This document shows, in pieces, positions 1 through 64,000 of a stretch of DNA of 64,000 nucleotides. Source of the stretch: Rhodothermales bacterium (GTDB lineage Bacteria > Bacteroidota > Rhodothermia > Rhodothermales > UBA10348); assembly GCA_024711125.1 (NCBI GenBank), contig JANJTM010000025.1:1-64000 (forward strand), written 5' to 3'. Every line of letters starts with the position of its first letter. The first letter of the stretch is position 1. The notes beneath the pieces were generated by a model, which was not told the DNA's origin, searched no databases, and saw nothing but the letters and a program-made list of their open reading frames with translations. The position numbers and the translations under genes are program-made.

Positions 1-653
1 TGCGCTGGAACGCCGCCGCGCTGCCTGATGTCGCGACCTTCACGGTCGGTGCCGGCACGGTCGAGGTCCTGAGGCCGGTCATGGCCGCGAAGCAGTTGGC
101 GCGCGTCGCGACGTCGGCGCCGAGGGTCCTGGTGTCGGTACGGTCGGGCTCGTTCGACGCCGTCGAGGCGCCGGGCGCACCCGAGATGATCGACGTGCCG
201 TTCGAGTTCGACGAAACGACGCTCAGGGCCGTGCTGCGCGAGGTCGTCAAGGCGGCCGGCGGGGCCGTCGATCTTTCGGAGGCGCGCGTCGTGGTGGCCG
301 CGGGCCGGGGCGTGCGGGACGAAGAGGGCAAGCGACTGGTCGAAGAACTCGCGGGACTGTTCGGAGGCGCCGTCGGCGCTTCAAGGGCGGTGGTGGAGTC
401 GGGACTATTTCCCGCGACGACGCAGATCGGACAGACGGGAAAGGTGGTATCGCCCGAACTGTATTTCGCGGTCGGAATCTCGGGTGCCATCCAGCACGTG
501 GCCGGAATGGCCAACAGCCGGGTGATCGTCGCCATCAACAAGGATGCCGACGCACCGATCTTCAAGGTCGCGACGTACGGCCTCGTGGGTGATTGCTATC
601 GCATACTTCCGCCCCTCATCCAGGCCCTCCGTGCGGCCAAGGCGGGCGGCTGA
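1..653 (+). CDS. fixB: Electron transfer flavoprotein alpha subunit (FixB/EtfA), 5'-truncated by the window edge
   Basis: This is the C-terminal part of an ETF alpha/FixB subunit. The reading frame is already open at base 3 (R-W-N-A-A-A-L), so the start lies left of the window. The FAD-binding C-terminal domain is clear: [20 protein letters not shown], then GAIQHVAGM and [18 protein letters not shown], the signature of the ETF alpha family. The subunit binds FAD and relays electrons from FixA to the FixC quinone-linked flavoprotein. It overlaps fixC by one base of a TGATG junction, and fixX follows, so this is a fixABCX operon with fixA presumably just outside the window. FixB rather than stand-alone EtfA is inferred from these neighbours. 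Confidence 0.93.
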
Positions 654-1975
654 TGGACGAGCGCTTCGACTGCATCATCGTGGGCGGAGGCATCGCCGGG
701 CTGAGCGCCGCGATGACGCTCGCCCGGGCCGGGGCGCGGTTCCTGCTGATCGAACGCGGGGAGTTCTGCGGCGCCAAGAACGTCTCGGGCGGCGTGCTCT
801 GGGGCACCGACCTCGACCGCCTGGTCCCCGGCTACTGGCAGGACGCGGACGCGGGCTTCGAACGCTACGTGGCCCATCGCCGTCTCACCTTCCTGGACGG
901 GCGGTCGGCCTTCTCGCTCGATTTCAAGTCGTCGCACTTCGACGAGGTGCCCTACGGCGGCGTGACGGTACTGCGCGCGCGATTCGACGCGTGGCTGGCC
1001 GGCAAGGTCGAGGAAGCCATCGCGGCGTCGGGCGCGGAGGACTCGTTCGTCGCCACCAACGTGTTGGTCGAGGAGATCCTGAAGGAGGACGGGCGGGTCG
1101 TCGGCATCCGTGCCGGGGACGAACGGTTCCTCGCCGACTGCGTGATCGTGGCCGAGGGCGTCAATAATCTGCTGACGCGGCAGATCGGTCTCGAAAAGCC
1201 CTACGTACCCGCCGACCACGTGGCGGTGGGCGTGAAGGAGGTCGTGCGGCTGGGCCGTTCGGTCGTGGAGGACCGCTTCCAGCTGCACGGCCGGAGCGGG
1301 CTCACCAACGAATTCGTCGGGGAGTGCTCGGCCGGCGTCGAAGGCGGAGGGTTCCTCTATACCAACGCCGACTCGCTTTCGATCGGGCTGGTTCTCGGCA
1401 TGAAGGACCTGCGGGAGAAGGGCCTCAAGCCCTACGACGTGCTGAACCACTTCAAGGCGCACCCGGCGGTCGCCGACATGGTGCGCGGAGGCGAGACGGT
1501 CGAGTATTCGGCGCACGTCGTGTCGACCGGAGATCTCCGCGGCATGCCGTCCGAGATCTACGCCGACGGCGTGCTGATCGCCGGGGAGGCCGCGCACCTG
1601 CTGCTCAACGCGGGACGCGCCATCCAGGGCATGGACTACGCCATGCGATCGGGCATGCTGGCCGCGGAAACGGTCCTGGAGGCCAAGGAGAAGGGCGACT
1701 ACTCGGCGTCCACGCTCCGGTCGTACCGGCAGGCGCTCGAGGGGAGCTACGTACTGCAGGACATGCGCACCTACCAGGACGCCGTGCACCTGCTGCACGA
1801 TCCGGCCATGCACACCACCGTTCCGTCGGTCGTCTGCGACTTCGGGCGGCAGTTCTTCTCGGTCACGAACGAGGCCACGCCGAAGGCCGGCGCCATGCTG
1901 CGCACCGCCGTCAAGCGGCACGCTTCCTACTGGGACCTCGTGAAACTGTCCTTCAAGGCCGCCAGGGCGCTCTGA
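653..1975 (+). CDS. fixC: FixC-type flavoprotein dehydrogenase (ETF:quinone oxidoreductase-like)
   Basis: A 440-residue flavoprotein of the FixC/ETF-QO group. It begins with an FAD-binding dinucleotide fold (CIIVGGGIAGLSAAMTLARA) and contains a second FAD-contact stretch (GVLIAGEAAHLLLNAG). In Fix complexes this subunit passes electrons to the quinone pool, while ferredoxin or flavodoxin is reduced on the other branch. The start at 653 is chosen because ATG overlaps the fixB stop as TGATG; an upstream in-frame start at 593 would lie deep inside fixB. Length fits the family (about 430 residues). It has no C-terminal ferredoxin domain of its own; that role is taken by the separate fixX product next to it. 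Confidence 0.95.
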   Translation: MDERFDCIIVGGGIAGLSAAMTLARAGARFLLIERGEFCGAKNVSGGVLWGTDLDRLVPGYWQDADAGFERYVAHRRLTFLDGRSAFSLDFKSSHFDEVPYGGVTVLRARFDAWLAGKVEEAIAASGAEDSFVATNVLVEEILKEDGRVVGIRAGDERFLADCVIVAEGVNNLLTRQIGLEKPYVPADHVAVGVKEVVRLGRSVVEDRFQLHGRSGLTNEFVGECSAGVEGGGFLYTNADSLSIGLVLGMKDLREKGLKPYDVLNHFKAHPAVADMVRGGETVEYSAHVVSTGDLRGMPSEIYADGVLIAGEAAHLLLNAGRAIQGMDYAMRSGMLAAETVLEAKEKGDYSASTLRSYRQALEGSYVLQDMRTYQDAVHLLHDPAMHTTVPSVVCDFGRQFFSVTNEATPKAGAMLRTAVKRHASYWDLVKLSFKAARAL

Positions 1976-1978
1976 ACG

Positions 1979-2284
1979 ATGGCAGACAGGCTTTCCCTCA
2001 GCGAACGTCTCGGTCTCGTCGCGTACCGCAACCAGGGACGGAGCGCGGCACGCGCCCATATCGAGGTCGACACGTCGATCTGCAACGGCGGCTGCCCGCA
2101 CCGTTGCACGACGTATGTCTGCCCCGCGAACTGCTATACGCTGGACGAGGCCGGCCTCGTGCATTTCCAGTTCGAGGACTGTATCGAGTGCGGTACCTGC
2201 CTGTACGCGTGCGACCAGGGCGCCGTTACGTGGCGCTTTCCGGATCCGGAGGAAGGGCGCGGCGTGAACTGGAGCCTCGGATGA
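1979..2284 (+). CDS. fixX: FixX ferredoxin-like protein
   Basis: A 101-residue ferredoxin-like subunit that completes the Fix complex. Nine cysteines are visible at residues 35, 39, 43, 48, 52, 68, 71, 74 and 78; the last group, CIECGTCLYAC, is a standard 4Fe-4S ligand set and the upstream group (CNGGCPHRC) fits the extra cysteines seen in FixX proteins. It starts 3 bp after fixC, so it is surely co-transcribed with it. FixX is thought to transfer electrons between FixC and quinone, as the small domain of ETF-QO does. The upstream cysteine-rich segment is longer than in a minimal one-cluster ferredoxin; whether it holds a second cluster cannot be told from sequence alone. Confidence 0.93.
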   Translation: MADRLSLSERLGLVAYRNQGRSAARAHIEVDTSICNGGCPHRCTTYVCPANCYTLDEAGLVHFQFEDCIECGTCLYACDQGAVTWRFPDPEEGRGVNWSLG

Positions 2285-2294
2285 GGCCCCGGGC

Positions 2295-3071
2295 ATGCTG
2301 ATTCCCCTCTCCGACGACGACAGGCGGCTGCGAGGGCCTTCGACCGTCACGACCCTGCTCGTCGTGGCGAACGTCGTCGTGTGGTCAGGATTCCAGGGCT
2401 GCGGCGACAACGTGCCGTTCCTGTACGCGTGGTCGGCGACGCCCTACGAACTCACGACGGGTATCGACCTGGTGGGTCCCCAGGAGGTGGCCGTGGGCGG
2501 GACCCTCTACGGGATTCCGCACGAGCCTGGGCCTTCACCGATCTGGATCACGGTCCTGACGGCCATGTTCATGCATGGCTCGTGGGCGCATCTCCTCGGC
2601 AATCTCCTGTACCTCTGGATCTTCGGGGACAATGTCGAGCACCGTTTCGGAAGGCGGGTCTTCCTGCTCTTCTATCTCGTCAGCGGAGTCGCCGCGACCG
2701 CGGCGCAGGTCCTGCTGGATCCGGCTTCGATGTTGCCGACGCTGGGCGCCTCGGGCGCCATCTCGGGCGTCCTGGGGGCCTACATGGTCCTTTTTCCGCG
2801 CAACCGGGTCAATGCGCTGGTCTTCCTGTGGGTCGTTTCGGTACCCGCCGTCCTGGCGATCGGGGCCTGGGTAGTGTTCCAGTTCGTGGAGGGCTGGTCC
2901 ACGCTGTCGGAGCCGGGATCGGTCGACGGCGGGGTGGCGTACGGCGCGCACATCGGCGGATTCGCGGCAGGCGTGGCCGTGGCGCTGCTGGCCCGCCCGT
3001 TCCTGCGCGACCGGAGGCTTCCCGGCGACCCGGACGCCGGCTCGATCGACGGTTGGCCCGGCGACGGCTGA
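2295..3071 (+). CDS. Rhomboid family intramembrane serine protease
   Basis: A 258-residue polytopic membrane protein of the rhomboid family, which cleaves other membrane proteins within the bilayer. The catalytic serine is S153 in GASGAISG, and the partner histidine is H219 in AHIGGFAAG. The family HGSWAHLLGNLLYLWIFG segment lies at residues 94-111. Hydrophobic segments are visible from residue 18 onward. It follows fixX by 10 bp, so it may be transcribed with the fix operon, but no functional link to electron transfer is evident. It ends convergently with clpC, with a 56-bp gap. Substrates are unknown. Confidence 0.93.
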   Translation: MLIPLSDDDRRLRGPSTVTTLLVVANVVVWSGFQGCGDNVPFLYAWSATPYELTTGIDLVGPQEVAVGGTLYGIPHEPGPSPIWITVLTAMFMHGSWAHLLGNLLYLWIFGDNVEHRFGRRVFLLFYLVSGVAATAAQVLLDPASMLPTLGASGAISGVLGAYMVLFPRNRVNALVFLWVVSVPAVLAIGAWVVFQFVEGWSTLSEPGSVDGGVAYGAHIGGFAAGVAVALLARPFLRDRRLPGDPDAGSIDGWPGDG

Positions 3072-3127
3072 AGAAAACCCCGGGAAACCGGTTGGTCCCG
3101 CAGCACCCCGTCCAGGCGCCGCGGGGG

Positions 3128-5749
3128 TCACTCGACCGTGGTCTGTCCGGGTGTCTCCGCGTCGGCGGGTGCGTCGCCTTCCGGGGCGGAGGACTCGTCG
3201 GCCGGCTTCTTCCGGCCGGACTTCTTCTTCACGGGTTCGGCCGTGCGCGTCGCGAAGCTCAATTCCCCGGTGTCCCGCTCCGTATCGTACGAAATCACGA
3301 GCGTATCGGCCTCCGAGAGGTCGTGGGAGAGGATGGCCTCGGCCATCGGATCCTCCACGTACTTCTGGATCGCGCGCCGCAGGGGGCGGGCGCCGAACTT
3401 GGGATCGAAACCCTTGTCCACCAGGAAGTTCTTCGCGCTGTCCTCGAGTGCCACGTTGATGCCGAGTTCCGAGGCGCGGCGGAAGAGCTCCTTCGCCATG
3501 ATCTCGATGATCTCGTGGATGTGCTTCTTCTCGAGCGGGTGGAAGACGATGACGTCGTCGATGCGGTTGAGGAACTCGGGGTTGAATACCCGCTTGAGAG
3601 CGTCCTCGACCGTGGACTTGAGCGCCTGGAAGTTGAACTCCTGCTCGCTCTGGGAGAAACCGATGCCCTTGCCGAGGTTCTTGATGTCCCGCGCGCCGAT
3701 GTTCGACGTCATGATGACGATCGTATTCCGGAAGTCCACGCGGCGGCCCAGGCCGTCGGTGAGCTGACCGTCGTCGAGCACCTGCAAGAGGATGTTGAAC
3801 ACGTCGGGGTGCGCCTTCTCGATCTCGTCGAGCAGCACGACGGAATACGGCTTGCGCCGCACCTTCTCGGTGAGCTGGCCGCCTTCCTCGTACCCGACGT
3901 ATCCCGGGGGCGCGCCCACCAGGCGCGACACCGTGAACTTCTCCATGTACTCCGACATGTCGATGCGGATGAGCGCATCCTGCGAGTCGAAGAGGTATTC
4001 GGTGAGCCGTTTCGCGAGCTCGGTCTTGCCGACGCCCGTCGGGCCCAGGAAGATGAAGGAACCGATCGGCCGGCGCGGGTCCTTCAGGCCGGCGCGGGTC
4101 CGGCGGATGGCGCGGGACAGCTTGCGGATCGCTTCTTCCTGGCCGATCACCGAGCCGGCGAGCTCATCCTCCATGCGGAGCAGCTTCTTCGTCTCGGGCT
4201 CGGAAATCTTGTCGACGGGAATGCCCGTCATCATCGCCACGACCTGGGAGATGTCGTGCTCGGTGACGTCGTACACCTCGGAATCGGCCTTTTCCTCCCA
4301 CGCACGTTTCGCGGTCTCGAGTTCCTCGAGCAAGCGCTTCTCGGTATCGCGCAGCCGTGCGGCTTCCTCGAACTTCTGGCTCTTGACGACGCGGTTCTTC
4401 TCCTCCCGGATGGTCTCGATGTCCTGTTCGAGCTTGACGACGTCTGCCGGCACCTTGATGTTGCTCAGGTGTACGCGGGCCCCCGCCTCGTCGAGCACGT
4501 CGATGGCCTTGTCCGGAAGAAAGCGGTCGGTGATGTAGCGTTCCGACAGTTTCACCGTCAGGAGGATCGCCTCGTCGGAGTACCGCACGTTGTGGTGCTC
4601 CTCGTAGCGCTCCTTGATGTTCCTCAGGATCTCGAGGGTTTCCTCGGGCGAGGACGGATCGACGATGATCTTCTGGAAGCGGCGGTCGAGCGCGCCGTCC
4701 TTCTCGATATGCTGGCGGTACTCGTCGAGCGTCGTCGCGCCGATGCACTGGATCTCGCCGCGGGCGAGGGCGGGCTTGAACATGTTCGACGCGTCGAGCG
4801 AACCGGACGCTCCGCCCGCACCCACGATCGTGTGCAGCTCGTCGATGAACAGGATGACGTCGGGGCTCTTCTCGAGCTCGTTCATCACCGCCTTCATGCG
4901 CTCCTCGAACTGTCCGCGGTACTTCGTTCCCGCGACGAGGGCGGCCAGGTCGAGCGTCACGATGCGCTTGTCGTAGAGCACCCGGCTCACCATGCGCTGT
5001 ACGATGCGGATCGCGAGGCCCTCGGCGATCGCCGTCTTGCCGACGCCGGGCTCTCCGATGAGCACGGGGTTGTTCTTCTTGCGGCGGCTGAGCACCTGGG
5101 CGACGCGCTCGATTTCGCGTTCGCGTCCGACCACGGGGTCCAGCTTGCCTTCTTCGGCGAGGCGCGTGAGATCGCGGCCGAAGTTGTCGAGGACGGGGGT
5201 CTTGCTCTTTTCCACCTTGGCTGGGCCTTTCTGGCCCCCCGGCACCGGACGGGGCGCACCCGGACGGCCGGAGCCGCCCGCTCCTCCCGCGGAGGCCTGC
5301 GTGCCGCCCTTGCCCGATACGATGGAATCGAGCTCGGCACGCACCGCGTCGTAGGTGACCGAGAAGCCCTGGGTGAGGATCTGCGCCGCGAGATTCTCGT
5401 CGTCGCGAAGCAGGGACAGGAGGAGGTGTTCGGTGCCGATGACGTCCGACTTGTACAGCTTGGCTTCGAGGTAGGTGATCTTGAGCACCTTCTCGGCCTG
5501 CTTCGTAAGCGGGATGTTGCCGACCGTCAGCGTGCCGCCCGTCGCGCGAACGGTTTCCTCGATGGCCTTCTTGAGCTTCGGGAGGTCGCAGTCGAGATTG
5601 CGGAGAATCTTGACGGCGATGCCTTCGCCCTCCCGGATGATTCCCAGCAGGAGGTGCTCCGTGCCGATGTAATCGTGCCCGAGCCGGATGGCCTCTTCCC
5701 GGGAGAACGAGATGACGTCGCGGACGCGGTTGGAAAAGTTGCCTTCCAT
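3128..5749 (-). CDS. clpC: ATP-dependent Clp protease ATP-binding subunit ClpC
   Basis: An 873-residue HSP100/Clp unfoldase that feeds substrates to ClpP. In order: a double Clp-N domain (about residues 1-145), AAA1 with Walker [14 protein letters not shown], a central UVR/coiled-coil region ([20 protein letters not shown]), then AAA2 with Walker [13 protein letters not shown], and a Lys/Arg- and acid-rich tail. The UVR region between the AAA modules marks it as ClpC rather than ClpB or ClpA. I chose the start giving [13 protein letters not shown], the usual N-terminus in Bacteroidota-type ClpC; an in-frame ATG eight codons upstream (5773) is possible. The Fe-S carrier gene lies 100 bp upstream on the same strand. 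ClpP is not in this window. Confidence 0.96.
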
Positions 5750-5849
5750 GGAATGTCGGGTCGCGACGGCCACGGTCGTCGCGGATTTCGTTCGGGTCCA
5801 CGTTCCGACGCAAAAGTCGCGCCGGAACGAGGGCGTCAGGCGCGGGATC

Positions 5850-6197
5850 TCAGGAGGAGAAGCTGGAGCCGCAGCCGCAGGTGGACGTGGCGTTGGGGTT
5901 GTCGAACGTGAAGCCGCGGGCCTGCAGCCCGTCCTGGTAATCGACGGTCGTGCCCATGAGGTAGAGCCCGTGGCGGCGATCCATGTAGATCGTGATGCCG
6001 TCCACGTCGAATGCGATGTCCTGCTCGCGCTTCCGGTCGAAGCCGAGCATGTAGCTCATTCCGGAGCAACCGCCGCCGCGAACGCCGACGCGGAGCGCGA
6101 AGCCCTCCGGCAACGGCTTGGCGGCCATGATCTTGCGGATTTCGCCCGCGGCGGTTTCGGTGAGGCGGACTGGGGTTTCGAGTTCGGTCGCTTGCAT
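5850..6197 (-). CDS. A-type iron-sulfur cluster carrier (IscA/ErpA/SufA family)
   Basis: A 115-residue HesB/IscA-fold protein that carries and inserts Fe-S clusters into apoproteins. The three conserved ligand cysteines are C44 in GGGCSGMSY and C107/C109 in CGCGSSF near the C-terminus, exactly the family spacing. It stands upstream of clpC on the same strand and downstream of the lamin-tail gene (50-bp gap). Clients in the neighbourhood could include FixX and PFOR, but that is inference. Which subtype (ErpA, IscA or SufA) it is cannot be settled without a tree. Confidence 0.93.
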   Translation of the reverse strand: MQATELETPVRLTETAAGEIRKIMAAKPLPEGFALRVGVRGGGCSGMSYMLGFDRKREQDIAFDVDGITIYMDRRHGLYLMGTTVDYQDGLQARGFTFDNPNATSTCGCGSSFSS

Positions 6198-6247
6198 GTC
6201 CCGGGTGCCGTGGATACCTGTTCGGGGGTTTCCGCTCGAACGAAACC

Positions 6248-8404
6248 CTACCGGGGCTGTTCCGTCGGGACCGCCGCCGGCCGGGCCAGCACGAGCGGCG
6301 TGGTGGCGGTACGAACGCGACCCCTTCGGTCGACGATTCGGGCGAAGACCACGTATGGCGCGGACGGCAGGGGCCTTCCCTCGTCGTCAAGGCCGTCCCA
6401 CCAGGACGACAGACTGTCATGCACGATGCGACCGGCGACGATCGTGCGCACCTGTCGTCCCGTCAGATCATAGATCTCCACGTCGGCGAGGGCGGGACCG
6501 TCGCGGGTTTCGACGACCACCGATGCGCGTTCGCCCGCCTCTTCGGGGTGGAAGACGGCCGGCGCCCGGAGCCACCGCCCTGTCGCGGGACCCGGACGCG
6601 CCGAGAACGTGACCGCCCCGGGTGTGCCTCCGGCCGGGTCGACGGAACTGCGCCAGTTGGCGGCTTCCATGCCGGATCCGCCCGCGTCCACCCGCTCGAG
6701 CGAGACGCCCCGGGTTTCCGCCAACCGCGGGTGGTGCAGGCCGTCGTGCCACCTCGCGGCATCCAGCGAATCGCCCTGCCCGGCGACGAGCCGGATCTCT
6801 CCCCCGGTGTTCACCAGGGTCGACCGAAGGGGAAGTACGGGTGTGTCCGGCGGCACGACGAAGGCGGCGGCCAGGTCCCCGCGACGCGTGTGCTCGTCGG
6901 TGGAAGAGCCCGACACGACGACGACCCCTCCGGGCGGCCACGCCGAGGCATGGAAACCGATCCTGACGGAATCCGAGGCCCCGACGCGCAGATGGAGGCC
7001 GTTGGCATCCACCGCGCGGTCAGACCGAACGTAGATTTCGACGAACTCCGGTTGCAGGCCGACCGGCGCGTAGTGGATTTCGGACAGGACGAGATCCCCG
7101 GCCGAGGCGGGTCGAACGGCCGCGAACGACTCGGACGTGTTCGTCAGGCCGGGAGTCGCTCCGCCGGGATCGGTGGACACGGCCCAGGCCGACGGCCGGT
7201 CCGCGTCGTACCGGTACCGTTCGAACGATCGGCCTTCGGGCGTGACCTCGGCCCACGAGTCGTTCGGACTCACCCGGTCCAGTTCGATTCCGTCGGGAGA
7301 GAGGAGCCGCGTGGTTCCGAGGGTACGCCCGAAAGGCCAGGTGGCGGACGGCACGGCGCGGTCGGCTGCGACCCGGGGGAACGCCGCAAGGAGACGATCG
7401 GCGCCCCCGTGGCCCCTCGCGTCGAAAATGACCGCCGATTCTCCGGGCGGCAGCACCACCGGGAACGAAGGGGCGTCCGTCGTCGGCGGGGAGGTCTCTT
7501 CGGAGGGCCTGCCGGCAATGCGAACGGCCCGGAGCGTGACGGGGACCCGGGCCATGGACCGGATTTCCACGAACGCGACCTGGTCGGGCGCGAAGTCGTG
7601 GGGATCGGCCACGGGACGCAGCATCAACTCCGAGATGCGAATCTCGTACGGGGCCGGCGCCCGGACGACGTAGGCCGTCTGGCCGATCGCCACGTTGCCG
7701 AAGAGGTCCTCGAGCATGGGAACGGACACGGATTCGACCCCGAGATCGGCGGGCACGGGGAACGCCCAGCGGATCGCGCCCGGCACCGCCCCGAAAGCCG
7801 ACCGAGGCGTTCCGTCGAGCGTGGCCGACCCGACCAGCACGGGTTCGGAAAACCAGGCGACGACCGTGTCCCGGTGCGCGCGGTCGACGGCGACCAACGC
7901 CGGAGGCTGCCGGTCCGGGGCGTACGTCGAATTCCGGCGGCCCGGCGTGGCGCCCGCGGCATCGGTCGAGGACGCCCAGTTGACCGGGTGCCAGGAGGGT
8001 CCGTCGGGATCCCTCCGCTCGAGGGACACGCCTCGTGCGCCCCATGACGCGGTGTAGGCCACGGTGTCCTCGTCGCCCGGGCCCGCGAGTCGCACCCGGT
8101 CGCCGGTATCGTTGAGGCTCGGCCACGGCGACAGCTCGAGGTAGGTGACCCCGGGCCATCGTGCGGCAAACCGGGCCCCGTCGCGAACGAGCGGCACGAC
8201 GAGTCCGGGAGCCAGGGTGACCCCGCGCGGCGCGATGCCGGCCCGGGTGCCGGAGGCGTCCTCCAGCGTCCAGCCGTTGAGCGCCACCGGGATCGACGTT
8301 CGGTTCAGCACCTCCACGAACTCGAGATCCGCGTCGTCCGGGGCAAAATGGATCTCGTTGATCACGAGGGATTGCCAGAGCAGCAGGGCGGCCACCAGCG
8401 ACAT
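6248..8404 (-). CDS. Secreted lamin-tail-domain protein with FlgD-like C-terminal domain
   Basis: A 718-residue exported protein. Three lamin-tail (LTD) modules start with INEIHFAP, ISELMLRP and LSEIHYAP; the first and third each contain the VSLER...W..S.D..G.TPG pattern. The C-terminus (IYDLTGRQVRTI, then WWDGLDDEGRPLPSAPYVVF) matches the FlgD-like/CHU-type domains common on secreted Bacteroidota proteins. I chose ATG 8404 because it starts a short hydrophobic leader (MSLVAALLLWQS) leading directly into the first LTD; a longer in-frame start would read into the divergent intergenic region. Bacterial LTD proteins often sit with nucleases, but I see no nuclease motif here. It is divergent from the DUF2339 gene. 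Its role is unknown, perhaps cell-surface or matrix. Confidence 0.85.
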   Translation of the reverse strand: MSLVAALLLWQSLVINEIHFAPDDADLEFVEVLNRTSIPVALNGWTLEDASGTRAGIAPRGVTLAPGLVVPLVRDGARFAARWPGVTYLELSPWPSLNDTGDRVRLAGPGDEDTVAYTASWGARGVSLERRDPDGPSWHPVNWASSTDAAGATPGRRNSTYAPDRQPPALVAVDRAHRDTVVAWFSEPVLVGSATLDGTPRSAFGAVPGAIRWAFPVPADLGVESVSVPMLEDLFGNVAIGQTAYVVRAPAPYEIRISELMLRPVADPHDFAPDQVAFVEIRSMARVPVTLRAVRIAGRPSEETSPPTTDAPSFPVVLPPGESAVIFDARGHGGADRLLAAFPRVAADRAVPSATWPFGRTLGTTRLLSPDGIELDRVSPNDSWAEVTPEGRSFERYRYDADRPSAWAVSTDPGGATPGLTNTSESFAAVRPASAGDLVLSEIHYAPVGLQPEFVEIYVRSDRAVDANGLHLRVGASDSVRIGFHASAWPPGGVVVVSGSSTDEHTRRGDLAAAFVVPPDTPVLPLRSTLVNTGGEIRLVAGQGDSLDAARWHDGLHHPRLAETRGVSLERVDAGGSGMEAANWRSSVDPAGGTPGAVTFSARPGPATGRWLRAPAVFHPEEAGERASVVVETRDGPALADVEIYDLTGRQVRTIVAGRIVHDSLSSWWDGLDDEGRPLPSAPYVVFARIVDRRGRVRTATTPLVLARPAAVPTEQPR

Positions 8405-8517
8405 GGTAGTTCTCCGTTTACCTGCCGCTATAGAGTCGCCAGCCACCACTTCGCAACGCCCATCTTGCAGGGAAGGTGCCGGTGGGCTACCTATCGTCCA
8501 CACCGGCGGGGAAAACC

Positions 8518-10218
8518 ATGGACGACGATCGGATCGCGCAACTGGAGCGGCGGGTGGAGGCGCTCGAGGCCCGCCTCGGCATCGTGGGCGACGGCGCCGA
8601 CGAACGCGAGGAAAGGGGCCGTCAACTCGTGGAGGACGCGAGACGGCGGTACGCGTCGGCCATGTCCACGGCGCCGCGCCGCGGGTCGCTGAAATCGCTG
8701 GCGGAACGTCTCACGGGCGAGGGGGCAGTCCTGCGGATAGGTTCCGCACTCCTCGTCCTCGGAGTCCTCTTCGGGGTCAAGTACGGAATCGACAGGGGTT
8801 GGATCGTCCCGGAAGTCCGGGTCGCGGGCGCGGCCCTCCTCGGAACGGCAGCGCTCCTCGTCGGCGCGAGGCTGTCCGGCCGTCGGCCCGCCGTTTCGTC
8901 GGCGCTCTCCGGCACGGGGGTCGCGGCATGGTACCTGGCGGTCTTTTCGGCGCAGGCCCTGTACTCGATCATCCCGTTCGCGGTCGGAATCGTCCTCATG
9001 TCTGCCGTCACGGTCCTCGGGGCGTTGCTCGCCTCCCGGCGAGGCCACCCGTGGATGGCGATCCTGGCGGCGGCGGGCGGGCTCGCCACCCCGTTCCTCC
9101 TGCAGAGCGAAACGGCCGGGGTACCCGGCCTGGTGGGATACCTTTCGGCCGTGCTGGCCGGGGCGTCGTGGCTGGTGCTCCGTTTCGGCTGGAGGTCGCT
9201 GTTCCTGTTCTGCGCCGCGGCATCGTTGCCGGTCGCCGCGCTCGTGCTCACGCTGATGCACGATCCCGATCCCGTGCCGACGACGCACCGGGTCGCGGTT
9301 CTCGTCGGGCTTGCGCTGTCGGTCGTCTTTTTCGCGGTCGTGCCGGCCGTCTGCACCCGGGCCGACCGGCACGGACCGTGGATGCGCGGATCGCATGGTG
9401 CAGCCGGCCGCCTTGCGGGGTACGCCGCCGCCTTCGTGCCGGCCGCGGTGCTGCCGGTGGCCTGGGGTTTCGCCCACGTGGCGTGGTCGATGCCGCACAC
9501 GGCGTGGGGTTTTGCCGGTCTCGGCTACGTCGCCGCCATCACGGGCGCACTCCTGGCGCTGGAACGCGCGGGCCACGCGGAAGCCGCCCTGTCGGTCCGC
9601 CTGGGCCAGGCCTGGGTGCTCGCCTTCGTGTTCTTCGAGTTCGCCTGGTCGCGGCCCGGATTCCAGCTCCTCGCATTCGCCGTGGCGGCGTGGCTCGTGG
9701 CGGCCGACGCGCGCCGCGTGGGCAGCGACGCTCCGCGAAGGGTCGCCGCCACGCTGCTGCCGGTCATCCTCCCCTGGCTCGCCGTGCGTGTGCTCGACGG
9801 AGACGGCACCGGTTTCTCGTCGCCTGACTCCTGGGCCGACCTCGCGACGGTGTCGATCGTGGCGATCGGGGGGTACGCGGAAACCTCCGGTCGGCTTCGG
9901 GGGCTGCTTGCGGGCGTCGCGCTCGCGGCGCTGGTCGCCCTGTGCGGCCGAGAGTTCACGAACCCAGGCACGGTGACCGCGGCCTGGTCGGCCATCGGCG
10001 TATCGGTTCTGGTGGGGGGGTACCGAATGCGTTCGTCGTCGGTCCGGCTCGCGGGCATGGCCGTGCTGGTCCTGGTGGTGGCCAAGCTCCTGCTCATCGA
10101 CCTGTCGGGGTCCGATCCGCTCGTCCGCGTGGGCATCTTCCTCGGGCTCGGGCTGGCGCTCGTGGGATTGGGTTACCTCTTTCCCAGCTGGTGGAAGGAC
10201 CCGCCGCGGGAGTCCTGA
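8518..10218 (+). CDS. DUF2339 family polytopic membrane protein
   Basis: A 566-residue integral membrane protein of the DUF2339 family. The N-terminus is a charged coiled coil (DRIAQLERRVEALEARLG), followed by a conserved entry segment (GSALLVLGVLFGVKYGIDRGW) and then a long run of hydrophobic segments to the C-terminus. Start at ATG 8518 puts the coiled coil first, as in other DUF2339 proteins; an upstream GTG at 8476 would add 14 unlike residues. The biochemical function of the family is not established. It ends 2 bp before the convergent M20 gene and is divergent from the lamin-tail gene, with 113 bp between the starts. Confidence 0.88.
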   Translation: MDDDRIAQLERRVEALEARLGIVGDGADEREERGRQLVEDARRRYASAMSTAPRRGSLKSLAERLTGEGAVLRIGSALLVLGVLFGVKYGIDRGWIVPEVRVAGAALLGTAALLVGARLSGRRPAVSSALSGTGVAAWYLAVFSAQALYSIIPFAVGIVLMSAVTVLGALLASRRGHPWMAILAAAGGLATPFLLQSETAGVPGLVGYLSAVLAGASWLVLRFGWRSLFLFCAAASLPVAALVLTLMHDPDPVPTTHRVAVLVGLALSVVFFAVVPAVCTRADRHGPWMRGSHGAAGRLAGYAAAFVPAAVLPVAWGFAHVAWSMPHTAWGFAGLGYVAAITGALLALERAGHAEAALSVRLGQAWVLAFVFFEFAWSRPGFQLLAFAVAAWLVAADARRVGSDAPRRVAATLLPVILPWLAVRVLDGDGTGFSSPDSWADLATVSIVAIGGYAETSGRLRGLLAGVALAALVALCGREFTNPGTVTAAWSAIGVSVLVGGYRMRSSSVRLAGMAVLVLVVAKLLLIDLSGSDPLVRVGIFLGLGLALVGLGYLFPSWWKDPPRES

Positions 10219-10220
10219 GG

Positions 10221-11447
10221 TCAGCCGCGGGAGCGCGCAAGGCGCTCGAAGACCGAGAAGAAATACCCGGCGGCCCGCGCGAGCGCCCGCTCGTCGAGGT
10301 CGAAGCACGAATCGTGCAGGGGGTGGCTCGTATCGGGGCCCGTCGACGTGCCGATCCGGATCAGGGCTCCGGGCACACGTTCCTGGTAGAACGCGAAGTC
10401 CTCGGCACCCATGCTCGGCAGCGGGATGTCGAAGACCGCGTCCGGCCCGAACTCGGCCCCTGCGACGTCGCGCGCGTGTTCCACCAGGGCCCGGTCGTTG
10501 GTAACCGCCGGAGACCCGTGATCGAACTCGGCCACGATCCGGGCTCCGTAGAGCGAGGAAAAAGCGCCACAGGCATCCTCGACGAGACGGCGGATGCGTT
10601 CGCGGTCGTCGTTGACCGTGCACCGCAGGGTGCCCCCGAACTCCGCGGAAGAGGGGATCACGTTGTACGCCTCCCCGGCGTGGAACCGCGTCACCGTCAG
10701 CACGGCCGGATTGCGTGCATCGGTGCGGCGGCCGACCTGCTGATAGAGGCTGTTCAGGAGCTGCGTGGCCACCCAGACCGTGTCGACCGCGAGGTGCGGC
10801 CGGGCCGAGTGGCCGGTAGCGGGACCCGCCACGCTCACGCGGAAGCGGTCGGCCGATGCGGTCGCCGCGCCCGTGATGAACCCGTATCGACCGGTGGCCA
10901 GGGTCGGGTCGACGTGCGACGCGTAGACGGCTTCGACGCCGTCGAGGACCCCGTCGGCGATCATGAGCGGAGCCCCGGTGGGCACGCCCTCCTCGTTGGG
11001 CTGGAAGAATACGCGAAGGGTGCCGCGGAGGCGATCCTTCCCGGCGTGGGCCAGCAGCGCGAGTCCGACGGCGATCGAGGCGTGCGCGTCGTGACCGCAG
11101 AGGTGTGCGACCCCCGGCACCGTGGATGCGTAGGGAACCCGTTTCGCGTCCTGGATGGGAAGCGCGTCGATGTCGGCCCGGTACGCCACCGTCGGACCGG
11201 GTCCGGCGCCCGGCAGGTCCACGTAGAACCCGGTCCCGGCCAGGGGACCGACGGGATGCAATCCGTTCGCCTCGAGGAGCGCCCGCAGGAAAGCCGACGT
11301 GGCGTGTTCCTGCAGGCCGAGCTCGGGGTGCCGATGCAGGTGGCGGCGCAGGGCCGGGAGCAGGCTTTCGAGCGGCCCGCCGGGCACCGGCCCCAGGCCG
11401 ACGAAGACACGCGAGGAGACGGTAGAAACGGATGCGGGTTGGGTCAT
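10221..11447 (-). CDS. M20 family metallo-amidohydrolase (N-acyl amino acid / hippurate hydrolase type)
   Basis: A 408-residue zinc amidohydrolase of the M20D group (hippurate, N-acyl-amino-acid and IAA-conjugate hydrolases). Landmarks are HLHRHPELGLQE near the N-terminus, metal-site segments CGHDAHASIAVGLALL and NEEGVPTGAPLM, the dimerisation (lid) domain, and MGAEDFAFYQERVPG near the end. The start at 11447 overlaps the stop of the upstream vWA-like gene as ATGA, which indicates translational coupling and argues against the in-frame start at 11477. No signal peptide is evident, so it is probably cytoplasmic. It is the last gene of a four-gene minus-strand set; the likely job is amino-acid salvage from N-acyl conjugates, but the substrate is not predictable. 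Confidence 0.93.
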   Translation of the reverse strand: MTQPASVSTVSSRVFVGLGPVPGGPLESLLPALRRHLHRHPELGLQEHATSAFLRALLEANGLHPVGPLAGTGFYVDLPGAGPGPTVAYRADIDALPIQDAKRVPYASTVPGVAHLCGHDAHASIAVGLALLAHAGKDRLRGTLRVFFQPNEEGVPTGAPLMIADGVLDGVEAVYASHVDPTLATGRYGFITGAATASADRFRVSVAGPATGHSARPHLAVDTVWVATQLLNSLYQQVGRRTDARNPAVLTVTRFHAGEAYNVIPSSAEFGGTLRCTVNDDRERIRRLVEDACGAFSSLYGARIVAEFDHGSPAVTNDRALVEHARDVAGAEFGPDAVFDIPLPSMGAEDFAFYQERVPGALIRIGTSTGPDTSHPLHDSCFDLDERALARAAGYFFSVFERLARSRG

Positions 11448-13594
11448 ACGAGTCCGCGGCGCTTGCGGAGGAACCATTCGAGAGTCAGGAGCACCAGCAG
11501 CGCCGCGAGGAGCGGCGCGATGTGCCAGAGCCGGAGGGTCGATTCGGAGGTCAGGACCCGGGGTTCGAGGAGCCCGCGATCCTCGAGGCCCCGGCGGAGC
11601 CCGTCGGCCGAAGCGGGCAGGACGGCGCCCCCGGTGCGCTGGGCAACCACGGCCATCAAGGCGGGGTCGGCACGTGTGTCGAGGTACTCGATCGTCAGGG
11701 GCTCGACCGCAAAACTCCCCCGGTCCTCTCCAAGCACGGCCCCCTCGCGCGTGGCGACGGCGGTGTAGTCGTAACTCCCCTCTTCGAGCGTTGCCACCAC
11801 GCCCGAATACCGGCCGGTGCCGAGGGGTTGCAGATCGAGCGATCGTTCCTCACCGCCCGGCAGGGCGATACGCACTTCGACGACGGCGTCCGACACCGGC
11901 TGGGCCGCGTCGTCGTATACCTGGCCGACGAACCGGACGGGATCGCTGCCGTCGAACGAGCGGGACACGGGGCGGACCCGTACGGGGCGGTCGTCTTCCG
12001 GAGCCGAAAGCCACCTGAGGAGTCCGTCGAGCAGCGCGGCGTGGGCCGCGGGGCCTTCGTCGACCGACTCCGGAGCGATACGCCATCGCCAGAGCCCGGA
12101 AGCCAGCACGACGGCCGAGCGCGAAGCTCCGCGCCTGCGAACGGCCAGAAGCGGATCGGGCAGGTCGATTCCCCGGATGCGGGGAGAGGCGAGGACTTCG
12201 GCGTCGGGCGTCACGATCCATTCGGCATTGGACGCGTCCAGGGGGGCGAGTCGAGCGGCCGGATCGCGAACCGACTCGAGGAGCTCAAGCGTGGACGGAT
12301 GCCGCCGGCCTGCCGCCGTCGGCACGAACGTCGTTTCGGTGAACCCGGGCCGGATCGCGCGTGGGGACGCCGGCAGCGCGTCTCCGAGCGATTGCGCGGC
12401 CCTGAGGTCACTCGTGCGGTCCAGGAGGTAGAGCAGGGGCGTGCCCTCCTGCGCGGCGCCGCGAATCCGGGACACGTCGTCAGCCGACGCCTCGCGGCCG
12501 GGAAACCCGACGAGGACCAGGAGATCCATCGTCGCCGGGTCGGGCAGCGCTCCTTCATAGTACTCGCCGGGTGCCTTCTGCGTCCTCTGCTCGATCGACA
12601 GGTCCGGGTCCGATTCCAGGTGGCTGCGGATCGACGAAAGATCGGGGGACGGCGCCGAGGCGACGAGGAGCACCCGCCTTCGGGAATCGACGACCCGTAC
12701 CCCGACCGAGACCTCGTTGTTCGACCACGTCCGCTCGCCGTCCAGGCGCGTCACGGCCACCGTGTATCGAACGATTCCGGGATCCTTCGGGGTGGTCTGC
12801 AACGACACCGACGTTTCGCCGTCCGAAGACGGAAGCTCGAGCACCGCCCGGTCGAGCACGCCCGTGCCGTCTGACAGCGTGACCTGGACGGTGGCGCCTG
12901 GAAAACCGAAATGACGCAGGCCGACGTCGAACGGAAGCTCGACGTTCCGGTACGCCAGTTCGTTCGTCAGCAACCGGGCCGCGATGACGTCCCTGTGTCG
13001 GGTCGTGTCGCCGACCGTCAGCGTGAATACCGGTACCGGGTATCGGTCGGCCCGGAGCGCGGGGTTCCGCCCGGTGTTGTAGCGACCGTCGCTGACGAGC
13101 ACGACGGCGGCCGGCGCCTCCACGGCGTGCGCTTCGTCCAATGCGCGCGACAGGTCGGTGCGCGGGCGGTCGAACGTCAGCGAATCGGCCGTCGCGGAAG
13201 GATCGATCGCCCGCACGTCGTCGCCGAAACGGAATGCCCTGACGTCGAGCCCCTCGAGCTCCGACGAGATGCGCGGCATCACCGCCCGCACGGCATCCGG
13301 AACGGAGCCCGCGAAAACCGCGCCGTCCGGGGCGGGCAGGTCGAGGCTGCGCGAATCGTCGACGAGCACGACGACGACGGGCGGATGCTCCGTCTCCACC
13401 ACGCTGCGCAGGACGGGCTGGGCAAGCAGGAAGAGCAGCAGGGCCAGGGTGACGAAACGGAGGCCCGCCAGCAGGAGCCGGTGCTGCACGGCGAGCGCCG
13501 GCACCGTCCGGCGGTAGGCCCACCATGCCCCGACACCGGCGGCGGCGAGCAGCAGGACCAGCAGGAGGGGGGACCAGGCCAGGGTTAACGACAT
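11444..13594 (-). CDS. von Willebrand A-like membrane protein (BatA/'putative glutamine amidotransferase' type)
   Basis: A 716-residue membrane protein. Two N-terminal hydrophobic helices (SLTLAWSPLLLVLLLAAAG and LLLAGLRFVTLALLLFLL) are followed by a vWA-like segment with a DxSxS-type loop (VVVVLVDDSRSL), a long periplasmic or extracellular region, and a C-terminal helix (IAPLLAALLVLLTLEWFLRK) with a basic end. ATG 13594 was chosen because it opens the first helix directly and lies 8 bp after the S8 protease stop; the frame stays open upstream without family-like sequence. Related proteins in Bacteroidota are annotated only as vWA-domain or BatA-like. Its ATGA overlap with the M20 gene shows tight coupling. 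Function unknown. Confidence 0.82.
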   Translation of the reverse strand: MSLTLAWSPLLLVLLLAAAGVGAWWAYRRTVPALAVQHRLLLAGLRFVTLALLLFLLAQPVLRSVVETEHPPVVVVLVDDSRSLDLPAPDGAVFAGSVPDAVRAVMPRISSELEGLDVRAFRFGDDVRAIDPSATADSLTFDRPRTDLSRALDEAHAVEAPAAVVLVSDGRYNTGRNPALRADRYPVPVFTLTVGDTTRHRDVIAARLLTNELAYRNVELPFDVGLRHFGFPGATVQVTLSDGTGVLDRAVLELPSSDGETSVSLQTTPKDPGIVRYTVAVTRLDGERTWSNNEVSVGVRVVDSRRRVLLVASAPSPDLSSIRSHLESDPDLSIEQRTQKAPGEYYEGALPDPATMDLLVLVGFPGREASADDVSRIRGAAQEGTPLLYLLDRTSDLRAAQSLGDALPASPRAIRPGFTETTFVPTAAGRRHPSTLELLESVRDPAARLAPLDASNAEWIVTPDAEVLASPRIRGIDLPDPLLAVRRRGASRSAVVLASGLWRWRIAPESVDEGPAAHAALLDGLLRWLSAPEDDRPVRVRPVSRSFDGSDPVRFVGQVYDDAAQPVSDAVVEVRIALPGGEERSLDLQPLGTGRYSGVVATLEEGSYDYTAVATREGAVLGEDRGSFAVEPLTIEYLDTRADPALMAVVAQRTGGAVLPASADGLRRGLEDRGLLEPRVLTSESTLRLWHIAPLLAALLVLLTLEWFLRKRRGLV

Positions 13595-13602
13595 GGGCCC
13601 CG

Positions 13603-15312
13603 TCAGCGGGCGTGGACGAGAGAGCCCGAGGATTCCCGCCCACCGGCGGTGAAGCGGTACAGCACCACGCCCGCGGGCAGCGCGGTCCCGTCGAGGTCGA
13701 TCTGCCACGTGCCCGCACCCGCGGAGGGCACGGCGAGGTCGGCGACGCGACGGCCCAGGAGGTCGTAGAACTCGACTCGGGCAGGCTGCATCGAGGTGTC
13801 GGTGGGAGCGTACAGGACCAGGCGGTCGCGGAACGGGTTAGGCCAGGCGTGAAGCTCGCTCCGGGTCGAAGCGTGTTTCGGGCGCTCCACGGAGGTGACG
13901 CGGGCGAGCGCGGCCTCGGCGTTCACGATGCCCCAACCGAGGCTGTTGTCCGGAGACTGCGCCTGGCTGGCCGTGGCGCGAAGCAGGTCGCGGATCTGGA
14001 GCGGGGTGAGGCTCGGGTCAGCCTGGAGGAGGAGCGTCACGATGCCCGAGACCATGGGGGCCGCGAAGGAGGTGCCGTTTCCCCGCACGTAGCCCGTGCC
14101 CGAATTGGCCACGTACACGCCGAGTTGGAACGATTCCCCGGCCATGGCCGCCACATCCGGCTTGGTTCGGCCGTCTGCGGTCGGTCCGTACCCGCTGAAA
14201 CTCGAACGAACGAGATTGGCCGAGACGCCGCCGACCGTGATCACCGACGGTCCGTCGGCCGGGGAGGTGACGTAATACCAGCACAGCTGCGGGGAAGCGC
14301 AGCCCTCGTTCGCCGCCGCCACGACCATGACGACGCCGAGGGAGGCGGCGTGTTCGGCCGCGCGCGTGGTGACGGCGGTCTTTCCGTCCATCTCGGCATA
14401 GACGTAACTGCGCTGGCCCGCGTCGAAGACCGAGTAGCCCAGCGAGACGTTGACCACATCCACGCCCTCCGCCTCCATCCATTCGAGGCCGGCCACGAAG
14501 TTGTCCTCTTCCTGGTTGGTCTCGCTGAGGTAGTATTCGGTTCGCGCGTGCAGGATTTCGGCGCCCCAGGCCGGCCCGACCAGGTTGCCGTCGTGGTACC
14601 CCGCGGCGACGCTCAGCACCATCCGGGCGTGCCGGTTGCCGTCGTCCGGCAGCCCCGTGAAGTCCCGCGACGAGAGGAATCGGCCCGAGGTCACGAGATG
14701 GCTGAGCGCAGGATGTGTGGACGGATCTCCCAGCCCGGTATCGATGATGCCGAGTCGTACGCCCTGGCCGTTCCATCCGGCCTGGAGCGGAGCGACGGCG
14801 CCGGCGACCGAAAGTTGGGTCAGCGAAGGGCCGAAATCGACGAGTCCGCCCGGCCGGCCGGAATCGACGAGGGTGACCGGGCCGTCGACGTCGCCGACGG
14901 GCACGGCCGACCCGACCGGACGGATTCCGTTGACGAAGGGAAGCGCGGAGACGACGGCCGCCTCCTCCTCCGACATCCAGGCGCTGACCGCGTTGAGCCA
15001 CCGGCTGCGCACGAGCGGGTCGATGCCCATCGATTGCAGTCGGCGCACGTACGCCCCCGAGACCTCGCGGTCCAGGTCGGCGTCCGCGCTCGGGGCGCCC
15101 CGGCCGAGACGGCGCTGGAGGGCCCGGGCCGCCACGGGCACCGGAGCGGTCTTGCCGGCGACGTCGACCTTGTCCCTGAGAAACACCCAGTACTTGATCG
15201 AGTCGGGGCCCGTCGGACGCGGCACGGTCCCGGCGCTGACCGGCGCAGGCCCGACGAGAAGAGTCGGGGCCAGGAGAAGCAGCGCCGCGACGAGGATGCG
15301 GATAGGTGGCAT
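13603..15312 (-). CDS. Secreted S8 (subtilisin-like) serine peptidase with T9SS type A sorting domain
   Basis: A 569-residue exported protease. Signal peptide: residues 1 to about 28 (ILVAALLLLAPTLLVG). Catalytic triad: D191 in GIIDTGLG, H228 in NRHARMV and S415 in GNGTSFAAPMVSG; the oxyanion asparagine is probably N335 (AAANEG). The last 85 residues form a type IX secretion sorting domain (LHAWPNPFRDRLVLYAP, VEFYDLLGRRVADL, LPAGVVLYRFTAGG), so it should cross the outer membrane through the T9SS and be surface-anchored or released. Segment 30-125 looks like an I9-type propeptide. It is followed by the vWA-like gene after 8 bp. This gene is the best single indicator of a T9SS-bearing phylum. 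Confidence 0.94.
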   Translation of the reverse strand: MPPIRILVAALLLLAPTLLVGPAPVSAGTVPRPTGPDSIKYWVFLRDKVDVAGKTAPVPVAARALQRRLGRGAPSADADLDREVSGAYVRRLQSMGIDPLVRSRWLNAVSAWMSEEEAAVVSALPFVNGIRPVGSAVPVGDVDGPVTLVDSGRPGGLVDFGPSLTQLSVAGAVAPLQAGWNGQGVRLGIIDTGLGDPSTHPALSHLVTSGRFLSSRDFTGLPDDGNRHARMVLSVAAGYHDGNLVGPAWGAEILHARTEYYLSETNQEEDNFVAGLEWMEAEGVDVVNVSLGYSVFDAGQRSYVYAEMDGKTAVTTRAAEHAASLGVVMVVAAANEGCASPQLCWYYVTSPADGPSVITVGGVSANLVRSSFSGYGPTADGRTKPDVAAMAGESFQLGVYVANSGTGYVRGNGTSFAAPMVSGIVTLLLQADPSLTPLQIRDLLRATASQAQSPDNSLGWGIVNAEAALARVTSVERPKHASTRSELHAWPNPFRDRLVLYAPTDTSMQPARVEFYDLLGRRVADLAVPSAGAGTWQIDLDGTALPAGVVLYRFTAGGRESSGSLVHAR

Positions 15313-15361
15313 GGGAGGGAAGGAGTCGGCCGGGATGAACCCTCGAGCCGGGGCGCGGATC

Positions 15362-16132
15362 CTACCGTACGGCGAGCCCGCGCCCGTCGAATGCGCCCGG
15401 AAGCAGGGTTCGCACGTCGGCGGTCTCGGGTGGGCGGTCGCCGCGGTCCATGATCACCTGCGCGTCCGGCGCCAGTTCGACGAGGAGCTGCCGGCACGCG
15501 CCGCACGGAGTGCCGTCCGGATCCCGTAGACACGTCAGGACCACCCGGAGCGCGGGAGGGCAGCCCCACGTGACGGCCGTCGACAGCGCGTTCCGCTCGG
15601 CACACAGGATGGAGTTCCAGTCCGGATGCTCCACGTTCACTCCCGGAAGGCCGCGGCCGTCGGGCAGCACGACGACACAGCCCACGGGGAAGGCAGACTC
15701 GGGCACCCAGGCATGCCCCGCCACCCGCCGTACGAGGGATACGGGGTCTGTCGCCGTGCGTCCGATGAACGGGTCCACGACCGCCCCGACTTCGGGCGTT
15801 TCCACGTCGCGGTTGATCCACACGGCGCCGTCGACCCGCTCCCAGCTACCGGGCAGGCCCCGCACATAGGCCCCCGTGGCCGCCGTGGCGGGGCGTCCCG
15901 CCAGCGCGAGGGCGGCAAGTTGCCTGTACCCCAACGCCACGGCGGTCGTCACGGCATTCTGCGACGCGGGAATGACCAACGAGAACGAGGCGCTTTCGAC
16001 CCGGACCCCGGGCACGAGCGAGCCGTCGGCGGCCAGCGCCACGGCCGCCTCGGCCTGCCCGGAATAGGGTACGTGGGCGCGGGGGAGGAGGGCGCGCGCG
16101 GTGTCGAGCAGAGCCTCGAAGCGTGCGGTCAT
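15362..16132 (-). CDS. cdd: Two-domain cytidine deaminase, N-terminal copy degenerate
   Basis: A 256-residue protein with two tandem cytidine-deaminase-like domains; cytidine deaminase converts cytidine/deoxycytidine to uridine/deoxyuridine in salvage. The second copy is intact: zinc ligands C177 (in ILCAERNAL), C210 and C213 (in PCGACRQ), and catalytic glutamate E179. The first copy keeps the fold pattern (VPYSGQAEAAVALAADGSLV, VESASFSLVIPASQNAV) but its CAE is replaced by PAS and it has no PCxxC, so it cannot bind zinc. In E. coli-type enzymes the degenerate copy is C-terminal; here the order is reversed. ATG 16132 begins typical MTARFEALLDTARALL; earlier in-frame codons run into the tRNA promoter area. 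Confidence 0.88.
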   Translation of the reverse strand: MTARFEALLDTARALLPRAHVPYSGQAEAAVALAADGSLVPGVRVESASFSLVIPASQNAVTTAVALGYRQLAALALAGRPATAATGAYVRGLPGSWERVDGAVWINRDVETPEVGAVVDPFIGRTATDPVSLVRRVAGHAWVPESAFPVGCVVVLPDGRGLPGVNVEHPDWNSILCAERNALSTAVTWGCPPALRVVLTCLRDPDGTPCGACRQLLVELAPDAQVIMDRGDRPPETADVRTLLPGAFDGRGLAVR

Positions 16133-16184
16133 GGTCTGATGGGATTGCGGCAAAGGTACGAGCGCAGAAGCGGGCGGGCGCGGC

Positions 16185-16214
16185 TTGCCGCACGGGCGCG
16201 CCATGGCCTAGCTT
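16185..16214 (+). promoter_or_regulatory. Candidate promoter of tRNA-Leu
   Basis: TTGCCG (16185-16190) and TAGCTT (16209-16214) are separated by 18 bp, and the -10-like box ends 15 bp before the tRNA 5' end. The box followed by GA fits the TAnnTT(T)G type of -7 element described for Bacteroidota. Prediction from sequence only. Confidence 0.4.
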
Positions 16215-16229
16215 GAACCCGTCAAACGG

Positions 16230-16315
16230 GCCGGGGTGGCGGAATCGGTAGACGCAGCGGACTTAAAATCCGCTTCCTCCCTGGAGGAGTAGGGGTTCGA
16301 GCCCCCTTCCCGGCA
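16230..16315 (+). tRNA. tRNA-Leu(UAA)
   Basis: An 86-nt tRNA. The acceptor stem GCCGGGG pairs with TCCCGGC (one G-T pair), with discriminator A at 16315. The anticodon arm is GCGGA-CTTAAAA-TCCGC, giving anticodon TAA, which decodes UUA. A long variable arm (TCCTCC...GGAGGA type) and the T arm GGGG-TTCGAGC-CCCC confirm the leucine class. The 3' CCA is not encoded (CGA follows), so it must be added enzymatically. Confidence 0.97.
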
Positions 16316-16325
16316 CGAAGGGCGG

Positions 16326-16850
16326 TCAGGACCGCTCGAGGGTCAGCGCCAGCGGGTCGTCACCGCTCAATCGGACGGCCCCGTCCCAGATGTCGGGCGG
16401 GTACAGCGGGCCCGACAGGGGGTCGGGGATGCGGAGTCGATACGCCGACCCGTCGAAGGTGCCGGTGTGTCGCGCCATGACCCACGCGCATCCCTGGAAA
16501 TCGAGCGTTACCCGGCCGTCGACCAGTCGACCTTTCGCCGTGAATCGCTGCGTGGCAGACGCCGTGTTGGTCTCGCCGAGCCACGAGCGGTGGATGCGGG
16601 TGGTCCACGAGCAGTTGCCCTGCCCCGAGATCTCGCCGTCCTCCACCGTCAGCGTGAGGCTTCCGCCGATCGTGCCCTGGTAATTTGCGTAAAAGCCCTG
16701 GTTCTCGTCGGCCACCACGTGCAGTTCGAAGGCGACGGGTTCGATGCGGAAACTGCCGGCCGGACCGGTCACGGGCGCGGAACCTCCGGGGTCGGAGGGG
16801 CTGGAATCACAGCCGGCGAGCAGGAGGAACAGGAGCGGAACGAACCGCAT
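16326..16850 (-). CDS. Hypothetical lipoprotein
   Basis: A 174-residue putative lipoprotein of unknown function. The N-terminus MRFVPLLFLLLAGCDSSPSD has a lipobox (LLAGC) with the acylated cysteine near residue 14, followed by a Ser/Pro/Gly linker. The rest is beta-rich (YQGTIGGSLTLTVEDGEISG, FTAKGRLVDGRVTLDFQG) and holds two cysteines (in GNCSW and QGCAW) that could form a disulfide. Start 16850 places the leader first; the frame is open further upstream but reads as nonsense there. It is divergent from the small lipoprotein at 16990 and convergent with tRNA-Leu. A short GC hairpin near 16321-16335 overlaps its stop and may end both transcripts. Confidence 0.75.
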   Translation of the reverse strand: MRFVPLLFLLLAGCDSSPSDPGGSAPVTGPAGSFRIEPVAFELHVVADENQGFYANYQGTIGGSLTLTVEDGEISGQGNCSWTTRIHRSWLGETNTASATQRFTAKGRLVDGRVTLDFQGCAWVMARHTGTFDGSAYRLRIPDPLSGPLYPPDIWDGAVRLSGDDPLALTLERS

Positions 16851-16989
16851 GGGACGCGGGGATTGATCACGGAAGAGCGAATCGTGTCCGCGGCAGGCGG
16901 TTCCCGACTCCGGCGGGAACCCGGATCGCGATCGGGCGATCCATCCTTGATGTCCGCCGAGACCCCTCACCCCTCACACCCGGTCGGCC

Positions 16990-17289
16990 GTGCGAAACCG
17001 CCTCTTTTTCCTTGGCGTCCTCGTCCTTTCGGCCTGCCGTCCAGCCGCCGAGGGCAGGCTGCCCGAAGCCGGAACCGTCGTCGTCGACCGGGAGAGCGGC
17101 GTACGATACCGCGTCACGTGGTCGGGCAACACGACCTACAACCAGGGAGCCTGCCCGGAGGTCAATACCCTCTGCGTGCACCTCGTCGGAATGCCCGAGG
17201 CCGGCGCGACGGGCGCCGAGGCCATCGCTGCGGAACTTGCGGTTCCGTTCTCGGAATACGGCACGCGGTTCGACGCGTCGCGGCGGTGA
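16990..17289 (+). CDS. Small hypothetical lipoprotein
   Basis: A 99-residue putative lipoprotein with a GTG start. The leader MRNRLFFLGVLVLSACRP carries a lipobox (VLSAC). The mature part has two further cysteines (QGACPEVNTLCVHLVG) that may pair. No family is recognised. It runs convergently into the caspase-like gene at 17373, with a strong hairpin between them. Its position next to an exported protease cluster makes it worth testing as a partner or substrate, but nothing in the sequence shows this. Confidence 0.6.
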   Translation: MRNRLFFLGVLVLSACRPAAEGRLPEAGTVVVDRESGVRYRVTWSGNTTYNQGACPEVNTLCVHLVGMPEAGATGAEAIAAELAVPFSEYGTRFDASRR

Positions 17290-17310
17290 TTCCGTCGTCT
17301 CCGTGAACGG

Positions 17311-17347
17311 GAACGGCCGCCCGACACCCGGTGCCGGACGGCCGTTC
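17311..17347. terminator. Bidirectional hairpin between convergent genes
   Basis: A 9-bp perfect GC-rich stem, GAACGGCCG (17311-17319) with CGGCCGTTC (17339-17347), closes a 19-nt loop in the 83-bp gap between the small lipoprotein gene and the convergent caspase-like gene. It lacks a long T tract on either side, so factor-independent termination is plausible but not proven. Confidence 0.5.
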
Positions 17348-17372
17348 CGCCACGAATCGCGTGGGGTCCGGA

Positions 17373-19148
17373 TCAGAGGCCGAAGAACTCGGCGACCGTC
17401 ATTCGGCCGGCCTGTCCTTCGAGCTGCACCGTCTGGGAATTGTCCTTCGCGGCCGAGTAGTTGGACGTCTTCGGTCGTACGTCCTCCATGATCTGCTCCC
17501 ACGTGGCGCCGGTGCCCAGTTCCGTCATCGCGCGGTACAGGTAGTACGTGAAGACGCTGGCCTTGCGGCCGACCTCGGGCCACACCTCGCTGGACGCGAG
17601 GGCGTACTCGCTGGAGGCGGCGGCGCTCAGCAGCAGGTGGCCGGCCGGTCCGTTCACGATGTCGTTGTTCACGTTGTTCGGATCGGGGGCGGGCGCGTCC
17701 TTGGACGACACGACGGTGAGGGGGATCTGGGTCGTGGCCTTGATGTCGGCGAAGTTCACCTCCTTGATGGGGAAGTCGCCGCCCGCGCCGCGGGTGCCGG
17801 TGCCGGAGTGGCAGGCATCGAGAACGACGAGAACGCGGTCGGTAGCCAGGCGATTGGCGAGCGCGCCGATCTCCTCGTCTACCAGGACCGAGCCCTCGAA
17901 CTCGTTGCCCCAGATGTAGATAGCCTCGTCCTTCCCGTCCGTCTCCACGTCCGTGCCGAGGTTCTCGTCGAGCTGGGTGCCGTGACCCGAGTAGTAGAAG
18001 ACCGCCGCGCCGTTCGGGCCCGCCTGTCCCAGGTGACGCTGGAAGGCCGTGATCACGTGGTCGCGGAACGCCTCCTGGTCCGTGATCATCCGGATGTTCT
18101 CCTCGGGGAAGCCGAGCTGCTCGACGAGCATCTGGCGGAAGACCATCACGTCGTCCACGGAGCTGGGCAGGTCGCTGCCCGTTCCGGGGTAGTCGTCGAT
18201 ACCGACCAGCAGGGCGTACTTGCCGTTCGGATCGCCGCCCGTCGGGTAGCGTGCCGCGTAATCGACCGGCGGCGTGATGCCCACGGCCGTGATGTAGTTG
18301 CCGGTGACGGCCGCGACCGAGGTGGCGGCGATGACGTACGTTCCGCCTTCCTCCACCCGCCATTCGGCACGGGCGTCGAGACCGCCGCCGGAGTCGTCAT
18401 CCGAGGCCAGCGTGATGATGTCGCCGTTGACGATGCGGCCGATGTACAGCAGCGCGTCGAATTCGGTCGAGCGCACGACGGTCGTGATGAGCGAGCCGGC
18501 CTGCACGTCGAACGTGTAGAGGTCGGCGAACACGCCGTCGGCGAGCTGGCGGTCGCCGGAGGCGAGCGAGCCGGTGACGACCGAGTTGACCGCGATCGGC
18601 TGAAGTCCCGACGAATCGACCTGCGGCCGCGTCGAAGGGGTATTCGAGGCGGCCGACAGGCGGTAGGTGCCCTGCGCTCCCGGTGCCACGGAATTGGCGA
18701 TGACGGCGTACGTACCCGTCTCGGGCAGCGTCACGGTCACCGTCGAGTTCATGTTGCCGGCCGAGTCGTCGTCGGACGCGACGTCGACGGCGTCCTCCAG
18801 CGTAGCCGAGCGCAACAGGCGAACGATGAGGTACGTGTCGAAATCGTCGGAGGTGAGGGTGAACGTGACCTGCTCGCCGGCCGTCCCGGCGTACGGCCAC
18901 ACGTCGAAGTACGTCTTGTCGATGAACGTGCGGTCCGATGCGGTAAGCGTGCCGCTGACGGTGGTACCGGCGGCCAGCTGGTCGAGGGCCTTGACCGCGG
19001 CCAGCGGCTTGGCGGCGGGATCCACCGACGTCTTGTCACCGATGGCCTTCGTCGGCTCGGCGGGGGGTTCCGGGCTCGAGCAGGCGGGGACCAGGAAGGC
19101 CACCGCGAGCAGCAGGGCGGAAAGGAATCGCAGGGAGGGTCGGACCAT
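17373..19148 (-). CDS. Caspase-family (C14) lipoprotein with two PPC domains
   Basis: A 591-residue exported cysteine protease of the metacaspase-like C14 group. It starts with a lipoprotein leader (LLLAVAFLVPACSS, acylated C23). Two PPC (bacterial pre-peptidase C-terminal) beta-sandwich domains lie at about residues 60-165 and 180-290, each with the pattern F-D-x-Y/L-L near FDTYLIVR and FDALLYIGR. The caspase domain runs from about 308 to the end: strand KYALLVGIDDY, catalytic H389 in YYSGHGTQ and C446 in VLDACHSG. It should be anchored in the periplasm or outer membrane. It is divergent from a second caspase-like gene with a large dyad between them. Substrate specificity is unknown; known prokaryotic relatives usually cut after Arg/Lys. 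Confidence 0.92.
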   Translation of the reverse strand: MVRPSLRFLSALLLAVAFLVPACSSPEPPAEPTKAIGDKTSVDPAAKPLAAVKALDQLAAGTTVSGTLTASDRTFIDKTYFDVWPYAGTAGEQVTFTLTSDDFDTYLIVRLLRSATLEDAVDVASDDDSAGNMNSTVTVTLPETGTYAVIANSVAPGAQGTYRLSAASNTPSTRPQVDSSGLQPIAVNSVVTGSLASGDRQLADGVFADLYTFDVQAGSLITTVVRSTEFDALLYIGRIVNGDIITLASDDDSGGGLDARAEWRVEEGGTYVIAATSVAAVTGNYITAVGITPPVDYAARYPTGGDPNGKYALLVGIDDYPGTGSDLPSSVDDVMVFRQMLVEQLGFPEENIRMITDQEAFRDHVITAFQRHLGQAGPNGAAVFYYSGHGTQLDENLGTDVETDGKDEAIYIWGNEFEGSVLVDEEIGALANRLATDRVLVVLDACHSGTGTRGAGGDFPIKEVNFADIKATTQIPLTVVSSKDAPAPDPNNVNNDIVNGPAGHLLLSAAASSEYALASSEVWPEVGRKASVFTYYLYRAMTELGTGATWEQIMEDVRPKTSNYSAAKDNSQTVQLEGQAGRMTVAEFFGL

Positions 19149-19255
19149 GGAGGTCGGGTGTTGGTTGGAAGAGTACCGTGCTTGCAGACCGGTATCGGGA
19201 GGATACGTGGCGGCGGTGCAACGCGATAAGGTAAAGAGCGTTCACGGATTCTTGA

Positions 19256-19279
19256 AAGGGACACGATATCGAGTCCCTT
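19256..19279. promoter_or_regulatory. 24-bp near-perfect dyad between two divergent caspase-like genes
   Basis: AAGGGAC (19256-19262) is mirrored by GTCCCTT (19273-19279), and between them lies the perfect palindrome CGATATCG (19264-19271). Only the two bases flanking the core break the symmetry, so 22 of 24 positions match. It sits 55 bp upstream of the plus-strand gene and 108 bp upstream of the minus-strand gene. A TACCTT box on the minus strand at 19228-19233 could be the -10 element of the latter. It could be an operator for a dimeric regulator of both genes, or an RNA hairpin in a leader. Confidence 0.45.
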
Positions 19280-19333
19280 CTCCGTTACCGTTCCACGTCT
19301 CCAACGCGACAGTCCCGTCGATTCGTGTGCCGG

Positions 19334-21652
19334 ATGGACAAGGCAGCCCTCTTCTTCCTGCTCGCGCTTGCGGCCGCCGTGCCCATCGCGGCGCAACCGT
19401 CCACCGCCCCGGTGCGTCGCGCGCTGCTCGTCGGCATCGGAGAATACGCGGAACCCGGAACCCCGGCGTCGGCGAATGCCCTGTCGACGCGCGGCCTCGG
19501 CAATCTCGAGGGGCCGGTCCATGACGTCGAGTCGATCCGGAGCCTTCTGGTTTCCCGGTTCGGATTCCGGGCCGACGATATCGTCGTGTTGACCGACGGG
19601 CAGGCGACACGGGCGGCGATCCTCGACGCGATCTCCCGTCACCTGGGTTCGGGGCGCCGGGGGGACCAGGCGTTCTTCTTCTATGCCGGGCACGGATCGT
19701 GGGTGGAGAACTCTCGCTCGTCCGAGGCCGATCGAAGGGACGAGACCATCGTCCCCGCGGACGCGGCCCGCGGTGTCGCCGACATCCGCGACAAGGAGTT
19801 GCGGGCTCCGTTCCACGAAATGCTGGAGCGGGGTCTCGACGTGACGCTGGTCTTCGACGCCTGCCACTCGGGGTCCATCACGCGGGCCGTGGAGACGGGG
19901 CTCGAGCGATCGGTGCGGCCGGCACCCGGCGACGTGGCCGACGATCGGGCATGGCCGGCGCCGCCGCAGGATCATCCGAGTGGACGTGCGCTCGTGTTCT
20001 CGGCGGCGAGGGACGACCAGAAGGCCCGGGAATTCCGAACCGAGAGCGGAGTGTCGGCGGGGGCGTTCACGTGGTCTTTCGTCGAAGCGCTGCGCGAGAC
20101 GCCGGGAGGGGTTCCCGCCGAGTACCTCTTCCAGCAGGTTCGTGCGCGCATGAAGGCGCGCGGATTCGAACAGGACCCCGTATTCGAGGGAGGAGACGCG
20201 CGAAGGAGGGAACCGCTGTTCGCCGATCCCGGCGGAGCCCGGTTCACCGGCACCGTCATCCCCGTGCTGACCGTCGGGCCCGGCGCGGGAGTCCTCGTTC
20301 AGGCCGGGTGGGCCCTCGGGCTCGCACGGGGCGCCGAGCTGGTGTCGCTGGAGGACCGGTCGGTACGCGTGCGCATCGACGAGGTCATCGGGCTGTCTCG
20401 GGCTCGCGGCACGCTCGTGGCGGGCGCAGCCTCGGCGCTCGGCGAGGGCACGCTGCTGACGGTGGACCGGTGGGCCGCCTCGGCCGGCAGGGCACTCCGG
20501 CTTCACCTGCCGCCCGCCGTTCCCGACGCCGAGGACGGGGAGGCCGTCTACCGGCGGCTGTCCCAGCTGCGGACCGGAACCGGGTTCCGGTGGGTCGAGG
20601 ATCCGTCGATCGACCGCCCGACGCACCTCGTCGAATGGGACGGAGAGGGCTGGTTCCTGGCCGGCCCCGGAACGGGTCGCAGGGCGCTCGGTGTCGACCC
20701 GTCGGTCGAGGCCGTCCTGTCGGCCCTGCAGGGGCAGTCCGGGGTGCGCCTGTTCGTGGCGATCCCTCCGTCCTCGGAACTCGACTCGGCGGTTCGTCGC
20801 GAGTTCGCATCGTCCGTATCGGGCGTGGCGCTCTCCGACGCGGTGCAGGGGGCCGACTACTCGCTGGTCGGCACGGTTGTTCGTGGGGAGCGGAAGTACT
20901 ACTGGATGCACCGCGGCGTGCTCGGTCCGTCCGGTACGGGTGGGCTGGCTCCGACCACCGAGCCGGCGGGCGGCCTGGATCGGACCGTCGCGAGGGCACT
21001 GGCAGTGCAGGCGGGTCGCCTGGCGCGGGCGGCGGGATGGCTGGCACTCACGCCGCCGTCGTCCGGCGCCGTTTTTCCGTACCGGATCACGGGTTTCGAA
21101 CGCGTGGATCGTCCAGGGCGCGCGGGCGCGACGGATACGCTCGCGTGGGGAGGGCAGTACCGGGTGATCCTGGAAGCGCCGAGGGCCGCCCTGGAGACCG
21201 CTGCCCGTGCTGCGATCGACGGCGGCACCGCGCGGTGGCATTGGTACCTGTTCGCGATGGACCGCCAGGGTAACGGTACCCTGCTGTATCCGCGGGCGTC
21301 GAACCAGCCCAACCAGGTCAACCTGCTCGCCCGGGACGCGGGGGAACGGACGCGCATCGCGGTGCCCGACGGACGGGCGTGGCTCTTCAGCCCGACGGCC
21401 ACGGTTGCCGGGGCGCGCGACGATTTTGCGACGCTGTTCCTGCTGGCCTCGGCCGAGGTACTTCCGGACCCGGTCGCCGTGCTGAATTTCACGGGGGTGG
21501 GAAGCCGGGCGGGGGAGGAGGCACCCGGCGGCGAGGGTAGCCTGTCGGCCGTGCTGTTCGAGCTGGGGGGCGGAACCCGCTCGTCCAGCCTCTCGGCACC
21601 CGTGACGTGGGATCTGCAGAAGGCACCGCTGATCTCGGCCCCCGCCCGGTGA
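19334..21652 (+). CDS. Caspase-family (C14) exported protease with C-terminal DUF4384
   Basis: A 772-residue exported caspase-like protein. The signal peptide covers residues 1 to about 21 (ALFFLLALAAAVPIAAQ). The caspase domain follows at once (RALLVGIGEYAE), with catalytic H120 in FFFYAGHGSW and C177 in LVFDACHSGS. A long middle region with a repeated-strand look (300-590) has no recognised family. The C-terminal part carries a DUF4384 pattern (GGQYRVILEAPR, FAMDRQGNGTLLYPR, LLASAEVLPDP). ATG 19334 is preferred over a GTG three codons upstream because it opens the leader cleanly. Caspase plus DUF4384 is a known bacterial pairing of unknown function. It ends 9 bp before the convergent third caspase gene. 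Confidence 0.92.
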   Translation: MDKAALFFLLALAAAVPIAAQPSTAPVRRALLVGIGEYAEPGTPASANALSTRGLGNLEGPVHDVESIRSLLVSRFGFRADDIVVLTDGQATRAAILDAISRHLGSGRRGDQAFFFYAGHGSWVENSRSSEADRRDETIVPADAARGVADIRDKELRAPFHEMLERGLDVTLVFDACHSGSITRAVETGLERSVRPAPGDVADDRAWPAPPQDHPSGRALVFSAARDDQKAREFRTESGVSAGAFTWSFVEALRETPGGVPAEYLFQQVRARMKARGFEQDPVFEGGDARRREPLFADPGGARFTGTVIPVLTVGPGAGVLVQAGWALGLARGAELVSLEDRSVRVRIDEVIGLSRARGTLVAGAASALGEGTLLTVDRWAASAGRALRLHLPPAVPDAEDGEAVYRRLSQLRTGTGFRWVEDPSIDRPTHLVEWDGEGWFLAGPGTGRRALGVDPSVEAVLSALQGQSGVRLFVAIPPSSELDSAVRREFASSVSGVALSDAVQGADYSLVGTVVRGERKYYWMHRGVLGPSGTGGLAPTTEPAGGLDRTVARALAVQAGRLARAAGWLALTPPSSGAVFPYRITGFERVDRPGRAGATDTLAWGGQYRVILEAPRAALETAARAAIDGGTARWHWYLFAMDRQGNGTLLYPRASNQPNQVNLLARDAGERTRIAVPDGRAWLFSPTATVAGARDDFATLFLLASAEVLPDPVAVLNFTGVGSRAGEEAPGGEGSLSAVLFELGGGTRSSSLSAPVTWDLQKAPLISAPAR

Positions 21653-21661
21653 CGACCGGCC

Positions 21662-22876
21662 CTACTTGGCCGCCTTCCGCAGGACGTCGTACCGTCCTAT
21701 CGCGTTGCCGCGCATGGTGTCGTCTTCGTTCGTCGACGGAAGGTCCGACGGGAACGCGTCGAGGAACGTCTTCCAGATCGCGAGCTTCTCGCGCCCCGTC
21801 ACGTCCGGGTCTTCGTCGTAGCTGACGGCGTTGTCGTAGGCCTGTGTCATGAAGAGCAGCAGGGCCTTTTCGGGCGGAGAGGGCTTGCGCAGGGCCGGCG
21901 AATTCTCCCGGTTGTACCCAAGCCACTCCCGGTATTCCTTGTCGGCCACGGACGGCTGCTCGAGCGCCTGGAGCGAGAAAACGAAGTCGCCCTGGCCTAG
22001 ACCGGCCAGCATGAGCTTTCCGAACTGCGGCCGCTGCTGGCCACCGCCCTCGTTGAGCACGGCGGCGCGCACGTATCCGCCGAGTTCCTCGCCGGTCAGG
22101 AATCCGTCGCCGAACGTGCCGGCCTCGCCCTGGAGGGCCCGAACCAGGTGCTGTCGGAACAGGCTCTCGTCGGGGACCTTCTGCCCGGCCGAGCCCGAGG
22201 TGATGACGGACCGTGCGGTCAGCGTGAGGAGGTCGGCGACGGCCGGAGGAGGCGTGTCGTCGCGCTCCACGCCGACGTCCTTGAAGATGGTCCCGGCGAA
22301 ACACGCGTCGAACAGGAAGAGCGCGTGCCGGGACTGGATGCGCTGCGCGTAGCTGGAGAACTCGAAGATGGGGAGGAGCGACGCCCGGAAGGCCACCGAG
22401 TCGGCCGCCGGGGACGGCGTGTCGACGGGTACCAGGTATCCCTGCTCCACGCCCTCGAGATTCGGCACGGTGACCCCGTGGCCGGCATAGTAGAAGATGA
22501 CCGCGCTGTCCTTGCGCTGGGCTTTCGTCTTGACGAATCGAGAGATCACGGTCTCCATCCGGTCCGAGGGAAGATCGCGATGCATTTCGACGTCGTATCC
22601 GTGCCCCTTCAACGCCTCCGACACGGCCTCGATGTCGTACGGGACTCCATCCAGGCGCCGGAACGCGTTTCCGTCGTACTCCGCATTCCCGATCAGCAAC
22701 GCGTATCGCTCCGTGGGCATGGCCGGGGCGGAAGAGAGCGGCGCCGCCACGATGCCCTGGGCGCCGGCGGTCCCACTGCCGGTCGCGGCCAGCAGGAGCA
22801 GCAACACGGCTCCGTGCAGCCGTCGGGCGTGCCGTCGGGAAACGGGTCGGGCGGGAAGGGGAAAACGGGAGAACAT
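21662..22876 (-). CDS. Caspase-family (C14) exported protease, stand-alone type
   Basis: A 404-residue exported caspase-like protein. The leader is long and basic, then hydrophobic (HGAVLLLLLAATGSGTAGAQ, ending near residue 40). The catalytic domain starts at YALLIGNAEYDG; H133 lies in IFYYAGHGV and C192 in LFDACFAGT, so the usual HSG after the cysteine is FAG. A C-terminal helical region of about 130 residues follows without a recognised domain. ATG 22876 was chosen because it opens the leader; the open frame continues upstream across the intergenic gap. It is convergent with the DUF4384 caspase gene and divergent from the PPC-repeat gene, giving four alternating genes in a compact cluster. 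Confidence 0.9.
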   Translation of the reverse strand: MFSRFPLPARPVSRRHARRLHGAVLLLLLAATGSGTAGAQGIVAAPLSSAPAMPTERYALLIGNAEYDGNAFRRLDGVPYDIEAVSEALKGHGYDVEMHRDLPSDRMETVISRFVKTKAQRKDSAVIFYYAGHGVTVPNLEGVEQGYLVPVDTPSPAADSVAFRASLLPIFEFSSYAQRIQSRHALFLFDACFAGTIFKDVGVERDDTPPPAVADLLTLTARSVITSGSAGQKVPDESLFRQHLVRALQGEAGTFGDGFLTGEELGGYVRAAVLNEGGGQQRPQFGKLMLAGLGQGDFVFSLQALEQPSVADKEYREWLGYNRENSPALRKPSPPEKALLLFMTQAYDNAVSYDEDPDVTGREKLAIWKTFLDAFPSDLPSTNEDDTMRGNAIGRYDVLRKAAK

Positions 22877-22985
22877 GCGTGCGGATCCGATGCTCCGGGG
22901 GGCGCGTTCATGACCGGACCGGCTCGACAACCACGGAGCGGGCCGGGGGTTTCCAACGCACTTCACGCCCTTTCGAGGCCACGCC

Positions 22986-23678
22986 ATGAGACTGTCGACG
23001 GTATCGGTGCTCCTTGTCGCCTACGTGCTGCCTGCCGCCGCGCAGACCACGCAGGGCACGCTTTCGTCCGGTGACAATCTCCGGGCCGAGGGCATCTATT
23101 ACGATGCGGTAACCGTGCAGATCGACCGCCCGTCCGAGTTCACGGTCCGGATGGAATCGCAGGCGTTCGACACGTACCTGATCGTGCGGTCGCCGTCAGG
23201 CGTCGAGACGGTCAACGACGATTACGACGGACAGAGCGTTTCGCAGGTCGACATGCTCGCGACCGAGACGGGTGCCTGGACCGTCTGGGCTTCGGCGTAC
23301 GGTTCCGGCATGGAGGGGGCCTACACGTTGACCGTCACGAGGGGGGCCGAGGTGGAGATCGAGACCGTCGAAGGCCGTCTCGACTACCGGGATCCGGTGG
23401 CGCTCAAGGGAGAGTTCTTCGATACCATCGCGCGCGACCTTGCCGGCGATACCCAGTACATATTCGAACTCGTGTCGCTGGGCTACGACGGATACCTCGT
23501 CGTCACGTCGCCGACCGGCGAGGTCCAGCGCAACGACGACTCCGGATCGACCCGCCTCTCCCGCGTCGGCCCCTTGTCGGCACCGGCCGGAAAGTGGACG
23601 ATACAGGTTACCAGTGCATCCGCAGGCGAGCAGGGGGCGTACGACCTCAACATCGTCAGGATCAAGCCGAAGAAGTAG
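22986..23678 (+). CDS. Secreted protein of two PPC repeats
   Basis: A 230-residue exported protein made almost only of two PPC-type beta domains. The signal peptide is MRLSTVSVLLVAYVLPAAAQ. Repeat 1 (about 21-115) has FDTYLIVRSPSGVETVNDDY; repeat 2 (about 120-227) has YDGYLVVTSPTGEVQRNDDS; each ends with a W-T-V/I strand and a G-A-Y-x-L strand. The first repeat shares the string FDTYLIVR with PPC domain 1 of the caspase lipoprotein at 17373, which suggests common origin and possibly a shared binding role. No catalytic motif is present. A strong terminator follows. Whether it binds substrates, surfaces or the caspases themselves is unknown. Confidence 0.88.
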   Translation: MRLSTVSVLLVAYVLPAAAQTTQGTLSSGDNLRAEGIYYDAVTVQIDRPSEFTVRMESQAFDTYLIVRSPSGVETVNDDYDGQSVSQVDMLATETGAWTVWASAYGSGMEGAYTLTVTRGAEVEIETVEGRLDYRDPVALKGEFFDTIARDLAGDTQYIFELVSLGYDGYLVVTSPTGEVQRNDDSGSTRLSRVGPLSAPAGKWTIQVTSASAGEQGAYDLNIVRIKPKK

Positions 23679-23701
23679 GGCCTTCTCGACGTCGAGCTTT
23701 C

Positions 23702-23757
23702 GGGGTCCGGCGGATCGGGGAGATGGCACCCGGCCCGCCGGACCCCTCGCCTTTTGC
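23702..23757. terminator. Strong hairpin terminator between convergent genes
   Basis: A 12-bp perfect stem, GGGGTCCGGCGG (23702-23713) with CCGCCGGACCCC (23735-23746), has a 21-nt loop and is followed on the plus strand by TCGCCTTTTG. It ends the PPC-repeat transcript and may also serve the convergent oligopeptidase gene. Confidence 0.8.
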
Positions 23758-23762
23758 GCGAA

Positions 23763-25907
23763 TCAGTTCGCGATCCCGGCGAGGTCGAGCAGGAACGCGT
23801 ACTGGAACGCGGTCTCCCGGAACCGCTCGAACCGGGCAGACGCTCCGCCGTGCCCCGCGCTCATGTTCGTCTTGAGCAGGAGCACGTTTTCGTCGGTTTT
23901 CATGGCCCGCAGACGGGCCACCCACTTCGCGGGCTCCCAGTACTGCACCTGCGAGTCGTGCAGGCCGGTGGTTACCAGGAGGTTGGGGTATCCGCCCGCA
24001 ACCACGTTGTCGTACGGCGAGTACGCCTTCATGTAGGCGTAGTAGGTGGGGTCGTTCGGGTTGCCCCACTCGTCGTACTCTCCCGTCGTGAGCGGAATCG
24101 AGTCGTCGAGCATCGTGGTGACGACGTCCACGAACGGCACCGCCGCGATGACACCCTTCCAGCGGTCCGGCCGCAGGTTCACCACGGCGCCCATCAGCAG
24201 GCCCCCCGCCGATCCTCCCTGCGCGAAGACGAGGTCCGGTGCCGCATAGCCTTCCGTAACCAGCGCGTCGGCCGCATCGATGAAATCGGTGAACGTATTC
24301 ATCTTGCGCAGCAGCTTGCCGTCCTCGTACCAAGGACGCCCCATCTCCTGGCCGCCGCGGATGTGCGCGATGGCGTATACGAAACCCCGATCGACCAGGC
24401 TGAGCCGGGCCGCCTGGAACGTCGGATCGGTACTGCTGCCGTAGGACCCGTAGCCGTAGAGAAGCAGTGGATTGTTGCCTCGCTCGAACGAATCCACGCG
24501 GTAGACGAGCGAAACGGGCACCCTCACCCCGTCCCGCGCCTCGATCATCAGCCGCTCCGAGCGGTAATCGGCCGGGTCGAAATCGCCCAGTACCTCGTCC
24601 CGCTTCAGCAGCGTGCGTTCCCGGGTGCCCATGTCGTACTCGTATGTCGAACTGGGCGTCGTGAGCGAAGTGTACACGAATCGCAGTACGCGCGAATTCA
24701 CGTCCGGATTGGCGTCGATCCGGGCAACGTAGGCGGGGTCATCGAACGAGACGTCGTGGGCCGCTTCCCCGGACCAGGGAGCCACCCGCAGGCGCACGAG
24801 TCCCGCCTCGCGTTCGGCCGTGACGAGGAAGTCCGTGAACAGTTCGAAGCCGTCGAGATAGACCTGGTCGCGGTGATCGACGACCGTCGCCCAGCGCGCG
24901 GGGTCGCTGGGCCCGGCCGGCGCCGACATCAGCCGGAAGTTCGTCGCTCCACCCCAGTTCGTGCGGAAGTAGAACCGGTCTCCCAGGTGGTCCACGTCGT
25001 ATTCGTGTCCGCGCATCCGCGGGGCGATGACCTGGAACACGCCGTTCGGGTCATCCGCGGCCAGGAAGCGCACCTCGGTCGACAGGGTCTGCCCCGACAC
25101 GAGGAAGAGGTAGCGATCAGACCTGGAGCGTTGCACGTAGACCGAGAACGTGTCGTCGGTCTCCTCGTAGACGAGCACGTCTTCCGACGCGGGCGTGCCG
25201 ACGACGTGCTTCCAGACCTGGTACGAACGCAGGGTCTCGGGGTCCTGCCTGGTGTAGAAGACCGTGGCGTCGTCGTTGGCCCATGCGACGTTGCCGGTCA
25301 CGTCGGGGATGCCCTCGTCGAGATCGTTTCCGCTCGCGAGATCGCGGAATCGCAGGTGGTACTTGCGCCTTCCGACCGTATCCACGGCGTAGGCGGCGCG
25401 GCCGTGCGACGGGCTGACCGTCATCTGCAGCGCGAAATACCCGTGCCCTTCGGCCATGGCGTTGCCGTCGAACAGGACCGTTTCCGCGGCGTCCAGGCTC
25501 CCGGGCTTCCGGCACCAGAGGGGGTACTGTCCACCCACCACGTACCGTGTGTAATACCAGAAGTCGTCGCGGCGCACGGGGGCCGACGAGTCGTCTTCCT
25601 TGATGCGTCCACGGATCTCTTCGTAGATGCGCTCCTGGAGCGCCTCGGTATGCCGCATGATCGCCTGGGTATAGGCGTTCTCGGCCTCGAGGTAGGCGAT
25701 CACCTCGGGGTTCTCCCGCTCCCTGAGCCAGTAATACTCGTCCACCCGCACGTCGCCGTGCATGGTGAGCTCTACGGGGCGCTTCTCTGCCACGGGCGGT
25801 TCGGGACCGCGGTTGCATCCGGTGGCGAGGGCAAACAGCAGCACGAGGGGAAGGGTCGAAAGTCGTGACACGGGTAGGACGGCCGGGCCGCGTTGAATGG
25901 ACGGCAT
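23763..25907 (-). CDS. S9A serine peptidase, oligopeptidase B-like lipoprotein
   Basis: A 714-residue prolyl-oligopeptidase-family protease closest in pattern to oligopeptidase B (trypsin-like cleavage of short peptides after Arg/Lys). A lipoprotein leader ends at C31 (LLFALATGC). The propeller domain begins with VDEYYWLRERENPEVIAYLE, typical of OpB. Catalytic residues: S566 in FAQGGSAGGLLMG, the aspartate in GLHDSQVQYWEPAKW, and the histidine in MSAGHGGASARF. The start is the ATG giving MPSIQRG, the only one that keeps the leader. It is transcribed downstream of gamma-glutamyltransferase (99-bp gap), and together they could break down peptides and glutathione-type compounds in the periplasm. 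Confidence 0.93.
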   Translation of the reverse strand: MPSIQRGPAVLPVSRLSTLPLVLLFALATGCNRGPEPPVAEKRPVELTMHGDVRVDEYYWLRERENPEVIAYLEAENAYTQAIMRHTEALQERIYEEIRGRIKEDDSSAPVRRDDFWYYTRYVVGGQYPLWCRKPGSLDAAETVLFDGNAMAEGHGYFALQMTVSPSHGRAAYAVDTVGRRKYHLRFRDLASGNDLDEGIPDVTGNVAWANDDATVFYTRQDPETLRSYQVWKHVVGTPASEDVLVYEETDDTFSVYVQRSRSDRYLFLVSGQTLSTEVRFLAADDPNGVFQVIAPRMRGHEYDVDHLGDRFYFRTNWGGATNFRLMSAPAGPSDPARWATVVDHRDQVYLDGFELFTDFLVTAEREAGLVRLRVAPWSGEAAHDVSFDDPAYVARIDANPDVNSRVLRFVYTSLTTPSSTYEYDMGTRERTLLKRDEVLGDFDPADYRSERLMIEARDGVRVPVSLVYRVDSFERGNNPLLLYGYGSYGSSTDPTFQAARLSLVDRGFVYAIAHIRGGQEMGRPWYEDGKLLRKMNTFTDFIDAADALVTEGYAAPDLVFAQGGSAGGLLMGAVVNLRPDRWKGVIAAVPFVDVVTTMLDDSIPLTTGEYDEWGNPNDPTYYAYMKAYSPYDNVVAGGYPNLLVTTGLHDSQVQYWEPAKWVARLRAMKTDENVLLLKTNMSAGHGGASARFERFRETAFQYAFLLDLAGIAN

Positions 25908-26006
25908 AACCTACGTGCCCGCCGGGCCGGGTCCTACCGTAGTTGACCGCAAATCGTTGTGCGCGATTCCCCTGCGGGAACGGTGCGGCACGGACCGGAC
26001 CGCGGA

Positions 26007-27710
26007 TCAGTAGCCGGCCGATCGGGCGTCGAATGCCCGCGAGTCGGCGGCGCCGTACCGGATGCCCGATTCCGGGTCGATCCAGATGCCGTGCGCGTGG
26101 CCCTGCTGTCGATAGAACCAGACGTCGTGCCCCATCATGCGGTACAGGCGGATCGTGTCGGGCGAGAAGCCGGGCGACTCCATGCGCGTGCGATCCGGGA
26201 GCCACTGGTGGTGGATGCGCGGTGCTTCGACCGCTTCGGCCACGTTCATGCCGTGGTCGATCATGTTGAGGATCACCTGGAGCGTGGTGTTGATGATCGT
26301 GCGGCCGCCCGGGCTTCCGATCACGAGCCATGGTCTGCCGTCCTTCGCAACGATCGTGGGCGTCATGGACGAGAGCATGCGCTGGCCGGGCCGGACGAGG
26401 TTGGCGTTCGTTCCGATCGTGCCGTCGCTCGTGGTGCGGCCCGGGATCGCGTTGAAATCGCCCATCTCGTTGTTGAGAAGGAATCCCGTCCCGTCGGCCA
26501 CCAGGCGCGAGCCGTAGCCGTATTCCAGCGTGTACGTGAGCGAAACGGCGTTGCCGTCGGCGTCGACGACCGAAAAATGCGTGGTCTCCTCGCTCTCGTG
26601 CGCCAGGTAGGCCGACGAGAATGCCGAGGAATCGCTGGGGGAGGCGGCAAAGAGGTCGATCCCCGCGCGCAGGCGGGCCGCGTATTCCTTCGAGATCAGC
26701 CGGTCGATCGGCATGTCGGGATTGAACGCGGGGTCGCCGATATGCTCAGCCCGATCGGCGAACGCGCGGCGCATGGCCTCGGTCAGCAGGTGCAGGTATT
26801 GCGCCGAGTTGTGCCCGGCTTCCGCCAGGTCGAAGCCCTCGAGGATGTTGAGCATCTCGGCGATCGCGATGCCCCCGGAGCTCGGCGGAGCCATGCCGTA
26901 GACGTCGTATCCGCGGTAGGTCGCGTGGATCGGCGGCTGCTCCACGGCGTGGTAGGCCGCCATGTCGGCCTCGGTGATGATCCCGCCGTGCTTGCGCATC
27001 CAGTCGGCGAGCAGGCGGGCGGTCTCGCCCGTGTAGAACCCGTCGCGGCCGTGGTCACGCACGCGCTCGAGCACGCCGGCCAGGTCGGGCTGGCGGAAGG
27101 TCTCCCCGGGCTCGTACAGGTCGGTGCCGTTCTTCAGGAACGCCTTCCGCGTACCCTCGAACAGGGGGCGATCGTTCCGCTGGAGGCCGCGGAGGAAGCC
27201 CTGCATGTCCCACGTGGACGGGAATCCGTCGCGGGCGAGGCGCACGGCGGGCTCCACGAGGTCACGCCACGGGAGCTTTCCGAGACGCTGGTGGGCGAGC
27301 CAGAGTCCGGCTACGGTGCCCGGCACGCCCACCGACAGCGGGCCCTCGTGGTTCGAGTCGTCGACGATCTCCCCGTCCTCGCCGAGGTACATGCGTTCGT
27401 GGGCCGCCGCCGGCGCCTTCTCGCGGAAGTTGAAGGTCGTCGTGTGCCCGTCGGCTCCGTGGTAGACGAGGAAGCCCCCTCCGCCGACGTTGCCCGCGAC
27501 GGGATACACGACCGCGAGAGCGAAAGCCGTCGCGATCGAGGCGTCGACGGCGTTGCCGCCCTGCTTCAGGATGTCCCGACCGACCTCGGAGGCCAGGTAG
27601 TGACTGGTCACCACCATACCTTTGCGCGCCGGCGCGGGCGTGCGTCCCGACTGCGCGACAGCCGGAGTTACGAGGAGGAGGACGGCGAGGAGCGCGGCGA
27701 GGCGACGCAT
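26007..27710 (-). CDS. ggt: Gamma-glutamyltransferase
   Basis: A 567-residue periplasmic Ntn-hydrolase that cleaves glutathione and other gamma-glutamyl compounds. The signal peptide is LAALLAVLLLVTPAVAQ. The conserved start of the large subunit (GMVVTSHYLASEVGRDILKQ, GGNAVDASIA) is present. Self-cleavage is expected before T376 in the EETTHFSVVD motif, which becomes the nucleophile of the small subunit. The later family segments (NNEMGDF, MLSSMTPTIV, SPGGRTIINTTLQVI) are intact. Length is usual. A TATATTTC box lies about 25 bp upstream of the start. It precedes the oligopeptidase gene on the same strand. Confidence 0.96.
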   Translation of the reverse strand: MRRLAALLAVLLLVTPAVAQSGRTPAPARKGMVVTSHYLASEVGRDILKQGGNAVDASIATAFALAVVYPVAGNVGGGGFLVYHGADGHTTTFNFREKAPAAAHERMYLGEDGEIVDDSNHEGPLSVGVPGTVAGLWLAHQRLGKLPWRDLVEPAVRLARDGFPSTWDMQGFLRGLQRNDRPLFEGTRKAFLKNGTDLYEPGETFRQPDLAGVLERVRDHGRDGFYTGETARLLADWMRKHGGIITEADMAAYHAVEQPPIHATYRGYDVYGMAPPSSGGIAIAEMLNILEGFDLAEAGHNSAQYLHLLTEAMRRAFADRAEHIGDPAFNPDMPIDRLISKEYAARLRAGIDLFAASPSDSSAFSSAYLAHESEETTHFSVVDADGNAVSLTYTLEYGYGSRLVADGTGFLLNNEMGDFNAIPGRTTSDGTIGTNANLVRPGQRMLSSMTPTIVAKDGRPWLVIGSPGGRTIINTTLQVILNMIDHGMNVAEAVEAPRIHHQWLPDRTRMESPGFSPDTIRLYRMMGHDVWFYRQQGHAHGIWIDPESGIRYGAADSRAFDARSAGY

Positions 27711-27735
27711 GGCGGGTTCGGGCGTGTGACGGCCC

Positions 27736-27743
27736 GAAATATA
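27736..27743 (-). promoter_or_regulatory. Candidate -10 (-7) element of ggt
   Basis: On the minus strand the bases read TATATTTC followed by GG, close to the Bacteroidota TAnnTTTG consensus, 25 bp from the ggt start codon. No convincing upstream -33/-35 box was seen. Confidence 0.35.
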
Positions 27744-27856
27744 GCCGACGCGCGGCGTTCGTACGCCCCCATGGCGTGTTCACGCCCTCGGTTGACGCGT
27801 GCTCCGGCATCTCGGGATCACAGGCGTCGGCTCTGGACTGGATCGACCGCGATGAC

Positions 27857-28055
27857 GGGCGCCGAACGTCCAATTGGGGCCGAAACAGAAGCACGACGTC
27901 CTCAAATCGGGGGCCGACCTTCGATTCGGGGTCGAAATCGAAGCACGACGTCCTCAAATCGGGCGCCGAACTTCGATTCGGGGCCGAAATAGAAGCGAGA
28001 CCTCCTCCAAACAGGCGCCGGACTTCCATCCGCGGTCGGAATCGAACGAACGCGT
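27857..28055. repeat. 52-bp tandem repeat array (three full copies plus partial ends)
   Basis: This array occupies the middle of a 454-bp gene-free gap (27711-28164). Full units run 27876-27927, 27928-27979 and 27980-28031; a 5' partial unit (27857-27875, GGGCGCCGAACGTCC...) and a 3' partial unit (28032-28055) flank them. Each unit has a GGGGyCGAAA start, a middle AAGCACGACGTCCTC and an end GCCGAmCTTCGATTC; unit 3 is the most diverged. Units are contiguous with no unique spacers, so it is not CRISPR. The unit length is not a multiple of three, which argues against a coding repeat. The remainder of the gap holds only the ggt promoter region. Confidence 0.85.
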
Positions 28056-28164
28056 GATCTTTCGCCGACGGCAGGCGCGCCTGGCGGCATGCGCCCGTGA
28101 CCGGTGAGACCCCGTGGCGGCCGATCCGGACGCAGGCAACCAGCCCACGGAGTGCGGACCAGCC

Positions 28165-29181
28165 CTAGTGGATCAGCCGCCCCGTTGGATCGGGACTCCA
28201 GGACTGCAGCGTCTTGACGTAGTTGGCGCGCTCGAAGGCGGCCGGCTCGGCGACGTGCTGCTGGCTCATCGAGCCCTGCATCTGCCGGACGGAATCGTAC
28301 TCGCGTTCCTCCATCCAGAAGCGCAGTGCCTCGAGGATCTCCTGCAGGCGACCGATACCGTTGGCGAGGAGTTCCGAAGCGAGCATCGTGACCTTGGCGC
28401 CCGCCATGAGGCCCTTGAGCACGTCCTCGAACGTGTGCACGCCGGAGGTGAGCGCGAAATCGACGGGGATCCGGCCGTAGAGGATCGCGATCCAGCGCAG
28501 CGGGAGCCGCAGTTCGTCGGAAGACGACAGTACGAGGCGCGGCGCCACCGACAGGTCGTCGAGATCGAAATCCGGCTGGTAGAACCGGTTGAACAGCACC
28601 AGGCCCCGGGCTCCCGATTCGGAAAGGCGCAGGGCCATGTTCGGAATCGACGAGAAGAACGGGCTGAGCTTGACCGCGACCGGGATGCTGACCGAGCGGG
28701 CCACGTCGGTCACGACATCCTGGTACATCTGCTCGACCGATTCCCCCGTAAGCAGCGGTTCGGTCGGCACGTAGTAGATGTTGAGTTCGAGGGCGTCGGC
28801 GCCGGCCTGCTCGATCTGCTTCGCGAACCCGGTCCATCCGCCGGTCGACACCCCGTTCAGGCTGCCGATGATCGGAATGTCGACCGACTCCTTCGCCGAA
28901 CGGATGTGCTCGAGGTACGCGTCCGGCCCCACATCGTACGTCCCGGCGTCGGGGAAGTACGACAGCGCCTCGGAGAAACTCTCGGCCCCGTAGGTCAGGA
29001 AGTGGTCGAGTTCGAGGCTCTGCTGCGTGAGCTGCTCCTCGAACAGCGAATGCATCACGACCGCCCCGGCGCCCGCGTCCTCCATCTTGCGGATGGTGTG
29101 TACCGAGTGCGACAGGGGAGAGGCCGACGGCACGAGCGGGTTGCGCAGCGTGAGTCCGAGGTAGGAAGTGCTCAGATCCAT
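28165..29181 (-). CDS. Dihydroorotate dehydrogenase-like flavoprotein
   Basis: A 338-residue TIM-barrel flavoprotein of the dihydroorotate dehydrogenase-like group often found beside nifJ-type PFOR genes. It begins [20 protein letters not shown] and contains [20 protein letters not shown] and [17 protein letters not shown], the phosphate/FMN-binding part of the barrel. The true PyrD role is doubtful because the catalytic loop differs and because this subgroup tracks with pyruvate:ferredoxin oxidoreductase rather than pyrimidine genes. It lies 51 bp downstream of nifJ on the same strand, so co-transcription is likely. Confidence 0.88.
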
Positions 29182-29232
29182 GACGGTTCGATCAATACGT
29201 GGGCTGGATACGCTTCGGGTTTGGGGCAGGGC

Positions 29233-32200
29233 TCATTCTCCCGACGTGGGAGGACGCTTGGGCGCGAAGCCGGGCGGAAGCGTGGGCCTGGCCGTACCGG
29301 GCGGCACGGCGGCCGCCGGAGCCGGAGCGCCGGGCGGCAGGGTCGGACCCGGGCGCTGCGGCGCCGCGGTCGCATCGGCGGTCGACGCCATGCGCTCGTA
29401 ATTGCGCCTGCGCTCGTTCACGAGGTCCTGCGCCTCGTTGAGGAATGCCTCGGCCGCCTCGGGCTGCATCTGGCGCAGCATCTTGTACCGCCCCTCGTTG
29501 TAGAAATACTCCCGGAGCGGAAGGCTGGGTGCCTTGGAGTCGAGCTGGAAGGGATTCTGCCCTTCCTTCTTCCGGCGCGGGTCGAACCGGTAGAGCGGCC
29601 AGTGCCCCGAGAGCACGGCCCGCTCCTGTTGGTCGAGTCCCTTCGCCATGTCGATGCCGTGCGCGATGCAGTGGCTGTAGGCGATGACGATCGAGGGCCC
29701 GTCGTACTCCTCCGCCTCGCGGATGGCCTTGATGGTCTGGTTCTCGTCGCCGCCCATCGCGATCTGCGCCACGTAGACGTAGCCGTACGACATCGCGAGC
29801 AGGCCGAGGTCCTTCTTCGGCGTGGGTTTGCCTCCCGCCGCGAACTTGGCGACCGCGCCCAGGCCGGTGGCCTTGGACGCCTGTCCGCCCGTGTTCGAGT
29901 AGACCTCGGTGTCCATCACGAGGATGTTGACGTTCCGGCCGCTGGCCAGGACGTGGTCCAGCCCTCCGAACCCGATGTCGTAGGCCCATCCGTCGCCGCC
30001 GACGATCCAGACGACCTTGCGCACGAACGCGTCGGCGAGGCCCAGGAGGTCCTTCGCGTCGGGCTCCGCGCGGCCCGCCAGCGCGGCCTTGAGCGCCTCG
30101 ACCCGGGCGCGCTGCTTGTCGATGGCCGCGTCGTCCTCCTGCCGGGCGCCGAGCAGGCCGTCCACCAGCTTCGCGTCGAGCGTCGGGCGCAGCCGTTCCA
30201 GCAACTCGCGGGCGTATTCGACCTGCTTGTCGACCGCGAGGCGCATTCCGAGCCCGAATTCCGCGTTGTCCTCGAAGAGCGAGTTGGCCCACGCGGGTCC
30301 GCGGCCTGCCTTGTTGAACGACCAGGGCGTGGTCGGAAGGTTGCCCCCGTAGATCGACGAGCATCCGGTCGCGTTGGCGACGATCATGCGCTCGCCGTAG
30401 AGCTGCGAGAGGAGCTTCAGGTACGGCGTCTCGCCGCAGCCCGCGCATGCGCCCGAGAACTCGAAGAGCGGCTGGAGGAGCTGCACGTCCTTGACCTTGG
30501 CGAACTTGAGGTCGTGGGAGTCACCGTCGCCGCCTGCGCCGTACCGCGGCACTTCCGGAAGGCCGAGGAAGAAGTCCCAGTTGGCCCGCTCCTGCTCGCG
30601 GATCGGAAGCTGCTCGGCCATGTTGAGCGCCTTGCGGCCCACGCGGGACTTGTCCTTGGCGGGGCAGATCTCGACGCAGAGCTGGCAGCCCGTGCAGTCC
30701 TCGACCGCCACCTGGAGCGTGTATTTCTGGCCCTTGAATTCGCGCCACGAGGCGTCGGCCGTCTTGAACGCGGCCGGCGCGCCGGCGAGGTCGCTCTCGG
30801 ACGCCACCTTGCCGCGGATGACCGCGTGCGGGCACACGAACACGCACTTTCCGCACTGGATGCAGAGATCCGGCTCCCAGACCGGCACTTCCAGCGCGAG
30901 GTTGCGCTTCTCCCACTGCGTGGTGCCGCTCGGCCAGACGCCGTCGACGGGGATTGCGCTGACCGGCAGGTCGTCTCCGAGCCCGGCGATGATCGGGGCG
31001 GTCACGCGCTGCACGAAATCGGGAGCGTCGGCGGGCACCGGCGGAACGACGCGGCGGGTCGAATCGGCCCGCGCCGGGATCCTGACCTCGTGGAGGTGGG
31101 CGAGTGCGGCATCGACGGCCGCGTTGTTCTGGTCGACGACGGCCTTTCCGCGCTTTCCGTACGTCTTCTTGATGGCGAGCTTGATCTTGTCGATCGCTTC
31201 CTCGCGCGGAAGGATGCCCGAGAGCGCGAAGAAGCACGTCTGCATGATCGTGTTCATGCGGCCGCCGAGCCCCGCGTCCTGCGCGACCTGGTAGCCGTCG
31301 ATCACGTAGAACCGGAGCTTCAGATCGATGATGCGCTGCTGCACCGACAGCGGCAGCATCCCCCAGACCTCGTCCGGCCCGTAGGGCGAGTTCAGCAGGA
31401 AGGTCGCGCCGGGTTCGGCCATCTCCAGCGTGTCATAGCGCTCCATGAAGCCGAACTGGTGCACGGCGACGAAATTGGCCGTGCGGATCAGGTAGGTCGA
31501 GCGGATCGGACGCGGTCCGAAACGCAGGTGCGAGACCGTCCGGGCGCCGGACTTCTTCGAGTCGTAGACGAAGTAGCCCTGCGCGAAGAAGTCGGTCTCC
31601 TCGCCGATGATCTTGATCGAGTTCTTGTTCGCGCCCACCGTGCCGTCGGCGCCCAGGCCCCAGAAGACGGCCCGCTTGACTTCGGGCGGCTCGATCGTGA
31701 ACGCGGCGTCCCACGCGAGGTCCGAGTTCGAGACGTCGTCGCGGATGCCCACGGTGAAGTGGTTCTTCGGGCGTTCCGCCGCCAGGTTGTCGTAGACGGC
31801 CCGGACCATTGCCGGGGTGAATTCCTTCGAGGAGAGGCCGTAGCGGCCGCTCACGACGCGGGGCATCGAGCGGAAGGGCGCTTCGCCTTCGCCGAGCATC
31901 TCGCCGATGGCCGTCAGCACGTCCTGGTAGAGCGGTTCGCCGGCCGCCCCGGGTTCCTTGGTGCGGTCGAGTACGGCGATGCTGCGCACCGAGGCGGGCA
32001 GGGCCGCGACGAAGTGGCGGGCCGAGAACGGGCGGAAGAGACGGATCTTGACGAGTCCGACCTTCTCGCCGCGCGCCGCGAGCCATTCGACGGTCTCCTC
32101 GACGGTCTCCGCGCCGGAGCCCATCAGCACGATCACGCGCTCGGCGTCGGGCGCGCCGACGTAGTCGAAGAGGCGGTAGCGGCGGCCGACGAGGCCGGCG

Positions 32201-32949
32201 AAGCGGTCCATGACCGACTGCACGGCATCCGGCGTCGCGGCGTAGTAGGGGTTGGCCGATTCGCGGCCCTGGAAATAGACGTCCGGATTCTGGGCCGTTC
32301 CGCGGATCGTGGGCCGTTCGGGCGTCAGGGCCCTGGCCCGGTGGGCCCGGACCGCGTCCATCGGGATCATCGCCCGGATGTCGTCCTCCGTGAGCAGTTC
32401 GATCTTCTGCAGCTCGTGGGACGTGCGGAAGCCGTCGAACACGTGCAGGAACGGGAGCCGGGTCTCGAGGGTGGCGACCTGCGAGATCAGCGAGAAGTCC
32501 ATCACCTCCTGGACCGAGTTGCCGAACAGCATGGCCCAGCCGGTCGAGCGGGCCGACATGACGTCGGAATGGTCGCCGAAGATCGACAGCGCCTGCGCGG
32601 CCAGCGAGCGGGCCGCGATGTGGAAGACCGTCGGGGTGAGCTCGCCCGCGATCTTGTACATGTTCGGAATCATCAGGAGCAGGCCCTGGCTCGCCGTGAA
32701 CGTCGTCGTCAGGGATCCGGCCTGCAGCGCCCCGTGCACCGCACCTGCGGCCCCGCCCTCGGCCTGCATCTCGATGACGCGCGGCACCGTGCCCCAGATG
32801 TTGCGGGCCGATTCCGCGCTCCACTGGTCGGCGAACTCGCCCATCGGGGAGGCCGGGGTGATCGGGTAGATGGCGATGACTTCGTTCGTGCGATAGGCAA
32901 CGTAGGCGGCGGCCTCGTTGCCGTCCATCGTGGCGAGCGGACGCGACAT
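29233..32949 (-). CDS. nifJ: Pyruvate:ferredoxin (flavodoxin) oxidoreductase
   Basis: A single-chain PFOR of 1238 residues that converts pyruvate and CoA to acetyl-CoA, CO2 and reduced ferredoxin/flavodoxin. The N-terminal domain starts MSRPLATMDGNEAAAYVAYR with IYPITPASPMGE. Two 4Fe-4S motifs are near residues 695 (CIQCGKCVFVCP) and 750 (CTGCQLCVEICP); a further cluster is served by CAGCGETPY, and the thiamine-diphosphate site is near 985 (VGGDGWAYDIGFGGLDHVL). ATG 32949 is the family start; the frame is open far upstream by chance. Most PFORs are about 1170-1200 residues; the excess is a Pro/Ala-rich tail of about 50 residues with repeated TLPPG. The DHOD-like gene follows. Confidence 0.97.
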   Translation of the reverse strand: MSRPLATMDGNEAAAYVAYRTNEVIAIYPITPASPMGEFADQWSAESARNIWGTVPRVIEMQAEGGAAGAVHGALQAGSLTTTFTASQGLLLMIPNMYKIAGELTPTVFHIAARSLAAQALSIFGDHSDVMSARSTGWAMLFGNSVQEVMDFSLISQVATLETRLPFLHVFDGFRTSHELQKIELLTEDDIRAMIPMDAVRAHRARALTPERPTIRGTAQNPDVYFQGRESANPYYAATPDAVQSVMDRFAGLVGRRYRLFDYVGAPDAERVIVLMGSGAETVEETVEWLAARGEKVGLVKIRLFRPFSARHFVAALPASVRSIAVLDRTKEPGAAGEPLYQDVLTAIGEMLGEGEAPFRSMPRVVSGRYGLSSKEFTPAMVRAVYDNLAAERPKNHFTVGIRDDVSNSDLAWDAAFTIEPPEVKRAVFWGLGADGTVGANKNSIKIIGEETDFFAQGYFVYDSKKSGARTVSHLRFGPRPIRSTYLIRTANFVAVHQFGFMERYDTLEMAEPGATFLLNSPYGPDEVWGMLPLSVQQRIIDLKLRFYVIDGYQVAQDAGLGGRMNTIMQTCFFALSGILPREEAIDKIKLAIKKTYGKRGKAVVDQNNAAVDAALAHLHEVRIPARADSTRRVVPPVPADAPDFVQRVTAPIIAGLGDDLPVSAIPVDGVWPSGTTQWEKRNLALEVPVWEPDLCIQCGKCVFVCPHAVIRGKVASESDLAGAPAAFKTADASWREFKGQKYTLQVAVEDCTGCQLCVEICPAKDKSRVGRKALNMAEQLPIREQERANWDFFLGLPEVPRYGAGGDGDSHDLKFAKVKDVQLLQPLFEFSGACAGCGETPYLKLLSQLYGERMIVANATGCSSIYGGNLPTTPWSFNKAGRGPAWANSLFEDNAEFGLGMRLAVDKQVEYARELLERLRPTLDAKLVDGLLGARQEDDAAIDKQRARVEALKAALAGRAEPDAKDLLGLADAFVRKVVWIVGGDGWAYDIGFGGLDHVLASGRNVNILVMDTEVYSNTGGQASKATGLGAVAKFAAGGKPTPKKDLGLLAMSYGYVYVAQIAMGGDENQTIKAIREAEEYDGPSIVIAYSHCIAHGIDMAKGLDQQERAVLSGHWPLYRFDPRRKKEGQNPFQLDSKAPSLPLREYFYNEGRYKMLRQMQPEAAEAFLNEAQDLVNERRRNYERMASTADATAAPQRPGPTLPPGAPAPAAAVPPGTARPTLPPGFAPKRPPTSGE

Positions 32950-33190
32950 GGGGGGTCTGTGAGGAAAGCGAAGGGAAAGCGGGATCCCGACTCGGCGGGC
33001 AGCCTCCGTCGGCGCGTACCGGGCGGAGGATGCCCAAAGGAACGCGACCGGGGGCACGACCCGCGAAAGGTCGATTCCGAGGATCCCCGTAGGGAACGGA
33101 CGGCAAGCCGCGTGGGGGATTTGCCCACAGGGTTTGCAGGTGCCGGCGTACGCGATCGGGCAGAGCATAACGCGCCGTGTCAACCGGTCT

Positions 33191-33219
33191 TGCAGGCGAT
33201 GACGCAGTGCGTTATCTTC
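33191..33219 (+). promoter_or_regulatory. Candidate promoter of the PHA-regulator-like gene
   Basis: TTGCAG (33191-33196) and TATCTT (33214-33219) are exactly 17 bp apart, 57 bp before the start codon, and the -10 box continues as CG. It lies in the 327-bp divergent gap 32950-33276 between nifJ and this gene; I see no other recognisable feature in that gap. Confidence 0.4.
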
Positions 33220-33276
33220 GTGCGGAACCCGTGTTGTGCGACCACCCGGCCGTGCGACGGACGGACTCCCCGCGCC

Positions 33277-33744
33277 ATGGACCGCATCATCAAGCGATAC
33301 GAGAACCGCAAGCTCTACGACACGGAGGCCAGCGCCTACGTGTCGCTCGCGGGAATCGGCGAGTTGGTGCGCGAGGGGCACACGGTAAGCGTCGTCGACA
33401 ACGCGACCGGGGAGGACCTCACGGTGCAGACGCTGACGCAGGTCATCCTGGAAGAGGGGCGGCAGGGACGCGGAGCCCTGTCGTCGGACCTGCTGCACGG
33501 ACTGCTGAGGCGCGGTAGCGAGGCCATCGAGAATCGCGTCAGTTCGATCCGCCACGGGGTGGACGACCTCGTGCAGTCGTCGGTGCGCAGGGTACAGACC
33601 TTCCTGGCGCGGCCCGAACCGGAAGAACTGCGCCAGTTGAGGGATCAGTTGGGTCGGCTTGAGGAAATGCTGGCCCGCATGCTCGAAACCGATGCCAGGC
33701 GGGCGGGTGACGTTCCGCCGGATCCGCCCGTGGAGGGTAGTTGA
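33277..33744 (+). CDS. PHA synthesis regulator-like DNA-binding protein (PhaR N-terminal type)
   Basis: A 155-residue protein beginning with the polyhydroxyalkanoate-accumulation regulator DNA-binding domain: RIIKRYENRKLYDTEASAYV then LAGIGELVREG and VVDNATGEDLTVQTLTQVI, almost the full consensus. PhaR proteins repress phasin genes and leave DNA when PHA granules form. After residue 75 it is a charged, likely coiled-coil segment (LRQLRDQLGRLEEMLARML) instead of the usual PhaR C-terminal repeats. The next gene, 4 bp on, encodes a phasin-like protein. No PHA synthase is in the window, so the actual granule type is unproven. Confidence 0.9.
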   Translation: MDRIIKRYENRKLYDTEASAYVSLAGIGELVREGHTVSVVDNATGEDLTVQTLTQVILEEGRQGRGALSSDLLHGLLRRGSEAIENRVSSIRHGVDDLVQSSVRRVQTFLARPEPEELRQLRDQLGRLEEMLARMLETDARRAGDVPPDPPVEGS

Positions 33745-33748
33745 ACCC

Positions 33749-34444
33749 ATGAAAGACGAACCGAAACCCATGGACTGGAAGCACCTTCCCGAGGACCTGG
33801 GCCGCCGGACCCGGGAACTGTGGTCGGCCTCGCTCGGATTGGCCGCCGCTGCCGAAGAGCGCGGGGAGGAGCTGCTGCGCGCCCTGCGCGGGGACCGCTC
33901 CGCACTGGTCGACGAATGGCAGGCGCGCTCCACGCGCGCCCTCGACGATCTCCAGAAAGAGGCCAACAAGGCCTTCGACGGCCTGGTGCATCGAGGGGAG
34001 CGGCTCCAGGAGGATTCGCTCCGTTTCGTGGAGCAGACGGCAAAGGACCTTTCGGCCGGTCCGCGGGCGGTAGCCCGGGACGTGGAGAAGGCGGTCGACC
34101 GGGCGGTCGGCGCCGCCCTCCACCGGCTCGACGTACCGAGCCGGAAAGACCTGGAGCGCCTGGCCGACCGCGTGGAACGCCTTACGCGGGAGGTCACGAG
34201 GCTCGCGGCGCGAATGGAAGGTGTATCGGACGAGACCCGGCCCGTATTCGAGGTCGCCTCGGAGGGCGACGGTTGGGTCGTCCGGGAGTCGGGCACCGCG
34301 GTCGTCCTCGACCGCGCCGGCAACAAGGGCGAGGCCGTACGCATGGCGCGTGAGCGCGCGCGGGCCTCGGCGCCTTCGGAACTTCGCATCCTTCGTCTCG
34401 ACGGCTCGGTGCAGGACGTCAACCACTACGAGCCGATGACCTGA
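33749..34444 (+). CDS. Phasin-like coiled-coil protein with C-terminal DUF2188 domain
   Basis: A 231-residue protein. Residues 1-155 are helical and charged with heptad-like spacing (SASLGLAAAAEERGEELLRA, RLADRVERLTREVTRLAARM), similar in style to phasin/PhaE-type granule proteins. Residues 165-228 form a DUF2188 domain (GWVVRESGTAVVLDRAGNKG, AVRMARERARA, RILRLDGSVQDVNHY). The ATG at 33749 follows the PhaR-like stop by 4 bp and opens a sensible hydrophilic N-terminus; upstream in-frame codons overlap the previous gene. The pairing with a PhaR-like regulator supports a granule-surface role, but there is no direct evidence of PHA. Confidence 0.78.
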   Translation: MKDEPKPMDWKHLPEDLGRRTRELWSASLGLAAAAEERGEELLRALRGDRSALVDEWQARSTRALDDLQKEANKAFDGLVHRGERLQEDSLRFVEQTAKDLSAGPRAVARDVEKAVDRAVGAALHRLDVPSRKDLERLADRVERLTREVTRLAARMEGVSDETRPVFEVASEGDGWVVRESGTAVVLDRAGNKGEAVRMARERARASAPSELRILRLDGSVQDVNHYEPMT

Positions 34445-34466
34445 CGCCGGACATCCGCATACCGTC

Positions 34467-35645
34467 TTGGAAACACCCCGCAAACGCATCGGACTCGCCT
34501 GCGCGGGTGGAGTCGTGGAGGGCGCCTTTTACGAGGTAGGCGCCCTCTACGCGCTTCAGGAGGCCGTGCCCGGTCTCGAACTCCACCGGCTGCACGTCTA
34601 CGTGGGAGTGAGTTCGGGGGCCATCATCGCGAGCTGTCTCGCGGCCGGCATCCCCGTTTCGACGTTGCTCGGCGCCGTGGGCGGGTCGGCGGGTCCCGAG
34701 TTCGAACTCGGGCCGGGCACGCTCTTCCGACCGGACTGGAGGGAATTCTCGGCCCGCCTTTCCGGGGCACCCCAGGCGACCCTCCGTGCGCTCAGGGCAT
34801 GGATCGAGGAGGGGCAGAACGGGGGAGATGCGCTGGCGAGCCTCGCCTCGATCATTCCCGCGGGACTGTTCGACCACGCGCCGATCGAGCGATTCGTCTC
34901 GCGGGTGCTCGAAACCGCCGGCGTCCCGAACCGGTTCGCTGCACTGCCCGCGCCGCTGCGCGTCATCGCGGTGGATGTCGACACCGCGCGTACCGCGGTC
35001 TTCGGAAGTCCTCCGCTCGACCAGGTGCCGGTCTCGCGAGCGGTGCAGGCTTCCACGGCTCTTCCGGTGATGTATCGCCCCGTTGAGATCGACGGGCGGT
35101 CGTACATCGACGGAGTCGCCACGCGCACGCTGCACGCGAGCCTGGCGCTCGACGCCGGGGCCGATCTCGTGCTGTGCGTCAATCCCATCGTGCCCGTCGA
35201 CCTCGGGACCCCGCACGATGGGCCACCCGGGCCGGGGCCCACCCATCTCGCGGACGCCGGCCTTCCGTTCGTGCTGTCGCAGACCTTCCGGACCCTCGTG
35301 CACTCGCGCATGGAGACCGGATTCCGACGGTATCGGCACACGCATCCGGGGACCGACACCCTGCTCGTGGAGCCCAGGCTGGAGGAGCGGGCCCTGTTCT
35401 TCTCGAACATCTTCTCGTTCGCCAACCGCAGAGCGGTCTGCGAGCAGGCCTACCAGGGCACGCGTGCCTGGCTGCGGTCCGAAGCCGACGCCGTCGACGG
35501 CGTGCTGAGCCGCCATGGCCTCGCGCTCGATCGGGACTCCCTCGCCGGTCCGGGGACGGTCCTTTTCGCCGAGCGCCCGGGGCCGACGGTGGACCGATTG
35601 TCCGAAGCCCTGGATCGGCTGGAAGGCCTCCTGAAGACGCTCTAG
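34467..35645 (+). CDS. Patatin-like phospholipase family protein
   Basis: A 392-residue patatin-fold acyl hydrolase with a TTG start. The glycine-rich oxyanion segment is CAGGVVEGAFYEVGAL, the nucleophile is S49 in GVSSG, and the partner aspartate is in YIDGVATRT, completing the Ser-Asp dyad. No signal peptide is seen, so it likely acts in the cytosol or on granule/membrane lipids. It follows the phasin-like gene by 22 bp. Relatives include lipid hydrolases and some intracellular PHA depolymerases; the context suits storage-lipid turnover. Its stop codon overlaps that of the convergent HMG-CoA reductase gene (shared CTAG at 35642-35645). Confidence 0.92.
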   Translation: METPRKRIGLACAGGVVEGAFYEVGALYALQEAVPGLELHRLHVYVGVSSGAIIASCLAAGIPVSTLLGAVGGSAGPEFELGPGTLFRPDWREFSARLSGAPQATLRALRAWIEEGQNGGDALASLASIIPAGLFDHAPIERFVSRVLETAGVPNRFAALPAPLRVIAVDVDTARTAVFGSPPLDQVPVSRAVQASTALPVMYRPVEIDGRSYIDGVATRTLHASLALDAGADLVLCVNPIVPVDLGTPHDGPPGPGPTHLADAGLPFVLSQTFRTLVHSRMETGFRRYRHTHPGTDTLLVEPRLEERALFFSNIFSFANRRAVCEQAYQGTRAWLRSEADAVDGVLSRHGLALDRDSLAGPGTVLFAERPGPTVDRLSEALDRLEGLLKTL

Positions 35646-37183
35646 CGGTTCCGGCCGTACCGCTCGTGGCTGGACACCCAATCGAGCGACGAGATGGCCG
35701 CGGCGAGAGAGAGCTCGCCCGCCAGCACGACCCCAGCGATGATTTCGGCGAGGCGGTTCACGGAGCCCCGCCCGACGCATCCCAGCATCGAGAGGGCTTC
35801 GCGCTGCGTCGGCAGGCCCGTTCCGCCGCCGTGCGTGGCCACGATCAGCGACGGGATCGTGATCGAGACGAAGAGGTCCCCGCCGGGCGTCAGCTCCGAA
35901 TACAGGATCCCCGCGCTCGCCTCCGAAACGTTCGCGACGTCCTGCCCGGTCGCGATGTACAGCGCCGTGATCGCGTTCGCCGAGTGCAGGCCGTTGTTGT
36001 TGGCCCCCGAAAGGATCGACCCCACGTTCGCAACCTGCCCATGGTAGGCAAGGTCTTCCGGGGTTACCCTCATGTGCTGCACGAGCACGTCGCGCCGCAC
36101 GAGAGCCTCGGCCGTGACGCGCTTGCCGCGCGTCCGCATGATGTTGACCTGGGAGGCCTTCTTGTCGGTGGCGAAGTTCGACTCGAGGAAGAAGCGGCGC
36201 ACGCCGGGGGCGTTCTCGAGGATCCAGGAGCACGCGGCGAAGGTCGCCCTTCCGACCATGTTCTGCCCCGCGGCATCGCCGGTGGAGAAATTGAAGCGCA
36301 GGAAAACGAAGTGGTTCGACTGGTACGGATCGATATCGAGGAGTTTCGCCACGCTGGAGGTCGCTTCGGCCTCGCGTGCGATGGGCACGGTATGCTCCCG
36401 GATCCATTCGACGAAACGACGCCCGGCACGCGCGTCGTCGAAGACGAAGACCGGGGCCCGCTGCATGGCGTCGGCGACCACGGTGCACGTGACGCCGCCG
36501 CAGAGATTCAGGACCTTCATGCCGCGATTGTACGAGGCGACCAGCGTGCCCTCGGTGGTGGCCAGCGGAATCAGGAAATCGCCGCTCGCGTGCTCGCCGT
36601 TGATCCGCAGCGGACCGGCCAGGCCCACGGGCACCTGCGCCACGCCCAGGAAGTGCTCGATGTTGCCCTTGGTGACGTGGGGATCGAACGAATAGCTCCC
36701 GGTGTGCTCGAGGAGCGTCCCGGTCCGTTCCGTGACGAACGCACGCCGGTCGGACGCGGCCTGCTCGGCGTAGTCGTCGTCCTTTCCCCGCGGGATGCGG
36801 ATGCGCTCCGGGGGTGCCTCGGCAATGGAATCTTCGACGTCGAAGGCCAGCGATCCGAAGGGCTCGCATCCGAACGACAGCTCCACGGAATGGCGTCCCG
36901 GGGCGAGCGCGGGCACGTCGAGGCGGACGACGACCGACGCCGCGAGGGGAAATGGCAGCGGCGCGTCCTTCGAGATCGAGGCGGGATCCAGTTCCCGGCC
37001 GTCGTCGAGTCGCAATCGCACGCGGGAGGCCGGGATCTCCACGGCGTCGAGCGTGGGCGCGTCGAACGACGTGATCGAAGCGTCGCTGAGCCGGTTCTTC
37101 AGCGAGAACTCGACGCCGTCGGGCGTATTGGCCAGGCTCGCGGCCGTGTAGAGCTTGCGCAGCAGCAGTCGGGGTACGAACAT
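35642..37183 (-). CDS. Hydroxymethylglutaryl-CoA reductase with extra N-terminal domain
   Basis: A 513-residue HMG-CoA reductase, the mevalonate-forming enzyme of isoprenoid synthesis. Catalytic-domain motifs are intact: VAQVPVGLAGPLRI, PLATTEGTLVASYNRG (catalytic Glu), FNFSTGDAAGQNMVG (cofactor region), TDKKASQVN (catalytic Lys) and IVATHGGGTGLPTQ, a pattern nearer to the NADPH-type class I enzymes. About 130 residues precede the catalytic domain; they look beta-rich (RVRLRLDDGRELDP, ASVVVRLDVPAL, GRHSVELSFG) and have no membrane helix. The start MFVPRLLLRKLY at 37183 is chosen as the first ATG with plausible sequence; ATG 37255 would overlap the next promoter region. It is divergent from the SCP2-like gene. 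Confidence 0.92.
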   Translation of the reverse strand: MFVPRLLLRKLYTAASLANTPDGVEFSLKNRLSDASITSFDAPTLDAVEIPASRVRLRLDDGRELDPASISKDAPLPFPLAASVVVRLDVPALAPGRHSVELSFGCEPFGSLAFDVEDSIAEAPPERIRIPRGKDDDYAEQAASDRRAFVTERTGTLLEHTGSYSFDPHVTKGNIEHFLGVAQVPVGLAGPLRINGEHASGDFLIPLATTEGTLVASYNRGMKVLNLCGGVTCTVVADAMQRAPVFVFDDARAGRRFVEWIREHTVPIAREAEATSSVAKLLDIDPYQSNHFVFLRFNFSTGDAAGQNMVGRATFAACSWILENAPGVRRFFLESNFATDKKASQVNIMRTRGKRVTAEALVRRDVLVQHMRVTPEDLAYHGQVANVGSILSGANNNGLHSANAITALYIATGQDVANVSEASAGILYSELTPGGDLFVSITIPSLIVATHGGGTGLPTQREALSMLGCVGRGSVNRLAEIIAGVVLAGELSLAAAISSLDWVSSHERYGRNR

Positions 37184-37254
37184 GGCGTCGGGCGAGTGGG
37201 AGTCCAGGGTCCGGACGGCCGCACACTCGCCCGGGCGCTCAACCGAGAATACCA

Positions 37255-37692
37255 ATGACCGACCTGCCCCGCTACTGGAGCCGAGCCTTCATCGATCGTT
37301 TCGTCGAGCGGCTGAACGAGGATCCCGATTTCCAGCGGGAAGCGGCCACTTTCAGCGACACCATCGTCCTCCAGTGCCTGGACGCCCCGGGCGGACGGGA
37401 TGTCTGCGCCGCGTATACGATCGACTCCGGGTACGTCACCGTCGAAGTCGTCGACGAAGCGGCTCCAAGCGACGAAATCCGCGCGCCGGCGTTCGACGCG
37501 TCGTCGGCCATGGCTCGCGCAACGGCTCCGTACCGGATCTGGAAGGAGCTCGATACGGGCTCGATGAACGTGCTCGGCGCGCTGGCTTCGCCCGAGTACC
37601 GTATCGACGGGCCGAGACTGCGCATCATGATGAATCTCGGCATCATGAACCACATGAGCCGGGTGGCGGCGCTCGTCCCGAAGTCCTACTGA
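37255..37692 (+). CDS. SCP2-like sterol/lipid-carrier family protein
   Basis: A 145-residue cytosolic protein with the SCP2-type pattern: N-terminal helix (AFIDRFVERLNEDPDFQREA), strands (TIVLQCLDAP, YVTVEVVDE), then a helix and PEYRIDGPRLRIMMNLGIMN, where SCP2 domains bind lipids. Bacterial members are thought to bind hydrophobic ligands but few are characterised. It overlaps the 3' end of the convergent WS/DGAT gene by 7 bp and is divergent from HMG-CoA reductase. The family assignment is by pattern and is weaker than for the neighbours. Confidence 0.7.
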   Translation: MTDLPRYWSRAFIDRFVERLNEDPDFQREAATFSDTIVLQCLDAPGGRDVCAAYTIDSGYVTVEVVDEAAPSDEIRAPAFDASSAMARATAPYRIWKELDTGSMNVLGALASPEYRIDGPRLRIMMNLGIMNHMSRVAALVPKSY

Positions 37693-39044
37693 ACGAGGGC
37701 GAGCATTCCGCTCCACTCGGCTTCGAAAGCGCGGACGAGCCCGCGGGGGTCCGAAACGTGTGCCGCGTCCACGGCGAAACCGACCAGAACGCGGTCGGCG
37801 TACGACAGGATCGAGACGCCCAGGCCGATCGATCCCGCGCGCGGAACCCAGAACATCACTTGCTCGAGGGTTCGTCCCGCGAAACGGAGGGCCCGTCGGG
37901 GCCCGGGGACGTTGGTCATCACGGCCGACGACGACGCCGAGAGGGAGCGGACGACCTGGTCCTGGAGCCACCGGGGCCCGGTACCGATTGCCTGGAGGAT
38001 GCCGAGCGCCACCGCGGGCTCCATCGATTGCTTGACGCGGTCCATTCGGGCCCGCACCTCGGCGAAACGGAGGCGCACGTCGACGATTCCGACCGGGAGT
38101 GCCACCAGCACCAGTCCGAAACGGTTGCCGAGCGACAGCGGGGCGTCCGGCGGCCGGAGGTTGACCGGAACGACCGCCCGGATCTCGCAGGCGGGGTCGA
38201 CGGATCCGCGGAGCGCGAGGAACCGTCCCATGCCGCCCGCGAGGACCGTCAGCAGCACGTCGTTAACCGTTCCGCCCAGGGCCTTCGCCGCGCGCTTCAC
38301 GTCCGGAAGGCGGCACGCGGGGGACCAGGCCACGCGTTTCGTGGTGGTCAGCGGGGCGCGGAACGGTGTCGGGCTGTCGGGCGGAACGAGGGCGAACTTC
38401 CCGAGCGCGGCCGCGATGCCCACGCCCTGGCGGGCCCGCAGGAAGGCCCGGTCGGGTTCCATGATCATCGCTACCGTTTCTTCGACCACCGATCCGGCGG
38501 CGCGCACGGTTCCGCGGGCGAGGGACGTCACGAAGTCCAGCGTTCCGCCGGTACCCGGTACGGGTTCGGAGACGGCTTCGACCGGAGGCGCGCCGTCGGC
38601 GAGTCCCAGCAGGACCCCGACCAATGCCATGCCGTCGGCGATTCCGTGGTGCAGCCGCGCCACGACGGCCGATCCCGCGCCGAATTCGGGGATCACCTCG
38701 AACTGCCACGGAGGGCGGTCTGCCGGAAGCGCGAGGCTCATCAGGTCGCCGACGTGCGCTTCGAGCTCGGCTTCCCCCGCGCCGGGCGGAAGGCGGGACT
38801 CGATGACCTGCCGGTCGACCGAGAACCCGGGATCGAGTTCCCAGGTCAGACGGTCACCGGTGCCCGCGAGGCGCCTGCGGAACCGGTCGAAGCGAAGCAG
38901 CCGCTCCTCGACGAGCCGTGCGAACTCGGCGGTCGGCATCGGCCGGTCGAACGTGAGCACCGCCACGATGACCATGCGGTTCTCCGCGTGGTCCATGCGG
39001 ATCCAGGCCGCGTCGGCGGCATCAACCGGGATGCGTTCGCTCAT
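37686..39044 (-). CDS. Wax ester synthase/diacylglycerol acyltransferase (WS/DGAT) family protein
   Basis: A 452-residue acyltransferase of the bacterial WS/DGAT family, which joins acyl-CoA to fatty alcohols or diacylglycerol to make neutral lipids. The condensation-type active site HHGIADG is at residues 132-138 (catalytic H133, D137). The C-terminal domain is present (VNLRPPDAPLSLGNRFGLVL, RALRFAGRTLEQVMFWVP). The length is typical. Its start overlaps the stop of the ArsA-type ATPase gene as ATGA, indicating translational coupling. Storage versus wax-ester production cannot be decided from sequence. Confidence 0.93.
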   Translation of the reverse strand: MSERIPVDAADAAWIRMDHAENRMVIVAVLTFDRPMPTAEFARLVEERLLRFDRFRRRLAGTGDRLTWELDPGFSVDRQVIESRLPPGAGEAELEAHVGDLMSLALPADRPPWQFEVIPEFGAGSAVVARLHHGIADGMALVGVLLGLADGAPPVEAVSEPVPGTGGTLDFVTSLARGTVRAAGSVVEETVAMIMEPDRAFLRARQGVGIAAALGKFALVPPDSPTPFRAPLTTTKRVAWSPACRLPDVKRAAKALGGTVNDVLLTVLAGGMGRFLALRGSVDPACEIRAVVPVNLRPPDAPLSLGNRFGLVLVALPVGIVDVRLRFAEVRARMDRVKQSMEPAVALGILQAIGTGPRWLQDQVVRSLSASSSAVMTNVPGPRRALRFAGRTLEQVMFWVPRAGSIGLGVSILSYADRVLVGFAVDAAHVSDPRGLVRAFEAEWSGMLALVQ

Positions 39045-40225
39045 GGCTGGCGGGGAGAGGCGGCCGTTTCTGCGGGACGGACGAATCGCACGGTGAGCCG
39101 ACCGCCCCCGATCACGTGTCCCGCGGCACGATAGTAAGACAGGTACGACGGAAGCGCCATCGTGCGGCGCTGTCCGCCGACGGTCACGACCAGGCGGTCG
39201 CCCGCCGCGGTGACGGACGTCACGCGGTCACCCGGGAAGGGGAGGTGGAGCAGGTAGTCGTCGCCGTCCGGTTCGATGCGCAGGGTGGGCCCGCGATACA
39301 GCACGGCGCACGGGTCGATTCCGCCGTAGAGATCGTCGGCGATGCGGGCGAGTTCGCCCATTCCGAATACCTCGCGCCGGCGGTGGGGGACCGTGAGGAT
39401 CGGAAGCGGCGCGAACGTGCCCGCGATTTCCTCGAGGTACCCGGCCTGCGCCTCCAGGTACGCCGACCACGCGGGATCGTCCGTGGCCGGAACCACGCGG
39501 TTGACGATCACCGCGTCGACCCCGTACCCGTACACCTGGAGATACGTCCACGCCCGCCGGGCCTCGCGGATCACCATGCGTTCCGGGTTCAGCACCACGC
39601 GGATCGAGGTCACGTCCGGATCGGCCAGCACCTTGTGGATGACCTGGAGCCGCTCGAAAAGCGTGCGCAGCTCGGCGTATCCACGGTCGAGCGGGACGCC
39701 GGTCGCCTTGCGCACCGCATAGCCGACGGTCTGCATCGCGAGTCGCTGGAAAGGGAAGGCCCGCGTGAGCCACCACTCGGTTGCCTGCGGCAGCGTCAGG
39801 AACGTGAGGGTTTCGCCCGTCGGCGCCGAATCCACGACGATCAGGTCGTAGCGCCGCTCGTGGTAGAACCGGTCGAGCCAGAGCAGCGCCGAGCCTTCCC
39901 CCATGCCGGGAAGTGCCGCCAGTTCTTCGGCCGCGATCTCGGGCACGCCCTGCCAACGGGCCACCAGGCGCAGGAGATCGCGCAGGTTCGCCCAGTAGTG
40001 CTGCATCGACCAGTAGAGGTCGATCTCCTGGGCGTCGAGCCGTTCCGCGACGGACACGGGTTCGGGGCCCAGCTCCCGGTCGAGCGCGTCGGCGAGACTG
40101 TGCGCCGGGTCGGAAGAACAGACGAGGGTGCGCAGCCCGGAGGCGGCGGCCCGAAGGGCGGTCGCGGCGGCGCAGGTGGTCTTTCCCACGCCCCCCTTGC
40201 CGGTGAAGAGGAGGATCCTCGTCAT
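39041..40225 (-). CDS. ArsA/Get3-family ATPase with C-terminal HSP20-like domain
   Basis: A 394-residue deviant-Walker ATPase of the ArsA/GET3 family. The P-loop is TGKGGVGKTTC (residues 8-18) and switch-like segments are VVDSAPTGETL and VLNPERMVIREA. The C-terminal 75 residues (DDYLLHLPFPGD, RLVVTVGGQRRTMALPSYLS) match the alpha-crystallin-like domain found on bacterial members. There is only one ATPase half, and the arsenite-binding Cys triad of E. coli ArsA is not apparent, so arsenite export is unlikely. It is coupled by ATGA to the WS/DGAT gene. ATG 40225 is the family start. A role in handling membrane or hydrophobic proteins is possible. Confidence 0.9.
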   Translation of the reverse strand: MTRILLFTGKGGVGKTTCAAATALRAAASGLRTLVCSSDPAHSLADALDRELGPEPVSVAERLDAQEIDLYWSMQHYWANLRDLLRLVARWQGVPEIAAEELAALPGMGEGSALLWLDRFYHERRYDLIVVDSAPTGETLTFLTLPQATEWWLTRAFPFQRLAMQTVGYAVRKATGVPLDRGYAELRTLFERLQVIHKVLADPDVTSIRVVLNPERMVIREARRAWTYLQVYGYGVDAVIVNRVVPATDDPAWSAYLEAQAGYLEEIAGTFAPLPILTVPHRRREVFGMGELARIADDLYGGIDPCAVLYRGPTLRIEPDGDDYLLHLPFPGDRVTSVTAAGDRLVVTVGGQRRTMALPSYLSYYRAAGHVIGGGRLTVRFVRPAETAASPRQP

Positions 40226-40351
40226 GCCGCTCTTTTCACGCAGGCTGCCCGGAGGGCTCCGGGGCCTTTCGTAACTTACGGTTTCCCGCCGCGAACCGCA
40301 TCCGGTGGCTTCCCGCCGGGCTCGCGTCGTCCGAACCGAACCCCGCAGTTC

Positions 40352-42271
40352 ATGAGCACCCGTCCCGCAACGCTCAAGGTCGAATCCGAAGTCCAGAGTT
40401 TCGAGGGCACGCAGCGAGAGCGCGTTCCGGTCCTGATCTTCGACGACCCCGGGCTCATGTCGCTCCAGGTGGCGCGCCGTGTCGCCAACCTGGTCGAGGA
40501 GCGGCGTGTCGTCGGCAAGAAGGCCGTCCTCGGGCTTCCGACGGGCTCGACGCCGATCGGGGTATACGGCCACCTGATCCGGATGCACCGCCAGGAGGGG
40601 CTCGACCTCTCGAACGTCGTCACGTTCAACCTCGACGAGTACTTCCCGATGGACCCGGCGAGCCTGCAGAGCTACCACCGGTTCATGCGGGAGAACTTCT
40701 TCGACCACGTCAACATCCCCGAGTCGCAGATCCACATTCCGCGCGGAAACCTGGCCCGCACCGACGTGGAGACGTTCTGCCTGCAGTACGAGCACGCCAT
40801 CCAGAAGGCGGGCGGAATCGACCTGCTGCTGCTCGGCATCGGCCGATCCGGGCATATCGGGTTCAACGAACCGGGGTCGAACCTGACGACGCGCACGCGC
40901 CTGATCGTACTCGACGAGATCACGAAGAAGGACGCCGCGAGCGACTTCTTCGGCGAGGAGAACGTTCCGCGCGAGGCGATCACCATGGGTGTCGGAACGA
41001 TCCTCGACGCCCGGGAGATCATCCTGCTGGCGACCGGCGAACACAAGGCGCCGATCATCCGGCGCGCCGTGGAGGAGGAGCCGAACAAGGAAGTGACGGC
41101 GTCCTTCCTCCAGCTGCACCGGGACGTCTCGTTCTACGTCGACCGGGCGGCGGCGGGGGCGCTCACGCGGGAAAAGACGCCATGGCTCGTGCAGACCGTC
41201 CGGTGGACCCGGGAGCTGTCGAAGCGGGCGGTGATCTGGTTGTCGCAGCAGACCGGGAAGGCGCTCATGCGCCTCGAGGAGGGTGATTTCCACCGGTATC
41301 ACCTGCACGAGCTGCTCCAGGCCTGGCCCGATACGGACTCGCTGCTCCGCGAGGTCTTCGAGGACCTCCGTGGGCGCATCCGCTACCAGGACCAGCTCCT
41401 CAAGGGAGAAAAGGTCATCCTGTTCAGTCCGCACCCCGACGACGACGTCATCTCCATGGGCGGAATGCTGGACAAGCTGGTGCAGAACCGGAACGACGTC
41501 ACGGTGGCGTACATGACGAACGGCTCCGTGGCCGTTTTCGATTCGGACGTCCGGCGCTACCTGCACTTCATGGAACTGGGCATGCCGGCCTGGGACCTGC
41601 CGAAGAAGACCGTCGCCGACCTTCAGAAGCGCTACGCCGAGATCCGGGCCTTCCTCGACACGAAGAGACCCGGCGAGGTGGATACCGGGACCGTACAGCA
41701 GATCAAGGCCTACATCCGCTACGCCGAGGCGATCGCCGGGATCGAGGTCATGGGGCTCGGATCCTCGCATGCCCGTTTCCTCGACATGCCGTTCTACCGG
41801 ACGGGACGCGTGAAGAAGGATCCCATCGGACCGGAGGACGTCGCGATCGTGCGCGGCCTGCTGTCCGAATTGCAGCCTTCGCACATCTTCGTCGCCGGCG
41901 ACCTGTCCGATCCGCACGGCACGCACCGCATGTGTTACCAGGCGATCGCGCTGGCTCTGGAGGAGTACAGGACCGAAGTCGGCGAGAGGGCGCCGCTGGT
42001 ATGGCTCTACCGGGGCGCGTGGCAGGAGTGGGAAATCGACCGGGCCGACGTGTTCATCCCGATGTCGAAGGCCAACCTCAACCGGAAGATCGAGGCCATC
42101 TTCAAGCACGAAAGCCAGAAGGACCGCGCCATGTTTCCCGGGGCCTACGACAGCCGGGAGTTCTGGGAACGTGCCCGGGACCGCAATACCCAGACGGCCG
42201 AAGCGCTCAATGCCCTCGGCTTGCCCGAGTTCTACGCGGCCGAGGCGTACGTCTGCGTTCGGTCGATGTAG
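40352..42271 (+). CDS. nagB: Glucosamine-6-phosphate deaminase fused to a PIG-L deacetylase
   Basis: A 639-residue two-domain protein. Residues 1 to about 300 form a NagB domain (LGLPTGSTPIGVYGHLI, VVTFNLDEYFPM, LLLGIGRSGHIGFNEPGS) that converts glucosamine-6-phosphate to fructose-6-phosphate and ammonia. From about 345 a PIG-L/LmbE domain follows with zinc motif FSPHPDDDVISMGGML and a later DLSDPHGTHRM, a deacetylase fold acting on N-acetyl sugars. The fusion is common in Bacteroidota and suggests deacetylation and deamination of GlcNAc derivatives in one chain. ATG 40352 gives the family N-terminus; the frame is open upstream through arsA antisense. A TAACTT box lies at 40272-40277. Confidence 0.95.
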   Translation: MSTRPATLKVESEVQSFEGTQRERVPVLIFDDPGLMSLQVARRVANLVEERRVVGKKAVLGLPTGSTPIGVYGHLIRMHRQEGLDLSNVVTFNLDEYFPMDPASLQSYHRFMRENFFDHVNIPESQIHIPRGNLARTDVETFCLQYEHAIQKAGGIDLLLLGIGRSGHIGFNEPGSNLTTRTRLIVLDEITKKDAASDFFGEENVPREAITMGVGTILDAREIILLATGEHKAPIIRRAVEEEPNKEVTASFLQLHRDVSFYVDRAAAGALTREKTPWLVQTVRWTRELSKRAVIWLSQQTGKALMRLEEGDFHRYHLHELLQAWPDTDSLLREVFEDLRGRIRYQDQLLKGEKVILFSPHPDDDVISMGGMLDKLVQNRNDVTVAYMTNGSVAVFDSDVRRYLHFMELGMPAWDLPKKTVADLQKRYAEIRAFLDTKRPGEVDTGTVQQIKAYIRYAEAIAGIEVMGLGSSHARFLDMPFYRTGRVKKDPIGPEDVAIVRGLLSELQPSHIFVAGDLSDPHGTHRMCYQAIALALEEYRTEVGERAPLVWLYRGAWQEWEIDRADVFIPMSKANLNRKIEAIFKHESQKDRAMFPGAYDSREFWERARDRNTQTAEALNALGLPEFYAAEAYVCVRSM

Positions 42272-42289
42272 ACCGAGGGGCGCCGAAGC

Positions 42290-43312
42290 TCACGCGGCGA
42301 GCGCCCGCGCGACGGCGATCAACGCGGCGTCGATGTCGGCGCGGCCCAGGTCCCGGTACGTGACCGCGCGCAGCGTATGCCGGGCGAACGCGGCGACCAA
42401 CACCCCGGCTTCCTTAAGGCGTGCAACGACTTCCGTGGCGGCACGGTCGGGCACGTCGAACATGACGATGTTCGTCTCCACCCGGTCCGGATCGACCGAG
42501 ACCCCCCGGATGGAGGCGAGTCCGGAGGCCAACCGGCGGGCGTTCTCGTGATCGACCGCGAGGTCGTCGCGGTGGTGTTCCAGCGCATGGAGTCCGGCCG
42601 CGGCGAGCAGTCCGACCTGGCGCATGCCTCCGCCCAGCATCTTGCGGTAGCGGCGCGCTTCGGAAATGAGCTCGGTCGGACCGACAAGGACCGACCCCAC
42701 CGGTGCGCCGAGGCCCTTCGACAGGCAGACGGATACGGTGTCGAACGGAGCGACGAGGTCGCGTTCGGGGATGCCCGTCGCGACCGACGCATTCCAGATG
42801 CGCGCACCGTCGCAGTGGAAGGCCAGGCCGCGCGCCCGCGCGACGCGCTCGATCGCCAGGACGTCCGGGTGGCGCAACACGACGCCACCGGCCTTGTTGT
42901 GCGTGTTCTCGAGCGCCACCACGCGCGGTTGAGGCTCCCAGTAATGCCCCGGGCGGATGGCGTTCTCGACGTCCGCGGCCGAGAGGTGCCCACGGGAGCC
43001 CTCGACGGTACGCAGCTGGACGCCCCACAGGGCGGCCGAAGCCGCCGATTCGTAGTTCGCGATGTGGCACCCGGCCTCGCAGACCACCTCGTCGCCGGGA
43101 CGGGTATGCAGTCGCACGGCGAGCTGATTACCCATCACGCCGGAAGAGACGAAGAGTGCCGCCTCCTTGCCGAGGCGCTCCGCGACGACCTCCTGGAGAC
43201 GGATGGCCGTCGGATCTTCGGAGAAGACGTCGTCTCCCACCTCGGCCGCGGCCATCGCGCGCCGCATCGCGTCGGTGGGACGGGTGAGGGTATCGCTACG
43301 GAGATCGATCAT
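42290..43312 (-). CDS. ltaE: Low-specificity L-threonine aldolase
   Basis: A 340-residue PLP enzyme that splits L-threonine/L-allo-threonine into glycine and acetaldehyde. It begins MIDLRSDTLTRPTDAMRRAM, the standard family start, and has VGDDVFSEDPT, ALENTHNKAGG and the PLP lysine K199 in VSVCLSKGLGAPVGS. The start at 43312 lies 1 bp after the mtgA stop, so the two are in one operon with greA. Upstream in-frame codons overlap mtgA and look unnatural. Cytoplasmic; no odd features. Confidence 0.95.
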   Translation of the reverse strand: MIDLRSDTLTRPTDAMRRAMAAAEVGDDVFSEDPTAIRLQEVVAERLGKEAALFVSSGVMGNQLAVRLHTRPGDEVVCEAGCHIANYESAASAALWGVQLRTVEGSRGHLSAADVENAIRPGHYWEPQPRVVALENTHNKAGGVVLRHPDVLAIERVARARGLAFHCDGARIWNASVATGIPERDLVAPFDTVSVCLSKGLGAPVGSVLVGPTELISEARRYRKMLGGGMRQVGLLAAAGLHALEHHRDDLAVDHENARRLASGLASIRGVSVDPDRVETNIVMFDVPDRAATEVVARLKEAGVLVAAFARHTLRAVTYRDLGRADIDAALIAVARALAA

Positions 43313-43313
43313 G

Positions 43314-43994
43314 TCAGTACCCCATCTGCGCCATGCGCTGGAGGATGATCGTACGGTACCAGGCCGAGTTGCCGATGGTGCGCTTCCTCGGGGCGGGCAG
43401 GAGAGAGGCGAGGCCCGCGGCGTCGGTGCGCGAAAGGTCTGCCGCCGCCTTGCCGAGGTGGTGCCGGGCGGCACTCTCGGCTCCGAAGAGCCCGGGTCCC
43501 CACTCGACGTTGTTCATGTACAGCGTGAGTTGACGCTCCTTGGAGAGGATGAGGTCGGCGATCAGGGCCAGGGGAAGCTCCAGTGCCTTGCGCACGTAGT
43601 TCGAGTGCGTGGTCAGGAACAGGTTCTTGACCAGCTGCTGCGTGATCGTGGATCCACCCCTGGCCCGGCGTCGGGTCCGGTTGTCTTCGATCGCCTGTTC
43701 GATGGCTTCGAAATCGATACCGGGATGGTCGTAGAAGCGACCGTCCTCGGCCGCGACCACGGCGTTTCCGAGGGAGGGGGCGATCGCGTTCCGGGAAACC
43801 TGGTCCCTGCGGAAGACGGGCGATTCGCCGCGGATCCCGGCCTCGATCGAGCGCTGAAGCTGTACCGTCGTGATCGGAGGATCGACGACGCCGTACAGCG
43901 CGAGCAGCAGCGTACAGGCGACGAAGAACCCGATGAACAGCCCGAAAACCCACCGGACGAGGCGAAGAACGGCTTTCAGGATTCGGCGCGGCAT
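43314..43994 (-). CDS. mtgA: Monofunctional biosynthetic peptidoglycan transglycosylase
   Basis: A 226-residue GT51 enzyme that polymerises lipid II into glycan strands. One N-terminal membrane helix (WVFGLFIGFFVACTLLLALY) anchors it. The catalytic glutamate is E83 in VVAAEDGRFYDHPG, and the family motifs RGGSTITQQLVKNLFL and KERQLTLYMNNVEWG follow. No transpeptidase domain is present, so it is MtgA-like rather than a class A PBP. It starts 12 bp after greA and runs into threonine aldolase. Confidence 0.96.
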   Translation of the reverse strand: MPRRILKAVLRLVRWVFGLFIGFFVACTLLLALYGVVDPPITTVQLQRSIEAGIRGESPVFRRDQVSRNAIAPSLGNAVVAAEDGRFYDHPGIDFEAIEQAIEDNRTRRRARGGSTITQQLVKNLFLTTHSNYVRKALELPLALIADLILSKERQLTLYMNNVEWGPGLFGAESAARHHLGKAAADLSRTDAAGLASLLPAPRKRTIGNSAWYRTIILQRMAQMGY

Positions 43995-44006
43995 CGCGCG
44001 GTCGGG

Positions 44007-44480
44007 TCAGCGTGAGATTTCCAGGATCTCGAGGTGGATCCTGCCGGCCGGAACCTGGATGCTGACCTGCTCGCCCACCCCCTTGCCGAGCAGACCCTTG
44101 CCGATGGGGCTCGACACCGAGATACGCCCCGCGGCGAGGTCGGCTTCTTCGGCCGAGACCAGCGTGTAGGTCTGCTCCATTCCGTTGGCCGTGTTCTTGA
44201 CGCGAACCGACGAGAGGATGAACGCCTTGCTGGTATCCACCTGGCGCTGGTCCACCACCCGGGCGCTGGAGATGGTGCCCTCGAGCTTGGCGATTTTCGC
44301 CTCCAGATGACCCTGCGCCTCCTTCGCCGCGTCATACTCGGCATTTTCCGACAGATCGCCCTTCTCGCGGGCCTCTGCGATGGCCCGGGCGATGCGGGCG
44401 CGTTCCTTGACACGGAGGAACTGCAGTTCATCCTTCAGTTTCTGCAGTCCATCGGGAGTGAGGTAGACGGGCTTTTCCAT
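44007..44480 (-). CDS. greA: Transcription elongation factor GreA
   Basis: A 157-residue GreA. The N-terminal coiled coil carries the tip motif KGDLSENAEYDAAKEAQ that enters the RNA polymerase secondary channel, and the C-terminal FKBP-like domain has SVSSPIGKGLLGKGVGEQV. GreA rescues backtracked polymerase by stimulating transcript cleavage. ATG 44480 yields MEKPVYLTPDGLQKLKDEL, the usual N-terminus. It leads a three-gene operon with mtgA and ltaE, and 205 bp separate it from the divergent YtxH-like gene. Confidence 0.97.
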   Translation of the reverse strand: MEKPVYLTPDGLQKLKDELQFLRVKERARIARAIAEAREKGDLSENAEYDAAKEAQGHLEAKIAKLEGTISSARVVDQRQVDTSKAFILSSVRVKNTANGMEQTYTLVSAEEADLAAGRISVSSPIGKGLLGKGVGEQVSIQVPAGRIHLEILEISR

Positions 44481-44685
44481 CGCTTTCGAGCGGGCTTGGC
44501 AAACTCGCGGGATCGGACGTCGTTCAACAAAGAACGCCACGACCCGGTCGGGGTCATGGCGGTACACGCGCCTGCGTCGTCCGCTGGTACGCCCGCGTTC
44601 GCCGCGAAGATCCACGGAATCCGAATAAATCGCGGAACTGCCCGTGACGGCGTCGTATGAAGGGATACAGCAGGCTATCACGTCC

Positions 44686-45057
44686 ATGGCAAGTACGCGC
44701 GACACTCTTCTTACCGCCCTCGCGGCGTTCGCGGGCGGACTCCTCACGGGCATTCTCATCGCACCCGATTCCGGGGCGCGTACACGGGAACGCATCGCCG
44801 ACGAGGCCAGGGCACGCATGAAACGGCTCGAGGGACGCCTGGACTCGATCCAGGAGCAGCTATCGGGCCTGGACGACGTACTCGGGCGCAAGACGGCCGA
44901 CCTGACGCGTCGGGCCCGGCAGGTGGGCGAACAGGTCTCGGCCCGGGTGCGGTCTGCGGCCCACGAAGCGGGTTCGGTCGTGCCCGATGATCCGGACGCG
45001 TTCCACGTCGACTCGGGAGAGGTCGCCCACGACCTCCGGCGCATGCCGAAGAAGTAA
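44686..45057 (+). CDS. YtxH-like membrane-anchored protein
   Basis: A 123-residue protein of the YtxH type: one glycine-rich N-terminal membrane segment (LLTALAAFAGGLLTGILIAP) followed by a charged helical tail (RMKRLEGRLDSIQEQLSGLD). The family is linked to stress in Firmicutes, but its mechanism is unknown. ATG 44686 starts just before the membrane segment; a GTG at 44644 would add 14 residues. It is divergent from greA and 121 bp upstream of the bacilliredoxin gene. Confidence 0.8.
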   Translation: MASTRDTLLTALAAFAGGLLTGILIAPDSGARTRERIADEARARMKRLEGRLDSIQEQLSGLDDVLGRKTADLTRRARQVGEQVSARVRSAAHEAGSVVPDDPDAFHVDSGEVAHDLRRMPKK

Positions 45058-45178
45058 TCGGCACGTGCCGTAACCCGTCGGCCCCGTCCGCAACCCACCG
45101 TGAACCGGGAGGGCGCGGGGACGTTGTATGCGCCCCCGCCACCCCCCTTGGCGAGGCCACACCCAGAACCGTCGACCC

Positions 45179-45691
45179 ATGCCCTACCCCGAAGCGCTCG
45201 TCCGTCCGATGCGCGAGGAGCTGACGCGACTCGGCGTCCGCGAACTCACCGATGCCCAGGCCGTCGAGGCCTTCCTGGATGAAGCCCAGGAGGGCACGTC
45301 GCTCGTCATCGTGAACTCCGTCTGCGGTTGCGCGGCCGCCATGGCGCGTCCCGCCGTGGCCATGGCCATGCAGTTCGAGGCCCAACCCGACCGGTACGTC
45401 ACCGTGTTCGCGGGACAGGACCTCGAGGCCACCGCGGCCGCGCGCGATTACCTCGCCGGCATTCCGCCCTCGTCCCCCTTCATGGCCCTGCTCAAGGACG
45501 GCGACCCCGTCTTCGTACTGGAGCGGCGCCACATCGAGGGACGTCCGGCCGGGGCCATCGCGAGCGACCTGGTCCGGGCCTACGCGCGGTACTGTGTCCC
45601 GGGCTCAGGCGCACCGGCGGGCGTGCAGGAACCGGACGTGCCGGCCGCACGACCCGAGGGCGTTCCGTCGACCTTCCGCTCGATCCTGTAG
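45179..45691 (+). CDS. BrxA/BrxB family bacilliredoxin
   Basis: A 170-residue thioredoxin-fold protein of the BrxA/BrxB (former DUF1094, YphP/YqiW) family. The CGC active motif is C49-G50-C51 in VNSVCGCAAAMARP. In Bacillus these proteins reduce bacillithiol-mixed disulfides; many Bacteroidota also carry them. The start gives MPYPEALVRPMREELTRLGV, the family N-terminus. Whether this organism makes bacillithiol cannot be told here. A hairpin follows its stop. Confidence 0.93.
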   Translation: MPYPEALVRPMREELTRLGVRELTDAQAVEAFLDEAQEGTSLVIVNSVCGCAAAMARPAVAMAMQFEAQPDRYVTVFAGQDLEATAAARDYLAGIPPSSPFMALLKDGDPVFVLERRHIEGRPAGAIASDLVRAYARYCVPGSGAPAGVQEPDVPAARPEGVPSTFRSIL

Positions 45692-45742
45692 GCGGGTACG
45701 GACCCTTCCGGGATTCCGATCGGAATTCCGGTCGGAACCCGC
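45692..45742 (+). terminator. Candidate hairpin terminator after the bacilliredoxin gene
   Basis: GCGGGT (45692-45697) pairs with ACCCGC (45737-45742), enclosing a second palindrome TTCCGATCGGAA (45714-45725). The downstream bases are TTAACGGG, so the T tract is weak. It fills half of the 106-bp gap before the next gene. Confidence 0.35.
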
Positions 45743-45797
45743 TTAACGGGATGCCGGGCATGGTCGATACCGGGACCGACCCCTCCATCCCAAGGCC

Positions 45798-46055
45798 GTG
45801 CTCGGATACACCTCGCAGCGCCGAAAGCAGACCGTCTACGCGGAGCCGTCGTTCGACGAACTCCTTGCCCTGTGCCTCGATTTCGGCATCGTGAGCGAAG
45901 CGCGCGCCGGTGTGGACGGCTACGTGATCCGGGTGCTCGACGAGCGCATGGAACTTCGGGGCGAGCATGCGGCCGTCCTGCTGAAGGGACTCCTGCTCGG
46001 ATACTTCTTCAACCACTCGCGGGACGACCTGTCCCTGGCCGAGTGGCATGCCTGA
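45798..46055 (+). CDS. Hypothetical protein, 85 aa
   Basis: An 85-residue acidic protein with a GTG start and no recognised family. It looks like a real globular protein: SFDELLALCLDFGIVSEAR, then GYVIRVLDERMELRGEHAAV, then LLKGLLLGYFFNHSRDDL. No signal peptide or membrane segment. It lies alone between the bacilliredoxin hairpin and the thiolase gene on the same strand. The start is uncertain because no ATG is available upstream of the conserved-looking part. Confidence 0.55.
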   Translation: MLGYTSQRRKQTVYAEPSFDELLALCLDFGIVSEARAGVDGYVIRVLDERMELRGEHAAVLLKGLLLGYFFNHSRDDLSLAEWHA

Positions 46056-46094
46056 TCGCGCGCGGAACCGGGTGAATCTGCCATAAAGGCGTCA

Positions 46095-46106
46095 GCGAAA
46101 TTTCGC
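46095..46106. promoter_or_regulatory. 12-bp palindrome upstream of the thiolase operon
   Basis: GCGAAATTTCGC is a perfect palindrome 66 bp before the thiolase start codon. It may be an operator for a dimeric regulator of the thiolase-crcB-DUF190 set. Chance occurrence of a 12-bp palindrome is possible. Confidence 0.25.
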
Positions 46107-46171
46107 CGTTACGGGGTGCGCCTCGTAGTTTGTCCGGCAGTTCCGCTTCGACCCCAAACCGCGCAGGTTCC

Positions 46172-47362
46172 ATGGAAACGGTTTACGTGGCTTCGGCCGT
46201 CCGCACCCCCATCGGCCGCTTCGGCGGCGCCCTGAAGGACCACACCGCCGTGGATCTCGCGGCCCACGCGATGAAGGCCGCCATCGAGCGCGCTTCCGTG
46301 GACGCCGCTGCGCTCGACCTCGTCATTTCGGGCCAGGTACTTCGCGCGGGTTCGGGCCAGCTGACGCCTCGGCAGGCCGCCGTCAAGGCCGGGATCCCCG
46401 TCCATGTAGACGCCGTGGCGGTCGACATGGTCTGTTCGTCAGGCATGATGAGTGTCATGCAGGGGGCTACGCTGATCCGGGCAGGGGAGGCCGATCTCGT
46501 GCTGGCCGGTGGCGCCGAATCGATGTCGGGAGCGGGGTTCGTCCTGTCGTCGCGGGCCCGATGGGGGTACAAGTTCCTCATGGGCGCCCCCGAGGGGCTT
46601 ACCGACGTGCTGCTGCATGACGGGCTGACCGACCCGTTCACGGGCGAGGCGATGGGCAACCAGGCCGAACGCGTCGCCGGCGAGCACGGGGTGACCCGCG
46701 AAGAAGTGGACCGTTTTGCCGCGGAGTCGCACCGCAGGGCCGCCGCGGCCCAGGCCGACGGCCGATTCGCCGAGGAAATGGCGCCGATCGGCTACCGCGT
46801 GAAGAAGGACGTCGTGATGCTGGAGAGCGACGAAGGGGTTCGTGCCGATACCACCCTGGAGAGCCTGGGCTCCCTGCGGGCCGCGTTCTCGAAGGACGGA
46901 GTACTTACGGCCGGCAACGCCAGCCAGATCTCCGACGGCGCAGCGGCGCTCGTGCTGGCCAGCGGGCGCGCCGTCAAGGCCCACGGGCTGAAACCCGTCG
47001 CCCGGTTGACGGGGGGCGCCTGGTCGGCCGGAGAACCTTGGCGTTTCCCGGAGGCGCCCATTCCCGCGGCGTCCAAAGTCATGGAGCGGCAAGGCCTCAC
47101 GGTCGCCGACTTCGACCTCTTCGAGAACAATGAGGCGTTCTCGCTGAACTCCGTGCTGTTCACCCGCATGTTGGGCATTTCGCCCGAAGCCCTCAACGTG
47201 CACGGAGGCGCCGTGAGCCTGGGCCACCCGATCGGGTGCTCGGGGGCCCGCATCCTCGTGACGCTGGTACACGCCCTGCGCACGCACGACCGGTCCCGCG
47301 GCCTGGCCGCCATCTGTCACGGAACGGGCGGCGGCACGGCGGTTTCGGTAGAGCGCGTCTGA
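46172..47362 (+). CDS. Acetyl-CoA acetyltransferase (thiolase)
   Basis: A 396-residue thiolase catalysing acetyl-CoA condensation or 3-ketoacyl-CoA cleavage. The nucleophile is C88 in VDMVCSSGMMS, the GHPIG histidine is in AVSLGHPIGCSGAR, and the second cysteine is C382 in AICHGTGGG. It starts METVYVASAVRTPIGRFGGAL, typical of acetoacetyl-CoA thiolases. This reaction feeds either HMG-CoA/mevalonate or hydroxybutyrate synthesis, and both an HMG-CoA reductase and PHA-type genes lie about 9-13 kb away. The fluoride-channel gene begins 2 bp after its stop. Confidence 0.95.
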   Translation: METVYVASAVRTPIGRFGGALKDHTAVDLAAHAMKAAIERASVDAAALDLVISGQVLRAGSGQLTPRQAAVKAGIPVHVDAVAVDMVCSSGMMSVMQGATLIRAGEADLVLAGGAESMSGAGFVLSSRARWGYKFLMGAPEGLTDVLLHDGLTDPFTGEAMGNQAERVAGEHGVTREEVDRFAAESHRRAAAAQADGRFAEEMAPIGYRVKKDVVMLESDEGVRADTTLESLGSLRAAFSKDGVLTAGNASQISDGAAALVLASGRAVKAHGLKPVARLTGGAWSAGEPWRFPEAPIPAASKVMERQGLTVADFDLFENNEAFSLNSVLFTRMLGISPEALNVHGGAVSLGHPIGCSGARILVTLVHALRTHDRSRGLAAICHGTGGGTAVSVERV

Positions 47363-47364
47363 CG

Positions 47365-47745
47365 GTGGCCCGGATCGCCCTCATCGCACTGGGAGGAGCC
47401 CTGGGCGCCGTCTCACGCTACCTGGTGTCGGGCCTGGTCCTGCGCGGCTCGGACGGGGCGTTTCCGTGGGGTACGCTCGTAGTCAACTGGAGCGGATGTC
47501 TCGCGGTCGGCCTGCTCTGGGCCGCGGCAGAGCGGGCCCCCGTGCCGCCCGGGGGCACGGCCCTCGTATTCGTGGGTTTCCTGGGCGCCTACACGACGTT
47601 CTCGACGTTCGGACTCGAAACCATGAACCTGCTCCGGGACGGGGAGACCGTGCTCGCGTTCGCCAACATGCTGCTGTCTGCGGTCGGCGGCGTCGCGCTG
47701 ACGTTCGGGGGTTTCCACCTTGGACGCATCCTGTTCTCGCCATGA
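47365..47745 (+). CDS. crcB: Fluoride ion channel CrcB/Fluc
   Basis: A 126-residue four-helix membrane protein that exports fluoride. Family motifs are visible: GGALGAVSRYLVSG, GTLVVNWSGCLAVG and GFLGAYTTFSTFGLETM. The GTG at 47365, 2 bp after the thiolase stop, gives the right N-terminus; the frame upstream is thiolase shadow. It overlaps the DUF190 gene by ATGA. I found no fluoride riboswitch in front of the operon. Confidence 0.94.
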   Translation: MARIALIALGGALGAVSRYLVSGLVLRGSDGAFPWGTLVVNWSGCLAVGLLWAAAERAPVPPGGTALVFVGFLGAYTTFSTFGLETMNLLRDGETVLAFANMLLSAVGGVALTFGGFHLGRILFSP

Positions 47746-48086
47746 ACACGCCGAGGGAAGGAATCAGATTGCGCATCTATCTCGGGGAGAGCGATACGCA
47801 CGACGGACACTCGGTATACGTCGCGCTGGTCCAGGAGGCGCGCCGTCTGAACCTCGCGGGCGCCACCGTTCTCCGGGGCATCATGGGTTACGGCGCGGCG
47901 AGCCGGGTGCACACCGCCCGCTTTCTCCGACTGTCCGAGGATCTCCCCGTCGTCGTCGAGATCGTGGACGATGCCGAGCGCATCGAACTCCTGCTTCCGT
48001 TCGTGGACCGGGTTCTCGGCGAGGGCATGGTGACCCTGGAGCCCGTGCGCGTCCTGACGTATCGTCCGCGGCATCATGCCGGTTGA
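47742..48086 (+). CDS. DUF190 family protein
   Basis: A 114-residue PII-like DUF190 protein (GIRLRIYLGESDTHDGHSVY, VLRGIMGYGAASRVHTARFL, LPVVVEIVDDAERIELLLP). Members are frequent neighbours of crcB and are presumed regulatory or fluoride-related; the function is unproven. ATG 47742 overlaps the crcB stop as ATGA, and its own 3' end overlaps the LuxC-like gene by 11 bp. Confidence 0.92.
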   Translation: MNTPREGIRLRIYLGESDTHDGHSVYVALVQEARRLNLAGATVLRGIMGYGAASRVHTARFLRLSEDLPVVVEIVDDAERIELLLPFVDRVLGEGMVTLEPVRVLTYRPRHHAG

Positions 48087-49161
48087 CGAGGTCCTTCGCA
48101 TCCTTGCGGCGGTCGCCCACGCCTGGCGCAACCCCGAACATCCCCCGCGGCGGGACGCGGTCCGGGCTACGCTCGCCGCCGGAAACCGGTTCACGGAGCA
48201 GGCCCTGGCGTATGCCGTGAACCAGCAGATGCACGAAATCACCGTGCGCGCGCTGTCGCGGTGGCAGGGCGGAAGAACCGCCCGCCAACCCGTGACGGTA
48301 GGGGTCCTCGGGGCCGGAAACGTTCCCTTCGCATCGCTCCAGGACTACCTGGCGGTCACGATCACCGGACATCGGTTCGTCGGAAGCGAATCCAGGCGAT
48401 CTCCCGCGCTGCTGCCCGGATTTGCCGCCGAGGTGGAACGCCTCGGCGGGCCGGCCGCACGGTTCGTCACGCAGGAAGACCTGTTCGTATCGTGCCACGC
48501 GATCGTGGCCAGCGGCAGCTCCGAAACCATGGATGCCGTGGCCGAGCGGTGCGACGCGGTCGGAATCGGCCCGGGCGCGCGGCTCCTTCGCGGAACCCGG
48601 ACCTCGATCGCGGTGATCGACGGGAAGGAAACCGCCGACCAGCGCATCCGGTGGGCCGAGGACGTCCTGCTCCACGAAGGCCAGGGCTGTCGGAACGTGG
48701 CCGTGACGTTCGCGCCGAGGGGACTCGACGTGGACCCGTGGCTCGAGGCGCTAGCCATCTTCCGGGGTACGTTCCCGGCGCACCCGTCCACCCCGGCACG
48801 TCTCAAGATGCAGCAGGCGTTCCTCAAGGCCGTCTCGCGTCCGCATGCGCAGGGGGAGGGTCTCGAATTCCTCGTCAGCCGGGGCGAGGCCGAACCGCAA
48901 CCTCCGGGGCACCTGCGTTGGACCGAGTTCGACGAGGCCGCCGAGGTGACGCGCTGGATCGCCGCGCGCGCACCGGGGATCCAGGTCGTCGCGACGCGTC
49001 CTGCCCTCGCCGGGCTCGTTCCGCCGGGCGTGGAACGGTGCAACCTCGGGGATACGCAGCGTCCGCCGCTGGACTGGAAGCCGGACGGCAGGGATACGAT
49101 CGAGTTCCTGGCGTCGATCGGACGACCTGTGTCAGGCCGAAAGGAAGATCCGGATTCGTGA
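48076..49161 (+). CDS. LuxC-like acyl-CoA/acyl reductase family protein
   Basis: A 361-residue protein resembling the LuxC/acyl-CoA reductase family found in Bacteroidota. An aldehyde-dehydrogenase-like nucleotide site is suggested by VTVGVLGAGNVPFASLQDYL, and a candidate catalytic cysteine is C205 in HEGQGCRNVAV. Such enzymes reduce acyl-CoA to an aldehyde. The assignment is by overall pattern and is moderate. It overlaps DUF190 at its start and the opposite-strand Nfu-N gene by 30 bp at its end. If active, it could supply fatty aldehyde for wax-ester synthesis together with the WS/DGAT protein. Confidence 0.72.
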   Translation: MPVDEVLRILAAVAHAWRNPEHPPRRDAVRATLAAGNRFTEQALAYAVNQQMHEITVRALSRWQGGRTARQPVTVGVLGAGNVPFASLQDYLAVTITGHRFVGSESRRSPALLPGFAAEVERLGGPAARFVTQEDLFVSCHAIVASGSSETMDAVAERCDAVGIGPGARLLRGTRTSIAVIDGKETADQRIRWAEDVLLHEGQGCRNVAVTFAPRGLDVDPWLEALAIFRGTFPAHPSTPARLKMQQAFLKAVSRPHAQGEGLEFLVSRGEAEPQPPGHLRWTEFDEAAEVTRWIAARAPGIQVVATRPALAGLVPPGVERCNLGDTQRPPLDWKPDGRDTIEFLASIGRPVSGRKEDPDS

Positions 49162-49413
49162 TTCCACGTCGGGCCACACCGACTCCCACGACACGTCGGG
49201 CCGCTTGGTGACCGTGACGAAGGCAGGCACGAGGAAACAGTCGGCCACGCCGGGGACCTCGAACAGCGAAGAGGCCAGCGGATGGGCGGCGGCCGCCTCG
49301 GCGCTGCGGAACGATTCCATGCCCGAGGCGATGAACGGTCGACCGCGAGTCGTTACCTTCACGCTGTTCGGATTCGGCGTGTTGTGGACATCGAACGGCC
49401 GTTCGGTTTCCAT
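49132..49413 (-). CDS. Nfu/NifU N-terminal-domain protein
   Basis: A 93-residue stand-alone Nfu-N domain: VHNTPNPNSVKVTTRGRPF, then HPLASSLFEVPGVADCFLVP and FVTVTKRPDVSWESV. In larger Nfu proteins this domain precedes the CxxC Fe-S scaffold; here there is no CxxC, so it may modulate rather than carry clusters. ATG 49413 starts METERPF just before the conserved stretch. Its 3' end overlaps the LuxC-like gene tail by 30 bp on the opposite strand. Confidence 0.85.
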   Translation of the reverse strand: METERPFDVHNTPNPNSVKVTTRGRPFIASGMESFRSAEAAAAHPLASSLFEVPGVADCFLVPAFVTVTKRPDVSWESVWPDVESRIRIFLSA

Positions 49414-49499
49414 GGACGGGTTCCGGTTCGCGGTTATGCCGGGACCGGTCTTCCCGGTCCCGGTCCGGACCAACGACTTCACCGCGTGCCGGTTCGAGG

Positions 49500-49958
49500 A
49501 TGCCCGACGCTGGAAATACCACCGACCAGGAGCCGACGCGGCCCGGGCGCATCACGTCCGAGGCCCGGGGCCTCGTCGAGGACGTGAAGCGCTGGGTCGA
49601 TCTGAAGGTGCAGCTCCTCCAGATCGACCTCGAGGCACGCCTCGAGGGGGTGCTCAACCGCGCGGCCCAGTCGGTGGTCATGGCGGTCCTGCTGCTGCTT
49701 ACCGTGCAGTTCGGCCTCTTCACGGTCGCCTTTTCGCTGGCGTCGTGGTGGTACAGCGATGCCCTCGGTTTCCTCGCGGTGACGCTCCTCCTCGCGGTCG
49801 CGACGGTGACGTTCTACGCGTTGCGGCCGACGCTCGTGAAGCTGCGCCGGATAGACGAAGCCGAGAAGACCCCGGAGCTGTCCGTCGCCCCGCGAACCCC
49901 GGAACTGGGACCGCCCGAAGCCTCCAACGAACCCGCCGGCGGGTCCGCGAACCGATGA
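49500..49958 (+). CDS. Phage-holin-family-like membrane protein (Holin-X/DUF1469 type)
   Basis: A 152-residue protein with a charged N-terminal helix (RGLVEDVKRWVDLKVQLLQI), two membrane segments (AVLLLLTVQFGLFTVAFSLA and LGFLAVTLLLAVATVTFYAL) and a Pro/Ala-rich tail. The arrangement matches 'putative Holin-X/phage holin family' proteins, which in chromosomes are usually not phage lysis proteins. It overlaps the next small gene by ATGA, so they form a pair. No other phage gene is near. Confidence 0.75.
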   Translation: MPDAGNTTDQEPTRPGRITSEARGLVEDVKRWVDLKVQLLQIDLEARLEGVLNRAAQSVVMAVLLLLTVQFGLFTVAFSLASWWYSDALGFLAVTLLLAVATVTFYALRPTLVKLRRIDEAEKTPELSVAPRTPELGPPEASNEPAGGSANR

Positions 49959-50320
49959 GCCAGCGTAAGAGCAGGGAAGAGATCGAGCGCCACCTGAAGG
50001 CCGCCGGCGAGTCGATCAATCGCCGTATCTCGACCATCGAGAAGACCGTGCGGCCCCCCGCCCTCGACAAGGGCCTGGAAGCGGGTCGGAAGATCGCCGG
50101 GAGCCCCGTCGCGCGCGGGGGCCTGCTGTTCGGCGTGGGGTTCCTGGCCGGATGGTGGGTCGGGGGGTCCGGAAAGGGACGCAGGAAGGAAGCACCCGTG
50201 GCAGGCTCGGGTCTTCTTGGAGCATTGCTCGCCACGGTCGCACGCGAGGCCGCGCAGACCCTCGCCAAGGGACTTCTATCGGAATTCTCCCGAAGACGCG
50301 GGAATCGGGACTCGGGCTGA
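49955..50320 (+). CDS. Hypothetical membrane protein partner of the holin-like gene
   Basis: A 121-residue basic protein. The N-terminal helix (SREEIERHLKAAGESINRRI) precedes one or two hydrophobic stretches (GGLLFGVGFLAGWWVGG and GLLGALLATVAREAAQTLAK). No family recognised; such genes commonly follow Holin-X-type genes. ATG 49955 overlaps the upstream stop as ATGA, which fixes the start. It precedes adk by 91 bp. Confidence 0.7.
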   Translation: MSQRKSREEIERHLKAAGESINRRISTIEKTVRPPALDKGLEAGRKIAGSPVARGGLLFGVGFLAGWWVGGSGKGRRKEAPVAGSGLLGALLATVAREAAQTLAKGLLSEFSRRRGNRDSG

Positions 50321-50411
50321 GCCCTCGCGGTGGAAGCGGCAGGCGTCGGGGCTTATCTTTCCGGCGACCATTCCAGCACGGGAGCTTCCGCGTCGACGGG
50401 CTTCGGACTTC

Positions 50412-51050
50412 ATGCGCATCGTTCTATTCGGCCCGCCGGGAGTCGGCAAGGGATCGCAGGCTGCGCTCCTGAACGATCGGTTGGGCCTCCGGCACATCTC
50501 GACGGGGGTCATCCTGCGGGCGGCCATTCGCGAGGGTACGCCCGTCGGGAATGAAGCCAGGAAGTACGTTCAGGCCGGGCTCCTGGTGCCGGGGGTCGTC
50601 GTGCGCCGGCTTGCCGAGGACGAACTGCGCGCGTGCGGATACGAGCGTTTCGTGCTCGACGGGTACCCGCGCACGATCGAGCAGGCCGAGTGGCTCGCCG
50701 AGTTCCTCGCTTTCAACGGGGCGCCGCTGGACGGCGTGCTCAGCCTCCGCGTGCCCGACGAGATCATCGTGGACCGCCTGTCGAAGCGCAGGGTGGACCC
50801 GGTGACGGGCGAGAATTATCACCTCGATTTCCGCCCGCCCCCGCCGGACCTGCCGGCCGAACGCGTCGTGCAGCGCAGCGACGACCGACCCGAGGCCATC
50901 CGGAAGCGCCTCCGGGTCTACTCGGACGAGACGTCCCCCGTACAGGACTACTACCGGCAGCGGGGCGGACTGATCGAGATCGACGGTGTCGGCAGCTTCG
51001 AGGAGGTCCACGAGCGCATCGTCTCGGCGCTCACGTCGCTCGTCGGATGA
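50412..51050 (+). CDS. adk: Adenylate kinase
   Basis: A 212-residue adenylate kinase, interconverting ATP+AMP and 2 ADP. The P-loop is GPPGVGKG (residues 7-14); the AMP-binding segment HISTGVILRAAIREGTPVG, FVLDGYPRTIEQAEWL and the long-type LID (RRVDPVTGENYHLDF) are present. The LID lacks the zinc cysteines. ATG 50412 gives the family start; an upstream frame extension is artefact. The prenyltransferase gene starts 7 bp after its stop. Confidence 0.96.
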   Translation: MRIVLFGPPGVGKGSQAALLNDRLGLRHISTGVILRAAIREGTPVGNEARKYVQAGLLVPGVVVRRLAEDELRACGYERFVLDGYPRTIEQAEWLAEFLAFNGAPLDGVLSLRVPDEIIVDRLSKRRVDPVTGENYHLDFRPPPPDLPAERVVQRSDDRPEAIRKRLRVYSDETSPVQDYYRQRGGLIEIDGVGSFEEVHERIVSALTSLVG

Positions 51051-51057
51051 GGCGCCG

Positions 51058-52041
51058 GTGACCGATTCCGCCCGCTTCCTGGACGAACGCCGCGCCCTCG
51101 TCGAGGGGGCGATCGCGGCGTCCGTTCCGGCCGGCCGACCCGCGGGCCTGTACGATCCCGCCCGTTACGTCATGGAGGCGCGCGGCAAGCGCCTGCGACC
51201 GTTGCTCACGCTGCTCGCTGCCGAAGCGTACGGGGCCGGGCCCGAAATCGCCCTGCCGGGGGCCGTGGCGGTGGAGGTCTTCCACAACTTCACGCTCGTG
51301 CACGACGACATCATGGACCGGGCCGAGAGCCGTCGCGGTCGCAAGACGGTGCACGTGCAGTGGGACGAACCCACGGCGATCCTGGTCGGAGACCTGCTCA
51401 TGGGCGTGGCCTATGACCACGTGGCGCGGCTGCCGGCGCACGCCCTCGCCCGGGCATTCCCGGTTTTCGGGCGCTGCACGGCGCGCCTGTGCGAAGGGCA
51501 GATTCTCGACATGGAGTTCGAGCGTCGAACGGACGTAACGCCGGCCGAATACCTGGACATGATCGAGCGCAAGACGGGAGCCTTGCTGGCATGCGCACTC
51601 GAACTGGGCGCACTGGCGGCGGGGGCACCCGACGACGCCCTCGGGAATCTCCACGAAGCGGGCCTCGAGATCGGCCGGGCCTTCCAGATCCAGGACGACC
51701 TGCTCGATCTCACCGCCGAGAGCGAGGAGTGGGGCAAGCCCGTGGGAGGGGACGTGGTGGAGGGGAAACGCACCTGGCTCCTGCTGGAAGCGTTGGCGTC
51801 GGTGGACCGGGCGGGCGCCGACCGGGCGCTCCTGGAACGGGTCATGCGGCGGGAGGCGACATTCGCCGACGTTCCGGACGTGCGAGCGCTCATGGAGCGA
51901 GTCGGCGTCCTGAATCGAACGAGGCAGGCGGTTATATTCCACACGGAGGCCGCATTGCAGCGGCTTTCTGCCCTGCCGGACGGACCGGCCCGAGAGGCGC
52001 TCTCGGGGCTGGTGCGGTCGATGCAGCGGCGGATCCGCTGA
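51058..52041 (+). CDS. Polyprenyl (isoprenyl diphosphate) synthase
   Basis: A 327-residue trans-prenyltransferase with a GTG start. The first aspartate-rich motif is DDIMD (residues 83-87, in LVHDDIMDRAESRRGR), the second is DDLLD (213-217, in AFQIQDDLLDLTAE). Aromatic F78 at position -5 of the first motif tends to limit chain length, so a C15-C20 product is possible, but this is weak evidence. It would use the isoprenoid units of the same pathway as the HMG-CoA reductase. It lies between adk and ptsH in a tight plus-strand run. Confidence 0.92.
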   Translation: MTDSARFLDERRALVEGAIAASVPAGRPAGLYDPARYVMEARGKRLRPLLTLLAAEAYGAGPEIALPGAVAVEVFHNFTLVHDDIMDRAESRRGRKTVHVQWDEPTAILVGDLLMGVAYDHVARLPAHALARAFPVFGRCTARLCEGQILDMEFERRTDVTPAEYLDMIERKTGALLACALELGALAAGAPDDALGNLHEAGLEIGRAFQIQDDLLDLTAESEEWGKPVGGDVVEGKRTWLLLEALASVDRAGADRALLERVMRREATFADVPDVRALMERVGVLNRTRQAVIFHTEAALQRLSALPDGPAREALSGLVRSMQRRIR

Positions 52042-52071
52042 TCCGAAACCCCGCATCCGTTTCCGATCCGA

Positions 52072-52341
52072 ATGATCGAGCGCGAAGTTACCGTGACCAA
52101 CCGGGCGGGGCTGCACACGCGGCCGGCCTCGATGATCGTGCGCACCGCGGCGCGATTCCATTGCGATTTCTTCATCCACAAGGACGGGTACGAGATCAAC
52201 GGAAAGTCGATCATCGGGGTCATGACGCTGGCGGCCGAACAGGGGGCCGTGCTCAAGCTCGTGCTGGACGGCGTCGACGAAGCGGAAGCGGCGGATGCGC
52301 TTGCGCAGATCTTCGAGGACGGTTTCGGTGAAGTAAAGTAA
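52072..52341 (+). CDS. ptsH: Phosphocarrier protein HPr
   Basis: An 89-residue HPr. The phosphorylated histidine is H15 in NRAGLHTRPAS, and the regulatory serine S46 in NGKSIIGVMTLAAEQG is conserved, so HPr kinase regulation is possible. It accepts phosphate from EI, encoded 13 bp downstream. No PTS sugar permease (EII) is in the window. Confidence 0.96.
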   Translation: MIEREVTVTNRAGLHTRPASMIVRTAARFHCDFFIHKDGYEINGKSIIGVMTLAAEQGAVLKLVLDGVDEAEAADALAQIFEDGFGEVK

Positions 52342-52354
52342 ATCGTTGCAGGCC

Positions 52355-54133
52355 ATGACCGATTTGCGTGCCAGGGAGCGGGTGTTCGACGGTATTGCCG
52401 TCTCGCCCGGGATCACGATCGGTCCGGCCTACGTGCACGCCCGGGAGGCCATTGAGGTCGAGGAGCGCATTCTCGAGCCCGACCTGGTGGAGCAGGAGGT
52501 CGCTTCGCTTCACGAGGCGATCGAACGCTCGGAACGCGACCTGAACAAGATCATCGCCGTCACCCGCGAGAAGCTCGGCGAAGACAGTGCCGAGATTTTC
52601 GAGGCCCAGCGGCTGATGCTCTTCGACGACGCGGTGCGCGGCGAAGCGGAGCGCTGTATCCGCCGCGACCGTTTCGAGGCGTCATACGCTCTCCACCGCG
52701 TGATGCAGCGGCACCGGAAGATCCTGGAGGCGAGCGGCAACGATTACTTCCGCGAGCGTGCGCACGACCTGCAGGACGTGGAGGACCGGATCATCCGGCA
52801 CCTGAGGAGGGGTCGGCTCATCTCGGCCGTCGACCCCTCGCATATCGTTGTCAGCGAAAATCTTACGGCGGCTGACATCATCCTTTTCTCAAGGCGTGGA
52901 ATCCTGGGTTGCGCGATGGACTACGGCGGGTTGACCTCGCACGTATCGATCATGGCGCGGTCGCTCGGCGTGCCCGCGGTCGTGAGCCTTCACGGACTGG
53001 CGGGATCCATCTCGACGGGCGACGTGCTCGTTCTCGACGGACTGCGGGGCCGGGTGGTGGTCAATCCCGACGACGCGACCCTCGAGGCCTACCGTAAGCG
53101 GAAGGATCGTTTCGAGCGCCTCCGCGCCGAGGAGAAGTCGCTCGTCCACCTCGAGCCCGAGACCATCGACGGGCACCGGGTTCGGCTCGAAGCGAACCTC
53201 GAACTGCGCGACGAGGTGTCGTTCGTCGCCGAATACGGGGCCCAGGGTATCGGCTTGTTCCGCACCGAGATGCTCTTCCTCGTCGAGGGCCGTCTCTCGG
53301 TTTCGGAAGAAGACCAGTTCCGCATCTACCAGGCCGTCGTCTCGGCCGTTGCACCGGCTCCGGTCACCCTCCGGGTCCTCGACCTGGGCGGCGACAAGCT
53401 GCTTCCCGTCGCCCACCGCGAACACAACCCGTTTCTCGGTTGGCGGGGTATCCGCGTGCTGCTCGACAAGCCCGACCTGCTGATGCCGCAGCTGAAGGCC
53501 ATCCTGCGGGCGTCGGCGTTCGGAAACGTGCGCATCCTGATCCCGATGGTAACCGACGTCGGCGAAGTGCGCCAGGTCCGGGCGTTGCTGGCACGGGCCC
53601 GGGAGGAACTCCGGTCCGAGGGCCGCGCGTTCGCCGACAACGTGCCCGTAGGCGTCATGGTCGAGGTGCCGTCGGTTGCGCTCCTGGCCGACCGGTTTGC
53701 CGCGGAGTCGGATTTCTTCTCGATCGGGACCAACGACCTGACGCAGTACGCCCTGGCGGTCGATCGCGGCAACGACCTCGTCTCGAAGCTCTTCCGCGAC
53801 CTCCATCCGGCGGTGCTGCACCTGGTACGCAAGACGCTCGAGGCGGCAAAGCGGCGGGGCATCCCGGTCAGCGTGTGCGGCGAACTCGCCGCCAACCTGC
53901 GCGCCGTACCCATCCTGGTGGGAATGGGTGTCGATACGCTCTCGATGTCGCCGGTGTACCTGCCGGGCGTCAAGCGCGTGATCCGCTCGATGTCGAAGGA
54001 GGAGGGGCAGCTCCTCGCCCGCGAGGCGCTCGAGTCGGATGACGCCGACGAGGTCGCCGCCCGACTGGACCGGTGGCTCGAGGAACACGGATGCGGGGTC
54101 CCCTTCCTCGTCGACAGTCGGAACGGGCATTGA
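52355..54133 (+). CDS. ptsI: PTS enzyme I (phosphoenolpyruvate-protein phosphotransferase)
   Basis: A 592-residue enzyme I that transfers phosphate from PEP to HPr. The active histidine is H196 in GGLTSHVSIMARSLGVPAV; PEP-binding segments GIGLFRTEMLFL, RVLDLGGDKLLP and SVCGELAAN are present. ATG 52355 is chosen over a TTG at 52346. It directly follows ptsH, and the 125-bp gap after it leads to the protease/barrel gene. Confidence 0.97.
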   Translation: MTDLRARERVFDGIAVSPGITIGPAYVHAREAIEVEERILEPDLVEQEVASLHEAIERSERDLNKIIAVTREKLGEDSAEIFEAQRLMLFDDAVRGEAERCIRRDRFEASYALHRVMQRHRKILEASGNDYFRERAHDLQDVEDRIIRHLRRGRLISAVDPSHIVVSENLTAADIILFSRRGILGCAMDYGGLTSHVSIMARSLGVPAVVSLHGLAGSISTGDVLVLDGLRGRVVVNPDDATLEAYRKRKDRFERLRAEEKSLVHLEPETIDGHRVRLEANLELRDEVSFVAEYGAQGIGLFRTEMLFLVEGRLSVSEEDQFRIYQAVVSAVAPAPVTLRVLDLGGDKLLPVAHREHNPFLGWRGIRVLLDKPDLLMPQLKAILRASAFGNVRILIPMVTDVGEVRQVRALLARAREELRSEGRAFADNVPVGVMVEVPSVALLADRFAAESDFFSIGTNDLTQYALAVDRGNDLVSKLFRDLHPAVLHLVRKTLEAAKRRGIPVSVCGELAANLRAVPILVGMGVDTLSMSPVYLPGVKRVIRSMSKEEGQLLAREALESDDADEVAARLDRWLEEHGCGVPFLVDSRNGH

Positions 54134-54258
54134 TCCGTCCGTTGGGCAGCCGCCCGCACCCGTCCGATCCCCGATCGCGACCGGCCGCCGAGGGCGCCGG
54201 GGTCCCGCCGCATCGATGCCGTAGCTTCGCGCACCCCCGCGACCGTCACCCGTCCCCA

Positions 54259-57177
54259 ATGCACCGGATCCTGCGCGGCCTCGTGCTGTCCGCGGCGTTC
54301 GCCGTTCTGGCGCCCACGCCGGCGATCGCGCAGTACGGGTATCATTTCGGCCGCAACAAGATCCAGTACGACGATTTCGACTGGCGCGTGCTCGAGACCG
54401 AGCACTTCGATATCTACTACTACCCCGAAATGGCCGACCTGGCCCAGCAGGGGGCCCATTTCGCGGAGGAAGCGTACGCCGAGCTGCAGAACCGCTTCGC
54501 TTTCGCGCTGAACCAGCGTGTTCCGCTCATCTTCTACTCCTCGAACCTGCATTTCAAGCAGACGAACGTCACCCCTGGCTTCATTCCGGACGGGGTGGGC
54601 GGATTCTTCGAGTTCCTCAAGGGGAGGGTGGTGATCCCGGCGAACGGCAATATCCAGCGGTTCCGCCGCGTGATCCGCCACGAACTGGTTCACGTGTTCA
54701 CCTACAACCGGCTGGTGCGCGCGCTGCGCGATCGCCGGGTGCCCGTCGACCGGCTGTTTCCGCTCTGGTTCACCGAGGGACTGGCCGAGTACTGGTCGGG
54801 CGGGCAGGACCACCAGCACGAGATGGTCATCCGGGACGCGCTGGTCTCGAACCGGCTCGTGCCGATGGAGAGCATCGAGGCCATCTCGGGCACCTTCGTG
54901 ATGTACAAGCAGGGCGAGTCGATCTGCCGGTACATCGCCGAACACTGGGGAGAGGAGAAGCTGCTCGCGCTCATCGATTCGGCGTGGAAGCACCGGGACT
55001 TCCGCAAGGTCATCGAGTCGGAACTGGGCATTCCTTTCGCCGAACTCGCCCGCGGGTGGGAGGACTGGTTGCGGGCCCGCTACCTCCCCGACGTCGCCGC
55101 CGTCCAGTCGGCCTCGCTCGAGAGCCGGGCGGTCTCGGCGGGAGGGTTCAGCTCCAAGCCGGCGTTCTACCGGTACCGTGACGGTCGCCGGGCCGTGTTC
55201 TTCGTCGGAAACCGCGACGGGTTCTCGAACCTGTACGAGGTCGAGATCGACTCCACCTACCGCCCGGTCGACAAGGCGCGCATCGTTCTGGAAGGAGAAC
55301 GGTCGATCCGCTACGAGGCGTTCCACCTCTTCGAGTCGCGCATCAGCGTCTCTCGCGACGGCCGCATCGCCTTCGTGACGCAATCGGGCGCCCGGGACGT
55401 CATCCACGTGTTCGACCTGGAGGCCCGCGAGGAACGGCCCATGCTGGCGTTCGAAGGGCTCGTGGCCGTGTACTCGCCCACCTGGAGTCCGGACGGAGAG
55501 CGCCTGGCCTTCACGGCCATCGACGAGTCGGGATACAGCGACCTGTTCGTCTTCGACCTCGAGAGCCGCTCGCTCACTCCGCTGACCCATGACGCGTACG
55601 ACGACCAGGATCCGGCCTGGTCGCCCGACGGCCGTCACATTTCGTTCGTGAGCGATCGTACGGCCGACGGGGCGAAGGGCGCCTACAACCTTTTCCTGTA
55701 CGCGGTCGGGGACGGCACCATCCGCCACGTGACCACCGGCGACCGCATGGATTTCGCGCCCGCGTGGAGTCCGGACGGCTCTGCGCTGCTGTTCACGAGC
55801 GCCGTGAGGGATACGACGGGTACCTTCAGTGCCCAGGACCTGTGGGCGGTGCGTTTCGAGCCGCCGGATTCGACGGCCGAACCGTCGCCGGGGTTGGCAA
55901 ACGAACTGCGACGGCTCAGCCGGTTCACCGGGGCCTCCTACGACCCGGTCTGGACCCCCGACGACCGGATCGTCTTCACCTCGTTCGAGGGATTCTCCTT
56001 TTCGATCCGCTCCCTGGACAGCGCCCGGGCGCGGGTCGATCGCCCGCTGGAGCGTGACATCGTCGACCTGACCCGCGTGGGCAGGCCGTGGGAGTGGCCG
56101 CGCAGGGCGGCCGGCACGGAGCTGAAGCGAACGCCCTACGAAAAACGGTTTCAGCTGGATCTCGCGCAAGGCCTGGTGAGCCAGAATCCGGTCATCGGGA
56201 CGACCGGGGGCGCCGTCATCGGCTTTTCGGACATGCTGGGCGACGATTACCTGTACCTGACGCTGTTCAACACCGCGCAGACGCAGCGCGAACTGCTGCG
56301 CAGCCTCTCGTTCCAGGCCGTCCGTTTTCATCTCGGTCGGCGTACGCGATACGGGTACGGCATCTTCCGCTACGGGGGCCTCCGGTACGACATCACGGAT
56401 CCGGACGCCCCGGCGGGATTCCCGGCGTTCTACGAGGACGTCTACGGGGCAATGGGCATCGTCAGCCACCCGGTGTCGAAGTTCCGCCGCGTGGAACTGG
56501 AAACGTCGCTGTCGTGGTCGAGCAAGGAAATCTCGACCCGCGGGGTCGACCGGGACGCGCTGCTCCTGTCGAACGGTATTTCTCTGGTGCACGACAACGC
56601 GCTCTACTGGTACAACGGGCCGATCGCGGGCTGGCGGGCGCGCCTCATGGCGGCCTACACGACCGACGTGCGGTATTCCAACGTCAGTTATTACTCGCTG
56701 ATGGCCGACGTGCGGCACTATTGGCGCATCGCGGGCCCGGTCACCCTCGCGTCATGGGGCATGGTTCGCCTGAACGAGGGTCGTGAAGCACGGCTCTGGG
56801 TCATGGGCGGAAGCTGGGACCTTCGCGGATTCCGGCTGTTCTCGGTGCGGGGCCAGAAGATGTGGTTCACCTCGCACGAACTGCGATTCCCGCTCCTCGA
56901 GAATCCGGGCGTATCGGTCCCGCTGCTGGGTTCGCTGGGTGTCGCGGCGCTTCGCGGTGCGCTCTTCTTCGACGCGGCGCACGCGTGGAACGACGCGTAC
57001 TCCGACAAGCGGAGCGAGATCAACAGCGGGGAGACCCTCGGCGCGGTCGGTTACGGCGTGCGCCTCAACCTGTTCGGGGGCCTCGTGCTGCGCTGGGATC
57101 GCGGCTGGAGGTTCCGGGACGGATTCACCCGCCACGACAAGTGGTTCAGGCAGTTCTTCTTCGGATGGGATTTCTGA
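54259..57177 (+). CDS. Exported HExxH peptidase with PD40 propeller and C-terminal outer-membrane barrel
   Basis: A 972-residue exported protein of unusual build. A signal peptide (residues 1 to about 25, ending AIAQ) is followed by a peptidase-MA-like domain with zinc motif HELVH at 141-145 and third ligand E173 in WFTEGLAEYWS. The middle has PD40/TolB-like blades: SPTWSPDGERLAFTA, DPAWSPDGRHISFVS and APAWSPDGSALLFTS. From about residue 650 to the end the sequence alternates like a beta barrel of the surface-antigen/BamA type and ends in FFFGWDF, with the terminal phenylalanine typical of outer-membrane proteins. ATG 54259 opens the leader. The next gene encodes a BamB-like lipoprotein and overlaps it by 13 bp. 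Confidence 0.87.
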   Translation: MHRILRGLVLSAAFAVLAPTPAIAQYGYHFGRNKIQYDDFDWRVLETEHFDIYYYPEMADLAQQGAHFAEEAYAELQNRFAFALNQRVPLIFYSSNLHFKQTNVTPGFIPDGVGGFFEFLKGRVVIPANGNIQRFRRVIRHELVHVFTYNRLVRALRDRRVPVDRLFPLWFTEGLAEYWSGGQDHQHEMVIRDALVSNRLVPMESIEAISGTFVMYKQGESICRYIAEHWGEEKLLALIDSAWKHRDFRKVIESELGIPFAELARGWEDWLRARYLPDVAAVQSASLESRAVSAGGFSSKPAFYRYRDGRRAVFFVGNRDGFSNLYEVEIDSTYRPVDKARIVLEGERSIRYEAFHLFESRISVSRDGRIAFVTQSGARDVIHVFDLEAREERPMLAFEGLVAVYSPTWSPDGERLAFTAIDESGYSDLFVFDLESRSLTPLTHDAYDDQDPAWSPDGRHISFVSDRTADGAKGAYNLFLYAVGDGTIRHVTTGDRMDFAPAWSPDGSALLFTSAVRDTTGTFSAQDLWAVRFEPPDSTAEPSPGLANELRRLSRFTGASYDPVWTPDDRIVFTSFEGFSFSIRSLDSARARVDRPLERDIVDLTRVGRPWEWPRRAAGTELKRTPYEKRFQLDLAQGLVSQNPVIGTTGGAVIGFSDMLGDDYLYLTLFNTAQTQRELLRSLSFQAVRFHLGRRTRYGYGIFRYGGLRYDITDPDAPAGFPAFYEDVYGAMGIVSHPVSKFRRVELETSLSWSSKEISTRGVDRDALLLSNGISLVHDNALYWYNGPIAGWRARLMAAYTTDVRYSNVSYYSLMADVRHYWRIAGPVTLASWGMVRLNEGREARLWVMGGSWDLRGFRLFSVRGQKMWFTSHELRFPLLENPGVSVPLLGSLGVAALRGALFFDAAHAWNDAYSDKRSEINSGETLGAVGYGVRLNLFGGLVLRWDRGWRFRDGFTRHDKWFRQFFFGWDF

Positions 57178-58340
57178 CCTCCTCGATCCGTATCGCGGCT
57201 TCGGCGATCGCGCTCGCGGCGATCGTGTCGGCGTGCCAGGTCATCCGGCTGCCGGATCCGGCGCGCGCCAGGCCGGGCGAATGGTCGGTCGCCGGTTCGG
57301 GCCCCGGCCGCAACGGCGTCGTCGAGCGGGAGATCGCCCCGCCGCTCCGGCGCGCCTGGCGCTATTCGGCAACGGCGGCGTTCGGACCGGGAGGGGCCGT
57401 TGTCCTCGACGGTTTCGTCCTTGCGGCCAATCGGAAGGGCGAAGTGCACGCCGTCCGCATCGATAACGGACGGAAGGCGGGCATGGCCAACTTCCGCCAG
57501 CCCATCGAGGGGAACCCGGTCGTCAGCGGATCCACGCTCCTCGTGACCACGGCCTGGGGAACCCGGACCGTGCAGGCGTACGATCTCGCGAAAGGCGAGC
57601 GCCGCTGGAGCCTGAAGGCGCCTCCCGTCGACGCGGGTCCGGTTCTTGCGGGCCCGATGCTCGTCGTTGCGGCCGCGGACGGGAGCCTGCGGGGACTGCA
57701 CGTCGAGGATGGGCGCATCGCGTGGACGGACGAGGGGCTCGGGACGCCGGTAACGGCCGGGCTGACCGCCGGCCCGGACGGAACCGTGTTCGTCGCCGAC
57801 GAACGGGGCATCGTTCGTGCGATCCGCGGGTCGGACGGCGTCGAACGCTGGCGCAGGACGGTCGGTGCTCCGGTCTACGAGGCGACCACGTGGATCGACG
57901 GCGAACTCTACGTGCCCACGTCCCGCGGTCTGCTGCTGCGCCTGGACGCGGCCACGGGCCGGATCGCCTGGCAGGCCCGCCTCGGCGGCGAGACGGTGAA
58001 ACTGCCCCCGGTGGCGGTCGCCGGGGACCTGGTAGTTGCGGGTACCACGGACGGGTCGGTCTTCGGCCTCGACCGGTCGACCGGCGCCGTCCGCTGGGAG
58101 GCCCGGCTCGAGGACGGTGTTTCCACGCAACCCCTCGTGGCCGGGCGGATCGCGTGGGTGGGTACGCTGGGCCGTGACCTGGTGGCGCTATCGCTCGACG
58201 GGGGGGAGGAACTCTGGTCGGTCGAGCTTCCCGGACGCTCCAAATCGACCCTGGCCGCCCACGGCGACGGCATCCTGGTACTTTCGGAACCGCGGGACGT
58301 CCTGTACTTCGTCGCGGAGGAAAACGATGCGCGTGATTGA
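57165..58340 (+). CDS. PQQ-like beta-propeller lipoprotein (BamB-like)
   Basis: A 391-residue lipoprotein. The leader ends with lipobox IVSAC near residue 24. The body is a string of PQQ/quinoprotein-type blades (DLAKGERRWSLKAP, HVEDGRIAWTDEGL, GSDGVERWRRTV, DAATGRIAWQARL, DRSTGAVRWEARL, SLDGGEELWSVEL), like the BamB subunit of the outer-membrane assembly machine. It overlaps the protease/barrel gene by 13 bp and the PEGA-like gene by 14 bp, so the three are co-translated. Catalytic quinoprotein residues are not evident, so a scaffold role is likely. Confidence 0.88.
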   Translation: MGFLTSSIRIAASAIALAAIVSACQVIRLPDPARARPGEWSVAGSGPGRNGVVEREIAPPLRRAWRYSATAAFGPGGAVVLDGFVLAANRKGEVHAVRIDNGRKAGMANFRQPIEGNPVVSGSTLLVTTAWGTRTVQAYDLAKGERRWSLKAPPVDAGPVLAGPMLVVAAADGSLRGLHVEDGRIAWTDEGLGTPVTAGLTAGPDGTVFVADERGIVRAIRGSDGVERWRRTVGAPVYEATTWIDGELYVPTSRGLLLRLDAATGRIAWQARLGGETVKLPPVAVAGDLVVAGTTDGSVFGLDRSTGAVRWEARLEDGVSTQPLVAGRIAWVGTLGRDLVALSLDGGEELWSVELPGRSKSTLAAHGDGILVLSEPRDVLYFVAEENDARD

Positions 58341-58908
58341 GTCCCTGCTGCCGGCCGCGATCCTGCTCGTCGCGACGACCCTGCCGGCGTCGGCGCAGGC
58401 GGTCCTCGTCGTGCGCTCGAACGATCCGGGCGCGATCGTGCTGGTCGATTCCGTCCGGGTCGGCCGTGCCGTGGAGGGGCCGTTCGGCGTGGAGGCCGGT
58501 CGACGCGTGGTGCGCGTCGTGCCGGGCCTGGTGGGGCAGTGGGGGCTGGTCCCCGTCGAACGCGTGCTCGACGTGTCCGACGGCGATACCGTGACCGTGC
58601 ACGGCCACTTCGAGCCGCCGAAGGCGGTGGAGCGCGAAGGCAGAACGATGCACGGAGGCGTGGTGGCCCTCGATCCCATCCCGCGCAGGCGGTGGATCGA
58701 TGCCGCAGCCGTGACGACCGCGCTGGTGGCCGGGGCGGTCGCGGTCCACTTCAAGCGCAAGGCCGATGCGCGGTACGATATCTACCGCGTGACGGGGGAT
58801 CCGACGCTTCGGCCGGTGATCCGCGATTACGACACGAAATCGGGGGTGGCCGCAGGGGTGATGCAGGCGGGGGTGACCGTGTTCGCCGTCCGGCTGCTGC
58901 GGCGCTGA
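58327..58908 (+). CDS. Small secreted PEGA-like protein
   Basis: A 193-residue exported protein. The signal peptide is AAILLVATTLPASAQA. Residues 27-95 resemble a PEGA-type carbohydrate/surface module (VLVVRSNDPGAIVLVDSVRV, GPFGVEAGRRVVRVVPG). A later hydrophobic helix (WIDAAAVTTALVAGAVAVHF) could span a membrane. It overlaps the PQQ-like gene by 14 bp. The function is unknown; it probably belongs with the two envelope proteins before it. Confidence 0.72.
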   Translation: MRVIESLLPAAILLVATTLPASAQAVLVVRSNDPGAIVLVDSVRVGRAVEGPFGVEAGRRVVRVVPGLVGQWGLVPVERVLDVSDGDTVTVHGHFEPPKAVEREGRTMHGGVVALDPIPRRRWIDAAAVTTALVAGAVAVHFKRKADARYDIYRVTGDPTLRPVIRDYDTKSGVAAGVMQAGVTVFAVRLLRR

Positions 58909-58976
58909 TTTCCCCGCCCCGGGCCACAACCGGCGGTGCGATCGTGCGTAGAAGACCGACACCCATTCGCGCCGCC

Positions 58977-59438
58977 ATGCTCAAGGAAACGCTCCAGGAA
59001 GATCTCAAGACGGCCATGAAGGCCAGGGACGAAGTGCGGCTGCGCACGATCCGGGCCCTGCGCGCCGCGCTGCTCGAGAAGGAGATCGAACTTCGCCAGG
59101 GCGGTGAAGCCGTACTCACGGCGGAACAGGAAATGGCCGTCGTGCAGAAACAGGCCAAACAGCGGCGCGATGCCATCGACCAGTTCCGGGCGGCGGGCCG
59201 TGAGGATCTCGTCGCGAAGGAGGCGGACGAACTCGTCGTCGTCGAGCGGTACCTGCCGAAGCAGCTGTCCGATGTGGACCTGGAGCGCATCGTACGCGCC
59301 GTCGTCTCGGAAACCGGCGCTACGGGACCCAAGGAAATGGGCCGCGTCATGGGTCCCGTGATGGGCCGCGTCGCCGGACAGGCGGACGGTCGACGCGTGC
59401 AGGCGGCCGTCAAGGCGGTCCTGGAAGGACTCGCCTGA
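58977..59438 (+). CDS. GatB/YqeY domain-containing protein
   Basis: A 153-residue stand-alone YqeY protein (LKETLQEDLKTAMKARDEVR, ERYLPKQLSDVDLERIVRAV, KEMGRVMGPVMGRVAGQADG). The fold matches the tRNA-binding tail of GatB; a role in amidotransferase or tRNA binding is assumed but unproven. ATG 58977 is the family start. The cvpA gene starts 2 bp after its stop. Confidence 0.93.
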   Translation: MLKETLQEDLKTAMKARDEVRLRTIRALRAALLEKEIELRQGGEAVLTAEQEMAVVQKQAKQRRDAIDQFRAAGREDLVAKEADELVVVERYLPKQLSDVDLERIVRAVVSETGATGPKEMGRVMGPVMGRVAGQADGRRVQAAVKAVLEGLA

Positions 59439-59440
59439 CC

Positions 59441-60004
59441 ATGGGTACGTTCGACGCCATAGCCGCTATCCTTCTAGCCGTGGGCGTCGTGCGCGGCTTC
59501 AAGACCGGGCTCTTCCGCCAGGTCGGTTCGGTGGTCGGCCTGCTCGTGGCCTTCGCGGTGGCCGCCGGCCTCATGACGACCGCTTCGTCGTGGGTGGTAG
59601 CGAAGGATTGGGCATCGGCCGATACCGCGCCGATCCTCGCGTTTCTCGCGATCTTCCTGGTCGTCTACGTCGTCATACTTCTCGTGGCGAGCTTCGTGGA
59701 AGAAGCCTTCGAGACCCTGAAGCTCGGGTTCGTCAGCCGGATCGGCGGCGCCGCCTTCGGGGCCCTCAAGACCGCGCTGATCCTCTCGGTCGCACTCGTC
59801 GTACTGGCCTACGGCGGCGTGCCTTCGGCCGAAACGCGCTCCCGCTCGAAGCTGTACCGCCCGCTGTCGACTCTCGCTCCCACCGCGTGGTCGTACGTCT
59901 CGTCCAACGCCGAGACGCTCGACGAACTGACGAAGCGGCTGGAAGTGGAAATCGGCAGGATCCCGCTGCCCGATTCCGTCAGTACCGCTGCGCCGCGGGG
60001 GTGA
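59441..60004 (+). CDS. CvpA family membrane protein
   Basis: A 187-residue CvpA-family protein with four hydrophobic segments (AAILLAVGVVRGFKTGLFRQ, VGLLVAFAVAAGLM, ILAFLAIFLVVYVVILLVAS, ALKTALILSVALVVLAYGG) and a soluble tail. CvpA is needed for colicin V production in E. coli and for envelope robustness elsewhere. Its last 26 bp overlap the convergent hypothetical gene. Confidence 0.9.
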   Translation: MGTFDAIAAILLAVGVVRGFKTGLFRQVGSVVGLLVAFAVAAGLMTTASSWVVAKDWASADTAPILAFLAIFLVVYVVILLVASFVEEAFETLKLGFVSRIGGAAFGALKTALILSVALVVLAYGGVPSAETRSRSKLYRPLSTLAPTAWSYVSSNAETLDELTKRLEVEIGRIPLPDSVSTAAPRG

Positions 60005-60767
60005 AGCGGAGAGCGAGGCCCGCGTGCGGGTTTTCCTCGACGCTCTCCCCTATTCCGGCGCGGCCGAGGCCAAGGGTTGCCACGGCCTCGAACCGGGTCG
60101 CGAAACCGACGTGCAGCGACGCCTCGGCGAAGCGCCAGGTAGGGTCCACGCCTGCCCAGAGGCGCTCTTCTCCGACCCGGACATCGAGGTACAGCGTTTC
60201 TGACGCCGCGGACGTCACTGCGGCCGTGATCGACGCAGCGAACCCGGTGTCGGAACCCCGGTCCAGCGCCGCCAGCCGGGGAAAGAAGGTCCCTCCGATC
60301 CGTCGGGTCGACAACGACCCCCGCATCTCGATGCGGGCCTCGACGCCCTGCGTCGCGGTGCCGAGCATCACGGCGGTACCGGCCTGGACGAGCGCCCAAT
60401 CGGCCACCAGGTCCCGGGTCCCGGTGCGATCGTACGACAGGAGGCGCACGCCGCCGTTCCACGGGTTGCGGGAGATGGTGAGGTCCAGGGCCGTTGCCCG
60501 GAAGCGGAATCTCGTTTCGTCCGCGGTCGTGCGTGCACCCACCGCCACGGCCGCTACGTCCACCCGGCTCGTGCGGCCGACATTCGGAAGGAAGAAGTGG
60601 AGCGGCACGGATCGGTCCACGCCTACGAGCATCGTCGTGCCCTCCGCGTCGGCCGTGACGCCGGCCTGCCAGCGTACGGGCGCCATGGACAGGTAGGGCT
60701 GTTGCGCGACGGCCGGAAGCACCGCGACGAACAGCAGGGCGGCAAGCGGAGCGATTCGGAGACGCAT
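59979..60767 (-). CDS. Hypothetical secreted beta-rich protein
   Basis: A 262-residue exported protein of unknown family. The signal peptide is MRLRIAPLAALLFVAVLPAVAQ. The mature part is strongly alternating (DVAAVAVGARTTADETRFRF, ADWALVQAGTAVMLGTATQG, YLDVRVGEERLWAGVD) and ends in AAQRY, which suits an outer-membrane barrel of about 12 strands, but this is a guess. ATG 60767 opens the leader; the frame is open upstream into the EamA gene without sense. It is downstream of the EamA gene by 23 bp. Confidence 0.72.
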   Translation of the reverse strand: MRLRIAPLAALLFVAVLPAVAQQPYLSMAPVRWQAGVTADAEGTTMLVGVDRSVPLHFFLPNVGRTSRVDVAAVAVGARTTADETRFRFRATALDLTISRNPWNGGVRLLSYDRTGTRDLVADWALVQAGTAVMLGTATQGVEARIEMRGSLSTRRIGGTFFPRLAALDRGSDTGFAASITAAVTSAASETLYLDVRVGEERLWAGVDPTWRFAEASLHVGFATRFEAVATLGLGRAGIGESVEENPHAGLALRFTPAAQRY

Positions 60768-60790
60768 CGGGGACAGGAAGAGATCGCGGA

Positions 60791-61714
60791 TCAGGACCGT
60801 TCGGCCCGTCGGGCTCGCCGCATCACGAGGAGGCCGGCGATGATCAGGATTCCGCCGAATACCTGGCCCACGGCGACCGGCTCCGAGAGCAGGAGCGCAC
60901 TTCCGGCAACCGCCACGACCGGCACCGCGTTCCCGTACGCCGCCGTGTGCGACGCTCCGAGTGTGTGCACGGCGTGGTTCCAGAAGACCGTGGCGAGCCC
61001 GCTCGAGAGGACGCCCGAGCCCACGATCAGGGTCCAATGCCACGCCGAAACCTGGCTCCAGTCGGTGGCGGCGACGTACGGCGCGCCGACGACGAGAAGC
61101 GGGGGGATCGCGACGAGCGCGCCGACGAACGTCACGCTGACCGGATCGATCCGCGCGGTCAGGGGGCGCACGAACGCTGTGTACGAACCCCAGAAGAGGG
61201 CGGCGAGGAGGAGGACCAGGTTGCCGATCAGCGCGTCGGCGCCGAAGCGGATCTCGGACGAGCCGGCGACCGTCACCATGACCGTACCGGCTATCGAGAC
61301 CGCCAGTCCGATCCAGACAAGGCGACGCAGTCGCTCCTCACCGGTCCCGAGCGCCACGAGGGCCGTCCAGATGGGAGCGCTTGCCATGATGAGCGCTCCC
61401 GATCCGGCCGTCGTGCGGTCGAGCCCGACGATGAACGCGGCCTGGTACAGGAAGTAGCCGAGCAGGCCGACGAGGACCTGCCGCCCCGGGTCGACCCGGA
61501 GGCACGCCCAGAACCCGGCGCCCGTTCGGCTCACGACCCGCGCGTGCAGAAGGGCCAGCGTCAGCGTCGAGAACCCGATGCGGAGGAGGTTCATCGCGTG
61601 GGGGTGCACGACGTCCAGCACCGCCTTCATCACGGAGAAATTCAACCCCCAGATCAGTACGACCAGCAGCGGGCCTGCCTCGGCGAGCAGGGGGTGTCGG
61701 GAGGGCCGGTTCAC
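60791..61714 (-). CDS. EamA/DMT-family transporter
   Basis: A 307-residue ten-helix transporter of the drug/metabolite superfamily. Two EamA repeats are visible: LLVVLIWGLNFSVMKAVLD in the first and LVLLLAALFWGSYTAFVRPL in the second, with FWNHAVHTLGASHTAAYGNA in the last helices. No ATG fits; GTG 61714 is the best start. The gene is divergent from merR with a 105-bp gap. Cargo unknown; amino-acid or metabolite export is typical. Confidence 0.88.
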   Translation of the reverse strand: MNRPSRHPLLAEAGPLLVVLIWGLNFSVMKAVLDVVHPHAMNLLRIGFSTLTLALLHARVVSRTGAGFWACLRVDPGRQVLVGLLGYFLYQAAFIVGLDRTTAGSGALIMASAPIWTALVALGTGEERLRRLVWIGLAVSIAGTVMVTVAGSSEIRFGADALIGNLVLLLAALFWGSYTAFVRPLTARIDPVSVTFVGALVAIPPLLVVGAPYVAATDWSQVSAWHWTLIVGSGVLSSGLATVFWNHAVHTLGASHTAAYGNAVPVVAVAGSALLLSEPVAVGQVFGGILIIAGLLVMRRARRAERS

Positions 61715-61819
61715 GCGTTGCTTGAGATGAGCGGCGCGAAGATAGACGCGGGCAAGGGCATCGTTCGCGCATTCGCACGTTTTTTCGTAGAATGGTCGCG
61801 CAACAGCGCCCTCCACGCC

Positions 61820-62161
61820 ATGCTTGCCGACGGCATCACCAAGCTCTACTACACGATCGGAGAGGTTTCGGCCCTCGTCGGGGAGGAAGCCCACGTCCTC
61901 CGGTACTGGGAGACCGAGTTCTCGCAGCTGAGGCCGAAGAAGAACCGGTCGGGCAAGCGGGTCTACACCAACGAGGACATCGACCTCGTATTCCGCATCC
62001 GTCGCCTGTTGCGTGACAACAAGTTCACCATTGACGGCGCACGCAAGGCGCTGCGCGAAGTGGACGACCTTCCCATCCAGCTGACGGAAGAGCGCGACCT
62101 CAGGGAGCTGCGGGAATTCCTGGTGCACCTGCGGGACCGCATCCGGGAGGCGGGCGGCTGA
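61820..62161 (+). CDS. MerR family transcriptional regulator
   Basis: A 113-residue MerR regulator. The winged-helix domain is complete (KLYYTIGEVSALVGEEAHVL, RYWETEFSQLRPKKNRSGKR, VYTNEDIDLVFRIRRLLRDN, KFTIDGARKALRE), and a short coiled coil follows without a metal- or drug-binding domain. This short type is common in Bacteroidota. ATG 61820 is chosen; an ATG at 61727 would add 31 residues, but a TAGAAT box at 61788-61793 suggests transcription begins between them. Divergent from the EamA gene, which it may regulate. Confidence 0.92.
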   Translation: MLADGITKLYYTIGEVSALVGEEAHVLRYWETEFSQLRPKKNRSGKRVYTNEDIDLVFRIRRLLRDNKFTIDGARKALREVDDLPIQLTEERDLRELREFLVHLRDRIREAGG

Positions 62162-62209
62162 GGTCGCCCGGGTGTATCGCCGTCGATACACGTCCGGCGC
62201 GTGCGCGGG

Positions 62210-62500
62210 TCACGCGAAATCATCCAGCAGGATATCCGAGAAGGTCGAGAAGATCGAGTTCTTGCGCAGGTACTCGATCGGGATCACGCGCGCGGCGGCG
62301 GACGTCTCGGGCTGCAGCAGTCGCTCGAGGGGAGCCCAGGAGGGTGCGGCATCGACCATGGCGTGCGGTTCCGGCCTGGAATCGACGAAACGAAGCGGCA
62401 CCCAATCCGGGCCGACGGTGCGCGGTTCGGCGAGTTGGTGCAGGGTCTGCCACCGGTGCGTGGCAGGCTGGAGGGGGAGTATGCGGGCCGGGGATGCCAT
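62210..62500 (-). CDS. Hypothetical protein, 96 aa
   Basis: A 96-residue protein with no recognised family. It has a mixed hydrophilic composition and a coherent C-terminus (ARVIPIEYLRKNSIFSTFSD, ILLDDFA). No signal peptide or membrane segment. ATG 62500 is the likely start. It is convergent with merR (48-bp gap) and lies upstream of tRNA-Pro on the other strand. A chance frame cannot be excluded. Confidence 0.5.
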   Translation of the reverse strand: MASPARILPLQPATHRWQTLHQLAEPRTVGPDWVPLRFVDSRPEPHAMVDAAPSWAPLERLLQPETSAAARVIPIEYLRKNSIFSTFSDILLDDFA

Positions 62501-62608
62501 GACTCGAGGGACTCGACAGGTGCTTATCCCCAATGTTGCGAAGCCCGTGCCGACCGAAATGTGGAGCCGGATTCATGGGCCTGCCGTCGAGCCGCGCCGG
62601 ATCGTGGT

Positions 62609-62614
62609 TATATT
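62609..62614 (+). promoter_or_regulatory. Candidate -10 (-7) element of tRNA-Pro
   Basis: TATATT followed by GA matches the TAnnTT-type box seen before tRNA-Leu, 35 bp upstream of the tRNA 5' end. No clear upstream box was seen. Confidence 0.3.
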
Positions 62615-62648
62615 GATCGTCTCGACCGCCCACGCGGCGGACGGGTTT

Positions 62649-62722
62649 CGGGACGTAGCGCAGCCCGGTAGCGCACTTGCATGGGGTGCAAGGGGTCGTG
62701 GGTTCAAATCCCGCCGTCCCGA
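62649..62722 (+). tRNA. tRNA-Pro(GGG)
   Basis: A 74-nt tRNA. The acceptor stem CGGGACG pairs with CGTCCCG, with discriminator A at 62722. The anticodon arm is CTTGC-ATGGGGT-GCAAG, giving anticodon GGG, which decodes CCC/CCU. The D arm GCGCAGCCCGGTAGCGC and T arm GTGGG-TTCAAAT-CCCGC are intact. CCA is not encoded. The last 17 bases plus one are duplicated 134 bp downstream. Confidence 0.97.
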
Positions 62723-62726
62723 CTGG

Positions 62727-62779
62727 CGAGGTCGGTGCTCCTGTCGAAACGACGGGCAGTCACCGACCTCGTTTGTTTA
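62727..62779 (+). terminator. Rho-independent terminator after tRNA-Pro
   Basis: CGAGGTCGGTG (62727-62737) pairs perfectly with CACCGACCTCG (62761-62771), with a second stem inside (CCTGTCG/CGACGGG) and a T-rich tail TTTGTTTA just after. This is the clearest intrinsic terminator in the window. Confidence 0.88.
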
Positions 62780-62839
62780 CTGGCGGGATTAACGAGCCGC
62801 GCGGCGATGTTATGGCCGCCGAGGCCCGGATGATCGAGT

Positions 62840-62857
62840 AAATCCCGCCGTCCCGAC
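62840..62857 (+). repeat. 18-bp duplication of the tRNA-Pro 3' end (attachment-site-like)
   Basis: AAATCCCGCCGTCCCGAC at 62840-62857 is identical to 62706-62723, which covers the T-arm end and 3' acceptor strand of tRNA-Pro plus one base. This kind of duplication marks integrase att sites at tRNA genes. The 388-bp gene-free stretch 62723-63110 also holds the tRNA terminator and two hairpins after the repeat (AGCCTGA/TCAGGCT near 62865, and AGGGCATC 62884-62891 with GATGCCCT 62908-62915). I see no integrase in the window. Confidence 0.7.
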
Positions 62858-63110
62858 GGAAAAAGCCTGATTTCAGGCTGGTGAGGGCATCTGGTGGTAC
62901 TCCGCCGGATGCCCTTTCTCATGGGAGCGAACCTGAGACACTCGGCACTGCTCCCCACGAGCTCCCCGATTCCATGTGTGGAATGGAGCCAGGGCCGCGG
63001 GACGCCGCTGTCACCCGCTCACGGGTCTTGTCGGACTGTTCACGCTGGCCGATGTGCAAATGAACCCGGCCCTCGCTACTGTATGATGGGTAGTGTCGGA
63101 GGGTTCGACA

Positions 63111-64000
63111 GTGGGATCGTCGAAGTACAGATCGGTGGGCGTGATCACCGCAGTGGTGCTGGTGACGGTCTGGCCGGCCGCGAAGGCGACTTCCGCCCAG
63201 CCTGTTCGTCTCGTCGCCGACTCGAGCACACGCGAACACACCTTCGGGCTCCAGATCGCGATCCACGCCGGTGAACTGCTCATCGGGTCGCCCGGCGACT
63301 CGTTCGTCAACAATCGATCCGGGGCCGTCGAAGTCTTCGTCCGTGATGGGGGCGGTTGGGTGCGGAAGCAGTACGTGCGTCCCGCCGCGAGCGCACAGCA
63401 ATTCGGGCAGACGTTTGCCCTGGCGGGTGACCGACTCGTGGTGAGAAGCTACCCGCGCTGGATTCACACGTTTCGAAAGGTGGACGGGTTCTGGGCGCGT
63501 GAGTCCGTGATCGAGATTCCGGACTCGCTTGGCCTGATCGCCGCAAGGATCTTTCCGGTCGATTCAACCATCGTCGTGCAGATGTACAGGGCGTCGAATT
63601 CGCCCAACGTGAGCGCGTTCTACGGCCTGCTGGTATACTCACCGGTTGAAGCAGGATGGGAGCTGCAGCAGCTGATCCTGCCGGACGCCGCCGGGATGTT
63701 CGGCGCGGCGCTGTGCCTGTCGCGCGATCTCCTGGTCGTGGGCGACTACCGGGACCCGGGGATCGGCAACGGCAAGGGCGTAGTGTACACGTTTCGCCGG
63801 GACGCAGGACAATGGCAACGAGTGCAGAAGTTCGCTCCGCACGACCTGACCGACTCCGACCAGTTCGGCCGGCTGATCGCCTGTTTCGATGACCGCCTGG
63901 TCATAAACTCCTCTTCCCGGGGCAAGACGTACACGTTCGAGCGGGAAGGGGACCAGTTCGTGGAGGCAGACACGATCGTGGTACCGCACTCGCAGTTCTT
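63111..64000 (+). CDS. Secreted FG-GAP-like beta-propeller protein, 3'-truncated by the window edge
   Basis: An open frame of 296 codons that reaches the right edge without a stop. It starts with GTG 63111, preceded at a 7-bp spacing by GGAGGG (63098-63103), a good ribosome site. The signal peptide (VGVITAVVLVTVWPAAKATS, ending AQ) is followed by repeats of the FG-GAP/integrin-like type: HTFGLQIAIHAGELLIGSPG, QQFGQTFALAGDRLVVRS, GMFGAALCLSRDLLVVGDYR and DQFGRLIACFDDRLVINSSS. These form surface beta-propellers. Base composition looks less GC-rich than in the neighbours, and it lies just past the duplicated tRNA end, which suggests an acquired gene. Confidence 0.85.
   Translation, partial: MGSSKYRSVGVITAVVLVTVWPAAKATSAQPVRLVADSSTREHTFGLQIAIHAGELLIGSPGDSFVNNRSGAVEVFVRDGGGWVRKQYVRPAASAQQFGQTFALAGDRLVVRSYPRWIHTFRKVDGFWARESVIEIPDSLGLIAARIFPVDSTIVVQMYRASNSPNVSAFYGLLVYSPVEAGWELQQLILPDAAGMFGAALCLSRDLLVVGDYRDPGIGNGKGVVYTFRRDAGQWQRVQKFAPHDLTDSDQFGRLIACFDDRLVINSSSRGKTYTFEREGDQFVEADTIVVPHSQF

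Follow-up and report, generated by a model that had tools for sequence, protein, structure and literature searches.

Three caspase-like proteases of different architecture, clustered with a PPC-repeat protein in a Rhodothermales genome, raise the question of whether such neighbours form one system or several that have come to share a site. Little is known of what bacterial caspase homologues do; they are usually discussed as cytoplasmic effectors of cell death or defence. An earlier note, made from the sequence alone, had described all four proteins at this locus as exported and proposed that they act together in the envelope. The genes, called here CAS1, CAS2, CAS3 and PPC, lie in the window, the 64,000-nucleotide stretch of DNA that we analyzed, and an open-reading-frame check placed them on alternating strands (Table 1); since the strands alternate, the four do not make up a single operon.

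Table 1. Genes and divergent gaps of the caspase locus, in window positions.
Feature	Position	Strand	Description	Basis
CAS1	17373..19148	-	Predicted lipoprotein, 591 aa; two PPC repeats, then Peptidase_C14 (p20 and p10-like end); H389/C446	Pfam, PPC profile, alignment, model
CAS1/CAS2 intergenic region	19149..19333		Divergent, 185 bp (up to the ATG at 19334)	Sequence
CAS2	19334..21652	+	Predicted secreted; N-terminal Peptidase_C14 (H120/C177) and C-terminal region of ~470 aa	Pfam, full-length orthologues, model
CAS3	21662..22876	-	Predicted secreted Peptidase_C14, separate clade; H133/C192 from the ATG at 22876	Pfam, alignment, tree, C-terminal profile, class search
CAS3/PPC intergenic region	22877..22985		Divergent, 109 bp	Sequence; divergent layout also in G003 (L014)
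PPC	22986..23678	+	Predicted secreted protein, two PPC-type repeats	Pfam, profile, alignment, relatives, synteny

The basic description of the locus held. All three caspases matched Pfam Peptidase_C14 far above the cut-off (E = 1.6e-19 for CAS1, 7.2e-21 for CAS2 and 1.3e-24 for CAS3), and the His/Cys dyad was intact in each of them and in every aligned relative. The dyad positions in Table 1, which the note had also given, are right when CAS2 and CAS3 are read from their later ATGs (19334 and 22876): a GTG at 19325 is also a possible start for CAS2 and changes its numbering to H123/C180, and the CAS3 frame is open up to an ATG at 22987, from which the dyad becomes H170/C229. Pfam PPC matches were weak, lying under the Pfam cut-off in both CAS1 (E 2.1e-5) and the PPC protein (E 1.1e-3), and an HMM seeded on the PPC protein found two repeats in each. 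Two finer points of the description fell away. The motif FDTYLIVR had been pointed out as common to CAS1 and PPC; because FDTYLIV is close to the PPC consensus, this is no sign of partnership, and FDTYLIVTLP also occurs on a contig of family f12 (L057). Likewise, the DUF4384 label given to CAS2 found no match to PF14326 in that protein even at E ≤ 10, and only sub-threshold ones in its orthologues (E 3e-4, 7e-4 and 0.1). The CAS2 C-terminal region is related to that of four orthologues, and the C-terminal extension of CAS3 is common to two distant relatives (G032 and G053).

CAS1 and CAS2 resemble metacaspases (C14B; metacaspase 9, GSU0716) in their p20 sequence, in a DxCH-type context of the catalytic Cys and in an acidic DE after the catalytic His, and by analogy with that family they may cut after Arg or Lys. 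The likeness extends to the fold of the CAS1 model (mean pLDDT 79.4; PPC and catalytic parts mostly >85, linker 449-487 of low confidence). Residues 306-591 superposed on Arabidopsis metacaspase 9 with Z 24.7 and rmsd 3.0 over 238 aligned residues, with both the p20 and the p10 fold present, and the model matched Geobacter GSU0716 (PDB 3bij) with Z 22.8; in this model the CAS1 fold is intact, as are the dyads of all three proteins in sequence. The first Foldseek row for CAS1, a clostridial ColG collagen-binding domain with a low TM-score (0.17/0.39), fits a PPC-type beta-sandwich and proves nothing. The CAS2 model was poorer (mean pLDDT 63), weak beyond the catalytic part and with a C-terminal region too weak to fold; the best PDB matches of its caspase part were again metacaspases. 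Unlike those metacaspases, CAS1 and CAS2 are apparently exported, and they carry additional parts, PPC repeats in front of the protease domain in CAS1 and a long C-terminal region behind it in CAS2.

Apparent signal sequences stand at the N-terminus of all four proteins, judged by eye and hydropathy without a signal-peptide program: a lipobox VPA-C in CAS1 (LLG-C, judged in the same way, in its orthologue from genome G100), ..PIAA-Q in CAS2, ..TAGA-Q in CAS3 and ..AAA-Q in PPC. A surface location, as first suggested, fared less well. No match to the T9SS sorting tail TIGR04183 was detected in any of the four at E ≤ 0.1, whereas a neighbouring S8 protease gives a weak match (E 0.0026), so the periplasm or outer membrane appears likelier than secretion by the T9SS route. 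Scans of the locus for promoters and terminators gave nothing above shuffled sequence, with no sigma-70 consensus promoter in the CAS1/CAS2 gap, and the repeats in 15000-27000 were just chance-like or domain-derived.

The cluster is real and non-random. A genome-wide search of the 3.79-Mb assembly (99.3% complete) found exactly three C14 genes, all at this locus, and three genes placed at random would fall within ~5.3 kb with P ~6e-6. Nor is such clustering peculiar to this genome. Within the order, 18 of the 43 C14 genes in genomes with at least two have a further C14 gene within 10 kb (0.54 expected), as do 21 of 65 among the matches listed in the phylum sample (0.88 expected), which puts C14 genes roughly 24-33 times above random expectation; these are rough figures, counted by hand with a common genome size of 4 Mb assumed and with related genomes that are not independent. 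Multi-metacaspase operons, Bacteroidetes included, are already known, numbering 20 among 217 metacaspase operons in Asplund-Samuelsson et al. 2012 (PMC3501461), where operon neighbours include sigma factors, hydrolases and proteolysis genes. Those loci likewise hold several bacterial C14 genes side by side, but there the genes share an operon, whereas here successive genes lie on opposite strands and two divergent gaps link them. The term PPC is absent from the text of PMC3501461, and a CAS1-CAS2 pair is not described in its operon section; in the open-access literature, we found no paper with both 'Rhodothermota' and 'caspase'.

Adjacency, a common fold and 28% identity between CAS1 and CAS2 over the C14 domain are what one might expect of recent tandem duplicates. 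However, a maximum-likelihood tree of 64 C14 domains put the three caspases in three separate supported groups, and for each the nearer relative stands in some other genome, not at this locus. The partner of CAS1 is a G100 protein (100/99), and those of CAS2 are four full-length orthologues (100/94); CAS3 joins a G003 protein (100/100), and this pair belongs to a group of 11, some of whose members are Bacteroidota proteins that do not come from the order. Their N-terminal and C-terminal regions are also unrelated. Recent duplication therefore has a negligible probability; the three genes were brought or kept together, not duplicated locally.

If the genes were gathered, the question becomes which of them travel together. 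Our co-occurrence survey covered all C14 loci found in 114 genomes of the order, minus one on a very short contig. In one genome of another family (G100, family f13), a PPC-PPC-C14 lipoprotein and a full-length CAS2 lie divergently, ~2.2 kb apart with two genes between them. The proteins are 43% (CAS1; L045:13257-15311, lipobox kept) and 39% (CAS2) identical to those of the window, and because G100 keeps the CAS1 architecture, the lipobox and the full-length CAS2 at these identities, the association is an old one. Full-length CAS1 was found in the window and G100 only, among the genomes of the order and 394 genomes of the phylum, with CAS2 beside it in both; the adjacency of the two rests on this one independent genome besides the window's. 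Full-length CAS2 orthologues occur in G008, G011, G075 and G100, with none outside the order in the sample of 394 phylum genomes, and C14 searches showed that CAS2 homologues also occur alone elsewhere. G100 has a third C14 gene, a C14-Sel1, and one of the genes between its CAS1 and CAS2 is sigma-70-like (TIGR02937 E 6e-6, below cut-off). The wider G100 run (L045:1592-15311) consists of CHASE2, DUF900 hydrolase, C14-Sel1 and CAS2, followed divergently by the sigma-70-like gene, a transmembrane protein and CAS1. A PPC-like end suggested by eye for L045:7724-8458 was unsupported by the PPC profile or Pfam.

Where CAS1 is missing and the flanks are long enough to show its neighbours, CAS2 keeps other company. 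In G008 and G011 it is the sole C14 gene and lies directly between a TPR-CHAT gene (CHAT domain E 5e-52 and 5e-55) and an M48 peptidase gene, both of whose products are predicted to be exported. This tight run of TPR-CHAT, CAS2 and M48-TPR peptidase genes (L008:575-9733 and L013:5007-14223) recurs in two genera, its members 53%, 51% and 63% identical, and may constitute an envelope protease operon. Immediately upstream of CAS2 in G075 is a DUF900 hydrolase gene truncated by the contig end, and a DUF900 gene is also part of the G100 run; the window genome's own DUF900 and CHAT genes lie elsewhere, with no link to the locus shown. These neighbourhoods are suggestive of a swapping of the caspase-fold partner of CAS2, CAS1 in one setting and TPR-CHAT in the other. 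A bolder reading would make CAS2 the marker of a new envelope protease relay, in which an exported caspase is invariably coupled with another exported protein of caspase fold (CAS1 or TPR-CHAT), with PPC proteins for docking or sensing, forming an initiator-effector pair outside the cytoplasm; we consider this unlikely.

The other two genes form a looser association. Within the family of the window genome, G003 has CAS3 and PPC arranged divergently as in the window, at 70% identity; that assembly is 70% complete and in short contigs, so little can be read into its lack of CAS1 and CAS2. Beyond this close relative, CAS3 has two at a greater distance (G032 and G053), and its homologues are found alone as well. 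PPC orthologues are present in seven further genomes of the order (G009, G018, G031, G034, G035, G046 and G055) with no C14 gene in the flanks examined, four of them (G009, G031, G034 and G035) lacking any C14 gene at all, so PPC is not an obligate partner of caspases. In G009 and G018 it adjoins the same GGT gene that is found downstream in the window. PPC-only genes do meet caspases in another setting: in three genomes of family f12 (G080, G081 and G082), two of them stand directly 5' of a PPCx4-C14 gene (L056:1479-6534, L057:4187-8581 and L058:5027-9758), and the association of PPC-only proteins with caspases thus seems to have arisen at least twice. Like CAS1, the PPC-caspases of families f12 and f4 have PPC repeats (one to five) ahead of the C14 domain, but this domain belongs to another clade, and they are alike in layout rather than orthologous to CAS1. 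Outside the class, the nearest C14 relatives of CAS3 are C14-FGE-sulfatase proteins of Bacteroidota (L041-L044; 38-40% identity), some of which cluster, with as many as four C14 genes together; the members scanned carry an FGE-sulfatase domain, which CAS3 lacks. One such cluster (L043:4504-15098) holds four C14 genes within 11 kb, of which the three scanned all have FGE-sulfatase domains; the context of the catalytic His is SGHR in 4504-6114 and ALHG in 7923-9683.

Could the site itself account for the gathering? The window reads M20-X754-S8-CDA-tRNA-Leu-[slot]-PPC-S9-GGT, X754 being a 754-aa protein. The caspase-free genome G009 has a reversed match, GGT-PPC-[slot]-CDA-S8-X754-M20, whose slot contains an FtsX-like permease and an alpha/beta hydrolase (both named by eye) and a SecA-like protein. 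Since G009 keeps the flanks and has other genes in the slot, the caspases occupy a variable slot in a conserved gene block. A tRNA-Leu(taa) gene (window 16230-16316) lies beside CDA, and does so in G034, G046 and G055 as well. We weighed a collecting site as the explanation, with unrelated exported proteases accumulating without a common pathway in a variable slot by a tRNA, within a hydrolase-rich block (S8, S9, GGT and M20 all flank the slot). The C14 clusters elsewhere in the order, which have quite different members, would agree with this. However, CAS1 and CAS2 also pair up in G100, and there we detected none of the genes that flank them in the window, so that a collecting site does not explain the pairing; caspase clustering is general rather than bound to a site; and neither an integrase nor a duplicated tRNA end was seen. 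We regard accumulation at a collecting site as possible but doubtful. Insertion of a mobile element at tRNA-Leu was considered and rejected: the 3' end of the tRNA is not repeated in the window, no integrase was noticed, and the tRNA stands beside CDA in relatives too.

Several other genes of this block deserve mention. X754, encoded next to the S8 protease (window 11444-13708, minus strand), has no Pfam, NCBIfam or PADLOC match and is 46-47% identical in relatives. The SecA-like protein of G009 (761 aa, L019:11077-13362) is encoded beside CDA. A small lipoprotein-like open frame at window 16960-17290 (plus strand; RNRLFFLGVLVLSAC..) is by eye like L019:10687-11073, which lies beside that SecA-like gene.

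The caspase domains invite two further readings. All three proteins match the PADLOC 'caspase' profile (E 1.6e-20, 4.7e-24 and 2.2e-10), as effectors of an anti-phage defence module would, but this match follows from the common C14 domain. The apparent export signals on all four proteins set them apart from cytosolic defence caspases, and no sensor, nucleotide cyclase, gasdermin-type or CRISPR gene was recognised in a PADLOC scan of ten neighbours, whose sole match, the S8 (subtilase-type) protease with the weak T9SS tail, is conserved in caspase-free relatives. A defence role is unlikely on present evidence, and we assign it a very small probability. Export signals alongside caspase-type domains would fit a device for regulated cell death or kin-directed killing that acts from the envelope, and a surface role in cell death or fratricide has been proposed for extracellular metacaspases in the discussion of PMC3501461. 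Yet the neighbours checked included no recognisable gene of pore-forming, toxin or immunity type, and the partners of CAS2 elsewhere are proteases and hydrolases; a killing device is improbable.

The proposal of one system of four divides along these lines. Two pairs recur, CAS1 with CAS2 in G100 and CAS3 with PPC in G003, both divergent, and CAS2 lies beside other predicted exported proteases in G008 and G011. The whole set was found in no other genome searched among the C14 loci of the order, PPC occurs in seven genomes without caspase neighbours, and CAS2 and CAS3 are also found alone; as a complete set, the four genes are peculiar to this lineage.

The reading we prefer, with a confidence just short of even, is that two sub-modules which existed beforehand, CAS1 with CAS2 and the looser divergent pair of CAS3 with PPC, make up an exported protease locus. 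CAS1, a PPC-PPC-metacaspase lipoprotein, and CAS2, a soluble exported metacaspase, probably work together, most likely in one pathway of the periplasm or outer membrane. CAS1 would be the membrane-anchored member, its PPC repeats binding a ligand or substrate, and either protease might activate the other by cutting after Arg or Lys. The CAS3-PPC pair would have joined the first in this lineage, in the variable slot. Its likeliest role would be to cleave envelope or secreted proteins in a regulated manner; suicide in response to phage is less likely.

The locus shows one way in which such a cluster can come about, namely the gathering of unrelated C14 lineages, not duplication. More generally, a small, apparently exported set, in which one pair is kept across families and caspase-fold partners are seemingly interchangeable, offers a compact setting in which to test caspase-type proteolysis in the bacterial envelope.
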